NCBI GenBank assembly: GCA_017308475.1
Contig: JAFKEU010000007.1
Location: 186,001-250,000, forward strand
Reading direction: 5' to 3'
Origin: Alphaproteobacteria bacterium
GTDB lineage: Bacteria; Pseudomonadota; Alphaproteobacteria; Micropepsales; Micropepsaceae
DNA length: 64,000 nt
The position numbers were made by a program, and so were the translations under genes. Positions 1 to 64,000 of the stretch are shown here, piece after piece; the first letter of the stretch is position 1; each line of letters opens with the position of its first letter. Under the pieces are notes generated by a model. The model saw only the letters and a list, made by a program, of their open reading frames with translations, was not told the origin of the DNA and did no database searches.

Positions 1-316
1 TGGACAGGGCGCCATTGCCCAGCCGGACCAGAGCGCCCTTGACCCGGTCGTCGCGGCCGGCCGCGTCCAGACCCAGAACCACGTCCATCACCGTCAGGCG
101 CCGGGGCGCCAGCAGCGTGGACGGCGAGGCATCGGAATCGGCAATGGAGTCGCGCAGGTCCAACGCCAGAACCATATCGCCGGGCAGACCGTCGCCCCGT
201 GCCAGGTCGATGATCACCAGCACCACGAGCAGGATTAGCAGAAAGAAGGCGAATTTGGCGATGCCGTCGAGCACTGAAAGGAACGTGGCGCGGATCCAGC
301 TCAGAAAAATGATCAT
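1..316 (-). CDS. sppA: Signal peptide peptidase SppA (protease IV), N-terminal part
   Basis: Only the first 105 codons lie in the window; the gene runs off the left edge. The product begins with a short cytoplasmic stretch, then one hydrophobic membrane segment (about residues 20-40, rich in FFLLILLVVLVII). A hydrophilic region follows that resembles the N-terminal half of long-form SppA (VLALDLRDSIAD, then LTVMDVVLGLDAA and DDRVKGALVRL). SppA is a membrane-anchored serine peptidase that degrades released signal peptides. Its Ser/Lys catalytic residues lie beyond the window, so catalysis cannot be checked here. The ATG at 316 is preceded by AAGG at suitable spacing. A strong terminator separates it from csbD upstream. 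Confidence 0.8.
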   Translation of the reverse strand, partial: MIIFLSWIRATFLSVLDGIAKFAFFLLILLVVLVIIDLARGDGLPGDMVLALDLRDSIADSDASPSTLLAPRRLTVMDVVLGLDAAGRDDRVKGALVRLGNGALS

Positions 317-366
317 GGAAATACCTTCGGGAAAGGCGGGGCGGGCAGTGCCGTCGAGAGTAGACG

Positions 367-395
367 AAAAAGCCCGGCCTCCATAGAGGCCGGGC
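367..395 (-). terminator. Intrinsic terminator downstream of csbD
   Basis: A perfect 10-bp stem (372-381 pairing with 386-395) with a 4-nt loop. Read on the minus strand it is followed by five T residues (367-371). It lies about 30 nt after the csbD stop codon and just before sppA, so it should make csbD monocistronic. Confidence 0.9.
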
Positions 396-426
396 CTTGC
401 ACAATCTCATCGGCGCCTGGGCGCGA

Positions 427-609
427 TCAGTGCTTGGAGGCGTCGCGCGCTGCGTCCTTCACGCCACCGACGGCGTTCTGCACCTTGCCCGCTGCCTTGT
501 CCGCCTTGCCTTCGGCTTCGAGCTTGACGTCGCCGGTCATCTTGCCGGCTGCTTCCTTGATGGTACCCTTGGCCTGGTTCGCGGAACCGGCAATTCTGTC
601 CTTGTCCAT
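427..609 (-). CDS. CsbD-like stress response protein
   Basis: Product of 60 residues: small, very hydrophilic, rich in Lys, Ala and Gly. It starts MDKDRIAGSANQAKG and carries the CsbD-family signature of repeated Gly-Lys motifs (GTIKEAAGKMTGD, EGKADKAAGKVQNAVG). CsbD proteins are induced by the general stress response in many bacteria; their molecular role is not settled. The ATG at 609 is preceded by AGGAG, which favours it over longer in-frame starts. An EcfG-type promoter lies about 55-80 nt upstream and a strong terminator follows, so this looks like a self-contained stress gene. Confidence 0.9.
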   Translation of the reverse strand: MDKDRIAGSANQAKGTIKEAAGKMTGDVKLEAEGKADKAAGKVQNAVGGVKDAARDASKH

Positions 610-664
610 GGATCTGCTCCTGACGTGTTGAATGGGGGGGCGTCTGGGGAAACGCCAACGAAAC

Positions 665-690
665 AACGGTCGGGACCCAGTCCGGGTTCC
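665..690 (-). promoter_or_regulatory. EcfG-type (general stress response) promoter of csbD
   Basis: Reading the minus strand there is GGAAC (690-686), exactly 17 nt, then CGTT (668-665). This matches the GGAAC-N16/17-CGTT consensus of alphaproteobacterial EcfG sigma factors. It lies about 55 nt upstream of the csbD start, leaving a short leader. Driving a CsbD-family gene fits that regulon. Confidence 0.75.
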
Positions 691-756
691 CCGTAACCGA
701 TGTACGGGTCCGCACGAACTCAGATGGCGTATACTGACCGGACAGGGAGAGCGAAC

Positions 757-1236
757 ATGCACAGACGATCCTTTCTGAACACTCTGCTGCTGGGCGGCTC
801 GGCCTGCGCGGTCGGCGCCGGAGGGCTGCCGGAGGCTTCAGCCATGGCATTCGAGGTCACCAAGACGGATGCCGAATGGAAGAAGCAGCTTTCGTCGCAA
901 GCCTATGAGGTGCTGCGCCATCAGGGGACCGAGCGGCCCTATTCCAGCCCGCTCAACGATGAACACCGCAAAGGCATCTTTTCCTGCGCCGGCTGCGCCC
1001 AGCTGCTGTTTTCTTCAGCCACTAAGTTCGAAAGCGGCACCGGCTGGCCCAGCTTCTACCGGCCGCTGCCAAATGCCGTGCAGACCCAAATGGACACCGG
1101 CTTTGGCATGGAGCGCACCGAAGTGCATTGCCGCCGCTGCGGCGGCCATCTGGGTCATGTCTTCAACGACGGACCGCCGCCGACCGGCCTGCGCTATTGC
1201 ATGACCGGCGTCGCCATGACTTTCAAACCCGCCTAG
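757..1236 (+). CDS. msrB: Peptide-methionine (R)-S-oxide reductase MsrB, exported
   Basis: Product of 159 residues that reduces methionine-R-sulfoxide in proteins. The N-terminus (MHRRSFLNTLLLGG) is a twin-arginine-type signal, so the enzyme probably acts in the periplasm. Zinc-site cysteines form two pairs, CAGC (77, 80) and CRRC (125, 128). The family block GGHLGHVFNDG follows, and the resolving/catalytic motif RYC places the nucleophile at Cys148. The ATG at 757 follows GGGAGA and gives a complete Tat signal; an upstream in-frame ATG lacks support. It is transcribed away from csbD and ends at a bidirectional terminator shared with the IalB genes. MsrA is encoded 1.4 kb away. Confidence 0.93.
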   Translation: MHRRSFLNTLLLGGSACAVGAGGLPEASAMAFEVTKTDAEWKKQLSSQAYEVLRHQGTERPYSSPLNDEHRKGIFSCAGCAQLLFSSATKFESGTGWPSFYRPLPNAVQTQMDTGFGMERTEVHCRRCGGHLGHVFNDGPPPTGLRYCMTGVAMTFKPA

Positions 1237-1268
1237 AAAAAAAGCCGGCGGTCGCCCGCCGGCTTTTT
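1237..1268. terminator. Bidirectional intrinsic terminator between msrB and the ialB pair
   Basis: A perfect 9-bp stem (1243-1251 with 1256-1264) and a 4-nt loop, flanked by an A run on the left and a T run on the right. It can terminate msrB on the plus strand and the convergent IalB transcript on the minus strand. Confidence 0.9.
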
Positions 1269-1288
1269 GTGTTCCCCCACGGATCGAC

Positions 1289-1894
1289 TTACTGGGCCGC
1301 GCCGTCCTGCTTGGGCAGCGGCTTGGCCTTTTCCTTGGCCTGCTGGACCATCTGGTCATAGGCCGAAGCAAAGCCGTTCAGCGAGAATTTCAAGCTGAAT
1401 TCCTTGCCGCCATCCGCGGTGATCTTGATATGAGCGTCGGGGCCGGATTTGCTGAGCGAGGAGATCGAGGCCGCATCCATCGGCATCTCCACATAGCAGC
1501 CATTGCGGTCGCAACGACGATACTTGAGCGCCGGCGATGTGAAATTGTCGGTCTGAATCACCAACCCCTTGGGAATCGACACTTCCAGCGGCACCGAGAT
1601 GATGATGCCGTTGCGGTCCAGGCTGGGCACATAGGCGATGGAAATCGCCAGCACGCGCTGGCGCGTATCCTTGTCGGCCAATTCCTGGTAGATGTCGCAG
1701 GGGCTGGGGCTGTTGATCGGGAAGCAGCGCACCGCCCAATCGCCCACCATCTTCACGTCGGGCGCCGCCGGACGGCCGGGTGCGGCAGGCGTGGCGGCGG
1801 GCGGAGCCGCCTGCGCCAGGGCAATCCCCGTGCTCAGAACAAAACCGGCGGCGACAAGAAGGCCGCGCGAAACGAGTCGGTTGGAAAAAATCAT
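1289..1894 (-). CDS. IalB-family (invasion-associated locus B) exported protein, second copy
   Basis: Product of 201 residues with a Sec signal (FVLSTGIALAQA) and a Pro/Ala linker, then the IalB domain. The domain shows WAVRCF, the paired-cysteine region CDIYQE and RRCDRNGCYVEM. These cysteines match the conserved disulfide cysteines of IalB proteins. IalB is named for a Bartonella invasion locus, but the family is widespread in free-living alphaproteobacteria, where its role is unknown, so no pathogenicity is implied. The ATG at 1894 overlaps the stop of the upstream IalB gene (ATGA), implying coupled translation; an alternative GTG lies 6 nt upstream. The C-terminus is Lys/Pro/Gln-rich. Confidence 0.85.
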   Translation of the reverse strand: MIFSNRLVSRGLLVAAGFVLSTGIALAQAAPPAATPAAPGRPAAPDVKMVGDWAVRCFPINSPSPCDIYQELADKDTRQRVLAISIAYVPSLDRNGIIISVPLEVSIPKGLVIQTDNFTSPALKYRRCDRNGCYVEMPMDAASISSLSKSGPDAHIKITADGGKEFSLKFSLNGFASAYDQMVQQAKEKAKPLPKQDGAAQ

Positions 1895-2469
1895 GACCAC
1901 AGTCTCCAGAACCAGTTGTGGCGGCGCGCTTCGGTCCCCTTATAGGCGCTGCGCGCATCTTTGAAGCCCTTGAGCGACACGGTGACCTGCTGCTGCCGGC
2001 CGTCCAAGCTCGCAAGAGCGATCTTCACATCACCGGCATTGTCCAGCGCGCTGGCCAGCTTTTCGTCGTAATCGGTGACGGCAATGCAGCCGACCGAATT
2101 GCAGGTGCGATACTGGTAGACCCGCGCCGGATCCTTGTCGATCAGAAGGCCCAGTCCCGGCTCGAGCGCCACGCCCAGCGGTACAGTGAAGCCCAGGATC
2201 GGCTTCTTGTTGGTATTGTCGACGGTAATCGTGACACGCGCCAGCGAGGTGGGCGCGCCGTTCGATGTGTCAACCACGTCGGAACTCATCTCGCAGGACG
2301 CATCCTTGGTCGCGGCCGACGGGCATGCCAGACGCCAGTCTTCAAAAGTTTGCGCCATGCCGGCCTTTGAATTGTAGGTAGTGATACCGCGCAGCGTCCA
2401 GCCTAGGAGAAGGCCGACCAGCAAAGCGATACCGCCCCACACAAGGCGTTCTATCGTCAGGTGTTTCAT
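1891..2469 (-). CDS. IalB-family envelope protein with N-terminal membrane anchor, first copy
   Basis: Product of 192 residues. Instead of a cleavable signal it has an uncleaved-looking membrane segment (IALLVGLLLGWTL, about residues 13-25), then an IalB domain with WRLACPSA, CEMSSD, YRTCNSVGCIAV and VSLKGF. It is clearly paralogous to the following gene but diverged, and it is anchored where the partner looks soluble. The start at 2469 (MKHLTIERL) was chosen because the upstream extension is Pro/Trp-rich and has no signal character. It is first of a two-gene operon with ATGA overlap. Function unknown; the two could form an envelope complex (inference). Confidence 0.82.
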   Translation of the reverse strand: MKHLTIERLVWGGIALLVGLLLGWTLRGITTYNSKAGMAQTFEDWRLACPSAATKDASCEMSSDVVDTSNGAPTSLARVTITVDNTNKKPILGFTVPLGVALEPGLGLLIDKDPARVYQYRTCNSVGCIAVTDYDEKLASALDNAGDVKIALASLDGRQQQVTVSLKGFKDARSAYKGTEARRHNWFWRLWS

Positions 2470-2653
2470 CGTTTGAATTCGCTTCAGTTTCTTTGGGCTG
2501 GTCCATGGAATCCACCCCCGAGGCAGCCCTGGGACCCAAGCCGGGGGCAGCACCTAGCAGATCGCCACAGCAAAGGAAACGCCCCCGGCGCCCTTTGTTG
2601 AACAGGCCGGGGCGGCTGGGCCGCATGACGGCGAGTTCATGGTGGAATGCAGG

Positions 2654-3328
2654 CTATCGGTGCGCCAGAAGCACCGGGTCCGGTCGCCAATATTGGGGCC
2701 AGACGCGCTTCAGGGCTTCGATCTTGGGCAGATCGTTGATGCGGATATAGGGCACATCCGGGTTCCGGACGAGATAATCCTGGTGATAATCCTCGGCCGG
2801 ATAAAAGCCCTTGAGCGGTTCCACCTTGGTCACGATGGGCCCGGAAAAGACCTTGGCCGCCTGGAGCTGGGCGATATAGCCCTTCGCGGTACCAACCTGT
2901 GTGGGGCTGGTGGCGAATATCTCAGAGCGATAGCTGGTGCCCCTGTCGGGACCCTGCCGGTTCATCTGGGTGGGGTCGTGCGCTACCGAGAAATAGATAC
3001 GCAGCAGCGTGCCGAATGACACAACCTTGGGGTCGAAGGTGATCTGGACGGATTCGGCATGGCCGGTGGCCTCGGTTGCCACGATCTCGTAACGGGCCGT
3101 CGCGGCCGCACCACCAGAATAGCCGGCCACCACCTTCTCCACGCCCTTCACATGCTCGAACAGGCCCTGCTGGCCCCAAAAACAGCCGCCCGCCAGCACC
3201 GCAACCTCTGTATCGGCCTTGTTGGCGGGATCGGCCACAGGCGGGGGGATGGGCTTGTCCAAATCGGCGGCGAAGGCAGTATCCGACAGCAGCAGAAAGG
3301 CGGAAAACAGGGCGAAGCGGGGCCTCAT
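2654..3328 (-). CDS. msrA: Peptide-methionine (S)-S-oxide reductase MsrA, exported
   Basis: Product of 224 residues. A Sec signal (about residues 1-20, ending in AFAAD) precedes the MsrA domain, whose catalytic motif GGCFWG places the nucleophilic Cys at 49. Other family blocks are VVAGYSGG, GHAESVQITFDP, the acid/His region SVAHDPTQMNRQG and DQGxxYRSEI-like residues. The enzyme reduces methionine-S-sulfoxide, complementing the exported MsrB nearby, so both stereoisomers can be repaired in the envelope. The ATG at 3328 follows GGGAG. It lies 61 nt downstream of bioA on the same strand. No MsrP/Q- or DsbD-like electron donor is encoded in the window. Confidence 0.93.
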   Translation of the reverse strand: MRPRFALFSAFLLLSDTAFAADLDKPIPPPVADPANKADTEVAVLAGGCFWGQQGLFEHVKGVEKVVAGYSGGAAATARYEIVATEATGHAESVQITFDPKVVSFGTLLRIYFSVAHDPTQMNRQGPDRGTSYRSEIFATSPTQVGTAKGYIAQLQAAKVFSGPIVTKVEPLKGFYPAEDYHQDYLVRNPDVPYIRINDLPKIEALKRVWPQYWRPDPVLLAHR

Positions 3329-3389
3329 GGCATACTCCCTTGTCGGCACTGGCAAGTTCGCCGCTGGCCCGGATCGGTTACGCGGCCAT

Positions 3390-4643
3390 CTACGCGAACT
3401 GCACTGCAGCATCCTTGACGGCAGCATACAGCACGGCCAGTTCCTCCGCCGTAATGCAGTAAGGCGGCATCACATAGATGGTATTGCCCAGCGGGCGCAA
3501 AAGAACGCCGCGGGCGTAGAAAAATTTGGTCAGTTCCGGCCCCAGCCCCGCCAGGTAGCCAGGATCGTCCACCTTCAGGTCGAGGGCGGTGATGGTCCCC
3601 TGCCGACGCACATTCTCGAAGCGCGGGTCGGCGCGGAAAGCGGCCAGGAACTGTTCCTGCATGGTGCAGAGACGGCTCACCCGCTCCAGTACCGGCTCAC
3701 CGGACCACAGGTCCAGGTTGGCACTGGCCGCGGCGCAGGCGATCGGATTGGCAGTAAAGGAGCTGGAATGGAAAAAGGTGTGGCTGCGATTGGTGGAAAA
3801 ATGCGCCGCGAAGATATACGGTTTGCACAGCGTGGCCGCCAGCGGAATGCTGCCACCCGTCAGGCCCTTGGCCAGCGCCATGATATCGGGCGTGATGCCG
3901 GCCTGTTCGCAGGCGAACAGTGTGCCGGTGCGGCCGAAGCCGGTCATCACCTCGTCGGCGATCAAGATCGTACCGTGGCGCGCGCAAATATCGGCCATGG
4001 CCTTGAGAATTTCGGGACTGTAGATCCGCATGCCGCCCGCGCCGCAGATCAGTGGCTCCACCACGAGCGCCGCCGCACCCTTGGCATGTTGGTCCAACAT
4101 GTCCAGAGTGCGCTGCTCCCGGCCCGTTTCCGGAAAGGGGATGCGCGCCACGTCGAACAGCAGCGGTGCATAGGCGGCATTGAACACGCCGCGCGCACCC
4201 GCCGACATCGTGCCCACCGTATCGCCATGATAGGCGTGGTTCATGGCGATAATCCGTGTACGGTTTATTCCTCGGTTCTTCCAGGTGCCCAGCGCCATCT
4301 TCAACGCCACTTCCACCGCGGTCGAGCCGCTGTCGGAATAGAAGACATGGGTCAGGCCGGGCGGCACGATCGACAGCAGCTTGCGCGCCAAGGCCTCCGC
4401 CGGGGGGTGGGTGAAGCCGGCGAAGATCACCTGGTCCAGCCGCGCGGCCTGTTCCTGTATCGCGGCAACAATGCGCGGGTGGCAATGGCCGTGGGTGATT
4501 ACCCACCACGATGAAATCGCGTCCAGCAGCCGCGTGCCGGACTCCAGTTCCAGCCAGGCGCCCTCGCCCCGCACCACCATCGGCGAGTCGGGCGCCAAGC
4601 CGTGCTGGGTGAAGGGATGCCAGACGGGCGAGGCTGTGTCCAT
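3390..4643 (-). CDS. bioA: Adenosylmethionine-8-amino-7-oxononanoate aminotransferase
   Basis: Product of 417 residues, fold-type I PLP enzyme. It transfers the amino group of S-adenosylmethionine to KAPA, making DAPA in biotin synthesis. Motifs: WHPFTQ near the N-terminus, SSWWVITHGHCHP, YSDSGSTAVEVALKMA, HAYHGDT, the cofactor Asp in IADEVMTGFGRTG (Asp230), and Schiff-base Lys259 in ALAKGLTGG. The length is normal for BioA. The ATG at 4643 shares one base with the bioD stop (TGATG), which decides it over a GTG three bases upstream. It is third in a bioF-bioD-bioA operon. Confidence 0.96.
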   Translation of the reverse strand: MDTASPVWHPFTQHGLAPDSPMVVRGEGAWLELESGTRLLDAISSWWVITHGHCHPRIVAAIQEQAARLDQVIFAGFTHPPAEALARKLLSIVPPGLTHVFYSDSGSTAVEVALKMALGTWKNRGINRTRIIAMNHAYHGDTVGTMSAGARGVFNAAYAPLLFDVARIPFPETGREQRTLDMLDQHAKGAAALVVEPLICGAGGMRIYSPEILKAMADICARHGTILIADEVMTGFGRTGTLFACEQAGITPDIMALAKGLTGGSIPLAATLCKPYIFAAHFSTNRSHTFFHSSSFTANPIACAAASANLDLWSGEPVLERVSRLCTMQEQFLAAFRADPRFENVRRQGTITALDLKVDDPGYLAGLGPELTKFFYARGVLLRPLGNTIYVMPPYCITAEELAVLYAAVKDAAVQFA

Positions 4644-5251
4644 CACGCAAAATCGTCCGCGCTGAAGGTCCGGGAAAAGACGCCCGTCAGCCGACCCGGC
4701 GTCAACGGGGTGATCGGTGGCAGGCGTCCCAGCCTCCTGGCGCCGGACTTCTCAATGATAATGCCTTCGCTTTCGTCATTGGCCTCGCCGATGAAGGCGA
4801 CGCCAAGCAGGGGAATATTGCGGGACCGGATCGCTTCGAGGGACAACAGCGTATGGTTGATGGTGCCAAGCGTGGTGCGGGCACACAACACCAGCGGCAG
4901 GTTCCAACGGGCAAAAACATCGATGAACAGGGTCTGCCGGGTTAGCGGCACCATCAGCCCGCCCGCGCCTTCGATTACCAGGGGGCGCTCGCCATCAGGC
5001 GGCACCAGCGCATCCGTATCGATTTCGATGCCCTCTTCCTCCGCCGCCTGGTGGGGCGAAGCGGGCAGCTTCAGCCGGTAGGTTTCGGGGATGACCTCCG
5101 CGCCCGACAGTTCGGCCACCACTTCACTGTCGGTGGGCAGCCCCGACTGCACCGGCTTCCAGTAGCGCGCACCCAGAAGCCCGCACAGGCCCGCCGCGAA
5201 CACGGTCTTGCCGATTCCGGTATCGGTTCCCGTCACGACGATCCGGCTCAT
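4643..5251 (-). CDS. bioD: Dethiobiotin synthetase
   Basis: Product of 202 residues. It closes the ureido ring of DAPA using CO2 and ATP. It begins with the P-loop-like GTDTGIGKT (8-16), followed by YWKPVQSG with the substrate-binding Lys, then [12 protein letters not shown]. These are the standard BioD blocks. The ATG at 5251 overlaps the bioF stop (ATGA) and its own stop overlaps bioA, so all three genes are translationally coupled. Confidence 0.96.
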
Positions 5252-6375
5252 GGCTGCACCATCTCGCCCGCCAAAGCCGCAAACAGTGCATCGATGGCCG
5301 CCTCATCGACATTCAGGGTCAGGGCAATGCGCAGCCGCGCCGTGCCTTCCGGAACGGTGGGCGGGCGGATGGCGCGGATGTCGAAGCCCTTGTCTCGCAG
5401 CGCCGCCGCCAGCCGCGTCGCCGCGGTATCGGCGCCCAGAATGACTGGCTGGATCTGCGAGCCGGAGGGTTCGCAGCCCAGCCCGCGCGTCAACTGGCCG
5501 GCGCGATCGACCAGCGCCGCCAGCCTCGCGCGTTCGGCGTCGGCGCCGGCACAGAATTTCAGCGCAGCGCGCACCACCGCCGCCATCAGCGGCGACGGGG
5601 CAGTGGAATATATGAAACTGCGGCCGCGATTGACCATGAAGTCGCGATAGTGACGCGGCAGGCAGACCAGCGCACCAGCCGCCCCCAGCCCCTTGCCGCA
5701 GGTATGCAGCGAAATGATGTTAGGCGCGCCTTCATGTTCCGTACCAAGACCGCGACCGCGGTCGCCATAGACGCCAGTGGCGTGCGCCTCATCCAGCAGC
5801 AGCATGGCATCATGCCGCGCCGCCAGCGCAACCAAATCGCCAAGCGGCGCGCGATCGCCATCCATGGAATAGAGCGTTTCCACCGCGATCCACACCCGGC
5901 CCCTGCCGCGCTGTCCGCGCCAGTCGCGGATCGCGTCATCCATCGCGGCGACATCATTGTGGGGCACTTCGCGCACGGGGATGCGCGCCGGGTCAAGCCC
6001 GGCGCGCAGTGAAGCATGAATCAGTGCGTCATGCACGATCAGATCATCCCCACGCGGCAGGGTGGCGACGATGGCGGCGTTGGCAGCAAAGCCGGTCGGG
6101 AAATAAAGCGCCACCTCGCTGCCGAAGAAGGCTGCAGCTTCTTCTTCCAGCGCCTCATGCTCAGGGTGGTTGCCACGCAGCAGCCGCGAACCACCAGCGC
6201 CCAGCGGCACGCCTCGTTCCAGCGCCTCCCTGGCCGCCGCGCGCAGGAAGGGTGATTGCGCCAGCCCCAGATAGTCGTTGGAGGTGAAGTCCGCCCCGGC
6301 CCTGGGCGCAAGCGCGCGTAGGCGCCCCCGGGCCGCCAGCGAGTCCAGTATCTTGCAATGAGGATCGTCAGCCAT
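5248..6375 (-). CDS. bioF: 8-amino-7-oxononanoate synthase
   Basis: Product of 375 residues. It condenses pimeloyl-thioester with L-alanine to form KAPA, the first committed biotin step. PLP fold-type I features: [35 protein letters not shown] (Asp195) and the PLP Lys228 in [11 protein letters not shown]. Length is typical. It is first gene of bioFDA and begins 48 nt downstream of the purine nucleoside phosphorylase gene on the same strand, so read-through is possible. No bioB, bioC or bioH is present in the window. Confidence 0.95.
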
Positions 6376-6423
6376 GCGGCGGCATGGATTCCACAGGGGC
6401 TGGCAAAGGGCAACCGGCCGGCA

Positions 6424-7284
6424 TCAGTCGTTCAGTCGCGCAAAGAAAGCCAAAAGCAGCCTTTCCGCCCGGTCATGGGCCCTGGCCCCCTCCACCATCA
6501 CGTCCTCGTGGGACAGTGGTTCAGGTTTCAGGCCGGCGCCGGCATTGGTGATCAGCGACAGGGCCGCCACCTTCATGCCGCAATGGACCGCCGCCAGGCA
6601 TTCGGGCACTGTCGACATGCCCACTGCATCCCCACCCCATTGGCCGAACATGCGGATTTCGGCGGGGGTCTCAAAGCTGGGCCCCAGCACACCGACATAG
6701 ACGCCTTCCCTGACAGACACGCCGCTGTCGCGCGAGGCTGCGGCAAAGATCTCGCGCAGGACCGGATCATAGGCATAGGTCATATCGAAGAAGCGCGGCC
6801 CCACCCGATCGTCATTTGGCCCCGCCAGGGGATTGCGGCCAGTGAAGTTGATGTGATCGCGCACCACCATCAGCGTGCCGACAGCCATCTGTGCGTTCAA
6901 GCCGCCCGAGGCATTGGTCAGGATGATCCGCTCCACCCCCATCGCGCGCAGTATCCGGATGGGAATGACGATTGTCTGGGGAGCGTGGCCCTCATAGGCA
7001 TGGAAGCGCCCGGCCAGGCACGCGACCGGGGTACCTGCCAGCCGCCCAAGCTTGAGGTGTCCGGCATGGCCCGGGACGGTGGGGACCGGAAAGCCTGGAA
7101 TGTCGCTATAAGATATGTCGGTTGCTCCTTCCACCCGGTCTGCCAGAGCGCCCAGCCCACTGCCCAGAATCATAGCGTTTTTGGGGAAAACACCGCCGTG
7201 CGCAGCTTGCAGGGCTGCCACGCCCCGGCGAACCTGCTCTGCTGCTTCCGCCACGGTCATGGCTTTGCCATCGTCCTCACTCAT
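6424..7284 (-). CDS. punA: Purine nucleoside phosphorylase (trimeric, inosine/guanosine type)
   Basis: Product of 286 residues, NP-I superfamily. It cleaves purine (2'-deoxy)nucleosides with phosphate to base plus pentose-1-phosphate. Motifs: phosphate loop LGSGLG (40-45), GRFHAYEGH, ILTNASGG, GPSFETPAEIRM, GMSTVPE and the base-binding Asn in LITNAGAG. The size fits the roughly 280-residue trimeric class, not the hexameric DeoD class. The ATG at 7284 follows AGGAT; a TTG sits immediately upstream but is not needed. It is transcribed divergently from AMP nucleosidase with only 21 bp between start codons. Confidence 0.92.
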   Translation of the reverse strand: MSEDDGKAMTVAEAAEQVRRGVAALQAAHGGVFPKNAMILGSGLGALADRVEGATDISYSDIPGFPVPTVPGHAGHLKLGRLAGTPVACLAGRFHAYEGHAPQTIVIPIRILRAMGVERIILTNASGGLNAQMAVGTLMVVRDHINFTGRNPLAGPNDDRVGPRFFDMTYAYDPVLREIFAAASRDSGVSVREGVYVGVLGPSFETPAEIRMFGQWGGDAVGMSTVPECLAAVHCGMKVAALSLITNAGAGLKPEPLSHEDVMVEGARAHDRAERLLLAFFARLND

Positions 7285-7305
7285 CAATATCCTTCCCGGT
7301 CAGCC

Positions 7306-8787
7306 ATGACTTCCAACCCGATTTCTACTCCACAGGGCCCCCTGCAGGGCAATATTCCGGCTACCGAACTGGTCCGGTGTGGCAGCGCGGCCGAAGCGGT
7401 CGTCCGCCTGACGCAGCTTTACGACGAGGCCATAGCCGCCATCGAGCGCGACTTCGAGGCTTTCGCCAGTGGCGACCACAGTCCCGCCCGGCGATCCGTC
7501 TATCCTTATCTGGGGATGGAGGTGGGTTCGGTCTCCATGCCCGGATCGACCACATTGGCCTTCGGCAAGGTCACGCGGCCGGGCTGGTACGGCAATACCA
7601 TCACCGCTCCGCACCTCTTCGCCCGCTATCTGATCGAACAGATCGAACTGGTGCTCACCACCACCCGTGCGGCCATCTATGTCGGCAAAAGCCGCACGCC
7701 GATTCCACTGACGTTCGCGGTAGAGCGCGCCGCTGCACGCATGTCGGCCGAGGAGCGCATCGAGCTGGCGCGGCATTTCCCCATGCCGCGGCTGGATGCC
7801 GCCCATGACGCCATCGCCGACGGCGGGCGCTGGCCGGGGCCGGGCGTGGGGCCGCTGTCGCTGTTCAGCGCCGAACGGGTGGACTATTCGCTGCATCGGC
7901 TGCACCATTACACGGGCACCGATCCGGCGCACTTCCAGAGCTTCGTGCTGTTCACCAACTATCAGCGCTACATCGACGAGTTCGTGGACTATGCCCAGAA
8001 AGAAATCGACGCCGGCCGCGCCCAGCGCTTTATCGAGCCCGGCAACCGGGTGATCGTGCGCAGCGCGGCGCCCAACTGCCCGCCGCTCACCAAGATGCCG
8101 CAGATGCCCGCCTATCACCTGGTGCAGGAGCATGGTGAGGGCATCACCTTGGTCAATATCGGGATAGGCCCGTCCAATGCCAAGACCATCACCGATCACC
8201 TGGCGGTGTTGCGGCCCCATGTTTGGCTGATGGTTGGCCATTGCGGTGGCCTCAGGGGCAGCCAGCGCCTGGGCGACTATGTGCTGGCCAATGCCTATCT
8301 GCGCGATGACCATGTTCTGGATCAGTTGTTGCCGCTGGCCATACCCGTGCCCACCATCGCCGAGGTCCAGTTGGCGCTTGCCCAAGCGGTGGGCGAAGTG
8401 ACAGGCCTGCAAGGCAAGGTGCTGAAGGAAAGGCTGCGCACCGGCACCGTGGTAACCACGGACGACCGCAACTGGGAACTGCGCTTCGAGGAATTGTCGG
8501 TGCGCTTCAATCAGAGCCGTGCCATCGCCATCGACATGGAATCGGCCACCCTGGCGGCTAATGGCTACCGCTTCCGGGTGCCCTATGGCACCCTGCTCTG
8601 CGTCTCCGACCGGCCGCTGCATGGCGAGATCAAGCTGCCCGGCATGGCCGATGCCTTCTATGAGGAACGCGTCAGCCAGCACCTGCAGATCGGCATCAAG
8701 GCGCTGGAGTTCATGCGCGAGGCAGCGCGCAGTGGCACATTGCATTCGCGCAAACTGCGCAGCTTTACCGAGCCGGCTTTCCGCTAG
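7306..8787 (+). CDS. amn: AMP nucleosidase
   Basis: Product of 493 residues, close to the 484-residue E. coli enzyme, with near-identical stretches (FQSFVLFTNYQRYVDEF-like, TLVNIGIGPSNAKTI, HCGGLRGSQ, TVVTTDDRNWELR, AIDMESAT, C-terminal HSRKLRSFTEPAFR). An N-terminal AMP-regulatory domain (about 1-170) is followed by the NP-I catalytic domain. It hydrolyses AMP to adenine and ribose-5-phosphate, adjusting adenylate pools. The ATG at 7306 matches the family N-terminus; the reading frame stays open 948 nt upstream, but that part is antisense to punA and bioF and is not protein-like. No good Shine-Dalgarno precedes it. Confidence 0.95.
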   Translation: MTSNPISTPQGPLQGNIPATELVRCGSAAEAVVRLTQLYDEAIAAIERDFEAFASGDHSPARRSVYPYLGMEVGSVSMPGSTTLAFGKVTRPGWYGNTITAPHLFARYLIEQIELVLTTTRAAIYVGKSRTPIPLTFAVERAAARMSAEERIELARHFPMPRLDAAHDAIADGGRWPGPGVGPLSLFSAERVDYSLHRLHHYTGTDPAHFQSFVLFTNYQRYIDEFVDYAQKEIDAGRAQRFIEPGNRVIVRSAAPNCPPLTKMPQMPAYHLVQEHGEGITLVNIGIGPSNAKTITDHLAVLRPHVWLMVGHCGGLRGSQRLGDYVLANAYLRDDHVLDQLLPLAIPVPTIAEVQLALAQAVGEVTGLQGKVLKERLRTGTVVTTDDRNWELRFEELSVRFNQSRAIAIDMESATLAANGYRFRVPYGTLLCVSDRPLHGEIKLPGMADAFYEERVSQHLQIGIKALEFMREAARSGTLHSRKLRSFTEPAFR

Positions 8788-8814
8788 GCCGGGATCGGAG
8801 TAGATACGGGCGCC

Positions 8815-10299
8815 ATGAAAAAGATCGGGCACATCATTGGCGGCAAGGCCATCCTGTCTGGCGCCGCGACGCCGGTGTTCAACCCCGCCACGGGCGATCA
8901 GACCGGCGAAGTCGCTTCGGGGGGAGTGGCCGAGGTGGATGCCGCCGTTGCCACCGCATCGGCAGCCTTCCTCGCCTGGAGCACAATCACGCCCGCCCGG
9001 CGCGCAAAAGTGATGTTCGAAATGCGCCGCCTGATGGAGACGCGCAAGGACGAACTGGCGGACATCATCAGCGCCGAGCATGGCAAGACCCATAGCGACG
9101 CCTTGGGCGAAATCGCACGCGGCCAGGAAGTGGTGGAGTTCGCCAGCGGCATCCCCCATCTGCTGAAGGGCAGCTTCAGCGCCCAGGTCGCCACCGGCAT
9201 GGACTGCTACGATCAGCGCCAGCCACTGGGCGTGGTCGCCGGAATCACGCCGTTCAATTTCCCCGCCATGGTTCCCCTGTGGATGATGCCGATGGCGCTG
9301 GCCTGCGGGAACGCCTTCATCCTCAAGCCGTCGGAGCGCGATCCGTCCACATCCAACCTGCTTTACGACCTTTGGCATGAGGCCGGTCTGCCCGAGGGCG
9401 TACTCAACGTCGTGCATGGCGGCAAGGCGGCGGTGGACGCGGTGCTGGATCATCCAGGCATCGCCGCGGTAAGTTTCGTTGGCTCGACCCCAATTGCCCA
9501 GTATGTCTATGCGCGTGGCTGCGCCGCAGGAAAGCGGGTGCAGGCCCTGGGCGGCGCCAAGAACCACCTTGTGGTGATGCCGGATGCGGACCTCGATCAG
9601 GCGGCGGATGCGCTGATGGGCGCCGGCTATGGTTCGGCGGGTGAGCGCTGCATGGCCGTATCGGTGGCGGTGCCGGTGGGTGAAATGACCGCCGATGCGC
9701 TCATAGCCAGGTTGAAGCCTCGCGTGCAGGCGCTGAAGATCGGACCAGCCAGCGACGCCGCGGCCGAGATGGGACCACTGGTCACCATGGCCCATCGCGA
9801 CAAGGTCGCCGGCTGTATCGCGGCGGGCGAAGGCGAAGGCGCCGAACTGGTCGTCGATGGCCGCGGCCTGAAGCTGCAGGGCTATGAGAAGGGCTTCTGG
9901 CTGGGCGGCACGTTGCTGGACCGTGTGACCACGAGCATGACCGTCTACAAGGAAGAGATTTTCGGTCCTGTGCTGTCGGTGGTGCGTGCCCCCGACTATC
10001 GGACGGCGGTCGACATGATCAATGCCAACCCTTTCGGCAACGGCACCGCCATCTTCACCCGCGACGGAGATGCGGCGCGCGACTTCACCCAATCGGTCCA
10101 GGTCGGCATGGTGGGCGTTAATGTGCCGATACCGGTACCAGTGGGCTATCACAGTTTCGGCGGCTGGAAGTCCTCCATCTTCGGCAGCCACGGAGTCTAT
10201 GGACCCGAATCTGTCCATTTCTACACGAAGTTGAAGACAGTCACTGCACGCTGGCCTACCGGCATTCGCGGCGGCGCACAATTCACCTTCCCCAGCTAA
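8815..10299 (+). CDS. mmsA: CoA-acylating methylmalonate-semialdehyde dehydrogenase
   Basis: Product of 494 residues, ALDH superfamily. It converts methylmalonate (or malonate) semialdehyde plus CoA and NAD to propionyl-CoA (or acetyl-CoA), in valine, thymine or inositol breakdown. Motifs: GVVAGITPFNFPAM, KPSERDPST, FVGSTPIAQYVY, GGAKNH (the MMSDH variant of the usual ELGGK, lacking the general-base Glu) and catalytic Cys279 in GSAGERCMA. Near the C-terminus is FGGWKSSIFG. It starts 27 nt after amn. No other mms or iol gene is nearby, so the pathway context is open. Confidence 0.94.
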   Translation: MKKIGHIIGGKAILSGAATPVFNPATGDQTGEVASGGVAEVDAAVATASAAFLAWSTITPARRAKVMFEMRRLMETRKDELADIISAEHGKTHSDALGEIARGQEVVEFASGIPHLLKGSFSAQVATGMDCYDQRQPLGVVAGITPFNFPAMVPLWMMPMALACGNAFILKPSERDPSTSNLLYDLWHEAGLPEGVLNVVHGGKAAVDAVLDHPGIAAVSFVGSTPIAQYVYARGCAAGKRVQALGGAKNHLVVMPDADLDQAADALMGAGYGSAGERCMAVSVAVPVGEMTADALIARLKPRVQALKIGPASDAAAEMGPLVTMAHRDKVAGCIAAGEGEGAELVVDGRGLKLQGYEKGFWLGGTLLDRVTTSMTVYKEEIFGPVLSVVRAPDYRTAVDMINANPFGNGTAIFTRDGDAARDFTQSVQVGMVGVNVPIPVPVGYHSFGGWKSSIFGSHGVYGPESVHFYTKLKTVTARWPTGIRGGAQFTFPS

Positions 10300-10426
10300 T
10301 TCCGCCACTGCAAACCGGCTTTCCGCTTTGTGCTTGGGATTGCGCGCGGCCCTAGGCTAGTGTCCCCGCGCCTGTGCCGGCGAAGGGGAGCATCGCGCGC
10401 GCAGATCGCAAAAACAGGAGAATTTG

Positions 10427-12418
10427 ATGCGCGCGCTTGACCGCCGGCTGATGCTGACCACCACGCTTGGGGGCGCCGTGATGGCCGCGCTTCCCGTCCA
10501 CGCGCAGAATGCCCCAGCAGACACCGAATGGCCGACCTATGGCGGCAACCTGGCCTATTGGCGCTATGCCCCGTTCGACCAGATCAATGCCGACAATTTC
10601 AACAAACTGGAAGTCGCCTGGACCTTCAAGACCAGCAATTTCGGCCCGCGGCCGGAATTCGTGCTTCAGTGCACGCCCCTTCTGATCAAGGGCCGCCTTT
10701 ATGCCACGGTCGGCACGCGCCGCGACGTGGTATGCCTGGATGCTGCCACCGGCGAGGTCATCTGGGTCCACAAGACCATCGATGAAGGCTCTCGATCCAA
10801 CCATTCGCCGCGCCGTCTGTCGGGTCGTGGCGTCGGCTACTGGACCGACGGCAACGCCGAGCGGATCATCTATGTCACCATCGGCTACCAGATGTGCTCG
10901 CTGGATGCCAAGACCGGCCGGCCCGATCCCGATTTCGGGGAGAACGGCATCGTCGACCTGAAGAAGGACGACGATCAGGACCTCGATCTGGATACCGCCG
11001 ACATCGGCCTGCACACGGCGCCAACCATCGCGCGCAATGTGGTGATCATCGGCGCGGCCCACACCGCCGGCAACACACCCGCGGTCAAGGACAATGCCAA
11101 GGGCTATGTGCGCGGCTTCGACGTGAAGACAGGCAGGCGCAAGTGGATATTCCATACCATCCCGAAAAAGGGCGAGTTCGGCTATGACACCTGGCTTAAG
11201 CCGGGACAGGCGGAAGCCGCCGGCAATACCGGCGACTGGAACCAGATTGCCGCCGACGAGGAACTGGGCCTCGCCTATCTGGGCGTGGAGATGCCCACCG
11301 GCGACCAGATGGGCATGTATCGCTGGGGCAACGGCCTTTTCGGCGAAAGCATCGTCGCCGTCGACATCGAGACCGGCGAGCGCAAGTGGCATTACCAGAT
11401 GGTGCATCACGGCCTGTGGGACTATGACGTCCCCTGTGCCGCGATCCTGTGCGACATCCCCCACAATGGCCGCGTCATCAAGGCGCTTTGCCAGCCGACC
11501 AAGCAGGCCTTCCTCTTCGTGCTGGATCGCGAAACCGGCAAGCCGATCTGGCCGATCCCGGAAGTGAAGGTGCCCAAGGGCGATGTGCCGGGCGAATGGT
11601 ATTCGCCCACCCAGCCTCATCCGTCCAAGCCACCGGCGGTGGACCGCCAGGGCGTAACCGAAGACGACCTGATCGACTTCACGCCTGAACTGCGCAAGAA
11701 GGCGCTCGAGCTTGTCAGCCGCTACAAGCTGGGCCCTGTCTATACCGCACCGATCATGGCCAAGACGGGTGGCCCTTATGGCGTGATCAACCTGCCCGGC
11801 TATATCGGCGGCGTGAACTGGCCCGGCGGCTGCTATGACCCCGACACCTACACCGTCTACACCTATTCCCAGACAAATCCGCTGACCATTGGCTCGATCA
11901 TCCCGAACCTCGACCATATTCGTGGCCAGTTCGATTACGTCCACGCCAACCCGCCGCCGGACGTGCCCGGCGGCTACCGCCCCGGCGACCTGACGGTGGA
12001 CGGCCTGCCGCTGATCAAGCCGCCTTACGGGCGCATCACCGCGACCAACCTGGCCGACGGCACCCAGACCTGGCAGGTCGCCCATGGCGAGACGCCGGAC
12101 AATATCCGCAACAACCCGGCATTGAAGGGCATGAAAATCCCGCGCACCGGGATGATGGGCAAGATCGCGCCGCTGGCCACCAAATCGCTTGTGATCTGCG
12201 GCGACCCCCAGATGTACACGGACGAAACCGGCCGCAAGGGCGCGCGCCTCAGGGCCTATGACAAAAAGACAGGCGAGGAGAAAGGCGCGGTCTACATGCC
12301 GGCGGAACAGTCGGGCTCTCCCATGACCTACATGCTGAACGGCAAGCAGTACATCGTGCTGGCGATCAGCGGGCGCGGCGCGGAGGCGCAGTTCATCGCC
12401 TTCAGGCTGCCAGGTTAG
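10427..12418 (+). CDS. Exported PQQ-dependent dehydrogenase, first copy
   Basis: Product of 663 residues: an N-terminal Arg-Arg signal (LDRRLMLTTTLGG, cleavage near VHAQN), then an eight-bladed quinoprotein propeller. Family marks are WPTYGGNLAYWRYAPFDQI, repeated tryptophan-docking-like strands (VVCLDAATGEVIW, VRGFDVKTGRRKW, IVAVDIETGERKW), HHGLWDYDVPCA (like HHDLWD of membrane glucose/quinate dehydrogenases) and GGVNWPGGCYDPD. It lacks the N-terminal membrane helices of Gcd and any fused cytochrome, so it should be a soluble periplasmic enzyme passing electrons to a separate carrier. Substrate unknown. The ATG at 10427 follows AGGAG at 6 nt; a TTG lies 3 nt earlier. Confidence 0.88.
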   Translation: MRALDRRLMLTTTLGGAVMAALPVHAQNAPADTEWPTYGGNLAYWRYAPFDQINADNFNKLEVAWTFKTSNFGPRPEFVLQCTPLLIKGRLYATVGTRRDVVCLDAATGEVIWVHKTIDEGSRSNHSPRRLSGRGVGYWTDGNAERIIYVTIGYQMCSLDAKTGRPDPDFGENGIVDLKKDDDQDLDLDTADIGLHTAPTIARNVVIIGAAHTAGNTPAVKDNAKGYVRGFDVKTGRRKWIFHTIPKKGEFGYDTWLKPGQAEAAGNTGDWNQIAADEELGLAYLGVEMPTGDQMGMYRWGNGLFGESIVAVDIETGERKWHYQMVHHGLWDYDVPCAAILCDIPHNGRVIKALCQPTKQAFLFVLDRETGKPIWPIPEVKVPKGDVPGEWYSPTQPHPSKPPAVDRQGVTEDDLIDFTPELRKKALELVSRYKLGPVYTAPIMAKTGGPYGVINLPGYIGGVNWPGGCYDPDTYTVYTYSQTNPLTIGSIIPNLDHIRGQFDYVHANPPPDVPGGYRPGDLTVDGLPLIKPPYGRITATNLADGTQTWQVAHGETPDNIRNNPALKGMKIPRTGMMGKIAPLATKSLVICGDPQMYTDETGRKGARLRAYDKKTGEEKGAVYMPAEQSGSPMTYMLNGKQYIVLAISGRGAEAQFIAFRLPG

Positions 12419-12710
12419 CGCAGGCAGGGACAGGCGGCGGATTAGATCGCGCTTGCGCAATTTAATTGTTCCGCGAATTTTTCAACCCCCTCCCCCCGGG
12501 CGGCGCGGAGATTTGCGGTCTATGCGCGGCGCTGAGACCGCTGGTGAACGCGCCTGTCCAACGCGAACCGTCGGATAGACGCTTTTCCTGGCGGATGGAT
12601 AAGGAGTGGACAGGCACGGGCAACTCCATCGCATCGCGCCCAGACTAGCGCGGCCGCGGCAGGAGGCGGACAAGTTGTAACGTTGCGGACGGAAATTGCG
12701 GGTCCCGGTT
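12419..12710. other. Noncoding stretch after the first PQQ dehydrogenase
   Basis: No convincing coding sequence is seen on either strand: short open frames here are Arg/Pro/Gly-rich with no ribosome binding site. No clear terminator hairpin with a T run was found after the quinoprotein gene. Confidence 0.5.
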
Positions 12711-12941
12711 TCAGGCCAGGGTGTCGAGCAGCTTGCCGATATTGGAGCCGGTCAAGGAAAGACGGGCGAAAGCAGTTTTTTCCAGATGGTCGGCGGCGTG
12801 TTGAATCTTCTGCGCGACCTCGGGTGCCTGCTGGTGACGGGCAGAGCGGCGAAGATCGCCCGCATAACTGACCATCTCATTGACCGAATGGATTGTCTGC
12901 CCCATCCCCGCAAACTGCCAGCGAGCGTCCGGGCGGTACAT
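12711..12941 (-). CDS. Small hypothetical protein between the two PQQ dehydrogenase genes
   Basis: Product of 76 residues if the ATG at 12941 is used; an internal ATG at 12905 (MGQTIHSVNEMV) would give 64. The sequence is balanced and helical-looking, with an amphipathic stretch (PEVAQKIQHAADHLEKTA) and a conserved-looking end (SLTGSNIGKLLDTL). Codon third positions are GC-rich as in neighbouring genes, unlike the antisense frames. Neither start has a strong Shine-Dalgarno. It has no signal or membrane segment, so it is probably cytoplasmic. It is transcribed divergently from the second PQQ dehydrogenase. Function not recognised. Confidence 0.5.
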   Translation of the reverse strand: MYRPDARWQFAGMGQTIHSVNEMVSYAGDLRRSARHQQAPEVAQKIQHAADHLEKTAFARLSLTGSNIGKLLDTLA

Positions 12942-13048
12942 CGAAACCGGCGAATAATACTAAGGAAAAATTAAGCTGCCGCTTGCCTGGCAACCATCAG
13001 CCCGTCAACATGCCGGCCAATAGCCATAAAAAGGGGGGAATACCGGGG

Positions 13049-15109
13049 ATGCTTTCGTTTACGCGCCGCAGGATGATGGCTTCCACGGCGGGGTTGCTTG
13101 GCGCCCTGCCCGCCGCCGCCCAGACGGCACCACGCGATACCGACTGGCTGCATTATGCCAACGACCTGGCCAGCACCCGTTATGCACCGCTGGACCAGAT
13201 CAACGCCTCCAACTTCAACAGGCTGGAGATGGTCTGGCGCTTCTCGACCAACGCGCTGGGGCCGAACCTGGATGCCGACTACCAGTCCACGCCGCTGATC
13301 GTGAACGGCAAAATCTATTGCACCGCCGGCTTTCGCCGCGATGTGGTTTGCCTGGATGGCGCCACCGGGGAACTGTTGTGGATGCACCGCCATGACGAAG
13401 GCCGCCGCGCCGGCAGCCGCGGCGGCCCGGGCCTTGGCGTCGCATACTGGAGTGACGGCACCAGAGAACGCGTCCTTTACGTCACCCGCGGCTACAACAT
13501 GTTCTCGCTGGACGCCAGGACCGGCCGGCCCGATCCCGCCTTCGGCAGCAATGGCATGATCGACCTGCGCCTGAATGACGACCAGGACATGGATCCCAAC
13601 CGTGGCATCATCGGCCTGCATGCGCCGCCGCTGGTGGTGCGCGATGTTGTCGTGGTGGGCGCAGCCCCTACTGCCAACTCCAAGGGCTATATCCGCGGCT
13701 TCGATGTGAAGACCGGCCAGCGCAAATGGATCTTCCACACCATCCCGAGGCGGGGCGAGTTCGGCTACGACACCTGGCTGGTGCCGGGCCAGGCCGAGGC
13801 CATCGGCAATGGCGGTTGCTGGGCTTCCATGTCGGCGGACGACGCGCTGGGCCTGGTCTATTGCGGCGTGGAATCGGCGGCCACCGACATGGAAGGGGTA
13901 AACCGTCACGGTCCGGGCCTGTTCGGCGAAAGCCTGGTGGCGCTGGACATTGAGACAGGCCAGCGCAAGTGGCACTATCAGATGGTCCATCACGGCCTTT
14001 GGGATCGCGATGTGCCCTGCGCCGGCATCCTGTGCGACATCACCGTGGACGGAAGGATGGTCAAGGCCATCGCCCAGCCGACCAAGCAGGGCTTCGTCTA
14101 TGTGCTGGACCGCACCAACGGCAAACCGGTCTGGCCGATCCCGGAAGTGAAGGTGCCCAAGGGCAATGTTCCGGGCGAATGGTATGCACCCACGCAGCCG
14201 ATGCCGACCAAACCGCCGCCTTTCACCAAGCAGGGCGTCAGCGAAGACGATCTGGTGGACTGGACGCCGGAAATAAAGGCGCGGGCACGCGAGATCGCCC
14301 GCCACTATCAGCTCGGCCCGCTCTATGCCCCGCCACCGATGCTGAGCGAGACGATTTTCGGCGCGTTCAACCTGCCGGGCATGCAGGGTGGCGTGAACTG
14401 GCCCGGCGGTTCCTATGACCCGGACACCGGACTGCTCTATGTCTTTTCCAAGCATCAGATCGGCATCACCGGCGTGGGTTTGGATTCCGCCGGCCGCCCG
14501 GCGCCGCGTGGCGGCCCGCCCGCCGCCGGCAGCGCCGACGCCAATGGTGGCGCTTTCGGCGGATTCGCCAGCCTGAAGGGCGGAAACCATGGGACGCGTT
14601 TCAGCTACGCACCCGACGGACTGAACGATCCCATCGTGCGCGGCATGATCTCCATCGAGGGCATCCCGCTGGAGAAGCCGCCCTATGGCACCGTCACCGC
14701 GCTGAACCTGCGCGACGGCAGCCTTGCCTGGCAGGTTACGCACGGCGAAACGCCCGATCATATCAGGAACCACCGGCTTCTGAAGGGCGTCAGCATTCCA
14801 CGCACCGGCCAGTCAGGCATCCTGGGAACATTGACGACCAGGAGCCTGGTGATCCTGGGCGACTGCGGCCTGTTCACCGACGAGCAGGGCCGCAAGGGCT
14901 GCCGATTGCGCGCCTATGACAAGGCGACCGGCGAGGAGAAGGGCGCGGTGTTCATGGACAAGGTGCAGACCGGCGCCGCCATGACCTATATGCTGGGGGG
15001 CAAGCAGTACATCGTCACCGCGATCGGCTCCTCTTATGGCGCCGACCTGGTGGCCTTTGCATTGCCCGATGCCGCGATCAGGGGCAATGCCCCGAACGAG
15101 GAACGCTGA
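13049..15109 (+). CDS. Exported PQQ-dependent dehydrogenase, second copy
   Basis: Product of 686 residues, clearly paralogous to the gene at 10427 along its whole length (LHYANDLASTRYAPLDQI, IFHTIPRRGEFGYDTWL, HHGLWDRDVPCAGILCD, WPIPEVKVPKG, GGVNWPGGSYDPD). Signal: FTRRRMMASTAGLLGALPAAAQ, Tat-like. The main difference is an insertion of about 35 Gly/Pro/Ala-rich residues in a late propeller blade (around GRPAPRGGPPAAG), probably a surface loop near the active-site face. The ATG at 13049 follows GGGGGGA and starts a proper signal; an ATG at 13010 would add a non-signal extension. The substrate is unknown, and no PQQ biosynthesis genes are in the window. Confidence 0.88.
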   Translation: MLSFTRRRMMASTAGLLGALPAAAQTAPRDTDWLHYANDLASTRYAPLDQINASNFNRLEMVWRFSTNALGPNLDADYQSTPLIVNGKIYCTAGFRRDVVCLDGATGELLWMHRHDEGRRAGSRGGPGLGVAYWSDGTRERVLYVTRGYNMFSLDARTGRPDPAFGSNGMIDLRLNDDQDMDPNRGIIGLHAPPLVVRDVVVVGAAPTANSKGYIRGFDVKTGQRKWIFHTIPRRGEFGYDTWLVPGQAEAIGNGGCWASMSADDALGLVYCGVESAATDMEGVNRHGPGLFGESLVALDIETGQRKWHYQMVHHGLWDRDVPCAGILCDITVDGRMVKAIAQPTKQGFVYVLDRTNGKPVWPIPEVKVPKGNVPGEWYAPTQPMPTKPPPFTKQGVSEDDLVDWTPEIKARAREIARHYQLGPLYAPPPMLSETIFGAFNLPGMQGGVNWPGGSYDPDTGLLYVFSKHQIGITGVGLDSAGRPAPRGGPPAAGSADANGGAFGGFASLKGGNHGTRFSYAPDGLNDPIVRGMISIEGIPLEKPPYGTVTALNLRDGSLAWQVTHGETPDHIRNHRLLKGVSIPRTGQSGILGTLTTRSLVILGDCGLFTDEQGRKGCRLRAYDKATGEEKGAVFMDKVQTGAAMTYMLGGKQYIVTAIGSSYGADLVAFALPDAAIRGNAPNEER

Positions 15110-15155
15110 ACGGCGCCTTCGTACTGGGAGCAGCCAACCGTCTGTGGGCGGATGG

Positions 15156-15449
15156 TTATGGCCGTCCGCAATCACGGGGCAGCGACAGACAGGAACCGCC
15201 GACACAGTAGCGCTGCGGGCCGCGGCTGCACATATCGGCGTGGATTTCGGACTTCAGTATCTGGAGGCGGAGCATTGTTTGGCTTCCTGCACCGTCCAAT
15301 CGGTCCAGCAAGGCTCGCGGCGCACGGTCATCCGCGAACGCGCGGCGATGGCCCAGCAACCCGTCCACGGAATTGTTCATCGCCAGCAGCGGCAGCATGA
15401 CGAGCATGCCCAAGCCGGCGGCGAACACGGTTCGAAACAGAATGGCCAC
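15156..15449 (-). CDS. Small exported Cys-containing hypothetical protein
   Basis: Product of 97 residues from a GTG at 15449 preceded by AGAGGG at good spacing. Residues 1-25 form a signal-like hydrophobic segment (FAAGLGMLVMLPLLAM). The middle is Arg/Leu-rich (ALLDRLDGAG) and the C-terminal tail has four cysteines, in the CSRG, RYCVGGSC and RDC motifs. That spacing suggests two disulfides in a secreted mini-protein. Codon third positions are reasonably GC-rich. It is convergent with the second PQQ dehydrogenase and divergent from the regulator at 15693. I do not recognise the family. The remaining 243 nt up to 15692 hold no gene that I can support. Confidence 0.4.
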   Translation of the reverse strand: MAILFRTVFAAGLGMLVMLPLLAMNNSVDGLLGHRRAFADDRAPRALLDRLDGAGSQTMLRLQILKSEIHADMCSRGPQRYCVGGSCLSLPRDCGRP

Positions 15450-15692
15450 GCGTTCCCTCTTGCAAGGGTTGCATGCTATGCCGCGATGCAGGCGCCGTGC
15501 AGCACTATCGCTGCCAGCGGCGACGAATTGCGTGCCATATTGGCACTGCACGTGGCGCCCAGGGCCCACATGGCCGCCGCGGTTCCAGCACGAAACCATT
15601 TGTTTCCCATGCGGAACCGAATGCGGCGGTGAATGGTGGCAATTCGGTAGCATGCGATTGCCGATTGTGATCCCAATGCTCCTTCGCAAATA

Positions 15693-16652
15693 ATGCAAAT
15701 ATCGAAGGCAGACCCGGTGTCCATCACTTCACCAAAGACAACCGCGCCGAACATTCTGGACAGCAGCATTCTGCTGATTTCAGACGATGACCCGCGTTGG
15801 ACCAAACTGGCCGGACGCGGCTATCGCGTCCTGCATGCGCGCAACGCCGAAGAAGCCACGGCGCTCTATTCCCGGGACTCCGACATCGCCGTCGTTATCG
15901 TCGATCTGGATTTGAAGGACTGTGACGGGCTCGCCCTGGCCGAGGCGCTGCACGAACCCGAAGCGAACTGGAATGGCGCCGAATTCCTGCTGGTTGCCGG
16001 GCGCGATGCGCTGCCCGCGGCGGTGCGGGCGATCAGGCTGCAGGTCCTGGATTTCCTGGTCAAGCCGCTGGACGACGATGAACTGGCGGCCGCGGTTTCT
16101 GACGCCTACAACGTCGCGCGCCTTCGGCGCTTCCAGCGCGAAGAAGCGCGGCAGCTGGAAAGCCTGCTCGCCGAATTCAAGATGCGCACCCACGCGGCCG
16201 TTTCCCAGCTCATTGCCCGCGCGCAGGGCGCCTACAGCATCGCCCCGTCCGCCCATCCCGCACGGAGCGCGCCGCTCTCCCCAGACGACCGGGCCCTTCA
16301 GGCATTCATCCGGGAGGAGAGCGAACGCGCAAGGCTGCGGGAGAAAATCTTCGGGCCACTGGTGCAGAACCATTCCGTGTGGATGCTGCTTCTGGCCCTG
16401 TGGGACTCCCAGCTTGCCGGCACCGAACTGACGATCAAGAGCGTCGCCTATTCGGCCGGGTTGCCGCTTTCGTCGGCCCTACGCAAGATCAACGAGTTGT
16501 GCGCCGGCGGACTGGTTCGCCGTCGGGGCGATCCGCAAGATGCGCGCCGCTCTTTCGTCGCGCTGACGCCGCAGGGCCAGTCCTATTTCGCGCGCTACTT
16601 TTCAGAATGGAGCGGAAGCCGCGAGTCCAGGAAGCTTGCGGCCGGCGAATAG
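15693..16652 (+). CDS. Response regulator with receiver domain and C-terminal winged-helix (MarR-like) domain
   Basis: Product of 319 residues. An N-terminal receiver (about 24-140) has the acidic pocket LLISDDDP, the phospho-acceptor region VVIVDLDLKD (Asp71 likely) and the conserved Lys in DFLVKPLDD. A helical linker of about 80 residues follows. The C-terminal winged helix (about 225-305) has LTIKSVAYSAGLPLSSALRKI and a wing GLVRRRGDPQDARRSFVALT, typical of MarR-type readers. This receiver-plus-MarR-like combination is less common than OmpR or NarL types. No kinase is adjacent in the same operon; the NarL-type kinase begins 120 nt downstream. Its targets are unknown, perhaps the nearby quinoproteins (inference). 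Confidence 0.8.
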   Translation: MQISKADPVSITSPKTTAPNILDSSILLISDDDPRWTKLAGRGYRVLHARNAEEATALYSRDSDIAVVIVDLDLKDCDGLALAEALHEPEANWNGAEFLLVAGRDALPAAVRAIRLQVLDFLVKPLDDDELAAAVSDAYNVARLRRFQREEARQLESLLAEFKMRTHAAVSQLIARAQGAYSIAPSAHPARSAPLSPDDRALQAFIREESERARLREKIFGPLVQNHSVWMLLLALWDSQLAGTELTIKSVAYSAGLPLSSALRKINELCAGGLVRRRGDPQDARRSFVALTPQGQSYFARYFSEWSGSRESRKLAAGE

Positions 16653-16681
16653 CGCCAACCAGGTTTTGCATCTGCGAGAAT

Positions 16682-16708
16682 GGCGGGATTCAGGGAAAAA
16701 TTCCCGCC
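16682..16708. promoter_or_regulatory. Nested inverted repeat between regulator and histidine kinase genes
   Basis: GGCGGGA (16682-16688) is inversely repeated as TCCCGCC (16702-16708), and inside it GGGAA-AAA-TTCCC (16693-16705) forms an alternative short palindrome. It lies 30-55 nt after the 15693 gene and 65 nt before the kinase start. It could be a weak terminator or an operator; nothing decides between them. Confidence 0.35.
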
Positions 16709-16772
16709 CCGCCGCCATGCGCTGCCCCGCCCGCATAGGCTATAAGGGACCCGATCACCGGGTTTCCGCCCC

Positions 16773-18089
16773 ATGTCGCTGCAATTTCGTGCCGTTTGCT
16801 GCATCGCCGCCCTTCTGATCCTGTCGCTGCTGGCGGGTGCGGCGATGCTGTCCCTGCATGCCCATGACCTGGTCGGGCTGGAGGTTCGCACCGCCTTCAG
16901 CGGGGCGGTGAAATCCGTCGGCGATACGCTGCGATCCGATGTCGAGCATACCGTCACGCTGCGCCAGGTGGTCGCCAGCTTCCAGGGCCAGCGGCATGTC
17001 CGCGCCGCGCTGGTCAACGAAAAGGGAAAGGTGATCGTGCAATCCCAGATCGGCCATATCACCGATCCCGCGCCGGCCTGGTTCGCGCGCGCCATGGCGC
17101 CGCAGCCACTGACGGCACGAATCCCCATCGCCCTGCCCCAATATCCCTGTGTGGTGGTGCTGACCAGCGATCCGCGCAGCGAAATCGCGGAAGTCTGGGA
17201 TCATGTGCGGGACGCTTTTGTCACGATGCTGCTGTTCTGCCTGGCCACAATGGCGGCCGTGTCGCTGGCCATCGCGGCGGCGATGCGCTTTCTGCACCGG
17301 TTCCAGGCCGGGCTGATGGCCATTTCCCAAGGCAGCTATGACGCCCGCCTGGAGGAGAAGGGACCGCCGGAATTCGCCGAACTGGCGCGCGGGTTCAATC
17401 ACATGGCCGGCCGTCTTTCCGCCTTTTCGCGCAGCAACCGCCAACTTTACGCGCAGTTGCAAGGTACGCAGGAGGAGGAGCGCGCCGGCATCGCCCGCGA
17501 CCTGCATGACGAGGTCGGCCCCTACCTGTTCGCCATCCAGGTCGACGCCAAGGCGGTGGCCGGGATCGGCACCCCCGAGGCGCAGCGATTGAGCCAGTCG
17601 GTGCGTGAGGCGGTGGGGCATATCCAGCAACAGGTCAGGGCCATCCTGCGCCAGTTGCGTCCGGTGACGCAGCTGGAATTCGGCCTGGAGCCCGCCATCG
17701 CGGACCTTGCAGCATTCTGGACGCGGCGCCATCCCCGGATAAGCTTTGAACAGGACATCCGCCTGCAAGCGGACCCGCCCCGGCAGCATCAGGAAACCGC
17801 CTATCGCATCGTGCAGGAAAGCGTCAGCAATGCGGTGCGCCACGGCAATCCTTCCCGGATCGGGATCACCATCCAGGCCACGCCCGCTCAACTGGCCGTC
17901 ACTGTGGAAGACGATGGCGGCGGGATGCAGGCCCAGGTGAATGAGGATATCGGGCTGGCGCGGGCGGGCATCGCCGGTATGCGCGAGCGCACCCTGGCGC
18001 TGAAGGGCCACTTTGGCGTCGAGGAGATTGGCGGTGGCGTGCGGGTTCGGGCGATCCTGCCCCTCAGCCGGGAGCGCGAACCGGCATGA
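16773..18089 (+). CDS. NarL-type sensor histidine kinase (MoxY-like)
   Basis: Product of 438 residues. Transmembrane helices at about 7-28 and 148-172 flank a periplasmic sensor of about 115 residues. Then come HAMP (about 173-225), the HisKA_3 dimerisation helix with phospho-acceptor His245 in ARDLHDEVGP, and an HATPase_c domain (QETAYRIVQESVSNAVRHG, VEDDGGGM, GIAGMRERTLALKG). The GIAGMRER signature and HDEVG box are typical of the NarX/LiaS/MoxY group. MoxYX pairs control PQQ methanol/alcohol dehydrogenases in Paracoccus, and two PQQ dehydrogenases are encoded just upstream, so a link is plausible but not shown. The stop overlaps the regulator gene (ATGA). Confidence 0.88.
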   Translation: MSLQFRAVCCIAALLILSLLAGAAMLSLHAHDLVGLEVRTAFSGAVKSVGDTLRSDVEHTVTLRQVVASFQGQRHVRAALVNEKGKVIVQSQIGHITDPAPAWFARAMAPQPLTARIPIALPQYPCVVVLTSDPRSEIAEVWDHVRDAFVTMLLFCLATMAAVSLAIAAAMRFLHRFQAGLMAISQGSYDARLEEKGPPEFAELARGFNHMAGRLSAFSRSNRQLYAQLQGTQEEERAGIARDLHDEVGPYLFAIQVDAKAVAGIGTPEAQRLSQSVREAVGHIQQQVRAILRQLRPVTQLEFGLEPAIADLAAFWTRRHPRISFEQDIRLQADPPRQHQETAYRIVQESVSNAVRHGNPSRIGITIQATPAQLAVTVEDDGGGMQAQVNEDIGLARAGIAGMRERTLALKGHFGVEEIGGGVRVRAILPLSREREPA

Positions 18090-18715
18090 GCCGCATCCTT
18101 GTCGTCGACGATCACGCCATCGTGCGGTCGGGGATCCGGCGCCTGCTGAAGGAACGCGAGAACACCGAGGTGGTGGAGGCTGCCGGCGGCGAGGAGGCCC
18201 TGGAGGCTGTCCAGGCCTCCGCCATCGACCTGATCCTGCTGGACCTCAATCTTCCGGCCGTGGGCGGGCTGGAGCTTCTGCGGCGGCTGCTGCGCGCGGC
18301 CCCGGGAACGGCGGTCCTGATCTTCTCCCAGCATTCCGAGGCCATTTATGCCGCCAAGGCGCTGGAGGCCGGTGCGCGGGGCTTCGTTTCCAAGAACGCC
18401 ATGCCCGAAGAACTGCTGGAGGCGGTGGACGCGATCCTGGCTGGCGGCACGGCCGTCGAAAAGGATATCCAGCGCGAGATGGCAATCCACGACGTGATGG
18501 AGGACGCCTACCTGAAGCCGCTGAGCGAGCGCGACCTGGAAATCCTGCGCTTGCTGGCGTCCGGCAACACGCTGTCGGAAATCGCGGGGAAGCTTGGGGT
18601 CGCCTACAAGACTGTGGCCAATACGCTGAGCCGTATCAAGGAAAAGCTGGGCGTCGGACAGACTTCGGATCTGATCCGCATAGCGGTCAGCCGGGGCCTG
18701 ACGGACCTGATCTGA
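18086..18715 (+). CDS. NarL/LuxR-type response regulator (MoxX-like)
   Basis: Product of 209 residues. Receiver domain 1-120 with acidic pair VDDH (8-9), phospho-acceptor Asp53 in LILLDLNLP and conserved Lys in FVSKNAMP. The LuxR-type helix-turn-helix is at about 145-205 (LSERDLEILRLLASG, LSEIAGKLGVAYKTVANTL, IKEKLGV). It is the cognate partner of the kinase at 16773 by 4-nt overlap and family pairing. Likely targets include its own region and possibly the quinoprotein genes. Confidence 0.92.
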   Translation: MSRILVVDDHAIVRSGIRRLLKERENTEVVEAAGGEEALEAVQASAIDLILLDLNLPAVGGLELLRRLLRAAPGTAVLIFSQHSEAIYAAKALEAGARGFVSKNAMPEELLEAVDAILAGGTAVEKDIQREMAIHDVMEDAYLKPLSERDLEILRLLASGNTLSEIAGKLGVAYKTVANTLSRIKEKLGVGQTSDLIRIAVSRGLTDLI

Positions 18716-18740
18716 CCCGCGCCTGACCCGCAAGCCGACA

Positions 18741-18767
18741 CCCGCCCCGGCCGCAAGCCGGAGCGGG
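18741..18767. terminator. Possible hairpin between convergent regulator and TPR genes
   Basis: A 10-bp stem with one mismatch (18741-18750 with 18758-18767) and a 7-nt loop, between convergent genes. There is no T run on either side, so it is only a candidate terminator or Rho-pause structure. Confidence 0.35.
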
Positions 18768-18784
18768 CGATGGCAGAAGGGAAG

Positions 18785-19372
18785 TCAGCTCTTCGAGGCC
18801 AGCCTGCGGACCACATGAAAGCGTGCCAGTTCGGTCTGGGCAGGCTGGAAGTCCGGCGCCAGAACCTGGGCGCGCAGATAGTCGCGATAGGCGGCCACAA
18901 TATTGCCGGATGCCTCCTCAGCTTCGCCGCGGTTGAAATAGGCGATGTGCAGGTCTGCCACATTCAACGCGATGGCCTGATCGAAATCGGCACGGGCATC
19001 GTCATAGCGGCCATTCGCCAGGTACAGCATGCCCCGATTGAGATAGCCCTTGGCCTGCCTGGGATTGAGCGCGAGACCGGCCGTATAGTCGGCGATGGCG
19101 GCTTCATCCCGGCCCGCGGCGGCCTGCAGCATGGCACGGTTGATGAGCGTGCCGGCGCGCGAGACCTGCGAGATATCGCCGGCAAGCGCCAGGTTGCAGC
19201 CGGCGATACCCTTCTGCAGGCGAATGTCGGAGACTTCCATGCGAGTCGTCTCGGCGGCGGACTGGAAACAATCGCCGGCCTGGCTCTGGCCAACCGATAT
19301 GACGCTGACGGCATAGGATGGCGCGGCGGTGAAAAACACGGCGGCGGTTGCCGCAGCAAATACAAGTTTCAT
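18785..19372 (-). CDS. Exported tetratricopeptide-repeat protein
   Basis: Product of 195 residues with a clean Sec signal (LVFAAATAAVFFTAAPSYA) and about three TPR units: around 75-105 (LINRAMLQAAAGRDEAAIADY), 109-142 (AKGYLNRGMLYLANGRYDDA) and 143-176 (YFNRGEAEEASGNIVAAYRDY). Two cysteines in the mature N-terminal part (DCFQSA, AGCNLAL) could form a disulfide. It is probably a periplasmic scaffold; no enzymatic motif is seen. The ATG at 19372 follows GGGAG. It is monocistronic and convergent with the response regulator. Similar small TPR proteins are common in Caulobacterales and Rhizobiales without assigned function. Confidence 0.8.
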   Translation of the reverse strand: MKLVFAAATAAVFFTAAPSYAVSVISVGQSQAGDCFQSAAETTRMEVSDIRLQKGIAGCNLALAGDISQVSRAGTLINRAMLQAAAGRDEAAIADYTAGLALNPRQAKGYLNRGMLYLANGRYDDARADFDQAIALNVADLHIAYFNRGEAEEASGNIVAAYRDYLRAQVLAPDFQPAQTELARFHVVRRLASKS

Positions 19373-19641
19373 ATTTCACTCCCTGATGCGGATCGTCGTG
19401 AACGCGATCCATCCAGAAGTAATTTTATCACCGTTCCGGTACAGCGGAGTAGAATTCGCACTTGCGCGAAGAACAATTACAAGACTGGCGCTAATTTGCG
19501 CGTGTACGAACTATGGTCAGTGGCGTCTCTGGCGCGCTGGTTTGGCCTTTTCCTGCCCATTGTCTGCGCAGGTTCGGCGCTTGACCAAATAGCCAGCAGC
19601 CGAACTGCGCATGGTCGGCCTTGCCGCGTCGCAGCAGCCCG
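19373..19641. other. Intergenic region upstream of the TPR gene
   Basis: 269 nt between two minus-strand genes, AT-richer than its surroundings near 19420-19510, so it probably holds the TPR gene promoter. No consensus EcfG element, terminator with T run or credible small gene was found. Confidence 0.4.
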
Positions 19642-21864
19642 TCAGCCCTTCAGCAGCGCCGTCGCCTCATCGAGCCGCGCCGCATAGGCGTTCAGCGCCT
19701 GGGCGGTCAGGCCGATGAATTTCGGCACGTCGCTCCAGCGTTCCTCGGTGATCGCCTCGGTCACGCCGGGCAAGGTCGTGACGCCATAGCCGATGTACCG
19801 GCCAGGGGCATAGATCAGGTTCTTGTACCAGGGCCTGCCGGGCAGCCCATCCTCGTTCAGCAGGGTCTGGTCGATGGTCTGCATCAGCGCCTGGAGCCTG
19901 GCGGCCTGGACCGGTGACAGCGTGGCGCTGTGCACCGCCAACGCCGCTTCATAGGCATCGGCGCTTTTCGTCAGTGCCTCGCCGGCCTGGTCGAGCGCCG
20001 TGAAGTCGAAATTCGGCACGGCCTGCAGCGGCACCGGCTCGCCATGCGGTTCGGTCGGATCGGCCGCGACGGCGTAGGCATGTTGCGCCAGCAGTGTCTT
20101 CTGTTCCTCGGCGGCCGCGCGCTGGCTGTCGGCCAGCTTTTCCACCTTGCCGATGTCGCCTGACATGGCACGCGCGAAATCGGCCGGATGCAGCAACGGC
20201 AAATTGCTGTCTGCCGCATACAGCACGGCGTGCCCGACCGTTTGCGAGAGCACCTTGCCGTATGCCAGTCCGGGGTCCTCGAAGCGGGTGTGATGCTCGA
20301 ACGTGTCATAGCGCGAATGATAGACGCCGCCGCCCATGGCTTCGCCGCCGAAACCGATATTGAGCGTGGTCACGCCCAGATGGTCCAGGAAGGATGAAAA
20401 GTCCGATCCCGAACCCGCTGCGCCGACCGGAAGGTCGCTGCCGGGATCGGACAGATGCTTGGCTTCGGCCTTGATCTCGGCATTTGCGCCGGGGGCGGCC
20501 GCCGCGGTCAGGGTTTTGGCCCTGACACGCGCGCCGACCGATACATTGGCTTCCGGGTCGATGACGCCGGCGGCCACGCCGGTCACGAATGTGCCCAGGT
20601 CCTGGTTGCCCGAGGCATGCAGGAAGCCGCGCGAATTGCCGTCGGTGTTGACGTAGAGTATCGCCTTCTTCTTCAACTCGTCGGCATGCAGCTCGGCCCA
20701 TTCGGTCGATCCCAGCAGCATCGGCTCTTCGCCGTCCCAACTGGTATAGACGATGGTGCGCCTGGGCCGCCAGCCCGTCTTCATCAGCGCGCCGAACGCC
20801 TTGGCCTCGTCCAGCAGCGCAACCTGGCCCGACAGCGGATCGCTGGCACCCTCCACCCAGCCGTCATGATGGTTGCCGCGCACCACCCACTGGTCCGGGA
20901 ATTGTGCCCCCTTGATGGTGGCGATCACGTCATAGGCCGGCTTGATGTCCCAGCTCGATTTGACCGCCAAATGCACCGGCTGCGTGCCGGGCCCGACATG
21001 ATAAGTGATGGGCAAGGCGCCGCGCCAGTTCGCCGGCGCCACCGGACCGGTCATGGCCGCCAGCAGCACCTTGGCATCAGCATAGGAGATCGGCAGTGCG
21101 GGGATCTTCAGCACCGATCCGGCGGTCTTGGGCGTCAGCCGCCTGGCGTCCGCGGTCGCGCCGATACCGGGCGTCAGCGGGTCGCCCGGATAGAGCATCA
21201 TGTCCATCGCCGAGCCGCGCTGGATGCCCTGGGGCGGCCGCATGGGCCCTTTGGGATAGACCTCGCCTTCGCCATAGCCGTCATCGGCAGGATCGGAATA
21301 GATCAGGCAGCCAATCGCTCCATGCTTGTAGGCCAGCAGCGGCTTGACGCCCCGCCACACCTTGCCGTAGCGGGCAATGACGATCTTGCCCTTGACGCTG
21401 ATGCCCATCAGCGCGAGTTGCTTGTAGTCCTCCTGCGTGCCGAAATTGACATAGACCAGCGGCGCCGTGACATCGCCGTCGCCCTGATAGGCAAGGTAGG
21501 CGGGCAGCGCGTAATCCCTGGCGGTGGCGCTTGTGTCGCCGGGGATGGGCTTTTCCTGCAGCGTCGCCTTGAAGCTTCCCATCTCCACCGCCTCGCTGAT
21601 CGGCGTCGGGAAAAGAACCTGGAATGTTTCGATATGGGCGTCCCATCCGAACTTGCGGAATTGGTCCAGCTCCCAATCGGCGATGAACTTGTCATGCGGC
21701 GAGCCGACCTGGTTCGGTTCGGACGAGGTCAGCTTCAGCCAGGCAAGCTGATCCCTGGAACTGAGCGCCGCATCGAATTTCTCCTGCAGCGGTGTTTCGC
21801 CCTGTGCCAGCGCGCTGCCTGCCAGAAGCATGAAGGAAAGACCGAAAGGAATTGAACGCCGCAT
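19642..21864 (-). CDS. Exported M28B metallopeptidase, glutamate carboxypeptidase II (PSMA/NAALADase)-like
   Basis: Product of 740 residues, matching the full eukaryotic-type architecture: signal (1-20), protease-associated domain (about 120-260), M28 catalytic domain (about 300-560) and C-terminal transferrin-receptor-like dimerisation domain (about 600-740). Zinc ligands align with human GCPII: His332 and Asp342 (GNHHDGWVEGASD), Glu379/Glu380 (SWDGEEPMLLGSTEWAE), Asp408 (YVNTDGNSRG) and a His in VYHSRYDTF. Such enzymes remove C-terminal glutamate or other residues from peptides. It is encoded downstream of a TonB receptor and two M20 peptidases, suggesting periplasmic trimming of imported peptides. 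A possible 10-codon leader lies just upstream. Confidence 0.9.
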   Translation of the reverse strand: MRRSIPFGLSFMLLAGSALAQGETPLQEKFDAALSSRDQLAWLKLTSSEPNQVGSPHDKFIADWELDQFRKFGWDAHIETFQVLFPTPISEAVEMGSFKATLQEKPIPGDTSATARDYALPAYLAYQGDGDVTAPLVYVNFGTQEDYKQLALMGISVKGKIVIARYGKVWRGVKPLLAYKHGAIGCLIYSDPADDGYGEGEVYPKGPMRPPQGIQRGSAMDMMLYPGDPLTPGIGATADARRLTPKTAGSVLKIPALPISYADAKVLLAAMTGPVAPANWRGALPITYHVGPGTQPVHLAVKSSWDIKPAYDVIATIKGAQFPDQWVVRGNHHDGWVEGASDPLSGQVALLDEAKAFGALMKTGWRPRRTIVYTSWDGEEPMLLGSTEWAELHADELKKKAILYVNTDGNSRGFLHASGNQDLGTFVTGVAAGVIDPEANVSVGARVRAKTLTAAAAPGANAEIKAEAKHLSDPGSDLPVGAAGSGSDFSSFLDHLGVTTLNIGFGGEAMGGGVYHSRYDTFEHHTRFEDPGLAYGKVLSQTVGHAVLYAADSNLPLLHPADFARAMSGDIGKVEKLADSQRAAAEEQKTLLAQHAYAVAADPTEPHGEPVPLQAVPNFDFTALDQAGEALTKSADAYEAALAVHSATLSPVQAARLQALMQTIDQTLLNEDGLPGRPWYKNLIYAPGRYIGYGVTTLPGVTEAITEERWSDVPKFIGLTAQALNAYAARLDEATALLKG

Positions 21865-21884
21865 CGTTCGCCCCGTTTTGAAGA

Positions 21885-21917
21885 TTACAGCGCGATGGTA
21901 ACAGCGCGGGCCTTCAT
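21885..21917 (-). other. Possible leader-peptide mini-ORF upstream of the M28 gene
   Basis: ATG at 21917 preceded by GGAGG (21925-21921) opens a 10-codon frame, MKARAVTIAL, with a TAA stop 20 nt before the M28 start and in a different frame. GGAGG is only 3 nt from the ATG, which is short. It could be a translational leader or chance. Confidence 0.3.
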
Positions 21918-22056
21918 CGTCCTCCGTCAGGCAATGCAATATTTGAAGGATTCCGGCAAATTTCGGTGCCGCGCGCGCGCAGCGTGCAGATATACTGCAA
22001 TGTACCTTGTTTATTACGATGAATACAGAATTCTGGCCCGGCCCACAAAGACAAAC

Positions 22057-22127
22057 AGCCGGCTCCGGGAGAGGGACATCCGAAGCCGGCTGGTGCCGGG
22101 ACAAAACGGCAAGCGCACCACTTGCCG
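22057..22127 (-). terminator. Hairpin cluster downstream of the M20 peptidase genes
   Basis: Two perfect hairpins on the minus strand after the M20 stop at 22173. The first is a 7-bp stem (22107-22113 with 22121-22127, 7-nt loop). The second is a 9-bp stem (22056-22064 with 22084-22092, 19-nt loop) followed by T-rich TTTGTCTTTG. The second is a plausible intrinsic terminator. The rest of 21865-22172 carries the M28 leader region and no other gene. Confidence 0.55.
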
Positions 22128-22172
22128 AGGGAATGGCTGCCGGCATGAGACGGCAACCAGCCGGCGGCGTCC

Positions 22173-23744
22173 CTAATCGGCCGGCGGATATTTGACGCCC
22201 AGCTGATCCAGATAGGTCGGATACTTGGCGGCGTTGTAGTAGAACGGCTCCATCAGCGGACGGTATTTCTCCATCAGCTCGTCATTGCGGTGGATCGCCG
22301 GTTCGTCGCCGGGCGACAGCATCGACACGTAATGCATGTCCTTGTTCTCGACATTCGTGAAGAATTCCTTGGCGTCGGTCACCAGCTTGGGCGTCGTCAT
22401 CAGGTCCAGCACGGTCATCGCCACCGCCTTGGCGCCCGCCACCGCGCCCTTATGGGCGATGGGCGTGGCCATGGCCATGGCCGAGAGGCGGTTGTGGAAA
22501 GGCACGCTCGGAATGTTGGAAGGAAACATCATCATCACTGTGGGAATGGTCCATGTGATGTCGCCCACATCGTCGGAGGCGCCGCCCGCCGCGTTGCCGC
22601 CACTGGCCGGTGTTATCAGCGGCATGATGTTTTCCGACAATGGCTGCAATTTCAGATGGTTCTCTGTCTGCACTGCCTGGGTGAAGGTCTGGTCGGCGGC
22701 GGTCCATTTGGGCATGCCAACCGCCTTGATATTCTCATACAGCGCTTCGGCCATGGGCTTGTTGCTGTAAATCGGCGCGGCCTCGCCCAGGAGCTGGTGG
22801 GTGACGGTGGTTCCGGTCGCCTTGGCCGCGGATTCGGCAATCTCGTTGCCGGTCTTGTACAGCTCGGCAACCGAGGCGAAGTCGTGGTCGCGAAAATAAT
22901 ACCAGACCGAGGCGGTGTCGGGCACGATGTTGGGCTGGTCGCCGCCGTTGGTGATGACATAATGGGTGCGTTGCGACGGCGGCAGATGCTCGCGACGGAA
23001 ATTCACGCCGACATCCATCAGTTCGACGCCGTCCAGCGCGCTGCGCCCGTCCCAGGGATCGGCGGCCGCGTGCGCCGTCTTGCCGTGAAAAGTGTATTCC
23101 ACCGAGACCATGCCGTTGCCGCCCATGCCCCACATGGTGCCGAACATCGAAGCGACGTGGACATAGATGCAGGCATCGACATCCTTGAACACGCCGGCGC
23201 GGACGTAGAAAGCCTTGGCGCCCAGCAGCTCCTCGGCGATGCCGGGCCACAGCATCAACCTGCCCTTGATGTGGTTCTTTTCCATCACCGCCTTCACTGC
23301 CAGCGCGGCGGCGATCTGCAGCGGCATTCCGGCATTGTGGCCCTCGCCATGACCAGGCGCGCCCGGCACGATCGGCTTGAGGGTCGCAATCCCCGGCACC
23401 TGGGACAGGCCGCGCAGGTCGTCTTCGTCGCTGCCCATGGCGATCAGCGGCCCGCCCTCGCCCCAGGTCGCTGTCCAGGCGGTGGGGATGCCGGCGATGC
23501 CGCGGGTGATCTTGAAACCGTTCTTTTCCAGGATTCCCGTCAGATAGGCGCTGGTGCGGATTTCCTGAAAGCCCGGCTCGCCATAGCTGAACACGGTGTC
23601 CACCATCACCTGCACAAGCTTTGCGTTGGCGTCGACATTGGCCGCCGCCGCCTGCTTCATGGCCTCAGGCGCGGCGGCGAAAGCCGGTGCCGCCAGGCAT
23701 GCGGAAAGAAGAAACGCCGTCGCGCCGCGCGGGATCGATTTCAT
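22173..23744 (-). CDS. Exported M20-family amidohydrolase/peptidase (AbgB-like), second copy
   Basis: Product of 523 residues with a Sec signal (FLLSACLAAPAFAAA) followed by an M20 dimetal hydrolase. Marks: DTVFSYGEPGFQE, TWGEGGPLIAMGSDEDDLRG, the His-rich metal site GHGEGHNAGM, LMLWPGIAEELLGAKAFY with the catalytic/metal Glu pair, VHVASMFG, and the lid/dimerisation domain from VSVEYTFHGKTAHAA. It resembles AbgB, the p-aminobenzoyl-glutamate hydrolase subunit, and indole-acetyl-amino-acid hydrolases, so it likely cleaves an amide to an amino acid. The ATG at 23744 follows AAGGGGG. It is the downstream partner of a close paralogue, 60 nt apart, both exported, which is unusual for AbgB-type enzymes. 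Confidence 0.88.
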   Translation of the reverse strand: MKSIPRGATAFLLSACLAAPAFAAAPEAMKQAAAANVDANAKLVQVMVDTVFSYGEPGFQEIRTSAYLTGILEKNGFKITRGIAGIPTAWTATWGEGGPLIAMGSDEDDLRGLSQVPGIATLKPIVPGAPGHGEGHNAGMPLQIAAALAVKAVMEKNHIKGRLMLWPGIAEELLGAKAFYVRAGVFKDVDACIYVHVASMFGTMWGMGGNGMVSVEYTFHGKTAHAAADPWDGRSALDGVELMDVGVNFRREHLPPSQRTHYVITNGGDQPNIVPDTASVWYYFRDHDFASVAELYKTGNEIAESAAKATGTTVTHQLLGEAAPIYSNKPMAEALYENIKAVGMPKWTAADQTFTQAVQTENHLKLQPLSENIMPLITPASGGNAAGGASDDVGDITWTIPTVMMMFPSNIPSVPFHNRLSAMAMATPIAHKGAVAGAKAVAMTVLDLMTTPKLVTDAKEFFTNVENKDMHYVSMLSPGDEPAIHRNDELMEKYRPLMEPFYYNAAKYPTYLDQLGVKYPPAD

Positions 23745-23804
23745 CGTCAGCCCCCTTCTGCGAAGAAACGCGGGCCGCCCCGACAAGAGCGGCCCGCCAG
23801 TTCA

Positions 23805-25439
23805 TCAACCACCAGTCGTATCGGAGGTGAACTGCTTGGGCGGCGTGATCTTGCGGATCGGTCCCGTGGGCGGGTTGGGATACTTGATGCCCAGCTGGTC
23901 GAGATAGGACGGATACTTGGCGGAGTCGTAGTAATAGGGCTCCATCAGCGGCCGGTAGGTGCGCATGTAATCGTCGTTGATGTGGATTGCCGGCACATCG
24001 GTGGCGCTCAGGAACGGCTTGTAGTGATCATAGGCCTGCTGGTCGGTGTCGAAATACTTCTTGGCCGTGGTCAGTTCTTCGGGCGTCGTCATCAGGTCCA
24101 GCACCGTCAGCGCCACAGCCTTTGCGCCGGCCACCGCGCCCTTGTGTGCGATCGGCGTCGCCATCGCCATGGCCGAAGTGACATTGTGGCCGATCATGTT
24201 GGGAATGTTGGAGGGAAAGCGGATGGTGATCGTCGGCACCGTCCACATGATGTCGCCGATATCGTCGGAACCGCCGCCGGTCGGAATCCGCTGCTCGACC
24301 GGGCCGCGCAGAGGCTCAACCTTGTCCCGCAGCGGTTCGACCTTGCGATGCTGTGTCTCCTGCACCAGCTTGGCGAACGCCTGGTCGTCGGCGGTCCATT
24401 TGGGCATGCCGACAATTTCGATATTGGCCTGGGCCAGCTCGGCCAGCGGCTTGTTGCCGAAGTTGGGCGCGGCCGTACCCAGAAGCTTATGTTCGACCGT
24501 GGTGTCGGTCATCATCGCGGCAGCATCGGCGGTCTTGTTGCCGATGTCATAAAGCGCCTTGACCGTGTCGAAGGTGTGGTCGCGGAAATAATACCAGACC
24601 TTGGCAACGCCCGGTACGATGTTGGGCTGGCCGCCGCCGTCCGAAATGACATAATGCGTGCGCTGGGAGAGCGGCAGGTGCTCCCGGCGGAAGTTCATCC
24701 CCACATCCATCAACTCCACAGCATCCAGCGCGCTGTGACCATCCCAGGGATCGCCCGCGGCATGCGCGGTCTTGCCGTGGAACGTGTATTCCACCGACAC
24801 CATGCCGTTGCTGCCGGGGCCATAGGAGGTCGCAAAGCTGTTGGCGACATGGGTGAAAATGCAAGCATCGACCCCCTTGAACAGGCCGTCGCGGACATAG
24901 AAGGCCTTGGAGCCCAAAAGCTCCTCGGCCAGGCCGGGCCAAAGCATCAATCGGCCCTTGATATGGTGCTTCTCCATTACGGCCTTGATGGCGATGGCCG
25001 CGGCGACCTGCAACGGCATGCCGGAATTGTGACCTTCGCCATGGCCAGGCGCGCCCGGCACGATAGGCTCGATATTGGGATCGCCAGGGATCTGCGAGAC
25101 ACCGCGCAGGTCGTCTTCATCGCTGCCCATGGCGATCAGCGGACCGCCCTCGCCCCAGGTCGCGGTCCATCCGGTGGGCATGCCTGCCACGCCCCTGGTG
25201 ATCTTGAATCCGTTCTTTGCCAGGATGGAGGTAAGATACTCGCCAGTCCGGAATTCCTGGAAGCCGGGCTCGCCGAAGCTGAACACCGTGTCGACCATCA
25301 CCTGCACCAGCTTGGCATGATCGTCGATGTTGGCCATCGCTTCCTGCTTCATCTCCATCGGTGCCGCCGCCAGGACGGGCATGGGAGAGAGGATCGAGGC
25401 GCTGAGCAGAAGGGCGATAAGTTTCCTGGTGGTCGTCAT
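23805..25439 (-). CDS. Exported M20-family amidohydrolase/peptidase (AbgB-like), first copy
   Basis: Product of 544 residues, paralogous along its full length to the next gene downstream: DTVFSFGEPGFQE, GHGEGHNSGM, WPGLAEELLGSKAFY, THVANSFATSYGPG, TFHGKTAHAAGDPWDG. Signal: LIALLLSASILSPMPVLAAA. Its differences are a charged, repeat-like insertion (KVEPLRDKVEPLRGPVE) in the C-terminal half and a Pro/Thr-rich tail of about 20 residues after KYPNPP. The ATG at 25439 follows GGAG at 6 nt. It is transcribed after the TonB receptor gene, separated by a hairpin. The exact substrate (amino-acyl amide, folate-like glutamate conjugate or dipeptide) cannot be told from sequence. Confidence 0.88.
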   Translation of the reverse strand: MTTTRKLIALLLSASILSPMPVLAAAPMEMKQEAMANIDDHAKLVQVMVDTVFSFGEPGFQEFRTGEYLTSILAKNGFKITRGVAGMPTGWTATWGEGGPLIAMGSDEDDLRGVSQIPGDPNIEPIVPGAPGHGEGHNSGMPLQVAAAIAIKAVMEKHHIKGRLMLWPGLAEELLGSKAFYVRDGLFKGVDACIFTHVANSFATSYGPGSNGMVSVEYTFHGKTAHAAGDPWDGHSALDAVELMDVGMNFRREHLPLSQRTHYVISDGGGQPNIVPGVAKVWYYFRDHTFDTVKALYDIGNKTADAAAMMTDTTVEHKLLGTAAPNFGNKPLAELAQANIEIVGMPKWTADDQAFAKLVQETQHRKVEPLRDKVEPLRGPVEQRIPTGGGSDDIGDIMWTVPTITIRFPSNIPNMIGHNVTSAMAMATPIAHKGAVAGAKAVALTVLDLMTTPEELTTAKKYFDTDQQAYDHYKPFLSATDVPAIHINDDYMRTYRPLMEPYYYDSAKYPSYLDQLGIKYPNPPTGPIRKITPPKQFTSDTTGG

Positions 25440-25503
25440 GCTGATCTCCAATTTTCTTTTGGAACGCTGCGTGTATGCCAGATCGTGCCGGGATAGGGAA
25501 TGA

Positions 25504-25531
25504 CGGGCCCGCCCGGGAGGGAGCGGGCCCG
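25504..25531 (-). terminator. Hairpin between the TonB receptor and M20 genes
   Basis: A perfect 9-bp GC stem (25504-25512 with 25523-25531), 10-nt loop, 7 nt after the receptor stop. No T run follows, so it may attenuate or stabilise the message rather than fully terminate, allowing some read-through into the peptidase genes. Confidence 0.5.
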
Positions 25532-25537
25532 TTACGC

Positions 25538-28513
25538 TTACATCTTGAACCGCAGGCCGACGGTGTAAACCCGGCCCAGATAGTCGTAGAGGGCACGGTT
25601 GGTATTCGGATAGGCCGGCGTATTGTTGCCGTCCGGACCGTTGCCCACCAGCGGCGGGCTGGTGTTGAAGATATTCTTCGCCGAGAAATATGCCTCGCTG
25701 TCGAAATCCCACGCCACGAACGAGTAGGTGATGGAGCTGTCCATGTAGAACGCACCATCGATGCTGTTTAGGTTCGACGTGCGATGCGCCAGCGTAGAGG
25801 TCGGGCAACCGGTCGTGCAGACAATCCACTCGTTGGCGTATTTGCCCGCACTCACGCCGCGTCCCAGGAGGAAAAAGGTCCAGGGATCGGTGTGATAGGT
25901 CGCGCTGACCTGGTACGACCAGTCCGGCGTGCCGCCGGTATTGGTGCCCGCTGCATCGGTAGGCGGGGCAATGCCGTTGTTGGTGTAGGCACGCAGATAG
26001 GTCGTCGCCAGGGCGTTGAGGGTGAGATCACCGGGGATCTCGCCGAACCAGTTGAGGGCGTCCAGCGGCACCTGGTAGGTGACGTCGAAGTCAATGCCTT
26101 CCTGCTTCTGCGTGGCAAAGTTGATGGGCTTCAACTGAATGAAGTTGATCGCCGAACCCACGCTGCCCGGACCGCGCACCACACCATCCGACCAGTTGAT
26201 GTTGGGACAGTAGTTCCCGATGCTTTGGACGTAGCAGAGATCCGTCACGTCCTGCGCCGAGATCGTGCCGATCGAGCCCTTCAGGTTGATGTTGAAGTAG
26301 TCGATCGAAGCCGCCAGGCCGGGAATGAAGCTCGGAGTCAGGACGACGCCGGCACCCAGGCTGTTGGCCGCCTCCGGGTTCAGCAGGGGGTTGCCCGTCT
26401 GGTTCTGGATGAAGGTATAGGAAGTATTGTTGATCACCACCGTATTGGTACGCCGGGTGCCCGTGGCGAACAGCTCGCTCAGGTTGGGCGCGCGGATGTC
26501 GTGCGAATAGGTGGCGCGGAACTTGACGTCGTCGATCGGCTGGTAGTTGGCACCCAACTTCCAGGTGTTGACGCCGCCTGACGTGCTGTAGGCGGTGTAG
26601 CGGATAGCGCCGTTGACATCGAGCCCTTCGGCCAGCGGAACCACCGTTTCCAGGTATCCTTCTGCCACCGAATAGTGACCCTGGGTGACCAGGTAGTTGC
26701 CGAACAGCCAGCCCGACTGATATGGGGTCGGAACGAAACCGTTGATTGACTCCAGCCGCCATTCGCCGCCGAAGGCGATGGAGATCGGACCGGCCCAGTC
26801 CTGGATCGGGTCACCCGACACGTTGAAGCCATAGACCTGCTCGTTCAGGCGCTGCAGGCGGTAGGGCGTGCCCAGCACATAGCCCAGGCCTTTCTGGAAG
26901 TCCGCCGCGCTCTGCATGCCGCCATCGATACCGATGCGCGACAGTGGCGAACAGCCGTTCGACGGGCTTGTCAGGCTGCTGCGGCACACGATGGTGCCGG
27001 CCGGCACGCCCAGGGCGTTGCCGGCCGGGGCGAACACCGCGTCCTGAGCCAGGGCCAGCTTGGAAGAATTCCACAGCGGGGTTTCCTGTTCGCGGGTGTT
27101 GGTCATGCTCGCCTGGGCGAAAAGATCCCACGTCCAGTCGGTGTCGAACAGATTGGTGGTGCCGTCTGCACCGGCGGCGAAGCGCTGCGCCTCGCGGCCG
27201 TTGCGGCTGCCCGACTTGGGAAAGCCCGCATTGGTCGAACCCATGTTGAGCGAGGCCAGATTGTTCGCCGCCATGTAGTCCCGGATGCTTTGCGGCAGGA
27301 AGGCGTTGTCGGCCTTGATGGCGATGCCCGGATACTGGGGAGGCTGCATGTAATAGCTGCGCCCCTTGTAGCGGGTGACCGAACCTTCCACCCACAGTTC
27401 GATGTCCGGGGTGATGTAATAGCTGCCCCGGCCATAAAGGCTTTCGCGGTTTTCGCCGGCAGCCAGCGAGCTGGTGCCGCCATAATTGTCCTGGGTGACC
27501 GCGGTATCGCCGCCGATCATCCACGGGCCCGTCACCGTGCCGTAAGCCAGGTTGTTGACGGCGCCGTTGACGCCAAAATAGGTTCCCCGGAGCAGGCTCG
27601 AATTTGCGCCCCCCGTGGTCACCGAATTCAGGACAAGGCCGCCTGGCGCCACCTGGCTGGAGCCGATGCCCTTCTGGATCAGATAGAAGGGCTGACCATT
27701 GGTCGCCGTATAGGCGGGGTTCTGGACTCGAAAATAGCCCTGCTGATTCCACTTCGGGTTATAGTCATAAATCCCCTGGATCTGGGTCCACTCCCCCGAC
27801 ACCAGCAAGTGCGCCTTGCCGCCCAGGAAGTCACCGCCATAAGTCAGATTGGCCTTATAGTTGGGCCGCAGGGCATTGTACGTCTCGCCGTACTGCATGC
27901 TGCCCTTCAGGCCGGTATAGTCCTTGTCGAGGATGAAGTTCACCACGCCGCCCACCGCGTCCGAGCCGTAGTCGGCCGAGGCGCCGCCCGTGACCACGTC
28001 AACGCGCTTCACAAGCTGTTGCGGAATGGTGTTGACGTCGATCTCACCGGTCGAGGCGGAGGCCGGCGTGCGGTGGCCATCCAGCAGCACCAGGGTGCGA
28101 TTGGCGCCAAGCCCGCGCAAATTGAGGGAAGAGACGCCGGCCAGGCCGTTGGAAAGGCTGCCTGCCGAGGTGTCGGCCTTGGTGCTGGCCTGCAGGGCAG
28201 GAAGCTGGTCGACGAATTCCGCCAGGTTGGCAGGTGCCCTGGCGTCGATCTGGTCGGCGCCGATGACTGTCACCGGGGTCGGGGCGTTATAGCCGTTACG
28301 CACGACGCGTGTGCCAGTGACCGAGACTTCTTCGACGGGCGCTTCAGCCTGGGCGACCTGGACCTGGGCGACCTGGGTCGGTGCGGTCGCCGCGGTGTCT
28401 TGGGCCAATGCACTGTGGGCTGTCAGCCCCAAAGCAGCGAATCCAGCCGTTGCCAGAAGATATTTGCGAAATGCCGGAAGGACGGATCCTTCGATTTGTC
28501 GTTTGTTGCGCAT
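25538..28513 (-). CDS. TonB-dependent outer-membrane receptor
   Basis: Product of 991 residues: signal (about 1-37, FAALGLTAHSALAQ), then a Gln/Val/Ala-rich spacer and a TonB-box-like VEEVSVTGTR. A plug domain follows (TPVTVIGADQID, LRGLGANRTLVLLDGHR, VDVVTGGASADYGSDAVGGVVNFIL), then a 22-strand barrel with a typical late block (FRATYSHDIRAPNLSELF). It belongs to the large Caulobacter/sphingomonad type used for peptides, sugars or other nutrients rather than classical siderophores. The protein ends LRFKM, so the usual terminal aromatic residue is two positions in. The ATG at 28513 follows GGGGGAG. It is first gene before two peptidases and an M28 enzyme, and divergent from an Lrp regulator. 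Confidence 0.93.
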   Translation of the reverse strand: MRNKRQIEGSVLPAFRKYLLATAGFAALGLTAHSALAQDTAATAPTQVAQVQVAQAEAPVEEVSVTGTRVVRNGYNAPTPVTVIGADQIDARAPANLAEFVDQLPALQASTKADTSAGSLSNGLAGVSSLNLRGLGANRTLVLLDGHRTPASASTGEIDVNTIPQQLVKRVDVVTGGASADYGSDAVGGVVNFILDKDYTGLKGSMQYGETYNALRPNYKANLTYGGDFLGGKAHLLVSGEWTQIQGIYDYNPKWNQQGYFRVQNPAYTATNGQPFYLIQKGIGSSQVAPGGLVLNSVTTGGANSSLLRGTYFGVNGAVNNLAYGTVTGPWMIGGDTAVTQDNYGGTSSLAAGENRESLYGRGSYYITPDIELWVEGSVTRYKGRSYYMQPPQYPGIAIKADNAFLPQSIRDYMAANNLASLNMGSTNAGFPKSGSRNGREAQRFAAGADGTTNLFDTDWTWDLFAQASMTNTREQETPLWNSSKLALAQDAVFAPAGNALGVPAGTIVCRSSLTSPSNGCSPLSRIGIDGGMQSAADFQKGLGYVLGTPYRLQRLNEQVYGFNVSGDPIQDWAGPISIAFGGEWRLESINGFVPTPYQSGWLFGNYLVTQGHYSVAEGYLETVVPLAEGLDVNGAIRYTAYSTSGGVNTWKLGANYQPIDDVKFRATYSHDIRAPNLSELFATGTRRTNTVVINNTSYTFIQNQTGNPLLNPEAANSLGAGVVLTPSFIPGLAASIDYFNINLKGSIGTISAQDVTDLCYVQSIGNYCPNINWSDGVVRGPGSVGSAINFIQLKPINFATQKQEGIDFDVTYQVPLDALNWFGEIPGDLTLNALATTYLRAYTNNGIAPPTDAAGTNTGGTPDWSYQVSATYHTDPWTFFLLGRGVSAGKYANEWIVCTTGCPTSTLAHRTSNLNSIDGAFYMDSSITYSFVAWDFDSEAYFSAKNIFNTSPPLVGNGPDGNNTPAYPNTNRALYDYLGRVYTVGLRFKM

Positions 28514-28572
28514 CAGACTCCCCCAAATGAAAAAAAGAGTCCTGGCTGCGTTCCCCCAAAATCATTTCTTAC

Positions 28573-28610
28573 GGTGCGAGCGCTTATTTTATGTGCATTA
28601 CGCTCGCACC
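28573..28610. promoter_or_regulatory. Perfect 10-bp inverted repeat upstream of the TonB receptor
   Basis: GGTGCGAGCG (28573-28582) is exactly repeated in inverse as CGCTCGCACC (28601-28610), with an AT-rich 18-nt centre. It lies 60 nt upstream of the receptor start. It could be an operator with half-sites about 28 nt apart, or a stable leader-RNA hairpin. Confidence 0.6.
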
Positions 28611-28862
28611 TTCGACATCCAGCAGTTTCTCCAAGCCCCCACCTTTCATTTCGTCACGCACGGTTTGCTTGCAAAATTCCCCCGCAAGACCGTCCGTGAG
28701 ACACAACAATCCGCATTCGCGCAAATGGCCAGAAATCAGGCCCTTTGCACAACCTTTCGGCGTTCCTGATTTCGATCTGCGATCATTCGCGCCAGCAGAA
28801 AAAAGTTAGCAGAAAGTGAGTTGCGGTTCTCGTTAATCTCGGACAGTTTTGTGCCCGATAGA

Positions 28863-28874
28863 TTGGATATCCAA
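28863..28874. promoter_or_regulatory. Perfect palindrome TTGGATATCCAA before the Lrp-type gene
   Basis: A 12-bp perfect palindrome ends 7 nt before the GGAGG of the regulator gene. AT-centred palindromes at this position suit Lrp/AsnC autoregulation. The assignment is inference from position. Confidence 0.5.
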
Positions 28875-28891
28875 CGAGATCGGAGGCAATT

Positions 28892-29386
28892 TTGCTGAAT
28901 TCCAATACGGTGACGCTGGATGCCACGGATTATCGAATTCTGCGCGAGCTGCTGCGCGATGGCCGCGTGGCCGATGTGCAGCTCGGCGAAAGAATCAATC
29001 TGTCCAGCACCGCCGTGGCGCGCCGCCGCAAGATCATGGAAGAGAACGGCATCATTGCCGGCTACAATGCCAATATTAACATGTCATCGCTTGGCTTTAA
29101 CGGCGTGGTGATGGTGGCGATCGAATTGAGCTCCCAGGCCGAGCATGTGCTGGTGGAATTCGAGCGGGAGGTGGTGAAATGTCCCTCCATCTCCTATTGC
29201 GGCTTTGTCTCTGGCGACACCGACTTCATGATCATGATCCACGTCAACTCATTCAATGATTACGACCGCATCTACCGGCGCGAACTCTCCAACCTGCCTC
29301 ACGTCGCCAAGATCCGCTCCAGCTTCGTGCTGCGAGAGGTGGCACGGCGCCTGACGCCGCCCGTGGTGTTCGACGCACAGAAATAG
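28892..29386 (+). CDS. Lrp/AsnC-family transcriptional regulator
   Basis: Product of 164 residues: N-terminal winged helix (about 8-60: LDATDYRILRELLRDGR, LGERINLSSTAVARRRKIME), then the RAM/AsnC ligand-binding domain (about 68-150: VVMVAIELSSQAEHVL, SGDTDFMIMIHVNSF, VAKIRSSFVLREV). It is expected to form dimers or octamers and to sense an amino acid. The start is a TTG at 28892, chosen because GGAGG lies 5 nt upstream and no ATG is available near the domain start. It is divergent from the TonB receptor/peptidase genes and followed by serine dehydratase, so both are likely targets. Confidence 0.92.
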   Translation: MLNSNTVTLDATDYRILRELLRDGRVADVQLGERINLSSTAVARRRKIMEENGIIAGYNANINMSSLGFNGVVMVAIELSSQAEHVLVEFEREVVKCPSISYCGFVSGDTDFMIMIHVNSFNDYDRIYRRELSNLPHVAKIRSSFVLREVARRLTPPVVFDAQK

Positions 29387-29643
29387 CCGGCAGCGAACCG
29401 GCGCAAATCCTTGCCGGCCGTTTGAATTCCTGCGCGTCGCCGCGCTTTGGATTGCAATTCCGTCAAGCATGGCGGAAAGTGCATTTGAAATTGCTGAAAC
29501 GCATTCCGGCGAACATGCTAGTAGTTTTGCGTTTCATCAGCGCGTTCGCGCGCATGCGCGGCCAGGAGCTATGACATGGGATTGCGATGGATGACGGCGG
29601 TTTTCGCCGCGCGGCTTCCGCGCTGCGAGGCGTAGGCTGAGCG
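29387..29643. other. Intergenic region before sdaA
   Basis: 257 nt with no supported gene. A CG-rich repeat-like tract (GCGCGTTCGCGCGCATGCGCGG) occurs near 29540-29561, reported as position and character only. There is no clear terminator for the regulator gene. Confidence 0.4.
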
Positions 29644-31035
29644 ATGCTCGCGACCGGCAAGCCAATGGCAATGACACACACGGCCCCCGACCTGAGCGTG
29701 ACCGACCTCTTCACCATCGGGATTGGCCCGTCCAGTTCTCATACGGTGGGACCTATGCGGGCGGCGGCGTCCTTCGCGGTCCAGGCACTGCTTCAGGGCA
29801 CGCCCGTCGCCGTGACCTGCGAGCTGTTCGGTTCACTGGCGCTGACCGGCCGGGGACACTGCACGGACATGGCTGTCCTTTTGGGGCTTTCCGGGTGGTT
29901 GCCTGAAACGATCGATCCGGAAAATATTGCAGCCATGACCGCCAGGATCCGCGCGGCGGGCGAAGTCAGTCTGGGAGGCAAGAGCAGTGTCGCCTTCAAG
30001 GAAGAAGAACAGCTTCTCTTCCGCATGGGTGAATTCCTGCCGGGCCATCCCAACGCGATGCGCTTCACCGCCCAATATGCAGGCGGACGGCAGGTCCAGC
30101 AGACCTATTTTTCGATCGGCGGCGGCGCCATCGTCGCCGAGGGCGAGTTGCCCGCCCGCACCAATGTCGCGGTACCATACCCGTTCTCGTCGGCGGCCGA
30201 ACTGCTGGAAGCGGGCAAGCGCAACGCCATGTCGGTTTCCCAGATCATGTGGGCGAACGAGGAAGCGTGGCGCGCGCGCGGCGAGACCGAAGCCTTTCTC
30301 GACAACGTGCGGGCCGCAATGATGGACTGCATCGCGCGTGGCTTCCGCCGGGAAGGGATTTTGCCCGGTGGCCTGAAGGTGCGACGCCGCGCCAAGGCGC
30401 TGCATGACCGGCTTTTGGCGCGCGGGCCCCGCACCGATCCCAGCCATGTCTTCGAATGGGTGAGCCTTTATGCGCTCAGCGTGAATGAGGAAAATGCGGC
30501 GGGTGGGCGCGTGGTGACCGCGCCGACCAATGGCGCGGCGGGCATTCTGCCGGCGGTGCTGAAATATTATGAGACTTTCACCAACAGCCCCACGCCGGGC
30601 CGGTCGCGCGACTTCCTGATGACCGCCAGCGCCATCGGCTTTCTTTACAAGTCTCGTGCCTCGATTTCGGCCGCCGAGATGGGCTGCCAGGGCGAGGTTG
30701 GTGTCGCCTGTTCCATGGCCGCGGGCGGCCTTGTGGCGGCGCTGGGCGGCAGCAACGAGCAGATCGAAAACGCCGCCGAGATCGGCATGGAGCACAATCT
30801 GGGCCTGACCTGCGATCCGGTTGGCGGACTTGTCCAGATCCCCTGCATCGAGCGCAACACCATGGGCGCGGTAAAGGCCATCAACGCCGCCTATCTGGCG
30901 CTGCACGGAGACGGCCAGCACATCGTCTCGCTGGACGCCGTGATCGAGGCGATGCGCCAGACCGGGGCGGACATGCGTGCCAAATACAAGGAAACCAGCC
31001 TTGGCGGGCTGGCTGTCAACGTGGTGGAATGCTGA
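29644..31035 (+). CDS. sdaA: L-serine dehydratase (iron-sulfur, single-chain)
   Basis: Product of 463 residues that deaminates L-serine to pyruvate and ammonia in the cytoplasm. The N-terminal beta domain has the hallmark [12 protein letters not shown]. The C-terminal alpha domain has the [4Fe-4S] cysteines in [16 protein letters not shown] and [14 protein letters not shown], with [11 protein letters not shown] between. Length matches E. coli SdaA. The start is uncertain: ATGs at 29644, 29665 and 29671 are all possible, and the family usually has only a few residues before the first domain, so the last two are credible. It is convergent with feoB with 3 nt between stops. Serine catabolism fits the peptide-use genes nearby. 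Confidence 0.94.
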
Positions 31036-31038
31036 ACC

Positions 31039-32901
31039 CTATGCGGCCAGCAGAGCGGCGGTGTGAAACACGATGAAGGCCGCGACATAGGCCAGCGCCA
31101 GCATGTAGCTGAACATCACCACCGGCCACAGCCAGCCGCCCGTCTCCCGCCGCACCACCGCCAGGGTGGACATGCATTGCGGCGCGAAGACATACCAGGC
31201 CAGGAAAGACAGGGCCGTCGCCAGCGGCCATTGATGGGCCAGCGTCGCCGCCAGCATGCCGCCGCCGCCAGCGCCGCTGACGGCATAGACTGTGCCCAGT
31301 GCGCCGACGGCCACTTCGCGCGCCGCCATGCCGGGGATCAGCGCCACCGCCATTTGCCAGGTAAAACCGATGGGCGCCAGCAGCGGATGAATGAAATGGC
31401 CGATCATGCCGGCGAAGCTGTAATCGATGGCCGGCCCGCTGGCGCCCGCCGGCGCGGCGGGAAAGCTGGAGAGGAACCAGATGAGCACCATCATCGAGGC
31501 AATGATGGTCCCTGCCCGCTTCAGGAATATCTGCCCGCGCAGCAGCACGCCACGCGCCACATTCTTGGGGTCCGGTACCTTGTATGCCGGCAGCTCGATC
31601 AGGAAGGGCTCGCTGGCGCTGCGCCAGATCAGCTTGCGCACGATGAAGGCCACGATCAGCGCGCTGCTTATGCCTGCCGCGTAAAGCCCGAACATCACCA
31701 GCCCCTGCAGGTTGGCGAAACCCCACACCGTGCGGTGGGGGATGAAGGCGGCGATAATCAGCGTATAGACGGGAATGCGCGCCGAGCAGGTGGTCAGCGG
31801 CGCTACCAGGATGGTGGTCAGCCGGTCGCGCTTATTGTCGATCACCCGCGCCGACATGATGCCGGGAATGGCGCAGGCGAAGCTGGACAGAAGCGGAATG
31901 AAGGCGCGCCCGTGCAGTCCCGCCACGCCCATCAGCCGGTCCATCAGGAAGGCGGCCCGCGCCATGTAGCCGAAATCTTCCAGCAGGATGATGAAGAAGA
32001 ACAGGATCAGTATCTGGGGCAGGAACACCACCACGCTGCCCACGCCCGCGATCAGGCCGTCAGCAATGAAGCTCTGCAGCAGGCCCGGGGGCATATAATG
32101 CGCCACAGCCTGGCCGAGCCACGTGAAACCCGCATCGATGAGGTCCATCACTGGCGTCGCCCAGCTGAACACCGCCTGGAACATCAAAAACAGGATCAGC
32201 ATCAGGATGGCGGTACCCACCACCGGATGCAGCAGCAGGCCATCCAGCCGTCCGGTCCAGGTATCGGGACGCAGCGGTGGCTTCACATAGGTGCGCATGA
32301 TGCGCTCGGCCTCGCGATGGGCCTGGCGCAATTCCACCGCCGTCGGTTCATGCCAGAGGGAAGCAGTCGCCCCCTGCCCGGCCGCCAGCGCATCGACCTG
32401 GGAAAGCAGATCGTTCAGCCCGCGCTTGCGCACCGCCACGGTGGTCACCACCGGCACGCCCAGCGCCCCGGACAGGCCCTTCAGGTCTATGCGGATGCCC
32501 TGGCGTTCGGCGATGTCGAACATGTTGAGCGCCAGCACCATGGGCCGGCCGACCGACTTCAGCTCCAGCGCCAGGCGCAGCACCAGGCGCAGATTGGTAG
32601 CGTCGGCGACACAGACCAGGATCTCCGGCAAGGATTCGCCCGCCAGCCTGCCCAACACCACGTCGCGGGTCACCGCTTCGTCGGGGCTGCGCGCGCGAAG
32701 GGAATAGGTGCCGGGCAAATCCAGCACCGAGACGCGGCGGCCGCCCGGCGTCAGGACGACGCCTTCCTTGCGCTCCACAGTGACGCCCGGATAGTTGGCG
32801 ACCTTCTGACGCGCGCCCGTCAGCGCGTTGAAAAGCGCGGTCTTGCCCGAATTGGGATTGCCGACCAGGGCGATACGCGTGCCCAGAACTGCCTCGCTCA
32901 T
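31039..32901 (-). CDS. feoB: Ferrous iron transport protein B
   Basis: Product of 620 residues: N-terminal G domain (G1 GNPNSGKT at 14-21, switch VANYPGVTVERKEG, G3 DLPGTYSL, G4-like ALNMFD), a helical spacer, then 7-8 membrane helices with two Gate motifs (FACAIPGIMSAR, ALIPGMAAREV). It imports Fe2+ across the inner membrane under GTPase control. It is shorter than E. coli FeoB (773) but within the normal range. The ATG at 32901 overlaps the feoA stop (ATGA). Confidence 0.96.
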   Translation of the reverse strand: MSEAVLGTRIALVGNPNSGKTALFNALTGARQKVANYPGVTVERKEGVVLTPGGRRVSVLDLPGTYSLRARSPDEAVTRDVVLGRLAGESLPEILVCVADATNLRLVLRLALELKSVGRPMVLALNMFDIAERQGIRIDLKGLSGALGVPVVTTVAVRKRGLNDLLSQVDALAAGQGATASLWHEPTAVELRQAHREAERIMRTYVKPPLRPDTWTGRLDGLLLHPVVGTAILMLILFLMFQAVFSWATPVMDLIDAGFTWLGQAVAHYMPPGLLQSFIADGLIAGVGSVVVFLPQILILFFFIILLEDFGYMARAAFLMDRLMGVAGLHGRAFIPLLSSFACAIPGIMSARVIDNKRDRLTTILVAPLTTCSARIPVYTLIIAAFIPHRTVWGFANLQGLVMFGLYAAGISSALIVAFIVRKLIWRSASEPFLIELPAYKVPDPKNVARGVLLRGQIFLKRAGTIIASMMVLIWFLSSFPAAPAGASGPAIDYSFAGMIGHFIHPLLAPIGFTWQMAVALIPGMAAREVAVGALGTVYAVSGAGGGGMLAATLAHQWPLATALSFLAWYVFAPQCMSTLAVVRRETGGWLWPVVMFSYMLALAYVAAFIVFHTAALLAA

Positions 32902-33176
32902 GGTGTCGTATCGCGCTCGATCAGAATGGCGCGCGCCTCGCGCCGGCGCAGCGCCACGCGCATGTCGTCCAGACGAAGCGCGATGGGATCACGCCCGACC
33001 AGACCTTCATGCAGGACATGGAAACGCGCGCCCTCGACGAATCCCATCTCCAGCAGCCGCCGTTCAAGCTCGTCATGACCAATCTCGCCGGGGCCGTCAT
33101 GGCCTTCCGGCGCGATGCCCTTGATCAGGCCGCGGTCGCCCTTGCGAAGCTCACTCAAGCGCTGGAAATGCCGCAT
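32898..33176 (-). CDS. feoA: Ferrous iron transport protein A
   Basis: Product of 92 residues with an SH3-like FeoA fold: LSELRKGDRGLIKGI, then RRLLEMGFVEGARFHVL and PIALRLDDMRVALRRREA. It regulates or assists FeoB. The ATG at 33176 fits family N-termini; a TTG at 33200 with AGG upstream would add eight residues and cannot be excluded. It heads the feoAB operon. An AT-rich imperfect palindrome just upstream could be a Fur-type site. Confidence 0.92.
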   Translation of the reverse strand: MRHFQRLSELRKGDRGLIKGIAPEGHDGPGEIGHDELERRLLEMGFVEGARFHVLHEGLVGRDPIALRLDDMRVALRRREARAILIERDTTP

Positions 33177-33183
33177 CTCAAGT

Positions 33184-33200
33184 TTGAGAATTAATTGCAA
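33184..33200. promoter_or_regulatory. Candidate Fur-like box upstream of feoA
   Basis: TTGAGAATTAATTGCAA is an imperfect 17-bp palindrome (5 of 8 pairs) with the TTGCAA half-site seen in alphaproteobacterial Fur/Mur boxes. It sits 8 nt before the feoA ATG. The match is weak and partly overlaps the alternative TTG start. Confidence 0.3.
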
Positions 33201-33315
33201 CTAGCCTTTACCGGAGCCTGAGGACAACCGCAAGAGCGGCGAAGCGTCACGCAATTCTTTAGCCGGCGCCGGCGATCCTGGCACCAGCGTAATGCATTGG
33301 ATTCTATAATTTTTC

Positions 33316-34665
33316 TCAAGCTGGTTGGGAGAGCAGCGAGCCGTCCAGGCCTCCCCTGCCGTCATCGGCCCCATCGGGCGCGTCCGGCCCCGACGGAAGC
33401 CAGACCCGGATCGCCAGCCCCGAAACCACGCCATTGCTGGCTTCAATGGTGCCCCGATGCGCAATAATGGCCCGCTTGGCGATGGACAGGCCCAGGCCGT
33501 AACCCTGACCGGCGGCGGGCTGGGCCTGGACGAAGGGTTCGAACAGGCCGGCAAGCTGCCCGCTCTCCACGCCTGGTCCCTGGTCGCGGATCGCGACGCA
33601 ATTGCCTTCGGCGTCTGCGCTCATTTCGACAGTGATGACCTCGCCGCGGCGCGAGAAGCGCAGCGCATTGCGCACTATGTTCTCGATCGCCCGGCTGACC
33701 AGCCGGCCGCTGCCCATCACCGGCCGTTCTTGGCCCCCCGGTATCCTGCCCACCAGATCGATACGCACGCCTTTCTCCTGGGCTTCGAAGCGGGCATCCT
33801 CGACCACCAGACGGACGACTTCGGACAGCGAGAAATATTCGTCGGAGCGCGTGGCCCCGATTTCCAGACGCGACAATGCCAGCAACTCGCCGACCATTTC
33901 CTCCAGCTTGTCGGCCTCGCGGTCGATGCGCTGCAGCGACTGCGGGGTTTTTTCCGGCGACTGGCGGGCCAGTTCGATCGCCAGTTGCAGCCGCGCCAGG
34001 GGCGAGCGCAACTCGTGCGCGATATCGGCCAGAAGGCGGTCGCGGGAGGCGACCAGTTCCTCCAGCCGGTCCGCCATCTGGTCGAAATCCGTGGCCAGGT
34101 CGGCGATTTCATCGCGGCGCCGGTACCAGCCCGGTCCCAGCCGGGCCTTGAGATCGCCGGCCGCCAGCCGCCGGAAGCCCAGCCGGATCCGGCTGATCGG
34201 TACCGTGAGATAGAAAGCCAGCAGGGCGCTGAACAGCAGCGTTCCCACCACCGTTCCCAGGAAGACGCGCGGCCCCATGTCGGCCACCAGCGGCGGCGCA
34301 GCAAAGCCGTGGAAGCGCGTGATCAGATAGGTGATGGCATAGCGGCCGCCATTCGGATCCACCGCCGTGGTGGCAAATATGCCGTGGAAACGGTCGTCAT
34401 GGGGCGGAGCTTCGGAATGCATCCGATGCCAGGTCACCCGCTGGCTTTCCGCCCTGGGCCAAGTGGCCAGCAGGTCACGCAGCCCCTGCTCTCCCCCAAG
34501 GCGCATGGCGGCGGCAGCACCGGAAAGACCCAGCTGTGCCGTGCGCTCCGCGGTGCGGCTGGGGGTGTCGTTGAGGATGGAGTCGACTACCGAGACCAGG
34601 TTGGTGCACAACAGGAAGCTGATCGCGACCCACAGGAATATCTTGAAGAACAGCGGGCGCCTCAT
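33316..34665 (-). CDS. Sensor histidine kinase (EnvZ/CpxA-type)
   Basis: Product of 449 residues. Transmembrane helices at about 7-29 and 132-154 enclose a periplasmic sensor of about 100 residues. Then HAMP (about 155-208), HisKA with His217 in ADIAHELRSPLARLQL, and HATPase_c (N-box ENIVRNALRFS, G1 IRDQGPGV, G2 GYGLGLSIAKRAI). The HELRSPL box and gene order resemble CpxAR-like envelope-stress pairs. The start overlaps the regulator stop (ATGA). A short Asp/Gly-rich tail follows the ATPase domain. Confidence 0.92.
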   Translation of the reverse strand: MRRPLFFKIFLWVAISFLLCTNLVSVVDSILNDTPSRTAERTAQLGLSGAAAAMRLGGEQGLRDLLATWPRAESQRVTWHRMHSEAPPHDDRFHGIFATTAVDPNGGRYAITYLITRFHGFAAPPLVADMGPRVFLGTVVGTLLFSALLAFYLTVPISRIRLGFRRLAAGDLKARLGPGWYRRRDEIADLATDFDQMADRLEELVASRDRLLADIAHELRSPLARLQLAIELARQSPEKTPQSLQRIDREADKLEEMVGELLALSRLEIGATRSDEYFSLSEVVRLVVEDARFEAQEKGVRIDLVGRIPGGQERPVMGSGRLVSRAIENIVRNALRFSRRGEVITVEMSADAEGNCVAIRDQGPGVESGQLAGLFEPFVQAQPAAGQGYGLGLSIAKRAIIAHRGTIEASNGVVSGLAIRVWLPSGPDAPDGADDGRGGLDGSLLSQPA

Positions 34666-35348
34666 GCCGCAACCCTCAGGCGGTAGCCTACGGCCCGGAT
34701 CGTTTCGATTTCGATCGTCCTGCCGGAGACAGTATCAAGCTTCTTGCGCAGATTGCTCACATGCACGTCGATGCTGCGGTCATAGGCTTCGCGCCGCCGG
34801 CCCAGAACGCTGAGAGACAGCTCGTCCTTCGTCGCCACGGCATCGCCGCTGCGCAACAGCGCCTGCAGGAGATCGAATTCGCAGGTCGTCAGCTCCATTG
34901 GCCGCGCATCGAAGGTCACCAGTCGCCGCGCCGGCAGCAGCCTTAGACGGCCCGCAGCGAGATATTGGGAAGACTGCGCGGTGGACGGGTTCTGGCGGCG
35001 CAGCACCGCCTTCAGCCGCGCCAGAAGCTCGCGCGGGTAATAGGGCTTGGCGATATAGTCATCCGCCCCCATCTCCAGGCCCGCGACGCGCTCTTCTTCG
35101 TCACCCTTGGCGGTGAGCATGATTACCGGAACCGCGCTTTGCGCGCGGATGCGCTGCAGGGTTTCGATGCCGCTGATGTCGGGCATCATCACATCCAGGA
35201 TGACTGCGTCCAGCCCGGGATCGAGAGCCGCCGCCGCGCCTTCCAGACCGTTGAAGGCGGCGGCGATTTCAAACCCCTCGCCCCGGAGAAATTCGGTCAG
35301 CATTCCGGTCAGCGCCGCGTCGTCGTCGATTAGCAGGACCTTCGGCAT
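34662..35348 (-). CDS. OmpR/CpxR-type response regulator
   Basis: Product of 228 residues. Receiver 1-118 with VLLIDDDAAL, phospho-acceptor Asp52 in AVILDVMMPD and Lys in DDYIAKPYYPRELLAR. The C-terminal winged helix (about 130-228) has LTTCEFDLLQALLRS, DRSIDVHVSNLRKKL and IRAVGYRLR. The ATG at 35348 gives the usual MPKVLLIDDD N-terminus; an ATG 12 nt upstream adds only MEIV. It follows the five-gene exported cassette on the same strand with a 120-nt gap, so it could regulate that cassette, the feo genes or its own kinase (inference). Confidence 0.93.
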   Translation of the reverse strand: MPKVLLIDDDAALTGMLTEFLRGEGFEIAAAFNGLEGAAAALDPGLDAVILDVMMPDISGIETLQRIRAQSAVPVIMLTAKGDEEERVAGLEMGADDYIAKPYYPRELLARLKAVLRRQNPSTAQSSQYLAAGRLRLLPARRLVTFDARPMELTTCEFDLLQALLRSGDAVATKDELSLSVLGRRREAYDRSIDVHVSNLRKKLDTVSGRTIEIETIRAVGYRLRVAA

Positions 35349-35468
35349 CACGATTTCCATCCCGCGCCGCGACCTCTATCGGGCCTGCTGCCATTCGAGA
35401 ATAAATCCCGGTGCCGCGCCAAGTCCAACGGCACGACTTTGCCGCACCTGCGAAGACCGGCGCGGCGG

Positions 35469-36917
35469 TCAGGGTTTTCCGGCCAAGGCCAGGGATTTCC
35501 CATCGTTGGCGGCCCGCCGATTGGAGGTATCGTTCGCGGCTTTCTCTTCCGGATAGCGGGGCCGGTCCAGGGTCTTGAGGAAGTAATCCTTGCTGGGCAG
35601 ATCGACGATCACCCTTTCCAGGGTGGGAACCGCCGCTTCGGTGGTGCCCGGCGGCACATCCTGGGGGACGCGGGTCGTGACGGCTTTGATGGTGGCGGCG
35701 CGGATGGCCTCGAATGCGGCCTTGCGATCCACTTCACCAGCCAGCAGGGGAATATCCATCGGCTTGTCGGGATCGACGACGTAGGCCGGCATGGCCGTGA
35801 TGCGATAGGCGGTGGAGATGCCCTGATATCGCCGGGTCCGGGGATCATACATGCCGTCAGCGTTGCGCTTCAGGGCATAATAAAGCGCGACATGATCCTC
35901 ATGCTCGCGGATGCCCTGCTGGCCGCCATCCTGGGCGAATGCATTCTCGACATACAGATCGCGCCAGTCGCGGTAACCGCCCAGAAGACCGGCGGCGCTG
36001 CCATCGTCGGCGATCTTGAGCCGGATGCGGCCCTGGTGGAAATCGGCATCACCGGTCTGGTCATAGAACCAGGCAATGCGCGGGGCATGCATTTGCGCGA
36101 CCTGTTCGGTCTGTACCACGCCGTTTCTGATCCTGGCCTTCAACCTGGTGTATTCGGCGGGCTCAAGGATGCGATAGGAATAATCGGGGGCGACGTTGCC
36201 GCGCGCGTCCTTCACGATCTTGTCCGGAGAATAGCCGATCTCGACCGTGGCATTGTCGTCGTTCATCGGATCCTGGTTGCCCGAGATCCGGATTACCATG
36301 GTGTACAAGCCCTCCTGCATCTTGTCGTTGGCGCGCAAGTCCAGCGTGGCATTGCCATTGCCGCGCCAGGGCGCATCACACCCCCAGGCGCGATAAAGCG
36401 CGTTATCAATCCCCTTTTCGCCGTCGGGGCTGACGAAATCCCTGGTGCCGATCTTGCCGTCCAGGTTGAAGCCGTCTCCGATGCGGCTCACCACCTGCGG
36501 CTGGCCGGGATCTTCCGCAGCAAATGGATTGACGTATGTCTCGATGCCGCGCCGGTAGCCGCGATAGGAAACCGCCCGATTCCAGATGAAGAAGCGGGTG
36601 AGGACCGGCGCGCGTGCCTGGCCCAGTCCCGGCGGCTTGGTGATCCAGTCGATCTCCTGCCGGCTGCGCCATTTCTGCCGCGCCAGCGCCCTGCGGGTCT
36701 CATCCTCATTGGCGAAATGCACCGTGCTGCCATGCGGACAATCGACGCCGGGCTCGATTTCGGAGCCGCGGGTAAAGCCGGCCCGGCCGCCATAGCGGAA
36801 GGCATATTCATAGGTGGCGACCACATAGCCCCTGACCCAGGGCGCGGCGGACACCGGCTGTGCGCCGCACAGAAGACCGGCCAGCGCGCAGAACCACAGA
36901 TGCTTGTGCAGGCGCAT
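35469..36917 (-). CDS. Exported protein of unknown function in the DUF1592/DUF1552 cassette
   Basis: Product of 482 residues with a Sec signal (FCALAGLLCGAQPVSAA). No enzymatic family is recognised. Visible features: an aromatic-rich N-terminal region (VRGYVVATYEYAFRYGG), an Asp/Gly block GKIGTRDFVSPDGEKGIDN followed by YRAWGCDAPW, DNATVEIGYSPDK, a region with IAWFYDQTGDADFH, and an early CPHGSTVHF. The polar, Asp/Tyr-rich composition suits a periplasmic or surface protein with possible metal sites. The ATG at 36917 follows AGAGGA. It begins 14 nt after the cupredoxin stop, the same spacing style as the rest of the cassette, so it is probably co-transcribed. Confidence 0.75.
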   Translation of the reverse strand: MRLHKHLWFCALAGLLCGAQPVSAAPWVRGYVVATYEYAFRYGGRAGFTRGSEIEPGVDCPHGSTVHFANEDETRRALARQKWRSRQEIDWITKPPGLGQARAPVLTRFFIWNRAVSYRGYRRGIETYVNPFAAEDPGQPQVVSRIGDGFNLDGKIGTRDFVSPDGEKGIDNALYRAWGCDAPWRGNGNATLDLRANDKMQEGLYTMVIRISGNQDPMNDDNATVEIGYSPDKIVKDARGNVAPDYSYRILEPAEYTRLKARIRNGVVQTEQVAQMHAPRIAWFYDQTGDADFHQGRIRLKIADDGSAAGLLGGYRDWRDLYVENAFAQDGGQQGIREHEDHVALYYALKRNADGMYDPRTRRYQGISTAYRITAMPAYVVDPDKPMDIPLLAGEVDRKAAFEAIRAATIKAVTTRVPQDVPPGTTEAAVPTLERVIVDLPSKDYFLKTLDRPRYPEEKAANDTSNRRAANDGKSLALAGKP

Positions 36918-36931
36918 GATCCTCTTCCCCG

Positions 36932-37321
36932 TCAGGACACGATCACCGTGCCGACCATCCCCATGGTTTCATGGTATTTGCAGACATACTTGTAGGTGCC
37001 TTTGGCCGCGAAGGTGTGGCTGTAGCTTTCTTCTTCCTCGATATCATCGGAACCGAAGGGCTGGACCCCGGGCGGCAACGCGACGTCGGCGGCGTTGGCG
37101 GCCTGGGCCGGGTCGAAGGTTACGGTGTGGGTGATGTTGTGCGGATTGGTCCACTTGACCGTATCGCCGGCCTTAATGTTCAGCGTAGCAGGCTCGAATT
37201 CCATGCGCGGCGCCTGGTTCATGCTGACTTCGACGGTCCTGGACTGGGCCAGGGCCGGCACGATCAGGCTGGTTCCCAGTGCGGCAACCGAGCTGGTAAA
37301 GGCGCGTCGATGCAGTGTCAT
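36932..37321 (-). CDS. Type-1 copper cupredoxin (plastocyanin/amicyanin-like), exported
   Basis: Product of 129 residues. Arg-Arg signal (LHRRAFTSSVAALGTS, cleavage near ALAQ), then a cupredoxin beta-sandwich. Copper ligands: His65 in WTNPHNITHTV, then Cys114, His117 and Met122 in YVCKYHETMGMVG, which aligns with the plastocyanin pattern Cys-x2-His-x4-Met. This predicts a blue copper electron carrier in the periplasm. An acidic patch DDIEEEE precedes the copper loop. The ATG at 37321 follows GGAGGA. It lies inside the cassette with the haem-motif protein, which makes an electron-transfer role likely. Confidence 0.9.
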   Translation of the reverse strand: MTLHRRAFTSSVAALGTSLIVPALAQSRTVEVSMNQAPRMEFEPATLNIKAGDTVKWTNPHNITHTVTFDPAQAANAADVALPPGVQPFGSDDIEEEESYSHTFAAKGTYKYVCKYHETMGMVGTVIVS

Positions 37322-37362
37322 GGATCCTCCGGGCACTATTCTTCCCGCGTCAGCCTGAAAGG

Positions 37363-37980
37363 TCATTGCGGGGGCGAGACCTGGTTGACCAACAGATCGG
37401 AGACAGCGCCGGCTTCGAACGCCAGCGGATCGGCATCATCCATCTGGTCCTTGTGGAGTGCGATATCGGCGCTGGCTTCAAAATCGGCGATGGTCGCGGC
37501 GTCCTTGCCGTCGGCGAAGAAGGCGGCACCCGAGAACGGGCTCCAGCTCTTCCAGGCCGGGTCGCCCGACAGCCTGTAGCGCCAGACGGGGCGGAAATAT
37601 TCCATGCGGAAACTGTAGCGCAGTCCCGCCGGATCGCGCCGTGGGACCGCAACGGCATCGCCCCTGCCGCGCGCTTCGATGAAGCTGAACCAGCGGCCAT
37701 CCTGTTCCAGGGTCAGTTCTGCCGCGCGCCAGGCAAGATATTTCTCGACATCATCTCGGCTGGTGAATTTGTGCCCCGCCAAAACCAGGTGAAAGCGGTC
37801 GGCCCCCTTCTTCTCCATTTTGAAGACGCCGGGCCCGGCGGGTGGAACCATGTCCAGCCTTTCGGGCGCGTCCGCGAGCGCCACCTTGGCGGCGGCAGGC
37901 GCAGCCTGGGCCTGTCCGGCAAGACAGAAAAAAGCGGCTGCCACAGCAACGGTGCGGCCAGTGGAAATTCGGAACGACAT
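37363..37980 (-). CDS. Exported hypothetical protein, CC0125/CC1285-like
   Basis: Product of 205 residues with a signal (VAVAAAFFCLAGQAQAA). Its central block, FHLVLAGHKFTSRDDVEKY then LAWRAAELTLEQ, resembles the Caulobacter CC0125/CC1285 family core, in which a Thr/Ser-rich turn precedes a helix ending in RAAEL. No lipobox Cys is present, unlike many family members. The C-terminal half is aromatic-rich (MEYFRPVWRYR, WKSWSPFSG). Function unknown. It is 41 nt upstream of the cupredoxin gene and 24 nt downstream of the DUF1552 gene. Confidence 0.65.
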   Translation of the reverse strand: MSFRISTGRTVAVAAAFFCLAGQAQAAPAAAKVALADAPERLDMVPPAGPGVFKMEKKGADRFHLVLAGHKFTSRDDVEKYLAWRAAELTLEQDGRWFSFIEARGRGDAVAVPRRDPAGLRYSFRMEYFRPVWRYRLSGDPAWKSWSPFSGAAFFADGKDAATIADFEASADIALHKDQMDDADPLAFEAGAVSDLLVNQVSPPQ

Positions 37981-38004
37981 GCACGCCCCCTGGGATGGCG
38001 ATGT

Positions 38005-39336
38005 TCAGACAAGCAGCTCGGTGAACGGGCTCTTGGTCTCCATGGATCCGGAGCCCCAGCTTTCCAGCGAAATGTCCATCGCCTTTTGCGCGGTCAGACC
38101 GACGCGGGAAACCGGGCTGCCGTCGCCATTGATGTGGTAGCCGGTTTTCATCCGGCCATTGGCGGAGCCCGCGGTCAGCATCGGAATGCCGTCCAGTGCG
38201 TGAATCTTGGCGAAGGCGACGTCGGTGAAGGCGTAGACAAGGCAATGATCCAGCAGCGTACCGTCGCCTTCGGGAATGGCATCCAGTTCCTGAAGGTAAC
38301 TGAGGAAGAGCTCCATGTTGTAGACATTGTAATTGGCCACGCGCGGCTGATAGCCCAGCAACGGGTCGATCGGCTCCTCGTGGGTGGACTGGTGATAGCC
38401 CAGCGAGTCGCCGGGAATGAAAATCTGCGAACCCGGCTCGGACACGCTCATGTGGAAGACGCGGGTCTGGTCGGTAGCCATCGCCAGCGCGGCAAGCCGG
38501 GACATCAATGGTGTGACCTTGCGCAGGTTGGGCAGCGCATTGTTGCAGGCCATTTCCTCCGGCGCGGCGGGGATGGCAACCTTGGCCTCGATTTCGGGCC
38601 GCTGCAGTTCGGCCTGCATCTGAAGCTCCGCCTCGCGGACCGATGTGAAATACTGATCCATGCGGCTGCGATCGGAGGCTCCGAGTTCCTGCATGGCGCG
38701 CTTGCGGTCGTCGGCCACCACCGACAGCACACTCTGCTGAAGCATGACTTGCGGATCAGGCTTCCAGTCGCCCTTCGACGGGTCCTGAAAGCCAGGCCCG
38801 AACAGGCGCGTATATAAAGAAAGCGGCGAAACCTCCGCCGGCAGCGTATTGGCCCCACCCAGGCTGGAATAGCTCTGCCGGGCGTCCCCGGCACAGGACG
38901 CCGCCACCGACTTGAAACGCGCGCCGCGGCTGACCACATCGGCCACCTGCTGGTCGATGGTTTTGGAATCAAACTGGCTCATCTTTGTGGGGGAGATGCC
39001 AGTGGCGCTGGCACCGACGCCGGACCAGTGCTGATAATTGGGATTGTTGTCCACTGCCACCCGCAAGCCGCTGAACACGTTGATCTTGGCCCGCAGCGGC
39101 TGGAGCGGCTTGAGTTGCTCCGTCACTTCATAGTCCTTGCCTGCCGTCTTGGGCACCCACAGCTGCTTGGTCAGGCCCAGGCCATAGAAATAGGTGCTGA
39201 ACCGGGTGGGCAGCGGCCGCCCGCTCGCGGCCAAGGCTTTGCCCTTGCTGTCCAGCAAACAGTCAAGGAATGGAAGCCCCATGACGGCCAGAGCGCCCTG
39301 GCACGAACCCCGGAGAAGGAATCTGCGGTCAAGCAT
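38005..39336 (-). CDS. DUF1552 family protein, Tat-exported
   Basis: Product of 443 residues. It begins MLDRRFLLRGSCQGALAVMG, a twin-arginine signal, which implies export of a folded, possibly cofactor-bearing protein. The body matches the DUF1552 family seen in planctomycetes, acidobacteria and some proteobacteria: RFSTYFYGLG, LQPLRAKINVFSGL, ADVVSRGARFKSV, YTRLFGPGF, RMDQYFTSVREAE, GYHQSTHEEP and GTLLDHCLVYAF. These suggest an alkaline-phosphatase/sulfatase-like core (inference). The ATG at 39336 follows GGGGAA. It is the standard neighbour of DUF1592-type haem proteins, as here (30 nt gap). Confidence 0.85.
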   Translation of the reverse strand: MLDRRFLLRGSCQGALAVMGLPFLDCLLDSKGKALAASGRPLPTRFSTYFYGLGLTKQLWVPKTAGKDYEVTEQLKPLQPLRAKINVFSGLRVAVDNNPNYQHWSGVGASATGISPTKMSQFDSKTIDQQVADVVSRGARFKSVAASCAGDARQSYSSLGGANTLPAEVSPLSLYTRLFGPGFQDPSKGDWKPDPQVMLQQSVLSVVADDRKRAMQELGASDRSRMDQYFTSVREAELQMQAELQRPEIEAKVAIPAAPEEMACNNALPNLRKVTPLMSRLAALAMATDQTRVFHMSVSEPGSQIFIPGDSLGYHQSTHEEPIDPLLGYQPRVANYNVYNMELFLSYLQELDAIPEGDGTLLDHCLVYAFTDVAFAKIHALDGIPMLTAGSANGRMKTGYHINGDGSPVSRVGLTAQKAMDISLESWGSGSMETKSPFTELLV

Positions 39337-39366
39337 AGCGACGTTCCCCATACATGCGTGGCCCCA

Positions 39367-41007
39367 TCAATGCATCGCCACCTTGCCGCCGCTGCCGGAC
39401 GGTGGCGCGGGTGGCGGTGCGCTGTAAAGCTCCGGCCCCTCGGCAAGTCCTTTCAGCAGCGCGCGCAGGTGGTACCCGGAATCGACGAACCCTGCATAAG
39501 CCGTCTTGAGCGCCGCGGGACGGACGCGTTCTGTATTCTCGCCGCGCGCATAGGCAAACATCTTGCGCGCCAGGCAGGCGGGAAATTTCGGATTGTCGTG
39601 CAGGTAGCGGCCCACGCCCTCGGCGCCGGTGATGCTCTGACCCCGGATCTTGGTCGTCAGGTCGATCAGCTCGCCATTTTCCCGGGTGCGATGGCCGCCG
39701 ATGGTATCGAAGCCTTCCAGCGTTAGCCCGATGGGGTCGCTGTGATTGTGGCAGGACGCACAGACCGGGTTCGTGGCGTGGGCCGTCAGCCGCTGGCGTA
39801 CCGTCTTCAGCGGGCCACTGGTATTGTTGATGATGGAGAAGTCCACATTGTTGGGCGGATTTGGCGTGGGCTCGCACAGGAAGATATCCATCAGCGCCAC
39901 GCCGCGCTTGGTCGGCGATGACCGGCCGGGATGGGAGAACATCGCCAGCATGCTGGCCTGGGTCAGGATGCCGCTGCGCCCCGCCTGCGGGCCGAATTCG
40001 TATTTCACCCATTCGCCGCTGAATGGGAATGGCACCTGATAGATGGCGGCCAGGCTGCGATTGATGAATGTCTGGCGGGTCGTCATCAGGTCGCGCATGT
40101 CGCCGTCGCGGGTCAGCGCCAGGTCGATCACTGTCCGCAGGGTTTCCTCCCTGGCGGAATTGGCGATCGCCACGCCCCATTTGGGATAAAGCAGACTGTC
40201 CTTCGACACCGTGTCGAAGTTGTCCAGCTCCAGCATGTCGTTGAAGAAGGCGCGCATGCCCACTTCCAGCCGGGGCGAGGCCATCAGGCGGCCGACTTCT
40301 TTTTTCAGGCCGGCATCGGAATTCAGTGCGCCGGTCTCGGCCGCCGTCAGCAATTCGGCATCCGGCGTGGTGTTCCACAGCAAGTAGGACAGCCGCGCGG
40401 CGCGGCTGTAGGGTTCCAGCGTGTACTGATCACCGCCGCCGGGCACCGCCACCTCCTTGCGGAACAGGAAGTCCGGCGCCTGGATCAGGCTGGCGAGGCC
40501 GTAGCGCAGGCCGGCGTAGAAATCCTTCTGCCTGGCCGCCAGCGTGTGCGTGAGCGCGATGCGGCTTTTCAGTTCATCGTCGGTCAACGGACGGCGGAAC
40601 AGCATCAGGCCGTAATGGGACAGTATCTTGCCGGCACAGGCATCGTCCGGCGCCGCGGGGGATTTGGGCGTACAGGGAAGACGGGAGCGCAGCTTCTCGC
40701 CTGTCACCTGCACGGCGATGCTGTCTGCCATCCTGGTATAGGATTCGAAGCCCGCCGGGGTAACCGAGAGCACCGATGTGCTTGCGGCCAGGAGGCCACC
40801 CACGCGGATCGTCGGTTCGAACACGCCCCGTATCTCGATGCCGGCGCCGAAGATGTCGGCGATGGAGTTCCTATATTCCTCCTGCGTCAGACGCCGGAGG
40901 GTGACGATTTCGGATTTCGCGGCGGGCGATTTGCCGGCAGCGGCAATGGCTGCGCCCCCCGCAGCAAGCAATGCCAGGGAAAGGGCCAGGACAAGATATT
41001 TGCGCAT
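39367..41007 (-). CDS. DUF1587/1595/1592/1588/1585 multidomain c-type haem protein
   Basis: Product of 546 residues with a Sec signal (1-24). Domains in order: DUF1587 (LRRLTQEEYRNSIADIFG, 38-55), DUF1595 (ILSHYGLMLFRRPLTDDEL, about 128-146), DUF1592 (LEPYSRAARLSYLLWNTTPD, about 197-330), DUF1588 (RSGILTQASMLAMFSHPGRS, about 344-430) with one CASCH haem-attachment motif at 416-420, and DUF1585 (IRGQSITGAEGVGRYL onward). This is the planctomycete-type cytochrome architecture, of unknown substrate. It is first gene of the five-gene exported cassette. A spaced inverted repeat sits just before its ribosome binding site. Confidence 0.88.
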   Translation of the reverse strand: MRKYLVLALSLALLAAGGAAIAAAGKSPAAKSEIVTLRRLTQEEYRNSIADIFGAGIEIRGVFEPTIRVGGLLAASTSVLSVTPAGFESYTRMADSIAVQVTGEKLRSRLPCTPKSPAAPDDACAGKILSHYGLMLFRRPLTDDELKSRIALTHTLAARQKDFYAGLRYGLASLIQAPDFLFRKEVAVPGGGDQYTLEPYSRAARLSYLLWNTTPDAELLTAAETGALNSDAGLKKEVGRLMASPRLEVGMRAFFNDMLELDNFDTVSKDSLLYPKWGVAIANSAREETLRTVIDLALTRDGDMRDLMTTRQTFINRSLAAIYQVPFPFSGEWVKYEFGPQAGRSGILTQASMLAMFSHPGRSSPTKRGVALMDIFLCEPTPNPPNNVDFSIINNTSGPLKTVRQRLTAHATNPVCASCHNHSDPIGLTLEGFDTIGGHRTRENGELIDLTTKIRGQSITGAEGVGRYLHDNPKFPACLARKMFAYARGENTERVRPAALKTAYAGFVDSGYHLRALLKGLAEGPELYSAPPPAPPSGSGGKVAMH

Positions 41008-41021
41008 GCCGTTCCCGCTTT

Positions 41022-41058
41022 GGCGTGGCGACTTTGACTCGCGTTTTTAAGCCACGCC
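41022..41058. promoter_or_regulatory. Spaced 8-bp inverted repeat in the leader of the DUF1592 gene
   Basis: GGCGTGGC (41022-41029) and GCCACGCC (41051-41058) are perfect inverse copies with a 21-nt centre. The element ends 14 nt before the ATG, directly upstream of the ribosome binding site, so it could form a leader hairpin or an operator for the cassette. Confidence 0.5.
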
Positions 41059-41192
41059 GCCGGCAGGATGACGATATTTACATATTCTTTACGCGAGCCA
41101 TCGAGGTCGCGCTATCGCAGTGCAACATTTGTAGCCCGCTCTCGTCATGCTGCAATTGCGTTGCGGTGAAAGGGCAACAGAGCCGGGGATCG

Positions 41193-42209
41193 TCAGGCCA
41201 GGCGCGCGACAGGCTCCCTGGCCGGACTGACGGATGGCTCCCGCACACCATGATATTGGCGATGCCAGTCGACAAATTTTCCAAGCCCGATCTCCAGCGG
41301 GGTGACGGGCGCGAAGTCCAGGTCCCGGCGGCTGTCCTCGATGTCGGCATATGTGGATGGCACATCGCCTGGCTGCATCGGTTCCAGGATCAGCTCCGCC
41401 TTGCGGCCGACAAGGCGTTCAAGCGTGGCGACAAAGTCCAACAGCTTCTGCGGCCTGCAATTGCCCAGATTGTAGACGGTATGGGGTGGGGTGCCCGTTG
41501 CCGGCCGCCGCAACGCCTTGAGCGTTCCCTGGACGATATCATCTATATAAGTGAAGTCGCGCCACATCTCGCCGCGGTTGAAGATTCGAATCGCCCTGCC
41601 CTCTGCGATGGCGCTGGTGAAGGAATAATAGGCCATGTCGGGCCGGCCCCAGGGGCCATACACCGTGAAAAACCGCAGCCCCGTGCAGGGGAAACCATAC
41701 AGGTGAGCATAGGTATGGGCGATAAGCTCGTCTGCGCGTTTGGTCGCGGCATAAAGCGAGCAAGGCGCCAGCACTGGATCGCTGACTGCGAACGGAACCT
41801 TGGTGTTGGCGCCGTAGACGGACGAGGAACTGGCATAAACGAAGTGCGTCAACTGTTTCAATCGCCGCGCCAGCTCCAGCATCGTCACCTGCCCCATCAC
41901 ATTGGAGCGGACATAGGCAAAGGGATTCTCGATCGAATAGCGAACGCCGGCCTGGGCCGCCAGGTGCACAATGGCCGTGATGTCGGGCATTTCATCCGCA
42001 AGCGCCAGGATGGTGTCAGGCTCTGATATGTCGAGCTTGCGGAAGTGAAACCCGCCATGCGGAAGCAGCCGCTCCAGCCGCGCCCGCTTAAGCCCCCGGT
42101 CGTAATAGTCGTTGACATTGTCGACGCCAAAAACCTGCACGCCTTGGGCAAGCAACGCCTGGGCCACGTGGTAGCCGATGAAACCGGCCGCGCCGGTGAC
42201 GAGGATCAT
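41193..42209 (-). CDS. UDP-glucuronate 4-epimerase (extended SDR)
   Basis: Product of 338 residues. Rossmann motif TGAAGFIG (5-12), NVNDYYDRGLK typical of UDP-GlcA epimerases, HLAAQAGVRYS, catalytic Ser with Tyr153 and Lys157 (YAATK), FFTVYGPWGRPDM, and the C-terminal QPGDVPSTYADI followed by PLEIGLGKFVDW. It converts UDP-glucuronate to UDP-galacturonate for polysaccharide synthesis. It is 3 nt downstream of the UDP-glucose dehydrogenase gene, so the pair supplies uronic acid precursors for the neighbouring exopolysaccharide genes. Confidence 0.9.
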   Translation of the reverse strand: MILVTGAAGFIGYHVAQALLAQGVQVFGVDNVNDYYDRGLKRARLERLLPHGGFHFRKLDISEPDTILALADEMPDITAIVHLAAQAGVRYSIENPFAYVRSNVMGQVTMLELARRLKQLTHFVYASSSSVYGANTKVPFAVSDPVLAPCSLYAATKRADELIAHTYAHLYGFPCTGLRFFTVYGPWGRPDMAYYSFTSAIAEGRAIRIFNRGEMWRDFTYIDDIVQGTLKALRRPATGTPPHTVYNLGNCRPQKLLDFVATLERLVGRKAELILEPMQPGDVPSTYADIEDSRRDLDFAPVTPLEIGLGKFVDWHRQYHGVREPSVSPAREPVARLA

Positions 42210-42212
42210 GGC

Positions 42213-43559
42213 CTATTCCGCCGCCACCGAGTCCGCTACCGCCGCGGGCGCGGGTATGACCTGGGCACGGCCGATGCTGATATAGCGGAAGCCATAACTT
42301 CGCATCTGCTCCGGCGCATAGATGTTGCGCAGGTCGACGATCAGTTTCTCCTTGAGAAGGCTCGCCACCCTGACCAGATTCAGGGCGCGAAATTCATTCC
42401 ATTCCGTCAGGAGAACCAGGCCGTCGGCGCCTTCCATCGCCTCATAAGCATCGGCACAGGTGTCGACGTCCATCAGTGACCTGGCCTGCTCCATACCTTC
42501 CGGGTCATAGGCCCGCACATTTGCGCCCATCGCCTTGAGGGCCGGCACGATGGCAAGGCTGGGTGCATCACGCATGTCATCGGTGTTGGGTTTGAATGTC
42601 AGGCCCAGGATCGCCACGGTCCGGCCGGTCAGGTTGCCGCCAAACGCAGCGGCGATGCGGTCGGCCATCGCCAGCTTGCGGGAATCGTTGACAGCCACAA
42701 CCGATTCCACGATCCGCGAGCCCACACCATGATCCTGCGAAGTCTTGAGCAGGGCCAGCGTGTCCTTGGGAAAGCAGGATCCGCCAAAGCCCGGTCCGGC
42801 ATGAAGGAATTTTGAACCAATGCGCTTGTCCAGGCCCACGCCGCGCGCCACGTCCTGCACATCGGCGCCCACCTGTTCGCACAGGTCCGCCATTTCGTTG
42901 ATGAAGGTGATCTTGGTGGCCAGGAAGGCGTTGGACGCATATTTGATCAGTTCCGCGCTTTCGCGGCCGCTGAACAGCATGGGCGTCTCGTTGATGAAAA
43001 GCGGACGATAAATCTCGCGCATCACCTCACGGGCACGTTCGCTGACACAGCCGACCACCACGCGGTCGGGCCGGCGGAAATCCTCGATCGCCGAACCTTC
43101 GCGCAGGAATTCCGGATTGGACGCGACATCGAAATCCGCATCCGGACGTGCAGAACGGATGATCTCCTGCACCCGCCGGCCGGTGCCGACCGGTACGGTG
43201 GATTTGGTGACGACAACGGTATAGCTGTCGAGATGGCGCGCGATTTCCTCGGCGGCGGTAAAGACATAGGACAGGTCGGCATGGCCGTCGCCGCGTCGGG
43301 CCGGCGTGCCCACCGCGATGAATACCGCATCGGCACGCGCAACGGCCGACAGTTCGCTGTCGAAGGACAGCCGGCCCGCGCGCACGTTGGCGGCGATCAC
43401 CTCGTCCAGCCCCGGCTCGAAAATTGGAACCATGCCAGCCTGGAGCGCACGCAACCGTGCCGGATCCTTTTCCACGCACGTCACTTCATGACCGAATTCG
43501 GAGAGACAGGAACCGGAGACAAGTCCGACATAGCCGGCTCCGATCATGACGATGCGCAT
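42213..43559 (-). CDS. ugd: UDP-glucose 6-dehydrogenase
   Basis: Product of 448 residues. N-terminal NAD domain MIGAGYVGLVSG, then FIAVGTPARRGDGHADL, STVPVGTG, ASNPEFLREGSAI, central-helix KYASNAFLATKI (Lys206, Asn210) and catalytic Cys262 in GFGGSCFPKD. The C-terminal UDP-binding domain has LGLTFKPNTDDMRD. It oxidises UDP-glucose to UDP-glucuronate in two steps. The ATG at 43559 (MRIVMIGAG) follows AAAGGA; the upstream in-frame extension duplicates MRIV without a ribosome binding site. Divergent from the acyltransferase gene. Confidence 0.95.
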   Translation of the reverse strand: MRIVMIGAGYVGLVSGSCLSEFGHEVTCVEKDPARLRALQAGMVPIFEPGLDEVIAANVRAGRLSFDSELSAVARADAVFIAVGTPARRGDGHADLSYVFTAAEEIARHLDSYTVVVTKSTVPVGTGRRVQEIIRSARPDADFDVASNPEFLREGSAIEDFRRPDRVVVGCVSERAREVMREIYRPLFINETPMLFSGRESAELIKYASNAFLATKITFINEMADLCEQVGADVQDVARGVGLDKRIGSKFLHAGPGFGGSCFPKDTLALLKTSQDHGVGSRIVESVVAVNDSRKLAMADRIAAAFGGNLTGRTVAILGLTFKPNTDDMRDAPSLAIVPALKAMGANVRAYDPEGMEQARSLMDVDTCADAYEAMEGADGLVLLTEWNEFRALNLVRVASLLKEKLIVDLRNIYAPEQMRSYGFRYISIGRAQVIPAPAAVADSVAAE

Positions 43560-43737
43560 GGCGACAATCCTTTCCTTGGAAACTATGCGCAAAGGCTAAG
43601 GCGGCGTCGTTTCGGATGCTGTGACAAACCCGTGATATATGTTGCAACGCAACCATTATGGGGTGGCAGGGCCGCTGAGCGATGTTAGAGGATCGTTCCG
43701 CAGTAACGGTTTGCAAAGGCAGGGACTAGTTCATCGC

Positions 43738-44856
43738 ATGCGCATGAAGCATCTGGACACCCTGCGCGCGATGGCGCTGGGACTTGTATTGGTCGAACAT
43801 TTCGGCGGCCGCCCCTTGAACGAACTTGTTCCTATTGGTGCGGGATCGGTCGGCGTCGGCTGCTTCTTCACACTCAGCGGCTTCCTGATCACCGGCATCC
43901 TGCTGGAGAGTTTTGACGCGCGTCCCAGCGCAAAGGGGGCCGTCTGGCTCGACTTCTACGCCAGGCGCATGTTGCGGCTGATGCCTGCTTTTTATGCGGT
44001 GATAATCGCGCTGGTTCTTCTGCGCATCGAGCCGGTCGTTCGCAGCTGGCCGTGGGACGCCGCCTACCTGACCAATGTCCATATCGCGCTCGGCGCCCAG
44101 GACACGGTGTTCTGGAGCCTGTCCGTCGAAGAGCAGTTCTATATGGTATGGCCGTTTGTGATCGCCTTTGCGCCCAGGCGCTGGTTGCCGGCGACCATTC
44201 TGGCCATGATGGCGTTCTCGCTGCTGTTCAAGCTCGGCATCGTGATGGGCGGCTTCGATCCACGCTCGGCCACCCGCCTGCTGCCCGGCCATCTGGTGCT
44301 GCTGGGTGCCGGTTGCCTTCTGGCCGTGGTCAGCTATCGCGGCCAGAGCGCCAACTGTTTTACCTGGTATGCCGGATTCAACAGGCGCGCCTTTACGACA
44401 GCCGCGTGGGTTGCGATCGGCGTTGCCATCCTGTCCTGGGCGAGCCTTCCGAAGGAAGGCGGGTTGGTCCGCTATTTCACCAACGACCTGCTCTGCGGAA
44501 CCTTCTATGCCTGGCTGGTGCTGAACTGTGCAATCGGCGTGCGCGGTCCGCTAAAAGGGTTCTTCGACAGTTCGGTCCTGCAGTATGTGGGGCGCATCAG
44601 CTATGGGCTCTATCTGGTTCACAACTGGATGCCGGACATCGTCACCAAGTTTTTTGGCCCGATGCCCAAATTCCAGGCGGCGCCGATCGTGCTGGTATTG
44701 ACCTTCGGCGTCTGTATCCTGTCCTGGCACTTCTTCGAAAAGCCCGTCCTTCGCCTGAAACGCTATTTCTGGAACGCTCCTCTGGATCGGCCCCGGGCCC
44801 CCGACCCCGAGAGGGGGGATCGGGTGGCGGTATCCAGTTCCGCGAATGCCTATTGA
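43738..44856 (+). CDS. Acyltransferase 3 family membrane protein
   Basis: Product of 372 residues with about ten membrane helices. Family marks: HLDTLRAMALGLVLVEHF with the catalytic His near residue 21, GVGCFFTLSGFLITGILL, FYARRMLRLMPAFY, FWSLSVEEQFYMVWP, and late GRISYGLYLVHNW. Such enzymes O-acylate (often O-acetylate) surface polysaccharides. Location between the nucleotide-sugar genes and the export genes supports decoration of this polymer. The ATG at 43738 was chosen because the N-terminal motif begins directly after it; the longer frame adds a non-hydrophobic extension. Confidence 0.88.
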   Translation: MRMKHLDTLRAMALGLVLVEHFGGRPLNELVPIGAGSVGVGCFFTLSGFLITGILLESFDARPSAKGAVWLDFYARRMLRLMPAFYAVIIALVLLRIEPVVRSWPWDAAYLTNVHIALGAQDTVFWSLSVEEQFYMVWPFVIAFAPRRWLPATILAMMAFSLLFKLGIVMGGFDPRSATRLLPGHLVLLGAGCLLAVVSYRGQSANCFTWYAGFNRRAFTTAAWVAIGVAILSWASLPKEGGLVRYFTNDLLCGTFYAWLVLNCAIGVRGPLKGFFDSSVLQYVGRISYGLYLVHNWMPDIVTKFFGPMPKFQAAPIVLVLTFGVCILSWHFFEKPVLRLKRYFWNAPLDRPRAPDPERGDRVAVSSSANAY

Positions 44857-44903
44857 CCCGGCAGCGGCAGACCTCAGAATGACCGACAATTAATCCGTTC
44901 GCC

Positions 44904-46244
44904 GTGGGGATTCGTTTGCGCAAGCATCATTCGGTTGCTGCTCCCATCGGGGGCCTCATATTTTGTGGCCTGTGCCTCGCCGCCACACCGGTACTGGGAC
45001 AAAGTTCCGCCAATCCTGCGGCGATGCCCCAGGTTCCGGCCAACAATCCCGAGAGGGCACGCCGCGAGAGCGGGGCCCTTCTGGAAGGCATGGGGGTCAT
45101 GGACCGGGCCCGGCCCGAATATGACGCGCAGGGCCTTCCCGTGGGCGGCCTGACGCTGTTTCCGACCCTGGCGGCGGCCGGCACTCTCGACGACAATATC
45201 TATCGGGCCGCCGATCCGACCGTGGATTCGCTGTGGACCATCTCGCCGCGGCTCGATCTGCGCTCGAACTGGCTGAACAATGCATTCCAGCTCTACAGCC
45301 AGCTCGACCACTATGCCTATGACAGCCACGACACCGAAACCCGAACCGACTGGATCGTGGGGGGACTGGGGCGGCTGGACCTGGCGCCAGGCAGCTATGC
45401 CATGGTCAGATCCTCCTATTTCGACACGCATGAGTCCCGCACATCGCCCGACCTCTCGCTGACCGCGCTGAGCCCCACCCGATATACCCGCGGCCATGCC
45501 GACGGCACCCTTGTCGGCCAGTTCTCGGCCTTCACCCTGACCGGCATGCTGAGCTATGACCGCTACGACTTCGACAGTACGAAATTGATCGGCGGAGGCT
45601 TCATCGACAATGGTGACCGCAATCGCAACGCGCTGGAAGCGACTGGCCGCGTCTCCTATGAGCTGGCGCCCGAACAGGCGGTGTTCGTACAAATGACCTA
45701 CGACAGGCGCGATTTCGACCGGCAGGTGGACCGCAACGGATTCGACCGCAATTCCGATGGCACGCGGGTAGATGCCGGCGTTTCCATGATGATGACGCCG
45801 CTGATCCGCGGCACCGCCTATGTCGGCTGGCTTCAGCAGAATTACGCCGCGCCTCTGAAGGACGCCAACGGCATCGACTTCAATGCCCAGATCGACTGGT
45901 TCGCCACCGAACTGCTGACCGCGCATCTGACGGCCTCCCGGATCATCGATGACACCACCATCGCCGGAGCCTCATCGGTCGAGGTCAGCCGGGTCGGGGC
46001 CTCGGCGGACTATGAGTTGCTGCGTCCGCTGATCCTGCAGCCCTATGTCCGATATACGGACGAGAATTTCCAAGGCATAACGCGCGACGACCAGATTTCC
46101 GAAGCCGGACTGGAAGCGCGCTATTTGATGAACAACTATCTGGCAGCCTATGTCGGATTTGACTTCCAGAATCGCGCCACTACCGCGACCGGCCGCGACT
46201 TCACCGACCATGTCTTCACCCTTGGCATTCGCGGCCAGTATTAG
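44904..46244 (+). CDS. Outer-membrane beta-barrel protein of the polysaccharide cluster (BBP2/EpsL-like)
   Basis: Product of 446 residues. Signal peptide (GLIFCGLCLAATPVLGQ), a short linker, then alternating aromatic/polar strands from LTLFPTLAAAGTLDDNIYRA through SWRY-like strand pairs to the terminal FTLGIRGQY, whose last residue is aromatic as in barrel proteins. The TLDDNIYRA block is typical of BBP2-type proteins found in exopolysaccharide loci; the likely role is polymer export or surface attachment. The start is uncertain: GTG at 44904 lacks a ribosome site, whereas TTG at 44916 (MRKHHSVAAP) has GGGGA 5 nt upstream. It is convergent with the glycosyltransferase gene, 9 nt apart. Confidence 0.8.
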   Translation: MGIRLRKHHSVAAPIGGLIFCGLCLAATPVLGQSSANPAAMPQVPANNPERARRESGALLEGMGVMDRARPEYDAQGLPVGGLTLFPTLAAAGTLDDNIYRAADPTVDSLWTISPRLDLRSNWLNNAFQLYSQLDHYAYDSHDTETRTDWIVGGLGRLDLAPGSYAMVRSSYFDTHESRTSPDLSLTALSPTRYTRGHADGTLVGQFSAFTLTGMLSYDRYDFDSTKLIGGGFIDNGDRNRNALEATGRVSYELAPEQAVFVQMTYDRRDFDRQVDRNGFDRNSDGTRVDAGVSMMMTPLIRGTAYVGWLQQNYAAPLKDANGIDFNAQIDWFATELLTAHLTASRIIDDTTIAGASSVEVSRVGASADYELLRPLILQPYVRYTDENFQGITRDDQISEAGLEARYLMNNYLAAYVGFDFQNRATTATGRDFTDHVFTLGIRGQY

Positions 46245-46253
46245 GCCCAGGGT

Positions 46254-47033
46254 TCAGCCGTGCGACCTGCGCGGCGTGTCGCGGGCCATTGCCAGGATGG
46301 CGTTGACGTTGGTGGTGGCATAGCGCCAGCCCAGCCGGCGCGGCTCCAGCGCGGCGCGCCAGGCCCATTCTAGTCCCATGGCCTGCACCGCTTCGGGCGC
46401 GCGCGTTCTCAGGCCAGAGAGAAAATCGAACAGCCCGCCGCAGGTCCGCACCCATGTCAGGCTGGGGATTAGGGTGCGAAACCGGTGTGCAAGCATAAGC
46501 TGTTCGGGGTTGCCGACACCGATCCAGAGAATATCCGGGCGCGTGGCGGCGATCTCCTGGGCGACGCGGCCAATATCGGCACGGTCGAAATAGCCGTCGC
46601 GGCCGCCGGCAAGCTGCAGATAGGGATAGAGAATGCGAATGCGCTCCAGCGCCCGGGCGTTCATCTCGGCCGTCGCACCGAGAATGTAAAAACGCATGCC
46701 ATGTCTTGAAGCGGCCTTGGCGGCGTGATGGAACCAGTCGGTGGTGGCGACCCGTTCCGGCAAAGGCTGTTCCGTCGCCAGCCGGGACGCAAAAACCACC
46801 GACATGCCGTCGGGCGCGACATGGTCGGCCGCCAACAGCGCATCGCGGAATTGCGGATCGCTTGCGAACATCGAGACCACCTGACCATTGACGGTGGTTA
46901 CAACCTTGGGCGGCCGGCCCCGGCCCGCCCGCCGGCTGCGCCAGTCGTCCAACATCAACCGGCACCATCCCGACGCCGTCATCCGCTCTACCGGGATGCC
47001 CCCGATCCATACGCGATCATCCAGCTCCGCCAT
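46254..47033 (-). CDS. WecG/TagA/CpsF-family glycosyltransferase
   Basis: Product of 259 residues, GT26. Marks: VWIGGIPVERMT, VVTTVNGQVVSMFASDPQFRDAL, the catalytic-region HVAPDGMSVVFASR, ATTDWFHH, MRFYILGATAEMN, GYFDRADI, DILWIGVGNPEQLML and TCGGLFDFLSG. Family members add a sugar to a lipid-linked monosaccharide; Caulobacter HfsJ in holdfast synthesis is a relative. It is the last gene of the long minus-strand cluster, 2 nt after the beta-helix gene. The ATG at 47033 gives the family-typical N-terminus. Confidence 0.9.
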   Translation of the reverse strand: MAELDDRVWIGGIPVERMTASGWCRLMLDDWRSRRAGRGRPPKVVTTVNGQVVSMFASDPQFRDALLAADHVAPDGMSVVFASRLATEQPLPERVATTDWFHHAAKAASRHGMRFYILGATAEMNARALERIRILYPYLQLAGGRDGYFDRADIGRVAQEIAATRPDILWIGVGNPEQLMLAHRFRTLIPSLTWVRTCGGLFDFLSGLRTRAPEAVQAMGLEWAWRAALEPRRLGWRYATTNVNAILAMARDTPRRSHG

Positions 47034-47035
47034 GT

Positions 47036-48358
47036 CTATCTCCGTTGCGAGAATTTTACGTCCAGCGCATCGCGATAGGCGTTTGCGCCCAGCGGACAGT
47101 CGGTTGTCGATGGCCCCCCCGCCTGCAGATGGGTCTCGCACAGCCATGCGGCGATCCGGAGCACACCGGCCAGGCGCGACGGTTCGAATGGCGCAGAGGG
47201 CACTGCCGCCGGAGCCGTGGTCATGGTCGTGGCATCGAGCGCGTCGGGCGGGGCATCGACAATCCGCTCGCCGCCCCCCTTGACCGCTGCGACGATGCGG
47301 GCATCCACCGGTCCGCGCCGCGCGGGATGTGCGCCGGCATGGGCCAGGACGAAAGCGGCGACATCGGCCGGCGGCGTGAAACCGTCCGGCGGCGCCACCG
47401 GCGGCGCGCTGTCCAGCGGCAATCCGGACCTGTTGGAGATCTCGCCCGGGGCGGCCTTGTTGTCTTTCACGTAGATGCGAGCATCCGGCAGCTTTTGCGC
47501 CATGTCGTCCGGCATCATGACTGCGGTAATATTGGTGTCGCTGTCGGGACCGGCCTGGACCACATTGCCGACGATGGTGGCCTGGAGGGGCGTCGGTGCC
47601 GGGACGCTGTAGAAATGGATCGCGTTTTCGCCCGGATCGAAAATAAGATTGTAGCCGACATAGGCGGATGCTCCGCGCGCAATCACCGGATTGCGGAACA
47701 TGTTGGCGGCAAAAAGGTTTCCGGTAACAGCCACCGCCTGGTCATCCTTGTTGATCAGCATGCCCATGGAGTGCCGGCCCTTTGGATGGCCGGCATGATT
47801 GAGCGCCTCGGCGATGATGCAATTGCGCACCGTCACGCCGCGGACGCCGCCGGCAATGTCGGCGGCCTCGTCGACCGACCAGGACAGGCTGGCATTCTCC
47901 ACAAGCACGTCATGAAGTGCGTGGGTGCCCCCGCCGATGGTGATGGCGTCGCGATTGCCATTGATCTTCGCGTTGGGTCCCGGTCCCGGCCGTACGGCAA
48001 TATGCTGAACGACAAGATCGCTGGCACTCAGGCGCAGCGATCCCCCCGTCAGCGTGATCCCTGGTGCGGGCGCCGTCTGACCCGCGATGGTCGTCTCGCC
48101 CGTCGCCAGCTTGAGGTCCGACGCCAGGCGGATCACGCCACCTACATCGAATACGACAACCTTGGGTCCGCGCGTCATCACCGCCTGGCGCAGGGTACCG
48201 GGACCGGAATCGGCCAGGCTGGTCACATGCAAGATCGCGCCGCCGGCCACCGCCCCGCCATGGGTAACCGCACCTGAAACCAACGGCGCAGCGGTGGCCC
48301 TGCCGCCCACCAGTGCGGCAAACGCGAAAATGGGGAAGAACGGCTTAATGCCGGGCAC
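47036..48358 (-). CDS. Exported pectate-lyase-like right-handed beta-helix protein
   Basis: Product of 440 residues with a signal (FFPIFAFAALVGGRATAA). A PL1-like parallel beta-helix follows: ILHVTSLADSGPGTLRQAV, VVVFDVGGVIRL, ITLTGGSLRLSASDLVVQHI, NRDAITIGGG, VLVENASLSWSVDEAADI, VTVRNCIIAEAL, and IVGNVVQAGPDS. The sequence WSVDEAAD occupies the position of the Asp-rich calcium site in pectate lyases. Lyases coded inside polysaccharide operons (as AlgL for alginate) trim polymer; with galacturonate supplied by the epimerase this fits. The start is GTG at 48358, after GGAGAGG, overlapping the methyltransferase by 14 nt. Confidence 0.8.
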   Translation of the reverse strand: MPGIKPFFPIFAFAALVGGRATAAPLVSGAVTHGGAVAGGAILHVTSLADSGPGTLRQAVMTRGPKVVVFDVGGVIRLASDLKLATGETTIAGQTAPAPGITLTGGSLRLSASDLVVQHIAVRPGPGPNAKINGNRDAITIGGGTHALHDVLVENASLSWSVDEAADIAGGVRGVTVRNCIIAEALNHAGHPKGRHSMGMLINKDDQAVAVTGNLFAANMFRNPVIARGASAYVGYNLIFDPGENAIHFYSVPAPTPLQATIVGNVVQAGPDSDTNITAVMMPDDMAQKLPDARIYVKDNKAAPGEISNRSGLPLDSAPPVAPPDGFTPPADVAAFVLAHAGAHPARRGPVDARIVAAVKGGGERIVDAPPDALDATTMTTAPAAVPSAPFEPSRLAGVLRIAAWLCETHLQAGGPSTTDCPLGANAYRDALDVKFSQRR

Positions 48359-49070
48359 GGGCCCTCTCCTTCTTCAATTCCAGCAGCCGAGCGTGCACGG
48401 CGGCATCGTTGGTGCTGGCATAGGTGGGGCCGCCCGCAAGGCAATAGGGCACCCGAAGGCCGAGCGCGCGGACAAGCCGTGCCGGGCGATCGTAATGCAG
48501 GTCCGCCAGGGACAGGTTGTAGCGGAAGCGTCGAGCCAGGAAGTGGCGGAAACCCCGGTTGCTGAAGCGGCGGAAATGAGGGTCCTCCCACTCCGCGTTG
48601 TTCTTGTGGAAGGAGACCGTGTCGCTCCTGTCCCACATCACTTTCATCACATGGCCCAGGCGATACTCGTTCGGCACATGACTGAACAGGACGCCATGCC
48701 CTCCGAGCAGCACGGCGATGTTTTCCAGGGCACGATCGGGATTAATCAGATGCTCGAAGACATCCGAACAGATCGCCACGTCCGCGGGTGCCAGGTCGGC
48801 CAGCGTATCCTTTTCCAGGTCGCGACGGAAGAAGCCGATGCCCCGCTCGCGGAAGGCATCGGCATAGCGAAGGCCGATGTCCACCGCCACCCGGCGCTCG
48901 GCATCCACCTGCTCCAGGAATTCGGGCGCTCCCGCCCCCAGTTCGATCACCGAATAGGGCGCCAGGTCCCGGATGAAGGACAGATAGAGCTTGCGCCAGC
49001 CGCCGATACCCTTGGACTTGAAACTTGTGTCGAGATAGGCGCCGGCATCGTACAGGGCAGCGTCAGACAT
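48345..49070 (-). CDS. SAM-dependent methyltransferase of the polysaccharide cluster
   Basis: Product of 241 residues, class I Rossmann methyltransferase: motif I VIELGAGAPEFL, motif II acidic RVAVDIGLRYA, motif IV/post DVAICSDVFEHLINPDRAL and FSHVPNEYRLGHV. Its likely target is a sugar residue or glycan end group, where methylation can cap chain growth (inference). The ATG at 49070 follows AAGGAG. It overlaps the flippase gene by 8 nt and the beta-helix gene by 14 nt. Confidence 0.85.
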   Translation of the reverse strand: MSDAALYDAGAYLDTSFKSKGIGGWRKLYLSFIRDLAPYSVIELGAGAPEFLEQVDAERRVAVDIGLRYADAFRERGIGFFRRDLEKDTLADLAPADVAICSDVFEHLINPDRALENIAVLLGGHGVLFSHVPNEYRLGHVMKVMWDRSDTVSFHKNNAEWEDPHFRRFSNRGFRHFLARRFRYNLSLADLHYDRPARLVRALGLRVPYCLAGGPTYASTNDAAVHARLLELKKERARARH

Positions 49071-50421
49071 AGGTTTCTCCTTCTCGGACGATATCGAAGG
49101 CGGCAGCCACCGGACGGGCGGGCGCCGTCAGCGCCCCGTCGTACCGGATCGCGGCGAACAGTCCGGTGGCAATGACGGCCAGGTGGTAAACGATGCTGAG
49201 GCCGCAAAAGGCGGCCACCGCGGTGAGCGGACTGGCGTGATGGGCCGCCAGCAGCGGAATTACAAAGACACGGGAGGCAAACAGCGCGTCCACCATCAGG
49301 CTGAGCTTCTGAACCCGCAGCACGGTGGTCAGCGTGGCGAGCGGCAGCGAGGTCAGACGAACCGCAGCCCAAAAGCCCAGCACAAAGGCAAAATCAGCCG
49401 ATGGCTCCCAACGCGCGCCGAACAGAATGCGGAACAGGGGATGGGCCGTCAGCGCCAGCACCACCACACCCGCGACGACCGGCGTGCCCACTGCCGCAGT
49501 ATAAAGAAGTGCTGCGCGCGTCAGGCGCTTGCGCTCCTGAACCCTGAGTGCGAACTGGCGCAGCGGCACGCGGCCGAGCGCGTCGCCCAGGAGCATGCCG
49601 GGCCGCTCGACCAGACGCTGGGCAAAGAAATAGAAGCCCGCCACTGTCGGGCCATAGGCACCCAGCAGAAACGCCGCCGGAAGCATGGTTGCGCCGCGCA
49701 CCAGAAGCTGGCGCGGCACCTGAAGCAGAAAGTCGCGGTAGGTCCGGCCCACGGCGACCATCGCGCGAATCCGCGTCCCACCAATGTCGCGTAGACGAAA
49801 ACCTTCCGGCTGGCCTCGCGCCACCCACAATTGGCTTGCCCACAGCCCCAGTACCCGCCCCAACAGAAGACCTTCGCTGGCCATGCCGGCGAGCGCCAAG
49901 CCGATCTGGAATGCGGCAGGCACCAGGGTCTGGCTGAACTTGCACACCGCCACCGCGCCATACTGGCCAGCCCGCGAATGGCTGGAGGACAGGATGTTGA
50001 GCTGAGCGGTCAGCGCGGTCGCCGCCAGACAATACAAGTAGAAATCGGCGGGCAGCGTGCGGCCCAACAGTCGCGGAGCAAGATGCTGCACCAACGCCAG
50101 CAAGCCAACTACCACGACCGGCGTGACAAGGCTGAGCAGCAGGGACAGCCGGAACAGATGTACCGCTGCGCGCCGGCTGCGCGGCAGAACGACGGCCATT
50201 TCATAACAGAGTCCGGCCACCGATCCGCCAATGGTGCTGATCGTCAGCAACAACGAGAAAACGCCGAACGCTGCCGGCGAAAACAGCCGCGACAGCCACG
50301 GCGCAGTTGCCAGCAGCACCACCTGAGCGGCGATGCTGCCGAAGGTCAATATGCCGGCATGCCGCGCCTCGGGCCGACGCGTCAGCTTCAGAAATGAGCC
50401 GGTGACTTTCGCAAGGGCCAT
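49063..50421 (-). CDS. Polysaccharide flippase (Wzx/MOP superfamily)
   Basis: Product of 452 residues with 11-12 predicted membrane helices (for example APWLSRLFSPAAFGVFSLLL, SLLLSLVTPVVVVGLLALV, LLGAYGPTVAGFYFFAQR, PVVAGVVVLALTAHPLFRI). The SPAAFGVFSLLLTIS start and GFYFFAQRLVERP are typical of lipid-linked repeat-unit flippases. It should move undecaprenyl-linked units to the periplasmic face. The ATG at 50421 has GGTGA upstream; a TTG 21 nt earlier is possible. It lies 4 nt after a glycosyltransferase gene. Confidence 0.88.
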   Translation of the reverse strand: MALAKVTGSFLKLTRRPEARHAGILTFGSIAAQVVLLATAPWLSRLFSPAAFGVFSLLLTISTIGGSVAGLCYEMAVVLPRSRRAAVHLFRLSLLLSLVTPVVVVGLLALVQHLAPRLLGRTLPADFYLYCLAATALTAQLNILSSSHSRAGQYGAVAVCKFSQTLVPAAFQIGLALAGMASEGLLLGRVLGLWASQLWVARGQPEGFRLRDIGGTRIRAMVAVGRTYRDFLLQVPRQLLVRGATMLPAAFLLGAYGPTVAGFYFFAQRLVERPGMLLGDALGRVPLRQFALRVQERKRLTRAALLYTAAVGTPVVAGVVVLALTAHPLFRILFGARWEPSADFAFVLGFWAAVRLTSLPLATLTTVLRVQKLSLMVDALFASRVFVIPLLAAHHASPLTAVAAFCGLSIVYHLAVIATGLFAAIRYDGALTAPARPVAAAFDIVREGETYV

Positions 50422-50425
50422 CCGT

Positions 50426-51592
50426 TCACCGTGTGGGGCCAACCTGCTCCACGGCGTAGGGCTTGCCTGCCCTGTCCGCCTGAAGCAGCCTGGGCCGCAG
50501 AATTGCTTCCTCGAATCCGTCTATCATCCGCGACAGCGCGAAGCGGCGTGAAACCATTTCCTTTGCCCGCGCACCCAATTGCGCGGCCAGCTCCGGTTCG
50601 TCCCGCAGGCTCAGGAACGCACTGCGCCAGCCGTCGAAATCGTCCAGCGGCACCAAAAGCGCCGCCGCCGCGCCGTCCTCGTCGCACAGCGTCTCCCGCT
50701 GCATGGGGATGTCACTGCTGATGATTGGCAGTCCCTCGTGCATCGCCTCGAGGGTGGAATTGCTCTGCCCTTCGAACAGCGAGCTCTGCACGAAACCGTC
50801 CGCCGCGCGCAGCAGATCGATCACCCGCCGGTGCGGCAACCCGCCCAGGAAGTGAATACGGTCCTCCGCTCCCATGTCGCGGGCCAGGGCCTGGGCCGCC
50901 GGGCGAAGCGGCCCATCACCGGCAATCGCCAGACGCATGTTGGGCGCCGTGGCGGCAACGCGTACCATCAAGTCGTAATTCTTCTGCGGCACGAACCGGC
51001 CGCTGGCCACCAGCAGCGGCATGTCCGGCGGAATGTCGAAACCGGCACGGGCTGCCGGCTTATCCAAAGCGGAAGGCTCCCACTCGATTCCGTTATTGAC
51101 CACGCTGAGGCGGGCGCGATAGGCGGCCGGATACGTGGCGAAGGATTCCCTGACCGCCTGGGAGACGCAGACAATCTCGGAATAGACGCCCTGCGTGCCC
51201 ATAAGACGGTCCAGGGCCTGCATGGCCGGATTGAATGTGGGGCCCGGCGAGCGCTGCGAGGCGATGCGTACGCCAATCCCCGCCGTCCATGCAGCGGCCA
51301 GGCCCAACACATTGGCCAAGGGCAAAAAGCCGATCACGGCATCGGGCCGGCGCTCCCTCAGCATCTTGCGCAGCCGGGAAAACAGCACCGGCAGGTCCAT
51401 GGCGGCCAGACGACGCTTCGGCAATATCACCTGCACGCCCGGTTGGCCACGGTAGCAATCACTCTTCTCATAGAGAAACCAGGTCTCTGTCTCGTGGCCG
51501 CGGGCCCGCAGCTGGCGCATCAGGCGCATGATCGCCTCCTGCGCACCGGCAGAGTTCATGAATGACACCATTCCAATGATTTTCTTTGCCAT
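50426..51592 (-). CDS. Glycosyltransferase family 4 protein
   Basis: Product of 388 residues, GT-B fold. The N-terminal acceptor domain begins KIIGMVSFMNSAGAQEAIMR; the C-terminal donor domain has LVASGRFVPQKNYDLMV, RLAIAGDGPLR, IHFLGGLPHRR and the retaining EX7E motif (EGQSNSTLE) followed by AMHEGLPIISSD. It adds a nucleotide-sugar-derived residue to the lipid-linked repeat. The ATG at 51592 matches the start of the first strand; the upstream in-frame stretch is Arg/Cys-rich and not used. Confidence 0.9.
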   Translation of the reverse strand: MAKKIIGMVSFMNSAGAQEAIMRLMRQLRARGHETETWFLYEKSDCYRGQPGVQVILPKRRLAAMDLPVLFSRLRKMLRERRPDAVIGFLPLANVLGLAAAWTAGIGVRIASQRSPGPTFNPAMQALDRLMGTQGVYSEIVCVSQAVRESFATYPAAYRARLSVVNNGIEWEPSALDKPAARAGFDIPPDMPLLVASGRFVPQKNYDLMVRVAATAPNMRLAIAGDGPLRPAAQALARDMGAEDRIHFLGGLPHRRVIDLLRAADGFVQSSLFEGQSNSTLEAMHEGLPIISSDIPMQRETLCDEDGAAAALLVPLDDFDGWRSAFLSLRDEPELAAQLGARAKEMVSRRFALSRMIDGFEEAILRPRLLQADRAGKPYAVEQVGPTR

Positions 51593-51600
51593 CGCGCACC

Positions 51601-52638
51601 TCAAATCCAGTGAGCCTCTTTCGCAATATCCACGGGGGGCACATCCAACCCCGGCACGCGCGTCCTGCCGGAGGCGATGGCGCATTCGTGCAGCGTTGCA
51701 AGGCCCCCCGGAAGTTTGTGCAGCGTGTAGGTATCGTCCAGCCCGGTCTCATAGAAATCCAGGATCGCACCGGCATAGTCATCGAACCGGGCATTCAGCG
51801 CGGCGCCGCGCGCGTCACCGTCGGGAATTGCGGTACGGGCGATCTGCACGACATCGAAGTCCAGGCAGTAAGGCACCGACTCCATGAAAGGCCGGCGCTG
51901 CAGCAGGTTCCAGGTTCGGTCGAACAGGGCCGGCGCCGACTTGTAAGGCATGCGATCGACGGCGTAATTGCACCAGTGCAGATGGGCTATGCCGCCGACA
52001 TCGCCGGCATCGGGGTCATGCCGGACACTGTAAAGGGCGCGGAACGCCTTCTGCAGCGCATCCAGGCGATAGGTCCGCAGCAGTCCGGTTCGCGCGTCGA
52101 TCAGGCTGTCGCTGTTTCGCAGAACGGCGGACGCCTCGGGCAGGCGGTTGTACTCGGCCAGTTCGGGCACGTGCCGCCACAACGACAGGAGGATGGACGG
52201 AGTGCCCCCGATCCAGTGACCGATACGCCAGGCGTGATGGGCCAGATACCACGGCCAGCGCGCGCGTGCGCTGCAATCCAGGATCTCGCCAAGCTGCCAG
52301 CCCGCCGGGCGTACTGCATCGCCATGGACAGCGGTTCCTGCGGCGGCCAGCAGATTCATCGCCGCCAGCGCATAGGCTGTGCGATGAACGCTCAAGGCCG
52401 GGCCATCTCCGCGCCCGATACCGCCCGCCAGGCGGCACCTGTTCAGCATTTCGCTGAACCGCATGGCGGCATCCGGCGCCACCAGATCCATGCGCCCGAT
52501 CAGCTTCAGGCAATAGAGCGTGTCGCAAGCCGCCAGAATGTCAGGAAGCGCGCCGGAGCCGGCTTCGCACCAGAAGGCCAGCGCCTGAGGTGCGCGGCGG
52601 GCAAGAAACACCTGGGTCGCGTCAGCCAGTTTGGTCAT
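51601..52638 (-). CDS. Hypothetical protein of the polysaccharide cluster, mainly helical
   Basis: Product of 345 residues, no signal peptide, so cytoplasmic. I do not recognise the family. It is rich in Trp, His and Tyr around evenly spaced helices: RWPWYLAHHAWRIGHWIGG, WRHVPELAEYNRLPEASAV, TYRLDALQKAFRALYS, HLHWCNYAVDRMPYKS and SVPYCLDFDVVQIARTA. This periodic pattern suggests an alpha/alpha-toroid like some glycoside hydrolases or lyases, a guess without catalytic proof. It overlaps one glycosyltransferase gene by 4 nt and lies 8 nt before another, so it is surely part of the operon. Confidence 0.7.
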   Translation of the reverse strand: MTKLADATQVFLARRAPQALAFWCEAGSGALPDILAACDTLYCLKLIGRMDLVAPDAAMRFSEMLNRCRLAGGIGRGDGPALSVHRTAYALAAMNLLAAAGTAVHGDAVRPAGWQLGEILDCSARARWPWYLAHHAWRIGHWIGGTPSILLSLWRHVPELAEYNRLPEASAVLRNSDSLIDARTGLLRTYRLDALQKAFRALYSVRHDPDAGDVGGIAHLHWCNYAVDRMPYKSAPALFDRTWNLLQRRPFMESVPYCLDFDVVQIARTAIPDGDARGAALNARFDDYAGAILDFYETGLDDTYTLHKLPGGLATLHECAIASGRTRVPGLDVPPVDIAKEAHWI

Positions 52639-53786
52639 GCTGCCCGCCTCTCGCGTGAGAGGTCCTCATAGATCGCCGAAACACGGGCGGCGTGATATGC
52701 CGGAGTCAGATGCGTCGCCACACGCGCCGCTGATTGCACCATCGTGCGCACCATGTCCGGATCATCCAGAAGGCGCCGCGTGGCGCCGATCCACGCCGGA
52801 ATATCATGCGGATCACACAAGATGCCGGATTCGCCGTCGCGGATCAGTTCACATACCCCCGCATCGGAAGACACAGCGACCGGCACGCCCAGCGCCAGGG
52901 CCTCGATTACGGTGCGTCCAAACGGTTCCTGTATCGCGGGGGCCAGCACAACGTCGCAGGCGGCCATCCAGCTCTCCACCGGCCGCACGAATCCGGGCCG
53001 CGCCAGCCGGCCCTCCAGTCCGAACTCGGCAATCTTGCGATCCAGCTCAAAGTCATATGGTTCTGAGCGGGCGCCGCAGACAACACCGAAAACCGGCCGG
53101 CCGTCCGTGGCGTGGGTAACGGCCTTGAGAATGTCGGCCAGAACATGGGTGCGCTTGCGGGCCACCAGATTTCCAAATACGCCGACCAGAGCCGCGTTGG
53201 ACGGGATATTCAGTTCGCGGCGGATCGCAACCGCCGCCGCGCGCCGGTCGCCAATAGCGCCGGGGGCCGCGAAAGCATTATATTCAACCACGGCTTTTTC
53301 GCGCACCCAGGCCGGAAGCTGGAGCAGACTGTATCGTGATATCGCGATCACCCTGGCGGCGATGCGCAAGCCCATTTTTACCGACCAGCTATCGCGGTAG
53401 TTGGAGCGCCAGTGGGCGATCAGGGCCGCCTGGCCGGCCAGAGACGGCATCGCCCAGCTGCGCAGGGTCGTGATGTCGTTGGCATGGACGATATCCAGTC
53501 CCAACCTGGCAATCGCGCCGCGCGCGTAACGGAAGGCCAGGAGCTGTTCCATCCGGAAGCGGTCGGGACGCGAGTAGCTTGGCCGTTCGGAAAGAGGGGG
53601 CAGGCGCGTCACCGGCAGGCCGAGGGTAGCTGCTTCCTCGGTGACGCGCCCACCCGTACCATGGGTGAGGATATGCACCCGATGGCCGGCTTCCCGTAAG
53701 GCCTGGGCAAGGACCAGAGAGGAAGCCGTGCTGCCGCCGAACCTGTCGGCGACATATGGGAATCCGATGGTGAAAGTGGCTGTCAT
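52635..53786 (-). CDS. Glycosyltransferase family 4 protein
   Basis: Product of 383 residues, GT-B. N-terminal FTIGFPYVADRFGGSTASS and LREAGHRVHILTHG; donor domain VGVFGNLVARKRTHVLAD, VFGVVCGARSE, RPGFVRPVESWMAACD and the EX7E motif (EPFGRTVIE) followed by ALALGVPVAVSSDAG. The ATG at 53786 overlaps the polymerase stop (ATGA), which sets the start against a longer Pro/Arg-rich extension. It transfers a sugar during repeat-unit assembly. Confidence 0.9.
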   Translation of the reverse strand: MTATFTIGFPYVADRFGGSTASSLVLAQALREAGHRVHILTHGTGGRVTEEAATLGLPVTRLPPLSERPSYSRPDRFRMEQLLAFRYARGAIARLGLDIVHANDITTLRSWAMPSLAGQAALIAHWRSNYRDSWSVKMGLRIAARVIAISRYSLLQLPAWVREKAVVEYNAFAAPGAIGDRRAAAVAIRRELNIPSNAALVGVFGNLVARKRTHVLADILKAVTHATDGRPVFGVVCGARSEPYDFELDRKIAEFGLEGRLARPGFVRPVESWMAACDVVLAPAIQEPFGRTVIEALALGVPVAVSSDAGVCELIRDGESGILCDPHDIPAWIGATRRLLDDPDMVRTMVQSAARVATHLTPAYHAARVSAIYEDLSRERRAA

Positions 53787-55162
53787 TGGGCCTCCGCCAG
53801 AGATGCAATTCGGGGCCGCAGGGGTGGACGCGCCGGCGCCTTGGCGGGCGGCGGCACTACGACGTGCAGGCGCCGCCTTTCGGCACGGCTGAATATGGGC
53901 AGGCGCACGTCCACACAGGCCCGGGTGTAAAGACCAGTGAGCACGGCACATATCCAGGCAATGTCGGTGTGCTTGAAGGCGACACTGATCGACGCATTAT
54001 TCAGGATGAAAACAAAGAAGAAGATGGCGAAAGCTGCCCAGACCGGCTCGCCCGGCTCGCGCAGGATGCGGCGCGTCAACCGCCCGATCATCGCCACCAG
54101 AAATATGGCGAAGAGCGCCACGCCGGCATAGCCGAGCTCAAGCCAGACATCCAGATAGCCGTTGTGGCCGTGGCTGGGCACACGAAACCAGTCCTGTATG
54201 TAATCGCGCACGCCCGCCGATCCGGTGGCGGTCCAGAAGGCGCGATAGCCCGCTCCCCAGATGGGATGATGGGCATTGGCTACAGCAATCGCGCCGGTCC
54301 ACAGCGTGGTGCGGCCGGAAAAAGTGTCATCGCGGCCGAAATCAGCCAGAATGGCGGTCCAGTTTGCGGCCACAGCTCCAATAACCGCCAGTCCGCAGGC
54401 CATGGCGATGGTCAGCTTGATCCCGGACGACAGACGACGGTTGCGGACGATCGCGATCAGGAACATGAACCCCACGCCGCCCAGCATCATCAGCCAGCTG
54501 GCGCGCGACTGCGACTGGATCGACAGAAAGATGAAGATGGCGATGGTGGCCCAGCGCATGGGCCGTTCCCAGACATGGCGCGGGCGGACATAGACCGACA
54601 CGGTGACGGCAAGCGCCGCGATGCGGCCAAGGATCGCCTTGTGACCATAGACCCCCTGCCATGAGCCGGTATTGACAGCGGTATGGACGATGGCGTCGCG
54701 CGGATCGAGCACCGTATAGACAAGGCTCATCATCCCGCCCAGGAACAATGTCAGCAGCAGATAGCGCAGGAAGTCGCGCGGCGACAGGCGCCGGGCGAGA
54801 TAGATGCAATAGATTCCCGTCATCACCAGTGCCACCACGCGGCGGAAACTGACACTGCGGTCGACGCTCCAGATCACCGAGGCCACCGGCAGCAGGAACA
54901 TCGCCAGCAGCAGAAAGTCATCGCGTGCCGTGTCGACCATCGCCATGGGCCGGCGCATCAGAAGAAAGAATGCCACGCTATAGACCGCCAGCGCCGACAG
55001 CATGGTGGCCGTATTGGAATCGCCCAGCGCATCGGCGTCTGAACCACCCAGAGAAATCAGTGGCGTCAGCGCCTGCGTCACCAGCAGGAGCGAAACGATT
55101 ATGAACAACCGTTCCAGCCGTCCCGGCGGCGGCAGACCCAGACTGGAAGCGACCGATTTCAT
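53783..55162 (-). CDS. O-antigen ligase/polymerase family protein (Wzy/WaaL-like)
   Basis: Product of 459 residues with about 11 membrane helices and one large periplasmic loop (about 285-340). The loop carries the family marks DDTFSGRTTLWTGAI, HPIWGAGYRAFW and SHGHNGYLDVWLELGYAG. In a Wzx/Wzy cluster without lipid A genes it is best read as the polymerase, though WaaL-type ligation cannot be excluded. The cytoplasmic tail is Pro/Arg/Ala-rich. Both ends overlap neighbours by 4 nt. Confidence 0.88.
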   Translation of the reverse strand: MKSVASSLGLPPPGRLERLFIIVSLLLVTQALTPLISLGGSDADALGDSNTATMLSALAVYSVAFFLLMRRPMAMVDTARDDFLLLAMFLLPVASVIWSVDRSVSFRRVVALVMTGIYCIYLARRLSPRDFLRYLLLTLFLGGMMSLVYTVLDPRDAIVHTAVNTGSWQGVYGHKAILGRIAALAVTVSVYVRPRHVWERPMRWATIAIFIFLSIQSQSRASWLMMLGGVGFMFLIAIVRNRRLSSGIKLTIAMACGLAVIGAVAANWTAILADFGRDDTFSGRTTLWTGAIAVANAHHPIWGAGYRAFWTATGSAGVRDYIQDWFRVPSHGHNGYLDVWLELGYAGVALFAIFLVAMIGRLTRRILREPGEPVWAAFAIFFFVFILNNASISVAFKHTDIAWICAVLTGLYTRACVDVRLPIFSRAERRRLHVVVPPPAKAPARPPLRPRIASLAEAQ

Positions 55163-56327
55163 TCGCCCTCCAGCACCGCCAGATAGCGGGCGGTCGCCGC
55201 GGCAACGCTGAATTCCTGGGCACGGGCGCGCAGGCGTTCCGTGCCAGGCCGGCCGCTCAGCGTCGCCACGATCGCGTCGCCGAGCGCGCGCGGATCATCC
55301 ACCGGGACCAGCGGTGTCAGGCCGCCCAAAATTTCCGCCGGCCCGCTGGGACAGTCCGTGGCGACCACCGGCGCACCGCATGCCATCGCCTCGACCAGTG
55401 CGTTGGGGAACCCTTCCCAACGCGAACTGAGTACGAAACAACCGGCGCGTGCCATCAGCGCGAAGGGATTGGCGCAAAAGCCGGGCATGTCGATGTCATA
55501 GGCCAGGCCCAGCGCATTGGCCTGCGCTTCCAGGCGGCCCCGCTCCTCGCCTTCTCCCAGAATGACCAGCCTGCAATCTGTCTGCGCGCGGGCATGTGCA
55601 AAGGCATCGAGCAGAATATCGAAGCCCTTCTGATGGTGAAGTCGCCCGACGCCGAGAATTACGGGCGGTCCGCCGGGCGCAAACCATGGGTGGGACGGGT
55701 CCGCACGTGAGAGCGTTCCGATGTCCGTTTCGAACACCGGATTGTGAATGGCGCCGACTTTCTGCCCCGGCAGGCGCCCGAAGCGGACAAGGTCGCCTGC
55801 CACGCCTTCGGAAACCGCCACCACCTTGTCCGCCAGCCGATACACCATGGGGATGGCGCGATAGAGGCTGCGCTGCCACCAGCCCTGCGCGACTTCTGCT
55901 TTGGCAGATATCTGGTTGCGCTCCGACACCACAATGCGCGCGCCACAGCCAGACAACCGCACGGCAGCGATGGCCGCAACATTCATGTGCGTGAGAGCCG
56001 ACAGGACCGCGCGCGGCCGGGTCGCGCGCAGATGCGCTGCGAGAGGCATAATTGCCCGGCTCACGCGTGGTGCTTCGAGCACGCTCACCGTGATACCCGA
56101 CGGCACATCCTTCAGGTACGCGCCTTCGCCCCGCACAAGGATCAGGTCGACAACCTCGCCAGCCCGGGCCATGCCGCGGGCCAGGCGCAGACAGGCCCGC
56201 TCCGCCCCACCGCCGCGCAGGTCGTGCAGCACGATGGCGATCCCGCCTGCGGGCCTGGCAGTGGACAGCACAAGGCCGGGAGCCGGGAGCGCATCGGCGC
56301 CGGCACGTCGCGCAGATGGGAATGACA

Positions 56328-56328
<1 letters not shown>
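55159..56328 (-). CDS. Glycosyltransferase family 4 protein
   Basis: Product of 389 residues, GT-B. After about 28 variable residues: IAIVLHDLRGGGAERACLRLARGM (reported as position 30-53), ALTHMNVAAIAAVR, VVSERNQ, then VILGVGRLHHQKGFDILL, RLVILGEGEERGRL, MPGFCANPFALMARA and the EX7E motif (EGFPNALVE). The ATG at 56328 shares a base with the ExoY stop (TAATG). It is probably the second or third transferase of the pathway. Confidence 0.9.
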
Positions 56329-59322
<2,994 letters not shown>

Positions 59323-59330
59323 GATCGTCC

Positions 59331-59939
59331 TCAGAAATAGCGCTGCGCAACACGGATCGTGTCACCGGGCAGCACAGCCGTGGTCGCATCCAGAGAGACT
59401 TCCTTCTCGGACGGATCGGACTTGTGCCGGATATAGACAGCCGCGCTGTCGGCGCGGTAAGTGAAACCTTCCGCAGTCGCCACCGCCTGCATCACCGTCA
59501 GGTCTGGTGCATAGTCGTACTTGCCGGGCTTGTTGACCTCGCCAAGGATATAATATGGACGCAGGTCCATCGCGGTTACGGTGACGCTTGGGTTCTGCAC
59601 GAAGCCGTTCGCCAGGGTTTTGACCACGGCAACCTGCAGCTGGGGTACGGTAAGACCGGCAGCCGTCACCGGTCCGGCAAGGGGCAGTGTGATGCGTCCA
59701 CCGGGTCCGATGGTGTAATCGCCCGAAAGATTGTCCTCATTGAACACGGCGACGTGCACCTTGTCGCCCGCAGCCAGACGGTAATTGCGTGCCGCTGCGT
59801 CAGCCTGGGCCACCGCCTCCGGCGAGCCGGTGATGGCGCCGCCTCCGCATCCTGCGAGAAATACGCTTGCTGCCAGGCACAGCGCCGCACGCCTGCAGCA
59901 TGAAACCAGATGTGAATAGCTTCGAGTCTCTTTGCCCAT
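59331..59939 (-). CDS. Wza-type polysaccharide export lipoprotein
   Basis: Product of 202 residues. Signal with lipobox FLAGC (lipidated Cys31), then the Poly_export domain (YRLAAGDKVHVAVFNEDNLS, about 50-125) and one SLBB-like domain (YYILGEVNKPGKYDY, TVMQAVATAEGF, VLPGDTIRV). It lacks the C-terminal amphipathic helix of E. coli Wza, so the outer-membrane pore may need another protein, perhaps the barrel at 44904. The ATG at 59939 follows GAGG at 6 nt; ATG at 59954 has no ribosome site. Confidence 0.9.
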   Translation of the reverse strand: MGKETRSYSHLVSCCRRAALCLAASVFLAGCGGGAITGSPEAVAQADAAARNYRLAAGDKVHVAVFNEDNLSGDYTIGPGGRITLPLAGPVTAAGLTVPQLQVAVVKTLANGFVQNPSVTVTAMDLRPYYILGEVNKPGKYDYAPDLTVMQAVATAEGFTYRADSAAVYIRHKSDPSEKEVSLDATTAVLPGDTIRVAQRYF

Positions 59940-60054
59940 TTTCGCCTCGTTCATGGCGCCGCGCAGAGGAAGCCTGCGTGCGACGCACAATGAAGGCTAA
60001 TCGCGTTCGGATGGAACAGCATGTGATAAAGGTGGGACAAAGGTCCCGGCGGGA

Positions 60055-61557
60055 TCAGCCTTCGCCCTTAAGGCGCACGACCACTTCAAATCCCGTACTG
60101 GCACGATTGCGGGCAGTCACGGTTCCGCCCAGCGATTCCACGTTGCGCTTGACAATCCAGAGTCCAAGCCCTTGGTGGCATACAGACAATTCCTCGCCTT
60201 CCGGCACGCTGGAACGGCTGCTGAAACCGCGTTCGAACAGGTGATGCATATCGCCGGCGGACACGCCGGGCCCCTCGTCCGCCACCGCGAGCCTAATCCG
60301 GTTGCCCTCCGCCTGGAGCCGGACCTCAACCGTGCCACCGGGCGGCGTGAAACTCAGCGCGTTCTCGAGCAGGTTCTCGATCACGGTCTCCAGCGCATCC
60401 TCATTGGCATAGACCATCACATTCGGCGCGATTTTGTGGACCAGGCGTTTGCCCTGCTGGGTCAGTGAATCATCATAATTTTCCAGCATCTGCCTGAGAA
60501 ACTCAGACAGGTCGAGGGGCCGCCTTTCAGGATAGAAAAGCTCTGCCGTGTCGACATCCAGGTCGCGATGCGCCGTAACAAGCCCGTCCAGCCGCGTCAC
60601 CGAACGTTCGATGAGCTGCAAGCTGCGTCGCGCCGCGTTTTCCTCCGGCGGCAGGGCGCGCCGGATCGGTTCCACGGACTGGGCAATCACCGCCAGCGGG
60701 GTCTTCAGAGCGTGGCTGTTCTCCTCGGCGGCCTCCTTGATGCGCCGTTGCGACCCCAGAAGGGCACCGACCAGGGAATCGAAGTCCTCCGCTACGCCGG
60801 TAAGTTCCGGAATGGTGTTGGTGCGGCGGAAGGATACGGCTCCCCGGTCGCGCATGCGTATGTGGCGCGCCGCCCGGCGGAACCGGCGGACGTTGCGCCA
60901 AAGATGAACGAACAGCCAGAACACCAGCGCCGTGGCGACCAGATAGATAGTGCCCGACACCAACGCCGTCGGCGCGCGCCAAAACGGCAGGCCGATGGGT
61001 GTGCGCGCCAGGCGGGCTGCATCCTGGGAGGTAATGACGATCCAGCAGTTGCCCTCGACATGCACCGGCGTCATCGCACCCAGCACCTCATGACCCCCGG
61101 AGGGGTTGACGAACCGCATGTCCAGGTCCGTGTCGCCGTCGCAGCTGGGACCAAGCAGGTCAAAAATGCCTAGCCGCACCAACTCGTCCCGCTCGGCGCG
61201 AAGATATTTGGGAGACACCGCCGGCTGTGACGCGACATAGACAAAATTGCTGGCGCCCTTTAGCCGGACCAGAATCTTGATGTGGGTGTCGCCGACGGCC
61301 GCACGGGCCAGCGCGTCGCGCAAAACCCCTGGCGGCTCGCTTGAAAATCTCTCGAAATGCCCCTGCAGCATGCCCGCCAGGACATGGTTGCTCTGGACCA
61401 CTGCGTTGCTGATAACGGCCAGCTGCTCCTTTTCGGCCCGGGCAAATTGCCAGTAAAGGATCAGGGGAACGCTGAGAAGAATAACCGCCAGCAGAGCCAG
61501 CTTGAGAGTGAAGGAATGAAGAAGCTGGGCAATGACCCTTCTACTGCTCGTCCCCAT
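60055..61557 (-). CDS. Sensor histidine kinase heading the polysaccharide cluster
   Basis: Product of 500 residues. Membrane helices at about 17-37 and 199-219 enclose a periplasmic domain of about 160 residues with two cysteines (GPSCDGD, EGNCWIV). A HAMP-like linker, then an HisKA-type helix with His282 in ENSHALKTPLAVIAQS, where Asn/Ala replace residues of the usual LSHELKTPL, then HATPase_c (ENLLENALSFT, ADEGPGV, HQGLGLWIVKRNVE). It is encoded directly upstream of wza and overlaps its regulator by 17 nt, so it likely controls polymer production, much as ExoS/ChvI does in rhizobia (inference). The ATG at 61557 is preferred over 61575. Confidence 0.9.
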   Translation of the reverse strand: MGTSSRRVIAQLLHSFTLKLALLAVILLSVPLILYWQFARAEKEQLAVISNAVVQSNHVLAGMLQGHFERFSSEPPGVLRDALARAAVGDTHIKILVRLKGASNFVYVASQPAVSPKYLRAERDELVRLGIFDLLGPSCDGDTDLDMRFVNPSGGHEVLGAMTPVHVEGNCWIVITSQDAARLARTPIGLPFWRAPTALVSGTIYLVATALVFWLFVHLWRNVRRFRRAARHIRMRDRGAVSFRRTNTIPELTGVAEDFDSLVGALLGSQRRIKEAAEENSHALKTPLAVIAQSVEPIRRALPPEENAARRSLQLIERSVTRLDGLVTAHRDLDVDTAELFYPERRPLDLSEFLRQMLENYDDSLTQQGKRLVHKIAPNVMVYANEDALETVIENLLENALSFTPPGGTVEVRLQAEGNRIRLAVADEGPGVSAGDMHHLFERGFSSRSSVPEGEELSVCHQGLGLWIVKRNVESLGGTVTARNRASTGFEVVVRLKGEG

Positions 61558-62290
61558 CCCGCCACCTATAGCCAAAGCCCGGATAATTCCTTATATGGGA
61601 GAATTCCGGGTCGGCGTCGCGGAATTTCTGGCGGATCCGCTTTATGAAGGCGCGCACATTGGTGCGAAAGCCGATCTCCCCGTCCCCCGCCATGAAGCCT
61701 TCGCCATGAACGATGTCGTATATTTCCCGATAACTTACGTCGCGCGTACGTTGTTCGACCATGTAGGCGACGATGTTGAACTCCGTCAGGGTAAGATCCA
61801 GCGGAACATCCTTCCACAGCGCACGCCGCGAATCATAGCGCAAAGTCAGCAGGTCTCCCGGACGGGGTTCGTCGCCCTGCGCATGGGGTCTTTTTTTCTC
61901 TCCGCCCAGGATCAGTTCGATGCGCCGGCGCAGGATGGCAAAGCTGCGTGACTTTTCGACAAAATCCACGGCGCCGCCGAGAAGACCGGCCTCCTCGTAT
62001 ATCTGGTCGTTCAGCACGGTCAGGAAGATGATGGGGATGTCGATGTGCTGGGCACGCAGACGCTGCATTACTTCGATTCCCGAAATTCCGGGCATCTTCC
62101 AATCCAGCAGCAACAGGTCAGCGTCGCGGCGCATGCTAAGATAGTCGATCGCGAGGGCGCCATGGGGAAAGGCGTTTATGCGGTATCCGGCGTCGGCAAG
62201 ATTGGTGCTGACGGATTCCAGAAACAGCGCGTCGTCATCGACCACCATGACATGACCGTTTTCAGTCGCAGTGGCTTGCTCAGTGTGCAT
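61541..62290 (-). CDS. OmpR-family response regulator of the polysaccharide cluster
   Basis: Product of 249 residues. Receiver (about 12-128) with VMVVDDDALF, phospho-acceptor Asp63 in LLLLDWKMPG and VDFVEKSRSF, where the usual Lys-Pro reads Lys-Ser. The DNA-binding winged helix (about 150-245) has LTLTEFNIVAYMVEQRTRDVS, TNVRAFIKRIRQKF and NYPGFGYRW. The ATG at 62290 follows GAGGAG and overlaps the lipoprotein stop by 11 nt, so lipoprotein, regulator and kinase are one translation unit. Confidence 0.92.
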   Translation of the reverse strand: MHTEQATATENGHVMVVDDDALFLESVSTNLADAGYRINAFPHGALAIDYLSMRRDADLLLLDWKMPGISGIEVMQRLRAQHIDIPIIFLTVLNDQIYEEAGLLGGAVDFVEKSRSFAILRRRIELILGGEKKRPHAQGDEPRPGDLLTLRYDSRRALWKDVPLDLTLTEFNIVAYMVEQRTRDVSYREIYDIVHGEGFMAGDGEIGFRTNVRAFIKRIRQKFRDADPEFSHIRNYPGFGYRWRDGDEQ

Positions 62291-62837
62291 TGCTCCTCGC
62301 TACCAGAATGTGGCTGACGCAGGCGTCAGAAACGTCCAATGGCCGGCCATCCTTGTTCGAACCGGCAAATTTGAGCACATGAAATGAGGCATCTTCGAGA
62401 CTGGGATAGAAAATCACTTGCGCCGAACACTGGGGCGCTTTGTAAATCCACGTCAGTGACAGATGGTCGGACTTGACGCGCTGGGGTGGGCCCAGGATTG
62501 CCCGCACGCGGGCCTGATCCAGCCCGATCAGCGTCTTCAAATCCATCGCGGGATGCTCCGCATGTGATTCCGGTTCAGCGCGAGGCGCTGGTTCCGCCCG
62601 AATCGGGCGGGGGGGCTTTTTCGGAACCGGTTTGGGTTCCGGCGTCGGTGGAGGCGCTTCCTGTGGCGGCGCATTCAGCGCGATCTCGGGAGGCGGCGTC
62701 GAGCCCGGCGGTGGTGGTACGGATTCGCCCAGCGTCATGCAGCCTTCCAGCGCCAATGCCATGGTGGCTGCCGCAGCGACGACGCATGCAACCCGCCAGT
62801 TACAGCTTCGCACCATGCGGACCGTAGGCGTGGACAT
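62280..62837 (-). CDS. Proline-rich lipoprotein-like protein, first gene of the regulatory trio
   Basis: Product of 185 residues. N-terminal hydrophobic signal ending ALALEGCMTL, a lipobox with atypical Glu at -2, making Cys33 the probable lipid site. A Pro-rich spacer follows (about 40-105: VPPPPGSTPPPE, KPVPKKPPRPI), long enough to cross part of the periplasm. The C-terminal domain (about 110-185) has LIGLDQARVRAILGPPQRV then LTWIYKAPQCSAQVIFYP, resembling SmpA/BamE-like modules, with two further cysteines (QC, DACV). It overlaps the regulator gene, which suggests that it senses or transmits an envelope signal to the kinase. The ATG at 62837 starts the signal. Confidence 0.75.
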   Translation of the reverse strand: MSTPTVRMVRSCNWRVACVVAAAATMALALEGCMTLGESVPPPPGSTPPPEIALNAPPQEAPPPTPEPKPVPKKPPRPIRAEPAPRAEPESHAEHPAMDLKTLIGLDQARVRAILGPPQRVKSDHLSLTWIYKAPQCSAQVIFYPSLEDASFHVLKFAGSNKDGRPLDVSDACVSHILVARSNAH

Positions 62838-63321
62838 GACAACACCTTTCTGTCCCGACCGATCGCCCCGGCGTGTCACAGGTTAATGCCTGTGGCATCT
62901 TTATGTTTCTAGAATGTCAGAATGAGAACACAGCTGAGCAAACTATTCCACTAAAAGACTCGGCGCGGTACTTGGTTCCGACATTTTTTTGGCGCGCCTC
63001 GATGGCGACGCTTGCGCAACCTGTGGTCCCCGCTTTCTTCTATAAATGTCCTAAAAATGCCCCAAGCAGATTTACTCGGAACCCTCGACGACGTGGGTCC
63101 GGTGGAGGTGCCGCGCCCAATTTCTTAATAGCCCAAATTCTTAACGCCTGATTTTCCACACCGCGAACGCCGTAGCCAATCCGAATCAATTGTTGCAACG
63201 ACGCGCTGAAAAATCACCAGGGGTTTCGGAAGTTGCGGCGATGACGGCGTTCGGGGTCTACAACCAGCCGGAAGATGGACGCGAGTTCCCCGCCCGACCG
63301 AACCATGGCATAGAGGACTAC
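62838..63321. other. AT-rich intergenic region before the MFS gene
   Basis: 484 nt with no supported gene on either strand. Much AT-richer than the flanks. It must contain the divergent promoters for the lipoprotein-regulator-kinase trio and the transporter. A near-direct repeat (AATTTCTTAA and AAATTCTTAA, around 63119-63142) is visible. No consensus EcfG element, terminator or RNA gene was recognised. Confidence 0.55.
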
Positions 63322-64000
63322 ATGTCCCGTGCCTCGCTTGCCATCGCGGCCTTCTCGACCATCGTGGAGTGGTATGACTTCACCCTCTATCTCTACTTCG
63401 CCACAGTTCTGGCGCGGGTGTTCTTCGGTGGCGGCGAGTCCGCACTGATCGTGACCCTGGCCGGATTTGCCGCCGCCTATCTTCTGCGCCCCGTTGGCGC
63501 CATCGCATTCGGACATGTCGGCGACCGGTTCGGCCGGCGCCGCACCATGCTGCTTTCCGTGGCCCTGATGACGGCGGGGATGTTCGCCACCGCCCTGCTG
63601 CCCACCCACGCCCAGGCTGGCGCGATCGCGGGCTGGCTTCTGTTCCTGTTGCGCTGCCTGATGGGATTTTCGGTCGGGGGCGAATACAGCGTGGTCATCG
63701 CCTATCTTCTGGAAGGCTCACCACCAGGCAACCGTGGACTGATCGCATCCCTGGCTTCCGCAGCCAGCGAGATCGGCGGCCTGCTGGCGGTTGGCGTTTC
63801 ATCGATGGTGGTCACGGCGCTGGATCCCGCCACTCTCGACGCATGGGGATGGCGCATACCTTTTCTTGTCGGCACGGTGATGGCGGCCAGCGTGTGGATC
63901 GCCCGCACGGCCATGCAGGAATCGCCGGACTTCGAGCGCCAGCTAGCCAACGGAACAGTGCCGGAAAGCCCCCTGCGCCATGCGTTTGCCGAACACCGTA
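63322..64000 (+). CDS. MFS transporter, metabolite:H+ symporter (MHS) family, N-terminal part
   Basis: The first 226 codons are in the window; the gene runs off the right edge. N-terminal FSTIVEWYDFTLYLYFATVL is typical of the MHS family (ProP, KgtP, citrate and shikimate transporters). The MFS loop motif GHVGDRFGRRRTM is intact, followed by GFSVGGEYSVVIAYLLE and GWRIPFLVG. About six membrane helices are visible. Substrate cannot be told. The ATG at 63322 has AGAGGA 4 nt upstream; an in-frame ATG at 63241 would add 27 polar residues and is also possible. Confidence 0.88.
   Translation, partial: MSRASLAIAAFSTIVEWYDFTLYLYFATVLARVFFGGGESALIVTLAGFAAAYLLRPVGAIAFGHVGDRFGRRRTMLLSVALMTAGMFATALLPTHAQAGAIAGWLLFLLRCLMGFSVGGEYSVVIAYLLEGSPPGNRGLIASLASAASEIGGLLAVGVSSMVVTALDPATLDAWGWRIPFLVGTVMAASVWIARTAMQESPDFERQLANGTVPESPLRHAFAEHR

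Follow-up and report, generated by a model that had tools for sequence, protein, structure and literature searches.

Genes of the DUF1592/DUF1552 type are common in planctomycetes and their relatives. According to those parts of PMC5615132 that deal with them, they have no established function, and the PSCyt3 genes usually adjoin a family of unknown genes, likewise of unknown function; an extract of PMC2754498 gives 41 copies each of the related domains DUF1553 and DUF1549 for R. baltica. The locus described here lies at 35469..41058 of a 64,000-nt stretch (hereafter the window) of contig JAFKEU010000007.1 from a member of the Micropepsaceae (GCA_017308475.1), and it shares with the pairs of Planctomycetes and Verrucomicrobia, in which DUF1592/DUF1588 stands with DUF1552 (HXXSHH), both the Pfam domains of two of its proteins, A and B, and the order A-B. 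It departs from the planctomycete type in that A is short, with one CxxCH motif and no N-terminal PSCyt1 haem, that B has HxxTHE, and that there is an extra partner, E. The pairing itself is already known; what appears, from sequence comparison, to be new is a clade of such pairs with E as the third partner.

Other members of the run recall further described systems. The cupredoxin D shares the Copper-bind profile and the H-C-H-M ligands with the plastocyanin, amicyanin and pseudoazurin carriers, but scores too low for any of the named models listed (plastocyanin, 68.1 bits against a cut-off of 87.85; amicyanin, 44.8 against 110.2). Cellvibrio has the electron-transfer proteins Cbp2D/Cbp2E; the portion of PMC12542752 concerned with Cbp2D gives it a domain of c-type cytochrome kind and connects it with extracellular catabolism. 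The domains described there for Cbp2D/Cbp2E are CBM2, X158 and X183, whereas Pfam finds no CBM in A or E; a link between the module and Cbp2D was dropped, as the domains in that description set the two apart.

The gene run in the window

That all five genes lie on the minus strand and carry export signals, as the earlier note had claimed, is borne out, with Sec-type signals in A, C and E and twin-arginine signals in B and D (all by eye); the arginine pairs R4/R5 and R5/R6 of B and D are invariant in alignments. A (39367..41007; 546 aa) is an exported DUF1592/DUF1588 (PSD4/PSCyt3) c-type haem protein in which all five Pfam domains, DUF1592/1588/1595/1587/1585, lie above the gathering score. The CASCH motif is where it had been placed, at residues 416-420, and its conservation among homologues, previously set as a test, was found in that the CxxCH within DUF1588 is kept in all 30 A rows of the alignment (27 distinct; L084/L085 repeat L016/L037). 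With this one CxxCH and no PSCyt1 match, A is without the N-terminal second haem of the long forms, two of which showed on scanning two CxxCH motifs each and PSCyt1 matches just under the cut-off; the window's genome also carries two long A-B pairs, neither of which has an E in its vicinity. No solved structure among those listed matches the model of A at Foldseek E <= 0.001.

B (38005..39351; 448 aa as listed, or 443 aa with the start at 39336 that relatives favour) is a Tat-type protein matching DUF1552 (PF07586) at 170 bits against a cut-off of 30, in which the namesake HxxSHH motif is missing and HQSTHE (HxxTHE) is found instead. DUF1552 is presumably tied to the alkaline-phosphatase-like superfamily, and a putative metal site may be formed by conserved His/Asp residues, of which His315, His319, Asp363 and His379 are invariant in 30 B rows. 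A junction of 24 nt (37981..38004) separates B from C (37363..37980; 205 aa). C and E (35469..36917; 482 aa) had been described as two unknown proteins; this stands for E, which has no family match, but not for C, an exported protein that scores 79.2 bits against the cut-off of 40 of the CC0125/CC1285 family lipoprotein model (NCBIfam NF047637). By eye, AFFC at residues 16-19 of C does not qualify as a lipobox.

D, a Tat-type, plastocyanin-like cupredoxin matching Pfam Copper-bind (PF00127), is listed as an ORF of 144 aa (36932-37366), and relatives favour a later start, giving a protein of 129 aa (36932..37321). It is this shorter form that fits the ligand numbering given previously, His65, Cys114, His117 and Met122, and the set is kept in 22 of 22 D rows (21 distinct), so that the ligands, too, proved to be conserved among homologues. 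The spacing of 14-41 nt put forward in the earlier note likewise holds with the later start of D, but the listed start makes D overlap C by 4 nt.

Pfam and NCBIfam bear out that a response regulator of OmpR/PhoB type (34662..35360) and a sensor histidine kinase with HAMP-HisKA-HATPase domains (33316..34665), both on the minus strand, are next in line. The same two genes are found downstream of E in four other loci (L015, L016, L018 and L068), with identities to those of the window of 78-81% for the regulator and 57-63% for the kinase. In the window the kinase gene is followed by FeoA (Pfam) and then, by eye, FeoB; no feo gene was seen after the regulator and kinase in the four other loci, and in L016 and L068 an RND-type gene (named by eye) occupies this place. 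Between 33000 and 42300 no sigma-70-type promoter pattern was found, and terminator-like patterns numbered 14 against 7.0 (sd 3.4) expected, one of them, of five pairs, lying between E and the regulator (35423-35407). K-mer and dyad counts over 63 regions upstream of A or of solo E genes, a few of them duplicates, gave no convincing common regulatory motif.

Recurrence of the run and the linkage of E with A and B

The five-gene run is real, and it recurs elsewhere. Conservation of the order beyond DUF1592-DUF1552 had been named beforehand as a test, and A-B-C-D-E was found complete in 13 of the 71 E loci fetched, in alphaproteobacterial MAGs, six Bradyrhizobium strains and one Acidobacteria MAG; as the order recurs in such distant genomes, the run exceeds chance. 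In most alphaproteobacterial relatives the B-C junction is the site of one or two additional genes, for cytochrome c' and/or b561 (Pfam identification was run on the pair of L071). Both are present in 11 of the 13 complete loci, the exceptions being L016, with only c', and L056, with neither. The window also has neither, and in protein searches that do match the relatives, its genome gave no match to this cytochrome c' and, for b561, only a 39% paralogue away from the cassette. The cytochromes are dispensable, none being found between B and C in Acidobacteria loci, while b561 is missing in G001 and c' in G017. Cupredoxin D lies outside the universal core as well: of five Acidobacteria loci that have A, B, C and E, four are without it, and it is also missing from the Sphingobium loci viewed; there is thus no universal electron outlet.

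E and the cassette-type B co-occur closely. E is present in 17 of 96 genomes of the family, and a cassette-type B (defined by at least 55% identity) occurs in 16 of these 17 as against none of the 79 without E, the sole exception being G105, whose c'-C-D-E contig breaks off within the cytochrome gene. Plasmids searched independently with E and with B gave 13 and 15 records, of which 13 were common to both and match B at 41-43%; the other two, without E, match at 25%. In four more genomes a distant form of E immediately precedes A-B, in 10 of 10 loci; the same placement is seen in Novosphingobium and in Sphingobium, where the E of L109 and L122 precedes A-B-c'-b561. The short A with a single CxxCH and the HxxTHE-type B that accompany E form one distinct DUF1592/DUF1552 clade. 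That the E-A-B triad travels together is well supported, and, on gene content, E is evidently the constant partner of this clade, a point that the earlier note had missed.

Searches of Pfam, NCBIfam and PDB sequences matched neither E nor its relatives (best PDB E 0.58), and no solved structure among those listed matches the model of E at Foldseek E <= 0.001; the predicted strands would be compatible with a beta-barrel, with helices in addition, lipocalin-like and TbpB-like barrels having been weighed as candidate folds. Cys60 and Cys180 are invariant among near relatives. A conserved motif for haem, flavin or metal was not recognised, so that a redox or substrate-binding role of E remains a prediction. 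The idea of a quinoprotein, with cysteine tryptophylquinone formed from Cys60/Cys180 and Trp178, was dropped, the tryptophan being Met in P0230, P0235 and P0239. Neither E nor the triad was found described in the open-access literature.

In some genomes of the window's genus, E matches number as many as 12, beside one to three such A-B pairs (10 with two B in G015, 12 with three B in G001), several of the matches being fragments at contig ends; the window's genome has one E and one cassette, and no interchange is visible there. Solo E copies, near which contig ends may conceal cassette genes, mostly adjoin genes of amino-acid or amide catabolism, the neighbours being mostly small-molecule enzymes. 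Thirty of 44 have an amino-compound family no more than three genes away, and 14 show none of the chosen families; such families account for 48 of 180 neighbouring genes as against 9 of 264 further off, in a count for which the families were picked after looking and orthologous loci entered repeatedly. In TomTYG65, A-B-c'-b561 stands without E; the single E match is on that plasmid too, at a distance of about 200 kb, which fits E acting in trans. TonB receptors adjoin the module in several lineages; in Bradyrhizobium L071 the genes for such a receptor and ExbB are directly upstream, followed by two genes resembling ExbD and TonB (both by eye), and the receptor scores best against siderophore receptors, yet below the cut-off.

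Proposed function and its alternatives

The earlier note had suggested a periplasmic electron-transfer or oxidation system. This holds in part: the conservation of the order, the haem motif and the copper ligands speaks for a conserved exported redox cassette, and the cytochrome c' and b561 genes in the same run of relatives strengthen the electron-transfer reading; the suggestion needs amending in that D is not part of the universal core and C belongs to a named family. Tentatively, and at somewhat under an even chance, we take the five genes to be one form of a conserved exported oxidation module, with A and B as the core and E as an interchangeable and likely substrate-recognising subunit. 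What is catalysed, and what each component does, we infer from sequence. A substrate would enter via a TonB receptor and be bound by E, the predicted interchangeable recognition subunit, and would then be oxidised or cleaved at A/B, where A would supply its single c-type haem and B the candidate metal site around the conserved His/Asp; the electrons would leave from the haem of A through cytochrome c' and b561 to the quinone pool. In the window, where both cytochromes are missing, cupredoxin D might serve as the outlet, and the adjacent two-component system may regulate the module.

It could instead be argued that A and B provide a maturation or quality-control service for E, in which the haem protein oxidatively modifies E and mature E works alone in the periplasm, as MbnH oxidatively modifies MbnP. 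Such a service would suit the numbers, with one to three A-B pairs against as many as a dozen E matches, and likewise the many E genes away from the core (in one case on a plasmid) and the conserved Trp/Tyr/Cys of E. However, MauG/MbnH-type enzymes have two haems and two CxxCH motifs, of which A has one, the replacement of Trp178 by Met in the three proteins named above tells against it, and the presence of b561 among the genes of the run suggests respiration; we regard this account as unlikely. The same low likelihood is given to a metal-acquisition module, in which a metal complex would be imported via TonB and reduced by the haem, b561 and copper proteins, E would bind a metallophore or metal, and FeoAB would be near at hand. 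The receptor and ExbB genes of L071, the siderophore receptors as the receptor's best (sub-cut-off) match and the feo genes of the window agree with this, but the four other loci with the regulator and kinase show no feo gene beyond them, and solo E genes are found with amino-acid and amide catabolism genes.

Action of A, B and E on cell-surface polymers or glycans, comparable to that suggested for planctomycete PSCyt proteins with carbohydrate-binding modules, is improbable to a similar degree. A carbohydrate role is suggested for some Verrucomicrobia PSCyt genes in a passage of PMC5615132, and a Cellvibrio CBM2-DUF1592 protein is on record in part of PMC6004670; however, the lack of a carbohydrate-binding domain in A or E and the mostly small-molecule enzymes beside solo E tell against it. 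Very little credence is given to a chance run of exported genes with no common function: C, D, cytochrome c' and b561 do come and go among lineages, but the order is kept over Alphaproteobacteria and Acidobacteria, E co-occurs with B, and the conservation of the E-A-B triad already contradicts it.

For the exported oxidation module, a wider reading is possible, if doubtful, namely that E, DUF1592 and DUF1552 together make up an exported oxidoreductase of three parts, as yet undescribed, with plug-in specificity. One to three haem/metal cores per cell would serve exchangeable E subunits, as many as a dozen of them and often with genes in catabolic clusters of their own; import would run through TonB, and either cytochrome c'/b561 or a blue-copper protein would form the interchangeable outlet. 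Should E prove to be such an exchangeable subunit that sets the specificity, this would be an unusual architecture for oxidation in the periplasm. With its constant third partner, the respiratory outlet in the run, the catabolic neighbours and culturable members in Bradyrhizobium and Sphingobium, the clade opens the function of the whole group to direct testing. If the reading is true, the plug-in oxidoreductase would let these bacteria oxidise amino compounds outside the inner membrane; in Sphingobium the substrates might also include plant steroids or alkaloids.

The five genes and the recurrence of their order

The minus-strand run at 35469..41058, which the earlier note described as an exported redox cassette of a haem protein (A), a DUF1552 protein (B), a cupredoxin (D) and two unknown proteins (C and E), was found with all five genes as described in the window sequence. 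Pfam placed DUF1587, 1595, 1592, 1588 and 1585 above cut-off in A, DUF1552 in B and a plastocyanin-like cupredoxin in D. One of the two supposed unknowns, C, matches the CC0125/CC1285 family (NCBIfam NF047637); the other, E (482 aa), has no match in Pfam, NCBIfam or PDB sequences. The CASCH haem motif was correctly placed at residues 416-420 of A, and CxxCH is conserved in 30/30 rows of A relatives (27 distinct; L084 and L085 duplicate L016 and L037). The copper ligands named for D were also right, given the 129-aa start, and His65, Cys114, His117 and Met122 are invariant in 22/22 rows (21 distinct), as is the twin-arginine pair.

The same order recurs in other genomes. A contig scan with E as query yielded 71 loci, many truncated by contig ends, of which 13 carry A-B-C-D-E (L013, L015, L016, L046, L053-L056, L071, L074, L079, L081 and L082); L033 shares the order with A cut. 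Of the 13, six belong to Bradyrhizobium strains and one (L056) to an Acidobacteria MAG, the rest being from alphaproteobacterial MAGs, and four further Acidobacteria loci (L057, L058, L064, L067) have A-B-C-E without D. In 12 of the 13, B and C lie 0.7-1.5 kb apart, an interval holding cytochrome c' and cytochrome b561 genes in 11 loci and c' only in L016 (called by sequence clusters, with PF01322 and PF01292 run on the L071 pair); L056 is compact, as is the window. In the window genome the cassette c' has no match and b561 is present only as a 39% paralogue elsewhere; the b561 is missing from genome G001 and the c' from G017. The compact arrangement of the window may have arisen by loss or may be the older state.

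The response regulator and histidine kinase genes downstream of E are also found in L015, L016, L018 and L068, with a small exported protein gene between E and the regulator. This protein, PF03640 by Pfam in L018 and assigned elsewhere by sequence cluster, was found in 11 of the 17 E-bearing genomes and had no match in the window genome. A one-repeat PF03640 form lies downstream of E in several close relatives, and proteins with three to five repeats lie downstream of DUF1552 in two distant genomes (L125, L128, L131); PF03640 proteins are a further recurrent partner.

In the window, feoA (Pfam) and feoB-like genes (31039-33200) immediately follow the kinase gene, an arrangement not seen after the regulator and kinase in the mapped relatives, and a large exopolysaccharide-type block (41193-59813, by eye) adjoins the cassette. 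One minus-strand run (19642-28408, by eye) holds peptidase-like, two exported M20-type peptidase/amidohydrolase-like and TonB receptor-like genes; a homologue of the M20-type gene is found upstream of the L013 cassette. The plus strand carries two exported PQQ-type alcohol dehydrogenase-like genes (10427-12418 and 13049-15109, Pfam being run on the second), and relatives of this family occur near E in L026, L035 and L037.

E and its DUF1592/DUF1552 pair

On the evidence of genome searches, E is a constant partner of A and B. The unbiased tests are the search of 96 genomes of the window's family and that of a plasmid collection. E is present in 17 of the 96, and B, searched independently at >=55% identity, in 16 of the 17 with E and in 0/79 genomes without it; B at 28-33% identity only was found in six E-less genomes and in G105, whose c'-C-D-E contig breaks off inside the cytochrome gene, so that its A and B are possibly just unassembled. 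Among plasmids, E matches 13 records, which represent few lineages since 12 are Sphingobium; B matches 15, the 13 at 41-43% identity being the E records and the two at 25% lacking E. In a class-wide sample E occurs in 5/385 genomes, the window's included, and in the other four it immediately precedes A and B in 10/10 fetched loci, at 28-41% identity to the nearest query; as these were fetched by E, only the A-B adjacency is informative.

Judged by sequence features, the E-associated A-B pairs are a distinct clade. Among 53 B genes, counted by hand over the fetched loci, the motif region is missing in two, H-x-x-[S/T]-H-[E/Q/M] is present in 45 and other forms in six (HPxSHH in four, HHAASHN, HRLSHA); most loci were fetched with E, and the counts therefore describe an association of features, not a frequency. 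E lies within 4.1 kb of 43 of the 45, the exceptions being L096 (contig end) and L123, and the adjacent A genes have a single CxxCH in 42/43, the remaining one being cut. Where the B gene is of another form, the A genes that are uncut (four) span 816-1053 codons stop to stop with two CxxCH, and PSCyt1 fell just under cut-off in both that were scanned. Among the six loci with such a B, E is absent from L104 and L105 and 3.3-7.3 kb off in L034, L037 and L044; L086 is intermediate (HRLSHA, a cut A with one CxxCH, E at 2 kb). L104 (G000:C3) and L105 (G000:C9) are the window genome's own two long DUF1592 genes, each with two CxxCH and a DUF1552 partner, and long pairs in related genomes adjoin an exported ankyrin-repeat gene (L037, L044).

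Expansion of E and its catabolic neighbours

E outnumbers its partners in several genomes: G001, G015, G018 and G035 have 12, 10, 7 and 6 matches (some matches being contig-end fragments). In the same order, their C genes number one, two, two and one, and their B genes at >=55% three, two, about three and one. Other genomes of the 96 reach 11, 10 and 8, and four genomes with E, including that of the window, carry a single copy. In a FastTree tree cassette E genes fall in several clades with solo copies interspersed. Solo E, defined by no cassette gene within 5 kb and at least three neighbours, accounts for 44 of 84 E genes in L013-L083. Amino-acid or amide families lie within three genes of 30/44 solo E versus 5/37 cassette-side E: D-aminoacylase-like amidohydrolase, DgaE/SelA-like ammonia lyase, RidA, DAO-type and amine-oxidase-type flavoproteins, D-serine-dehydratase-like, cysteine-synthase-like, creatininase, formamidase and amidase (representatives scanned; cysteine synthase and amidase named by eye). 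These families make up 48/180 genes within three of solo E versus 9/264 at least five away (odds ratio 10, Fisher p 9e-13, a value that overstates the case because the families were picked with the neighbours already in view and the loci share ancestry). In L050-L052, E lies downstream of an amine-oxidase-type flavoprotein (scanned in L052) whose start resembles a twin-arginine signal, and a small CQGCH protein, cytochrome c by motif, precedes E; these two may be another type of redox partner of E.

Plasmid loci and a possible function

Six plasmid places were viewed besides. In L122 and L109, a TonB receptor and a gene resembling a regulator (AraC by annotation in L109, hypothetical in L122) are followed by E, DUF1592, DUF1552, c' and b561. 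In L107 a glyoxalase-like gene comes after E-A-B, and L110 (Novosphingobium) has E-A-B with c' and b561 nearby. On the TomTYG65 plasmid, a solo E (L108) lies ~200 kb from A-B-c'-b561 without E (L123), which fits E acting in trans. On Sphingobium herbicidovorans plasmid pMSHV, E (L109:8384-9729) is annotated as two overlapping ORFs and is probably broken, with A, B, c' and b561 annotated whole.

Searches of open-access literature found no paper describing E or the E-A-B triad. In the portions available of the respective sources, PSCyt gene organisations are called intriguing and of unknown function (PMC5615132), a redox function is suggested for related domains (PMC2754498), and the main text of the tomatine study of the Sphingobium strains mentions neither cytochromes nor TonB (PMC10653915).

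Of the six Bradyrhizobium loci, four (L053, L055, L071, L074) have TonB receptors upstream, together with ExbB-type genes; TonB receptors also lie upstream in MAG loci L079, L081 and L082 and in L109, L122 and L123. Rival explanations are that A and B mature E, that the system serves metal acquisition, or that it oxidises a surface polymer. The least strained reading is an exported oxidation module, in which A-B would form the core, E would be an exchangeable substrate subunit, and A's haem would pass electrons on to cytochrome c'/b561 or the cupredoxin.
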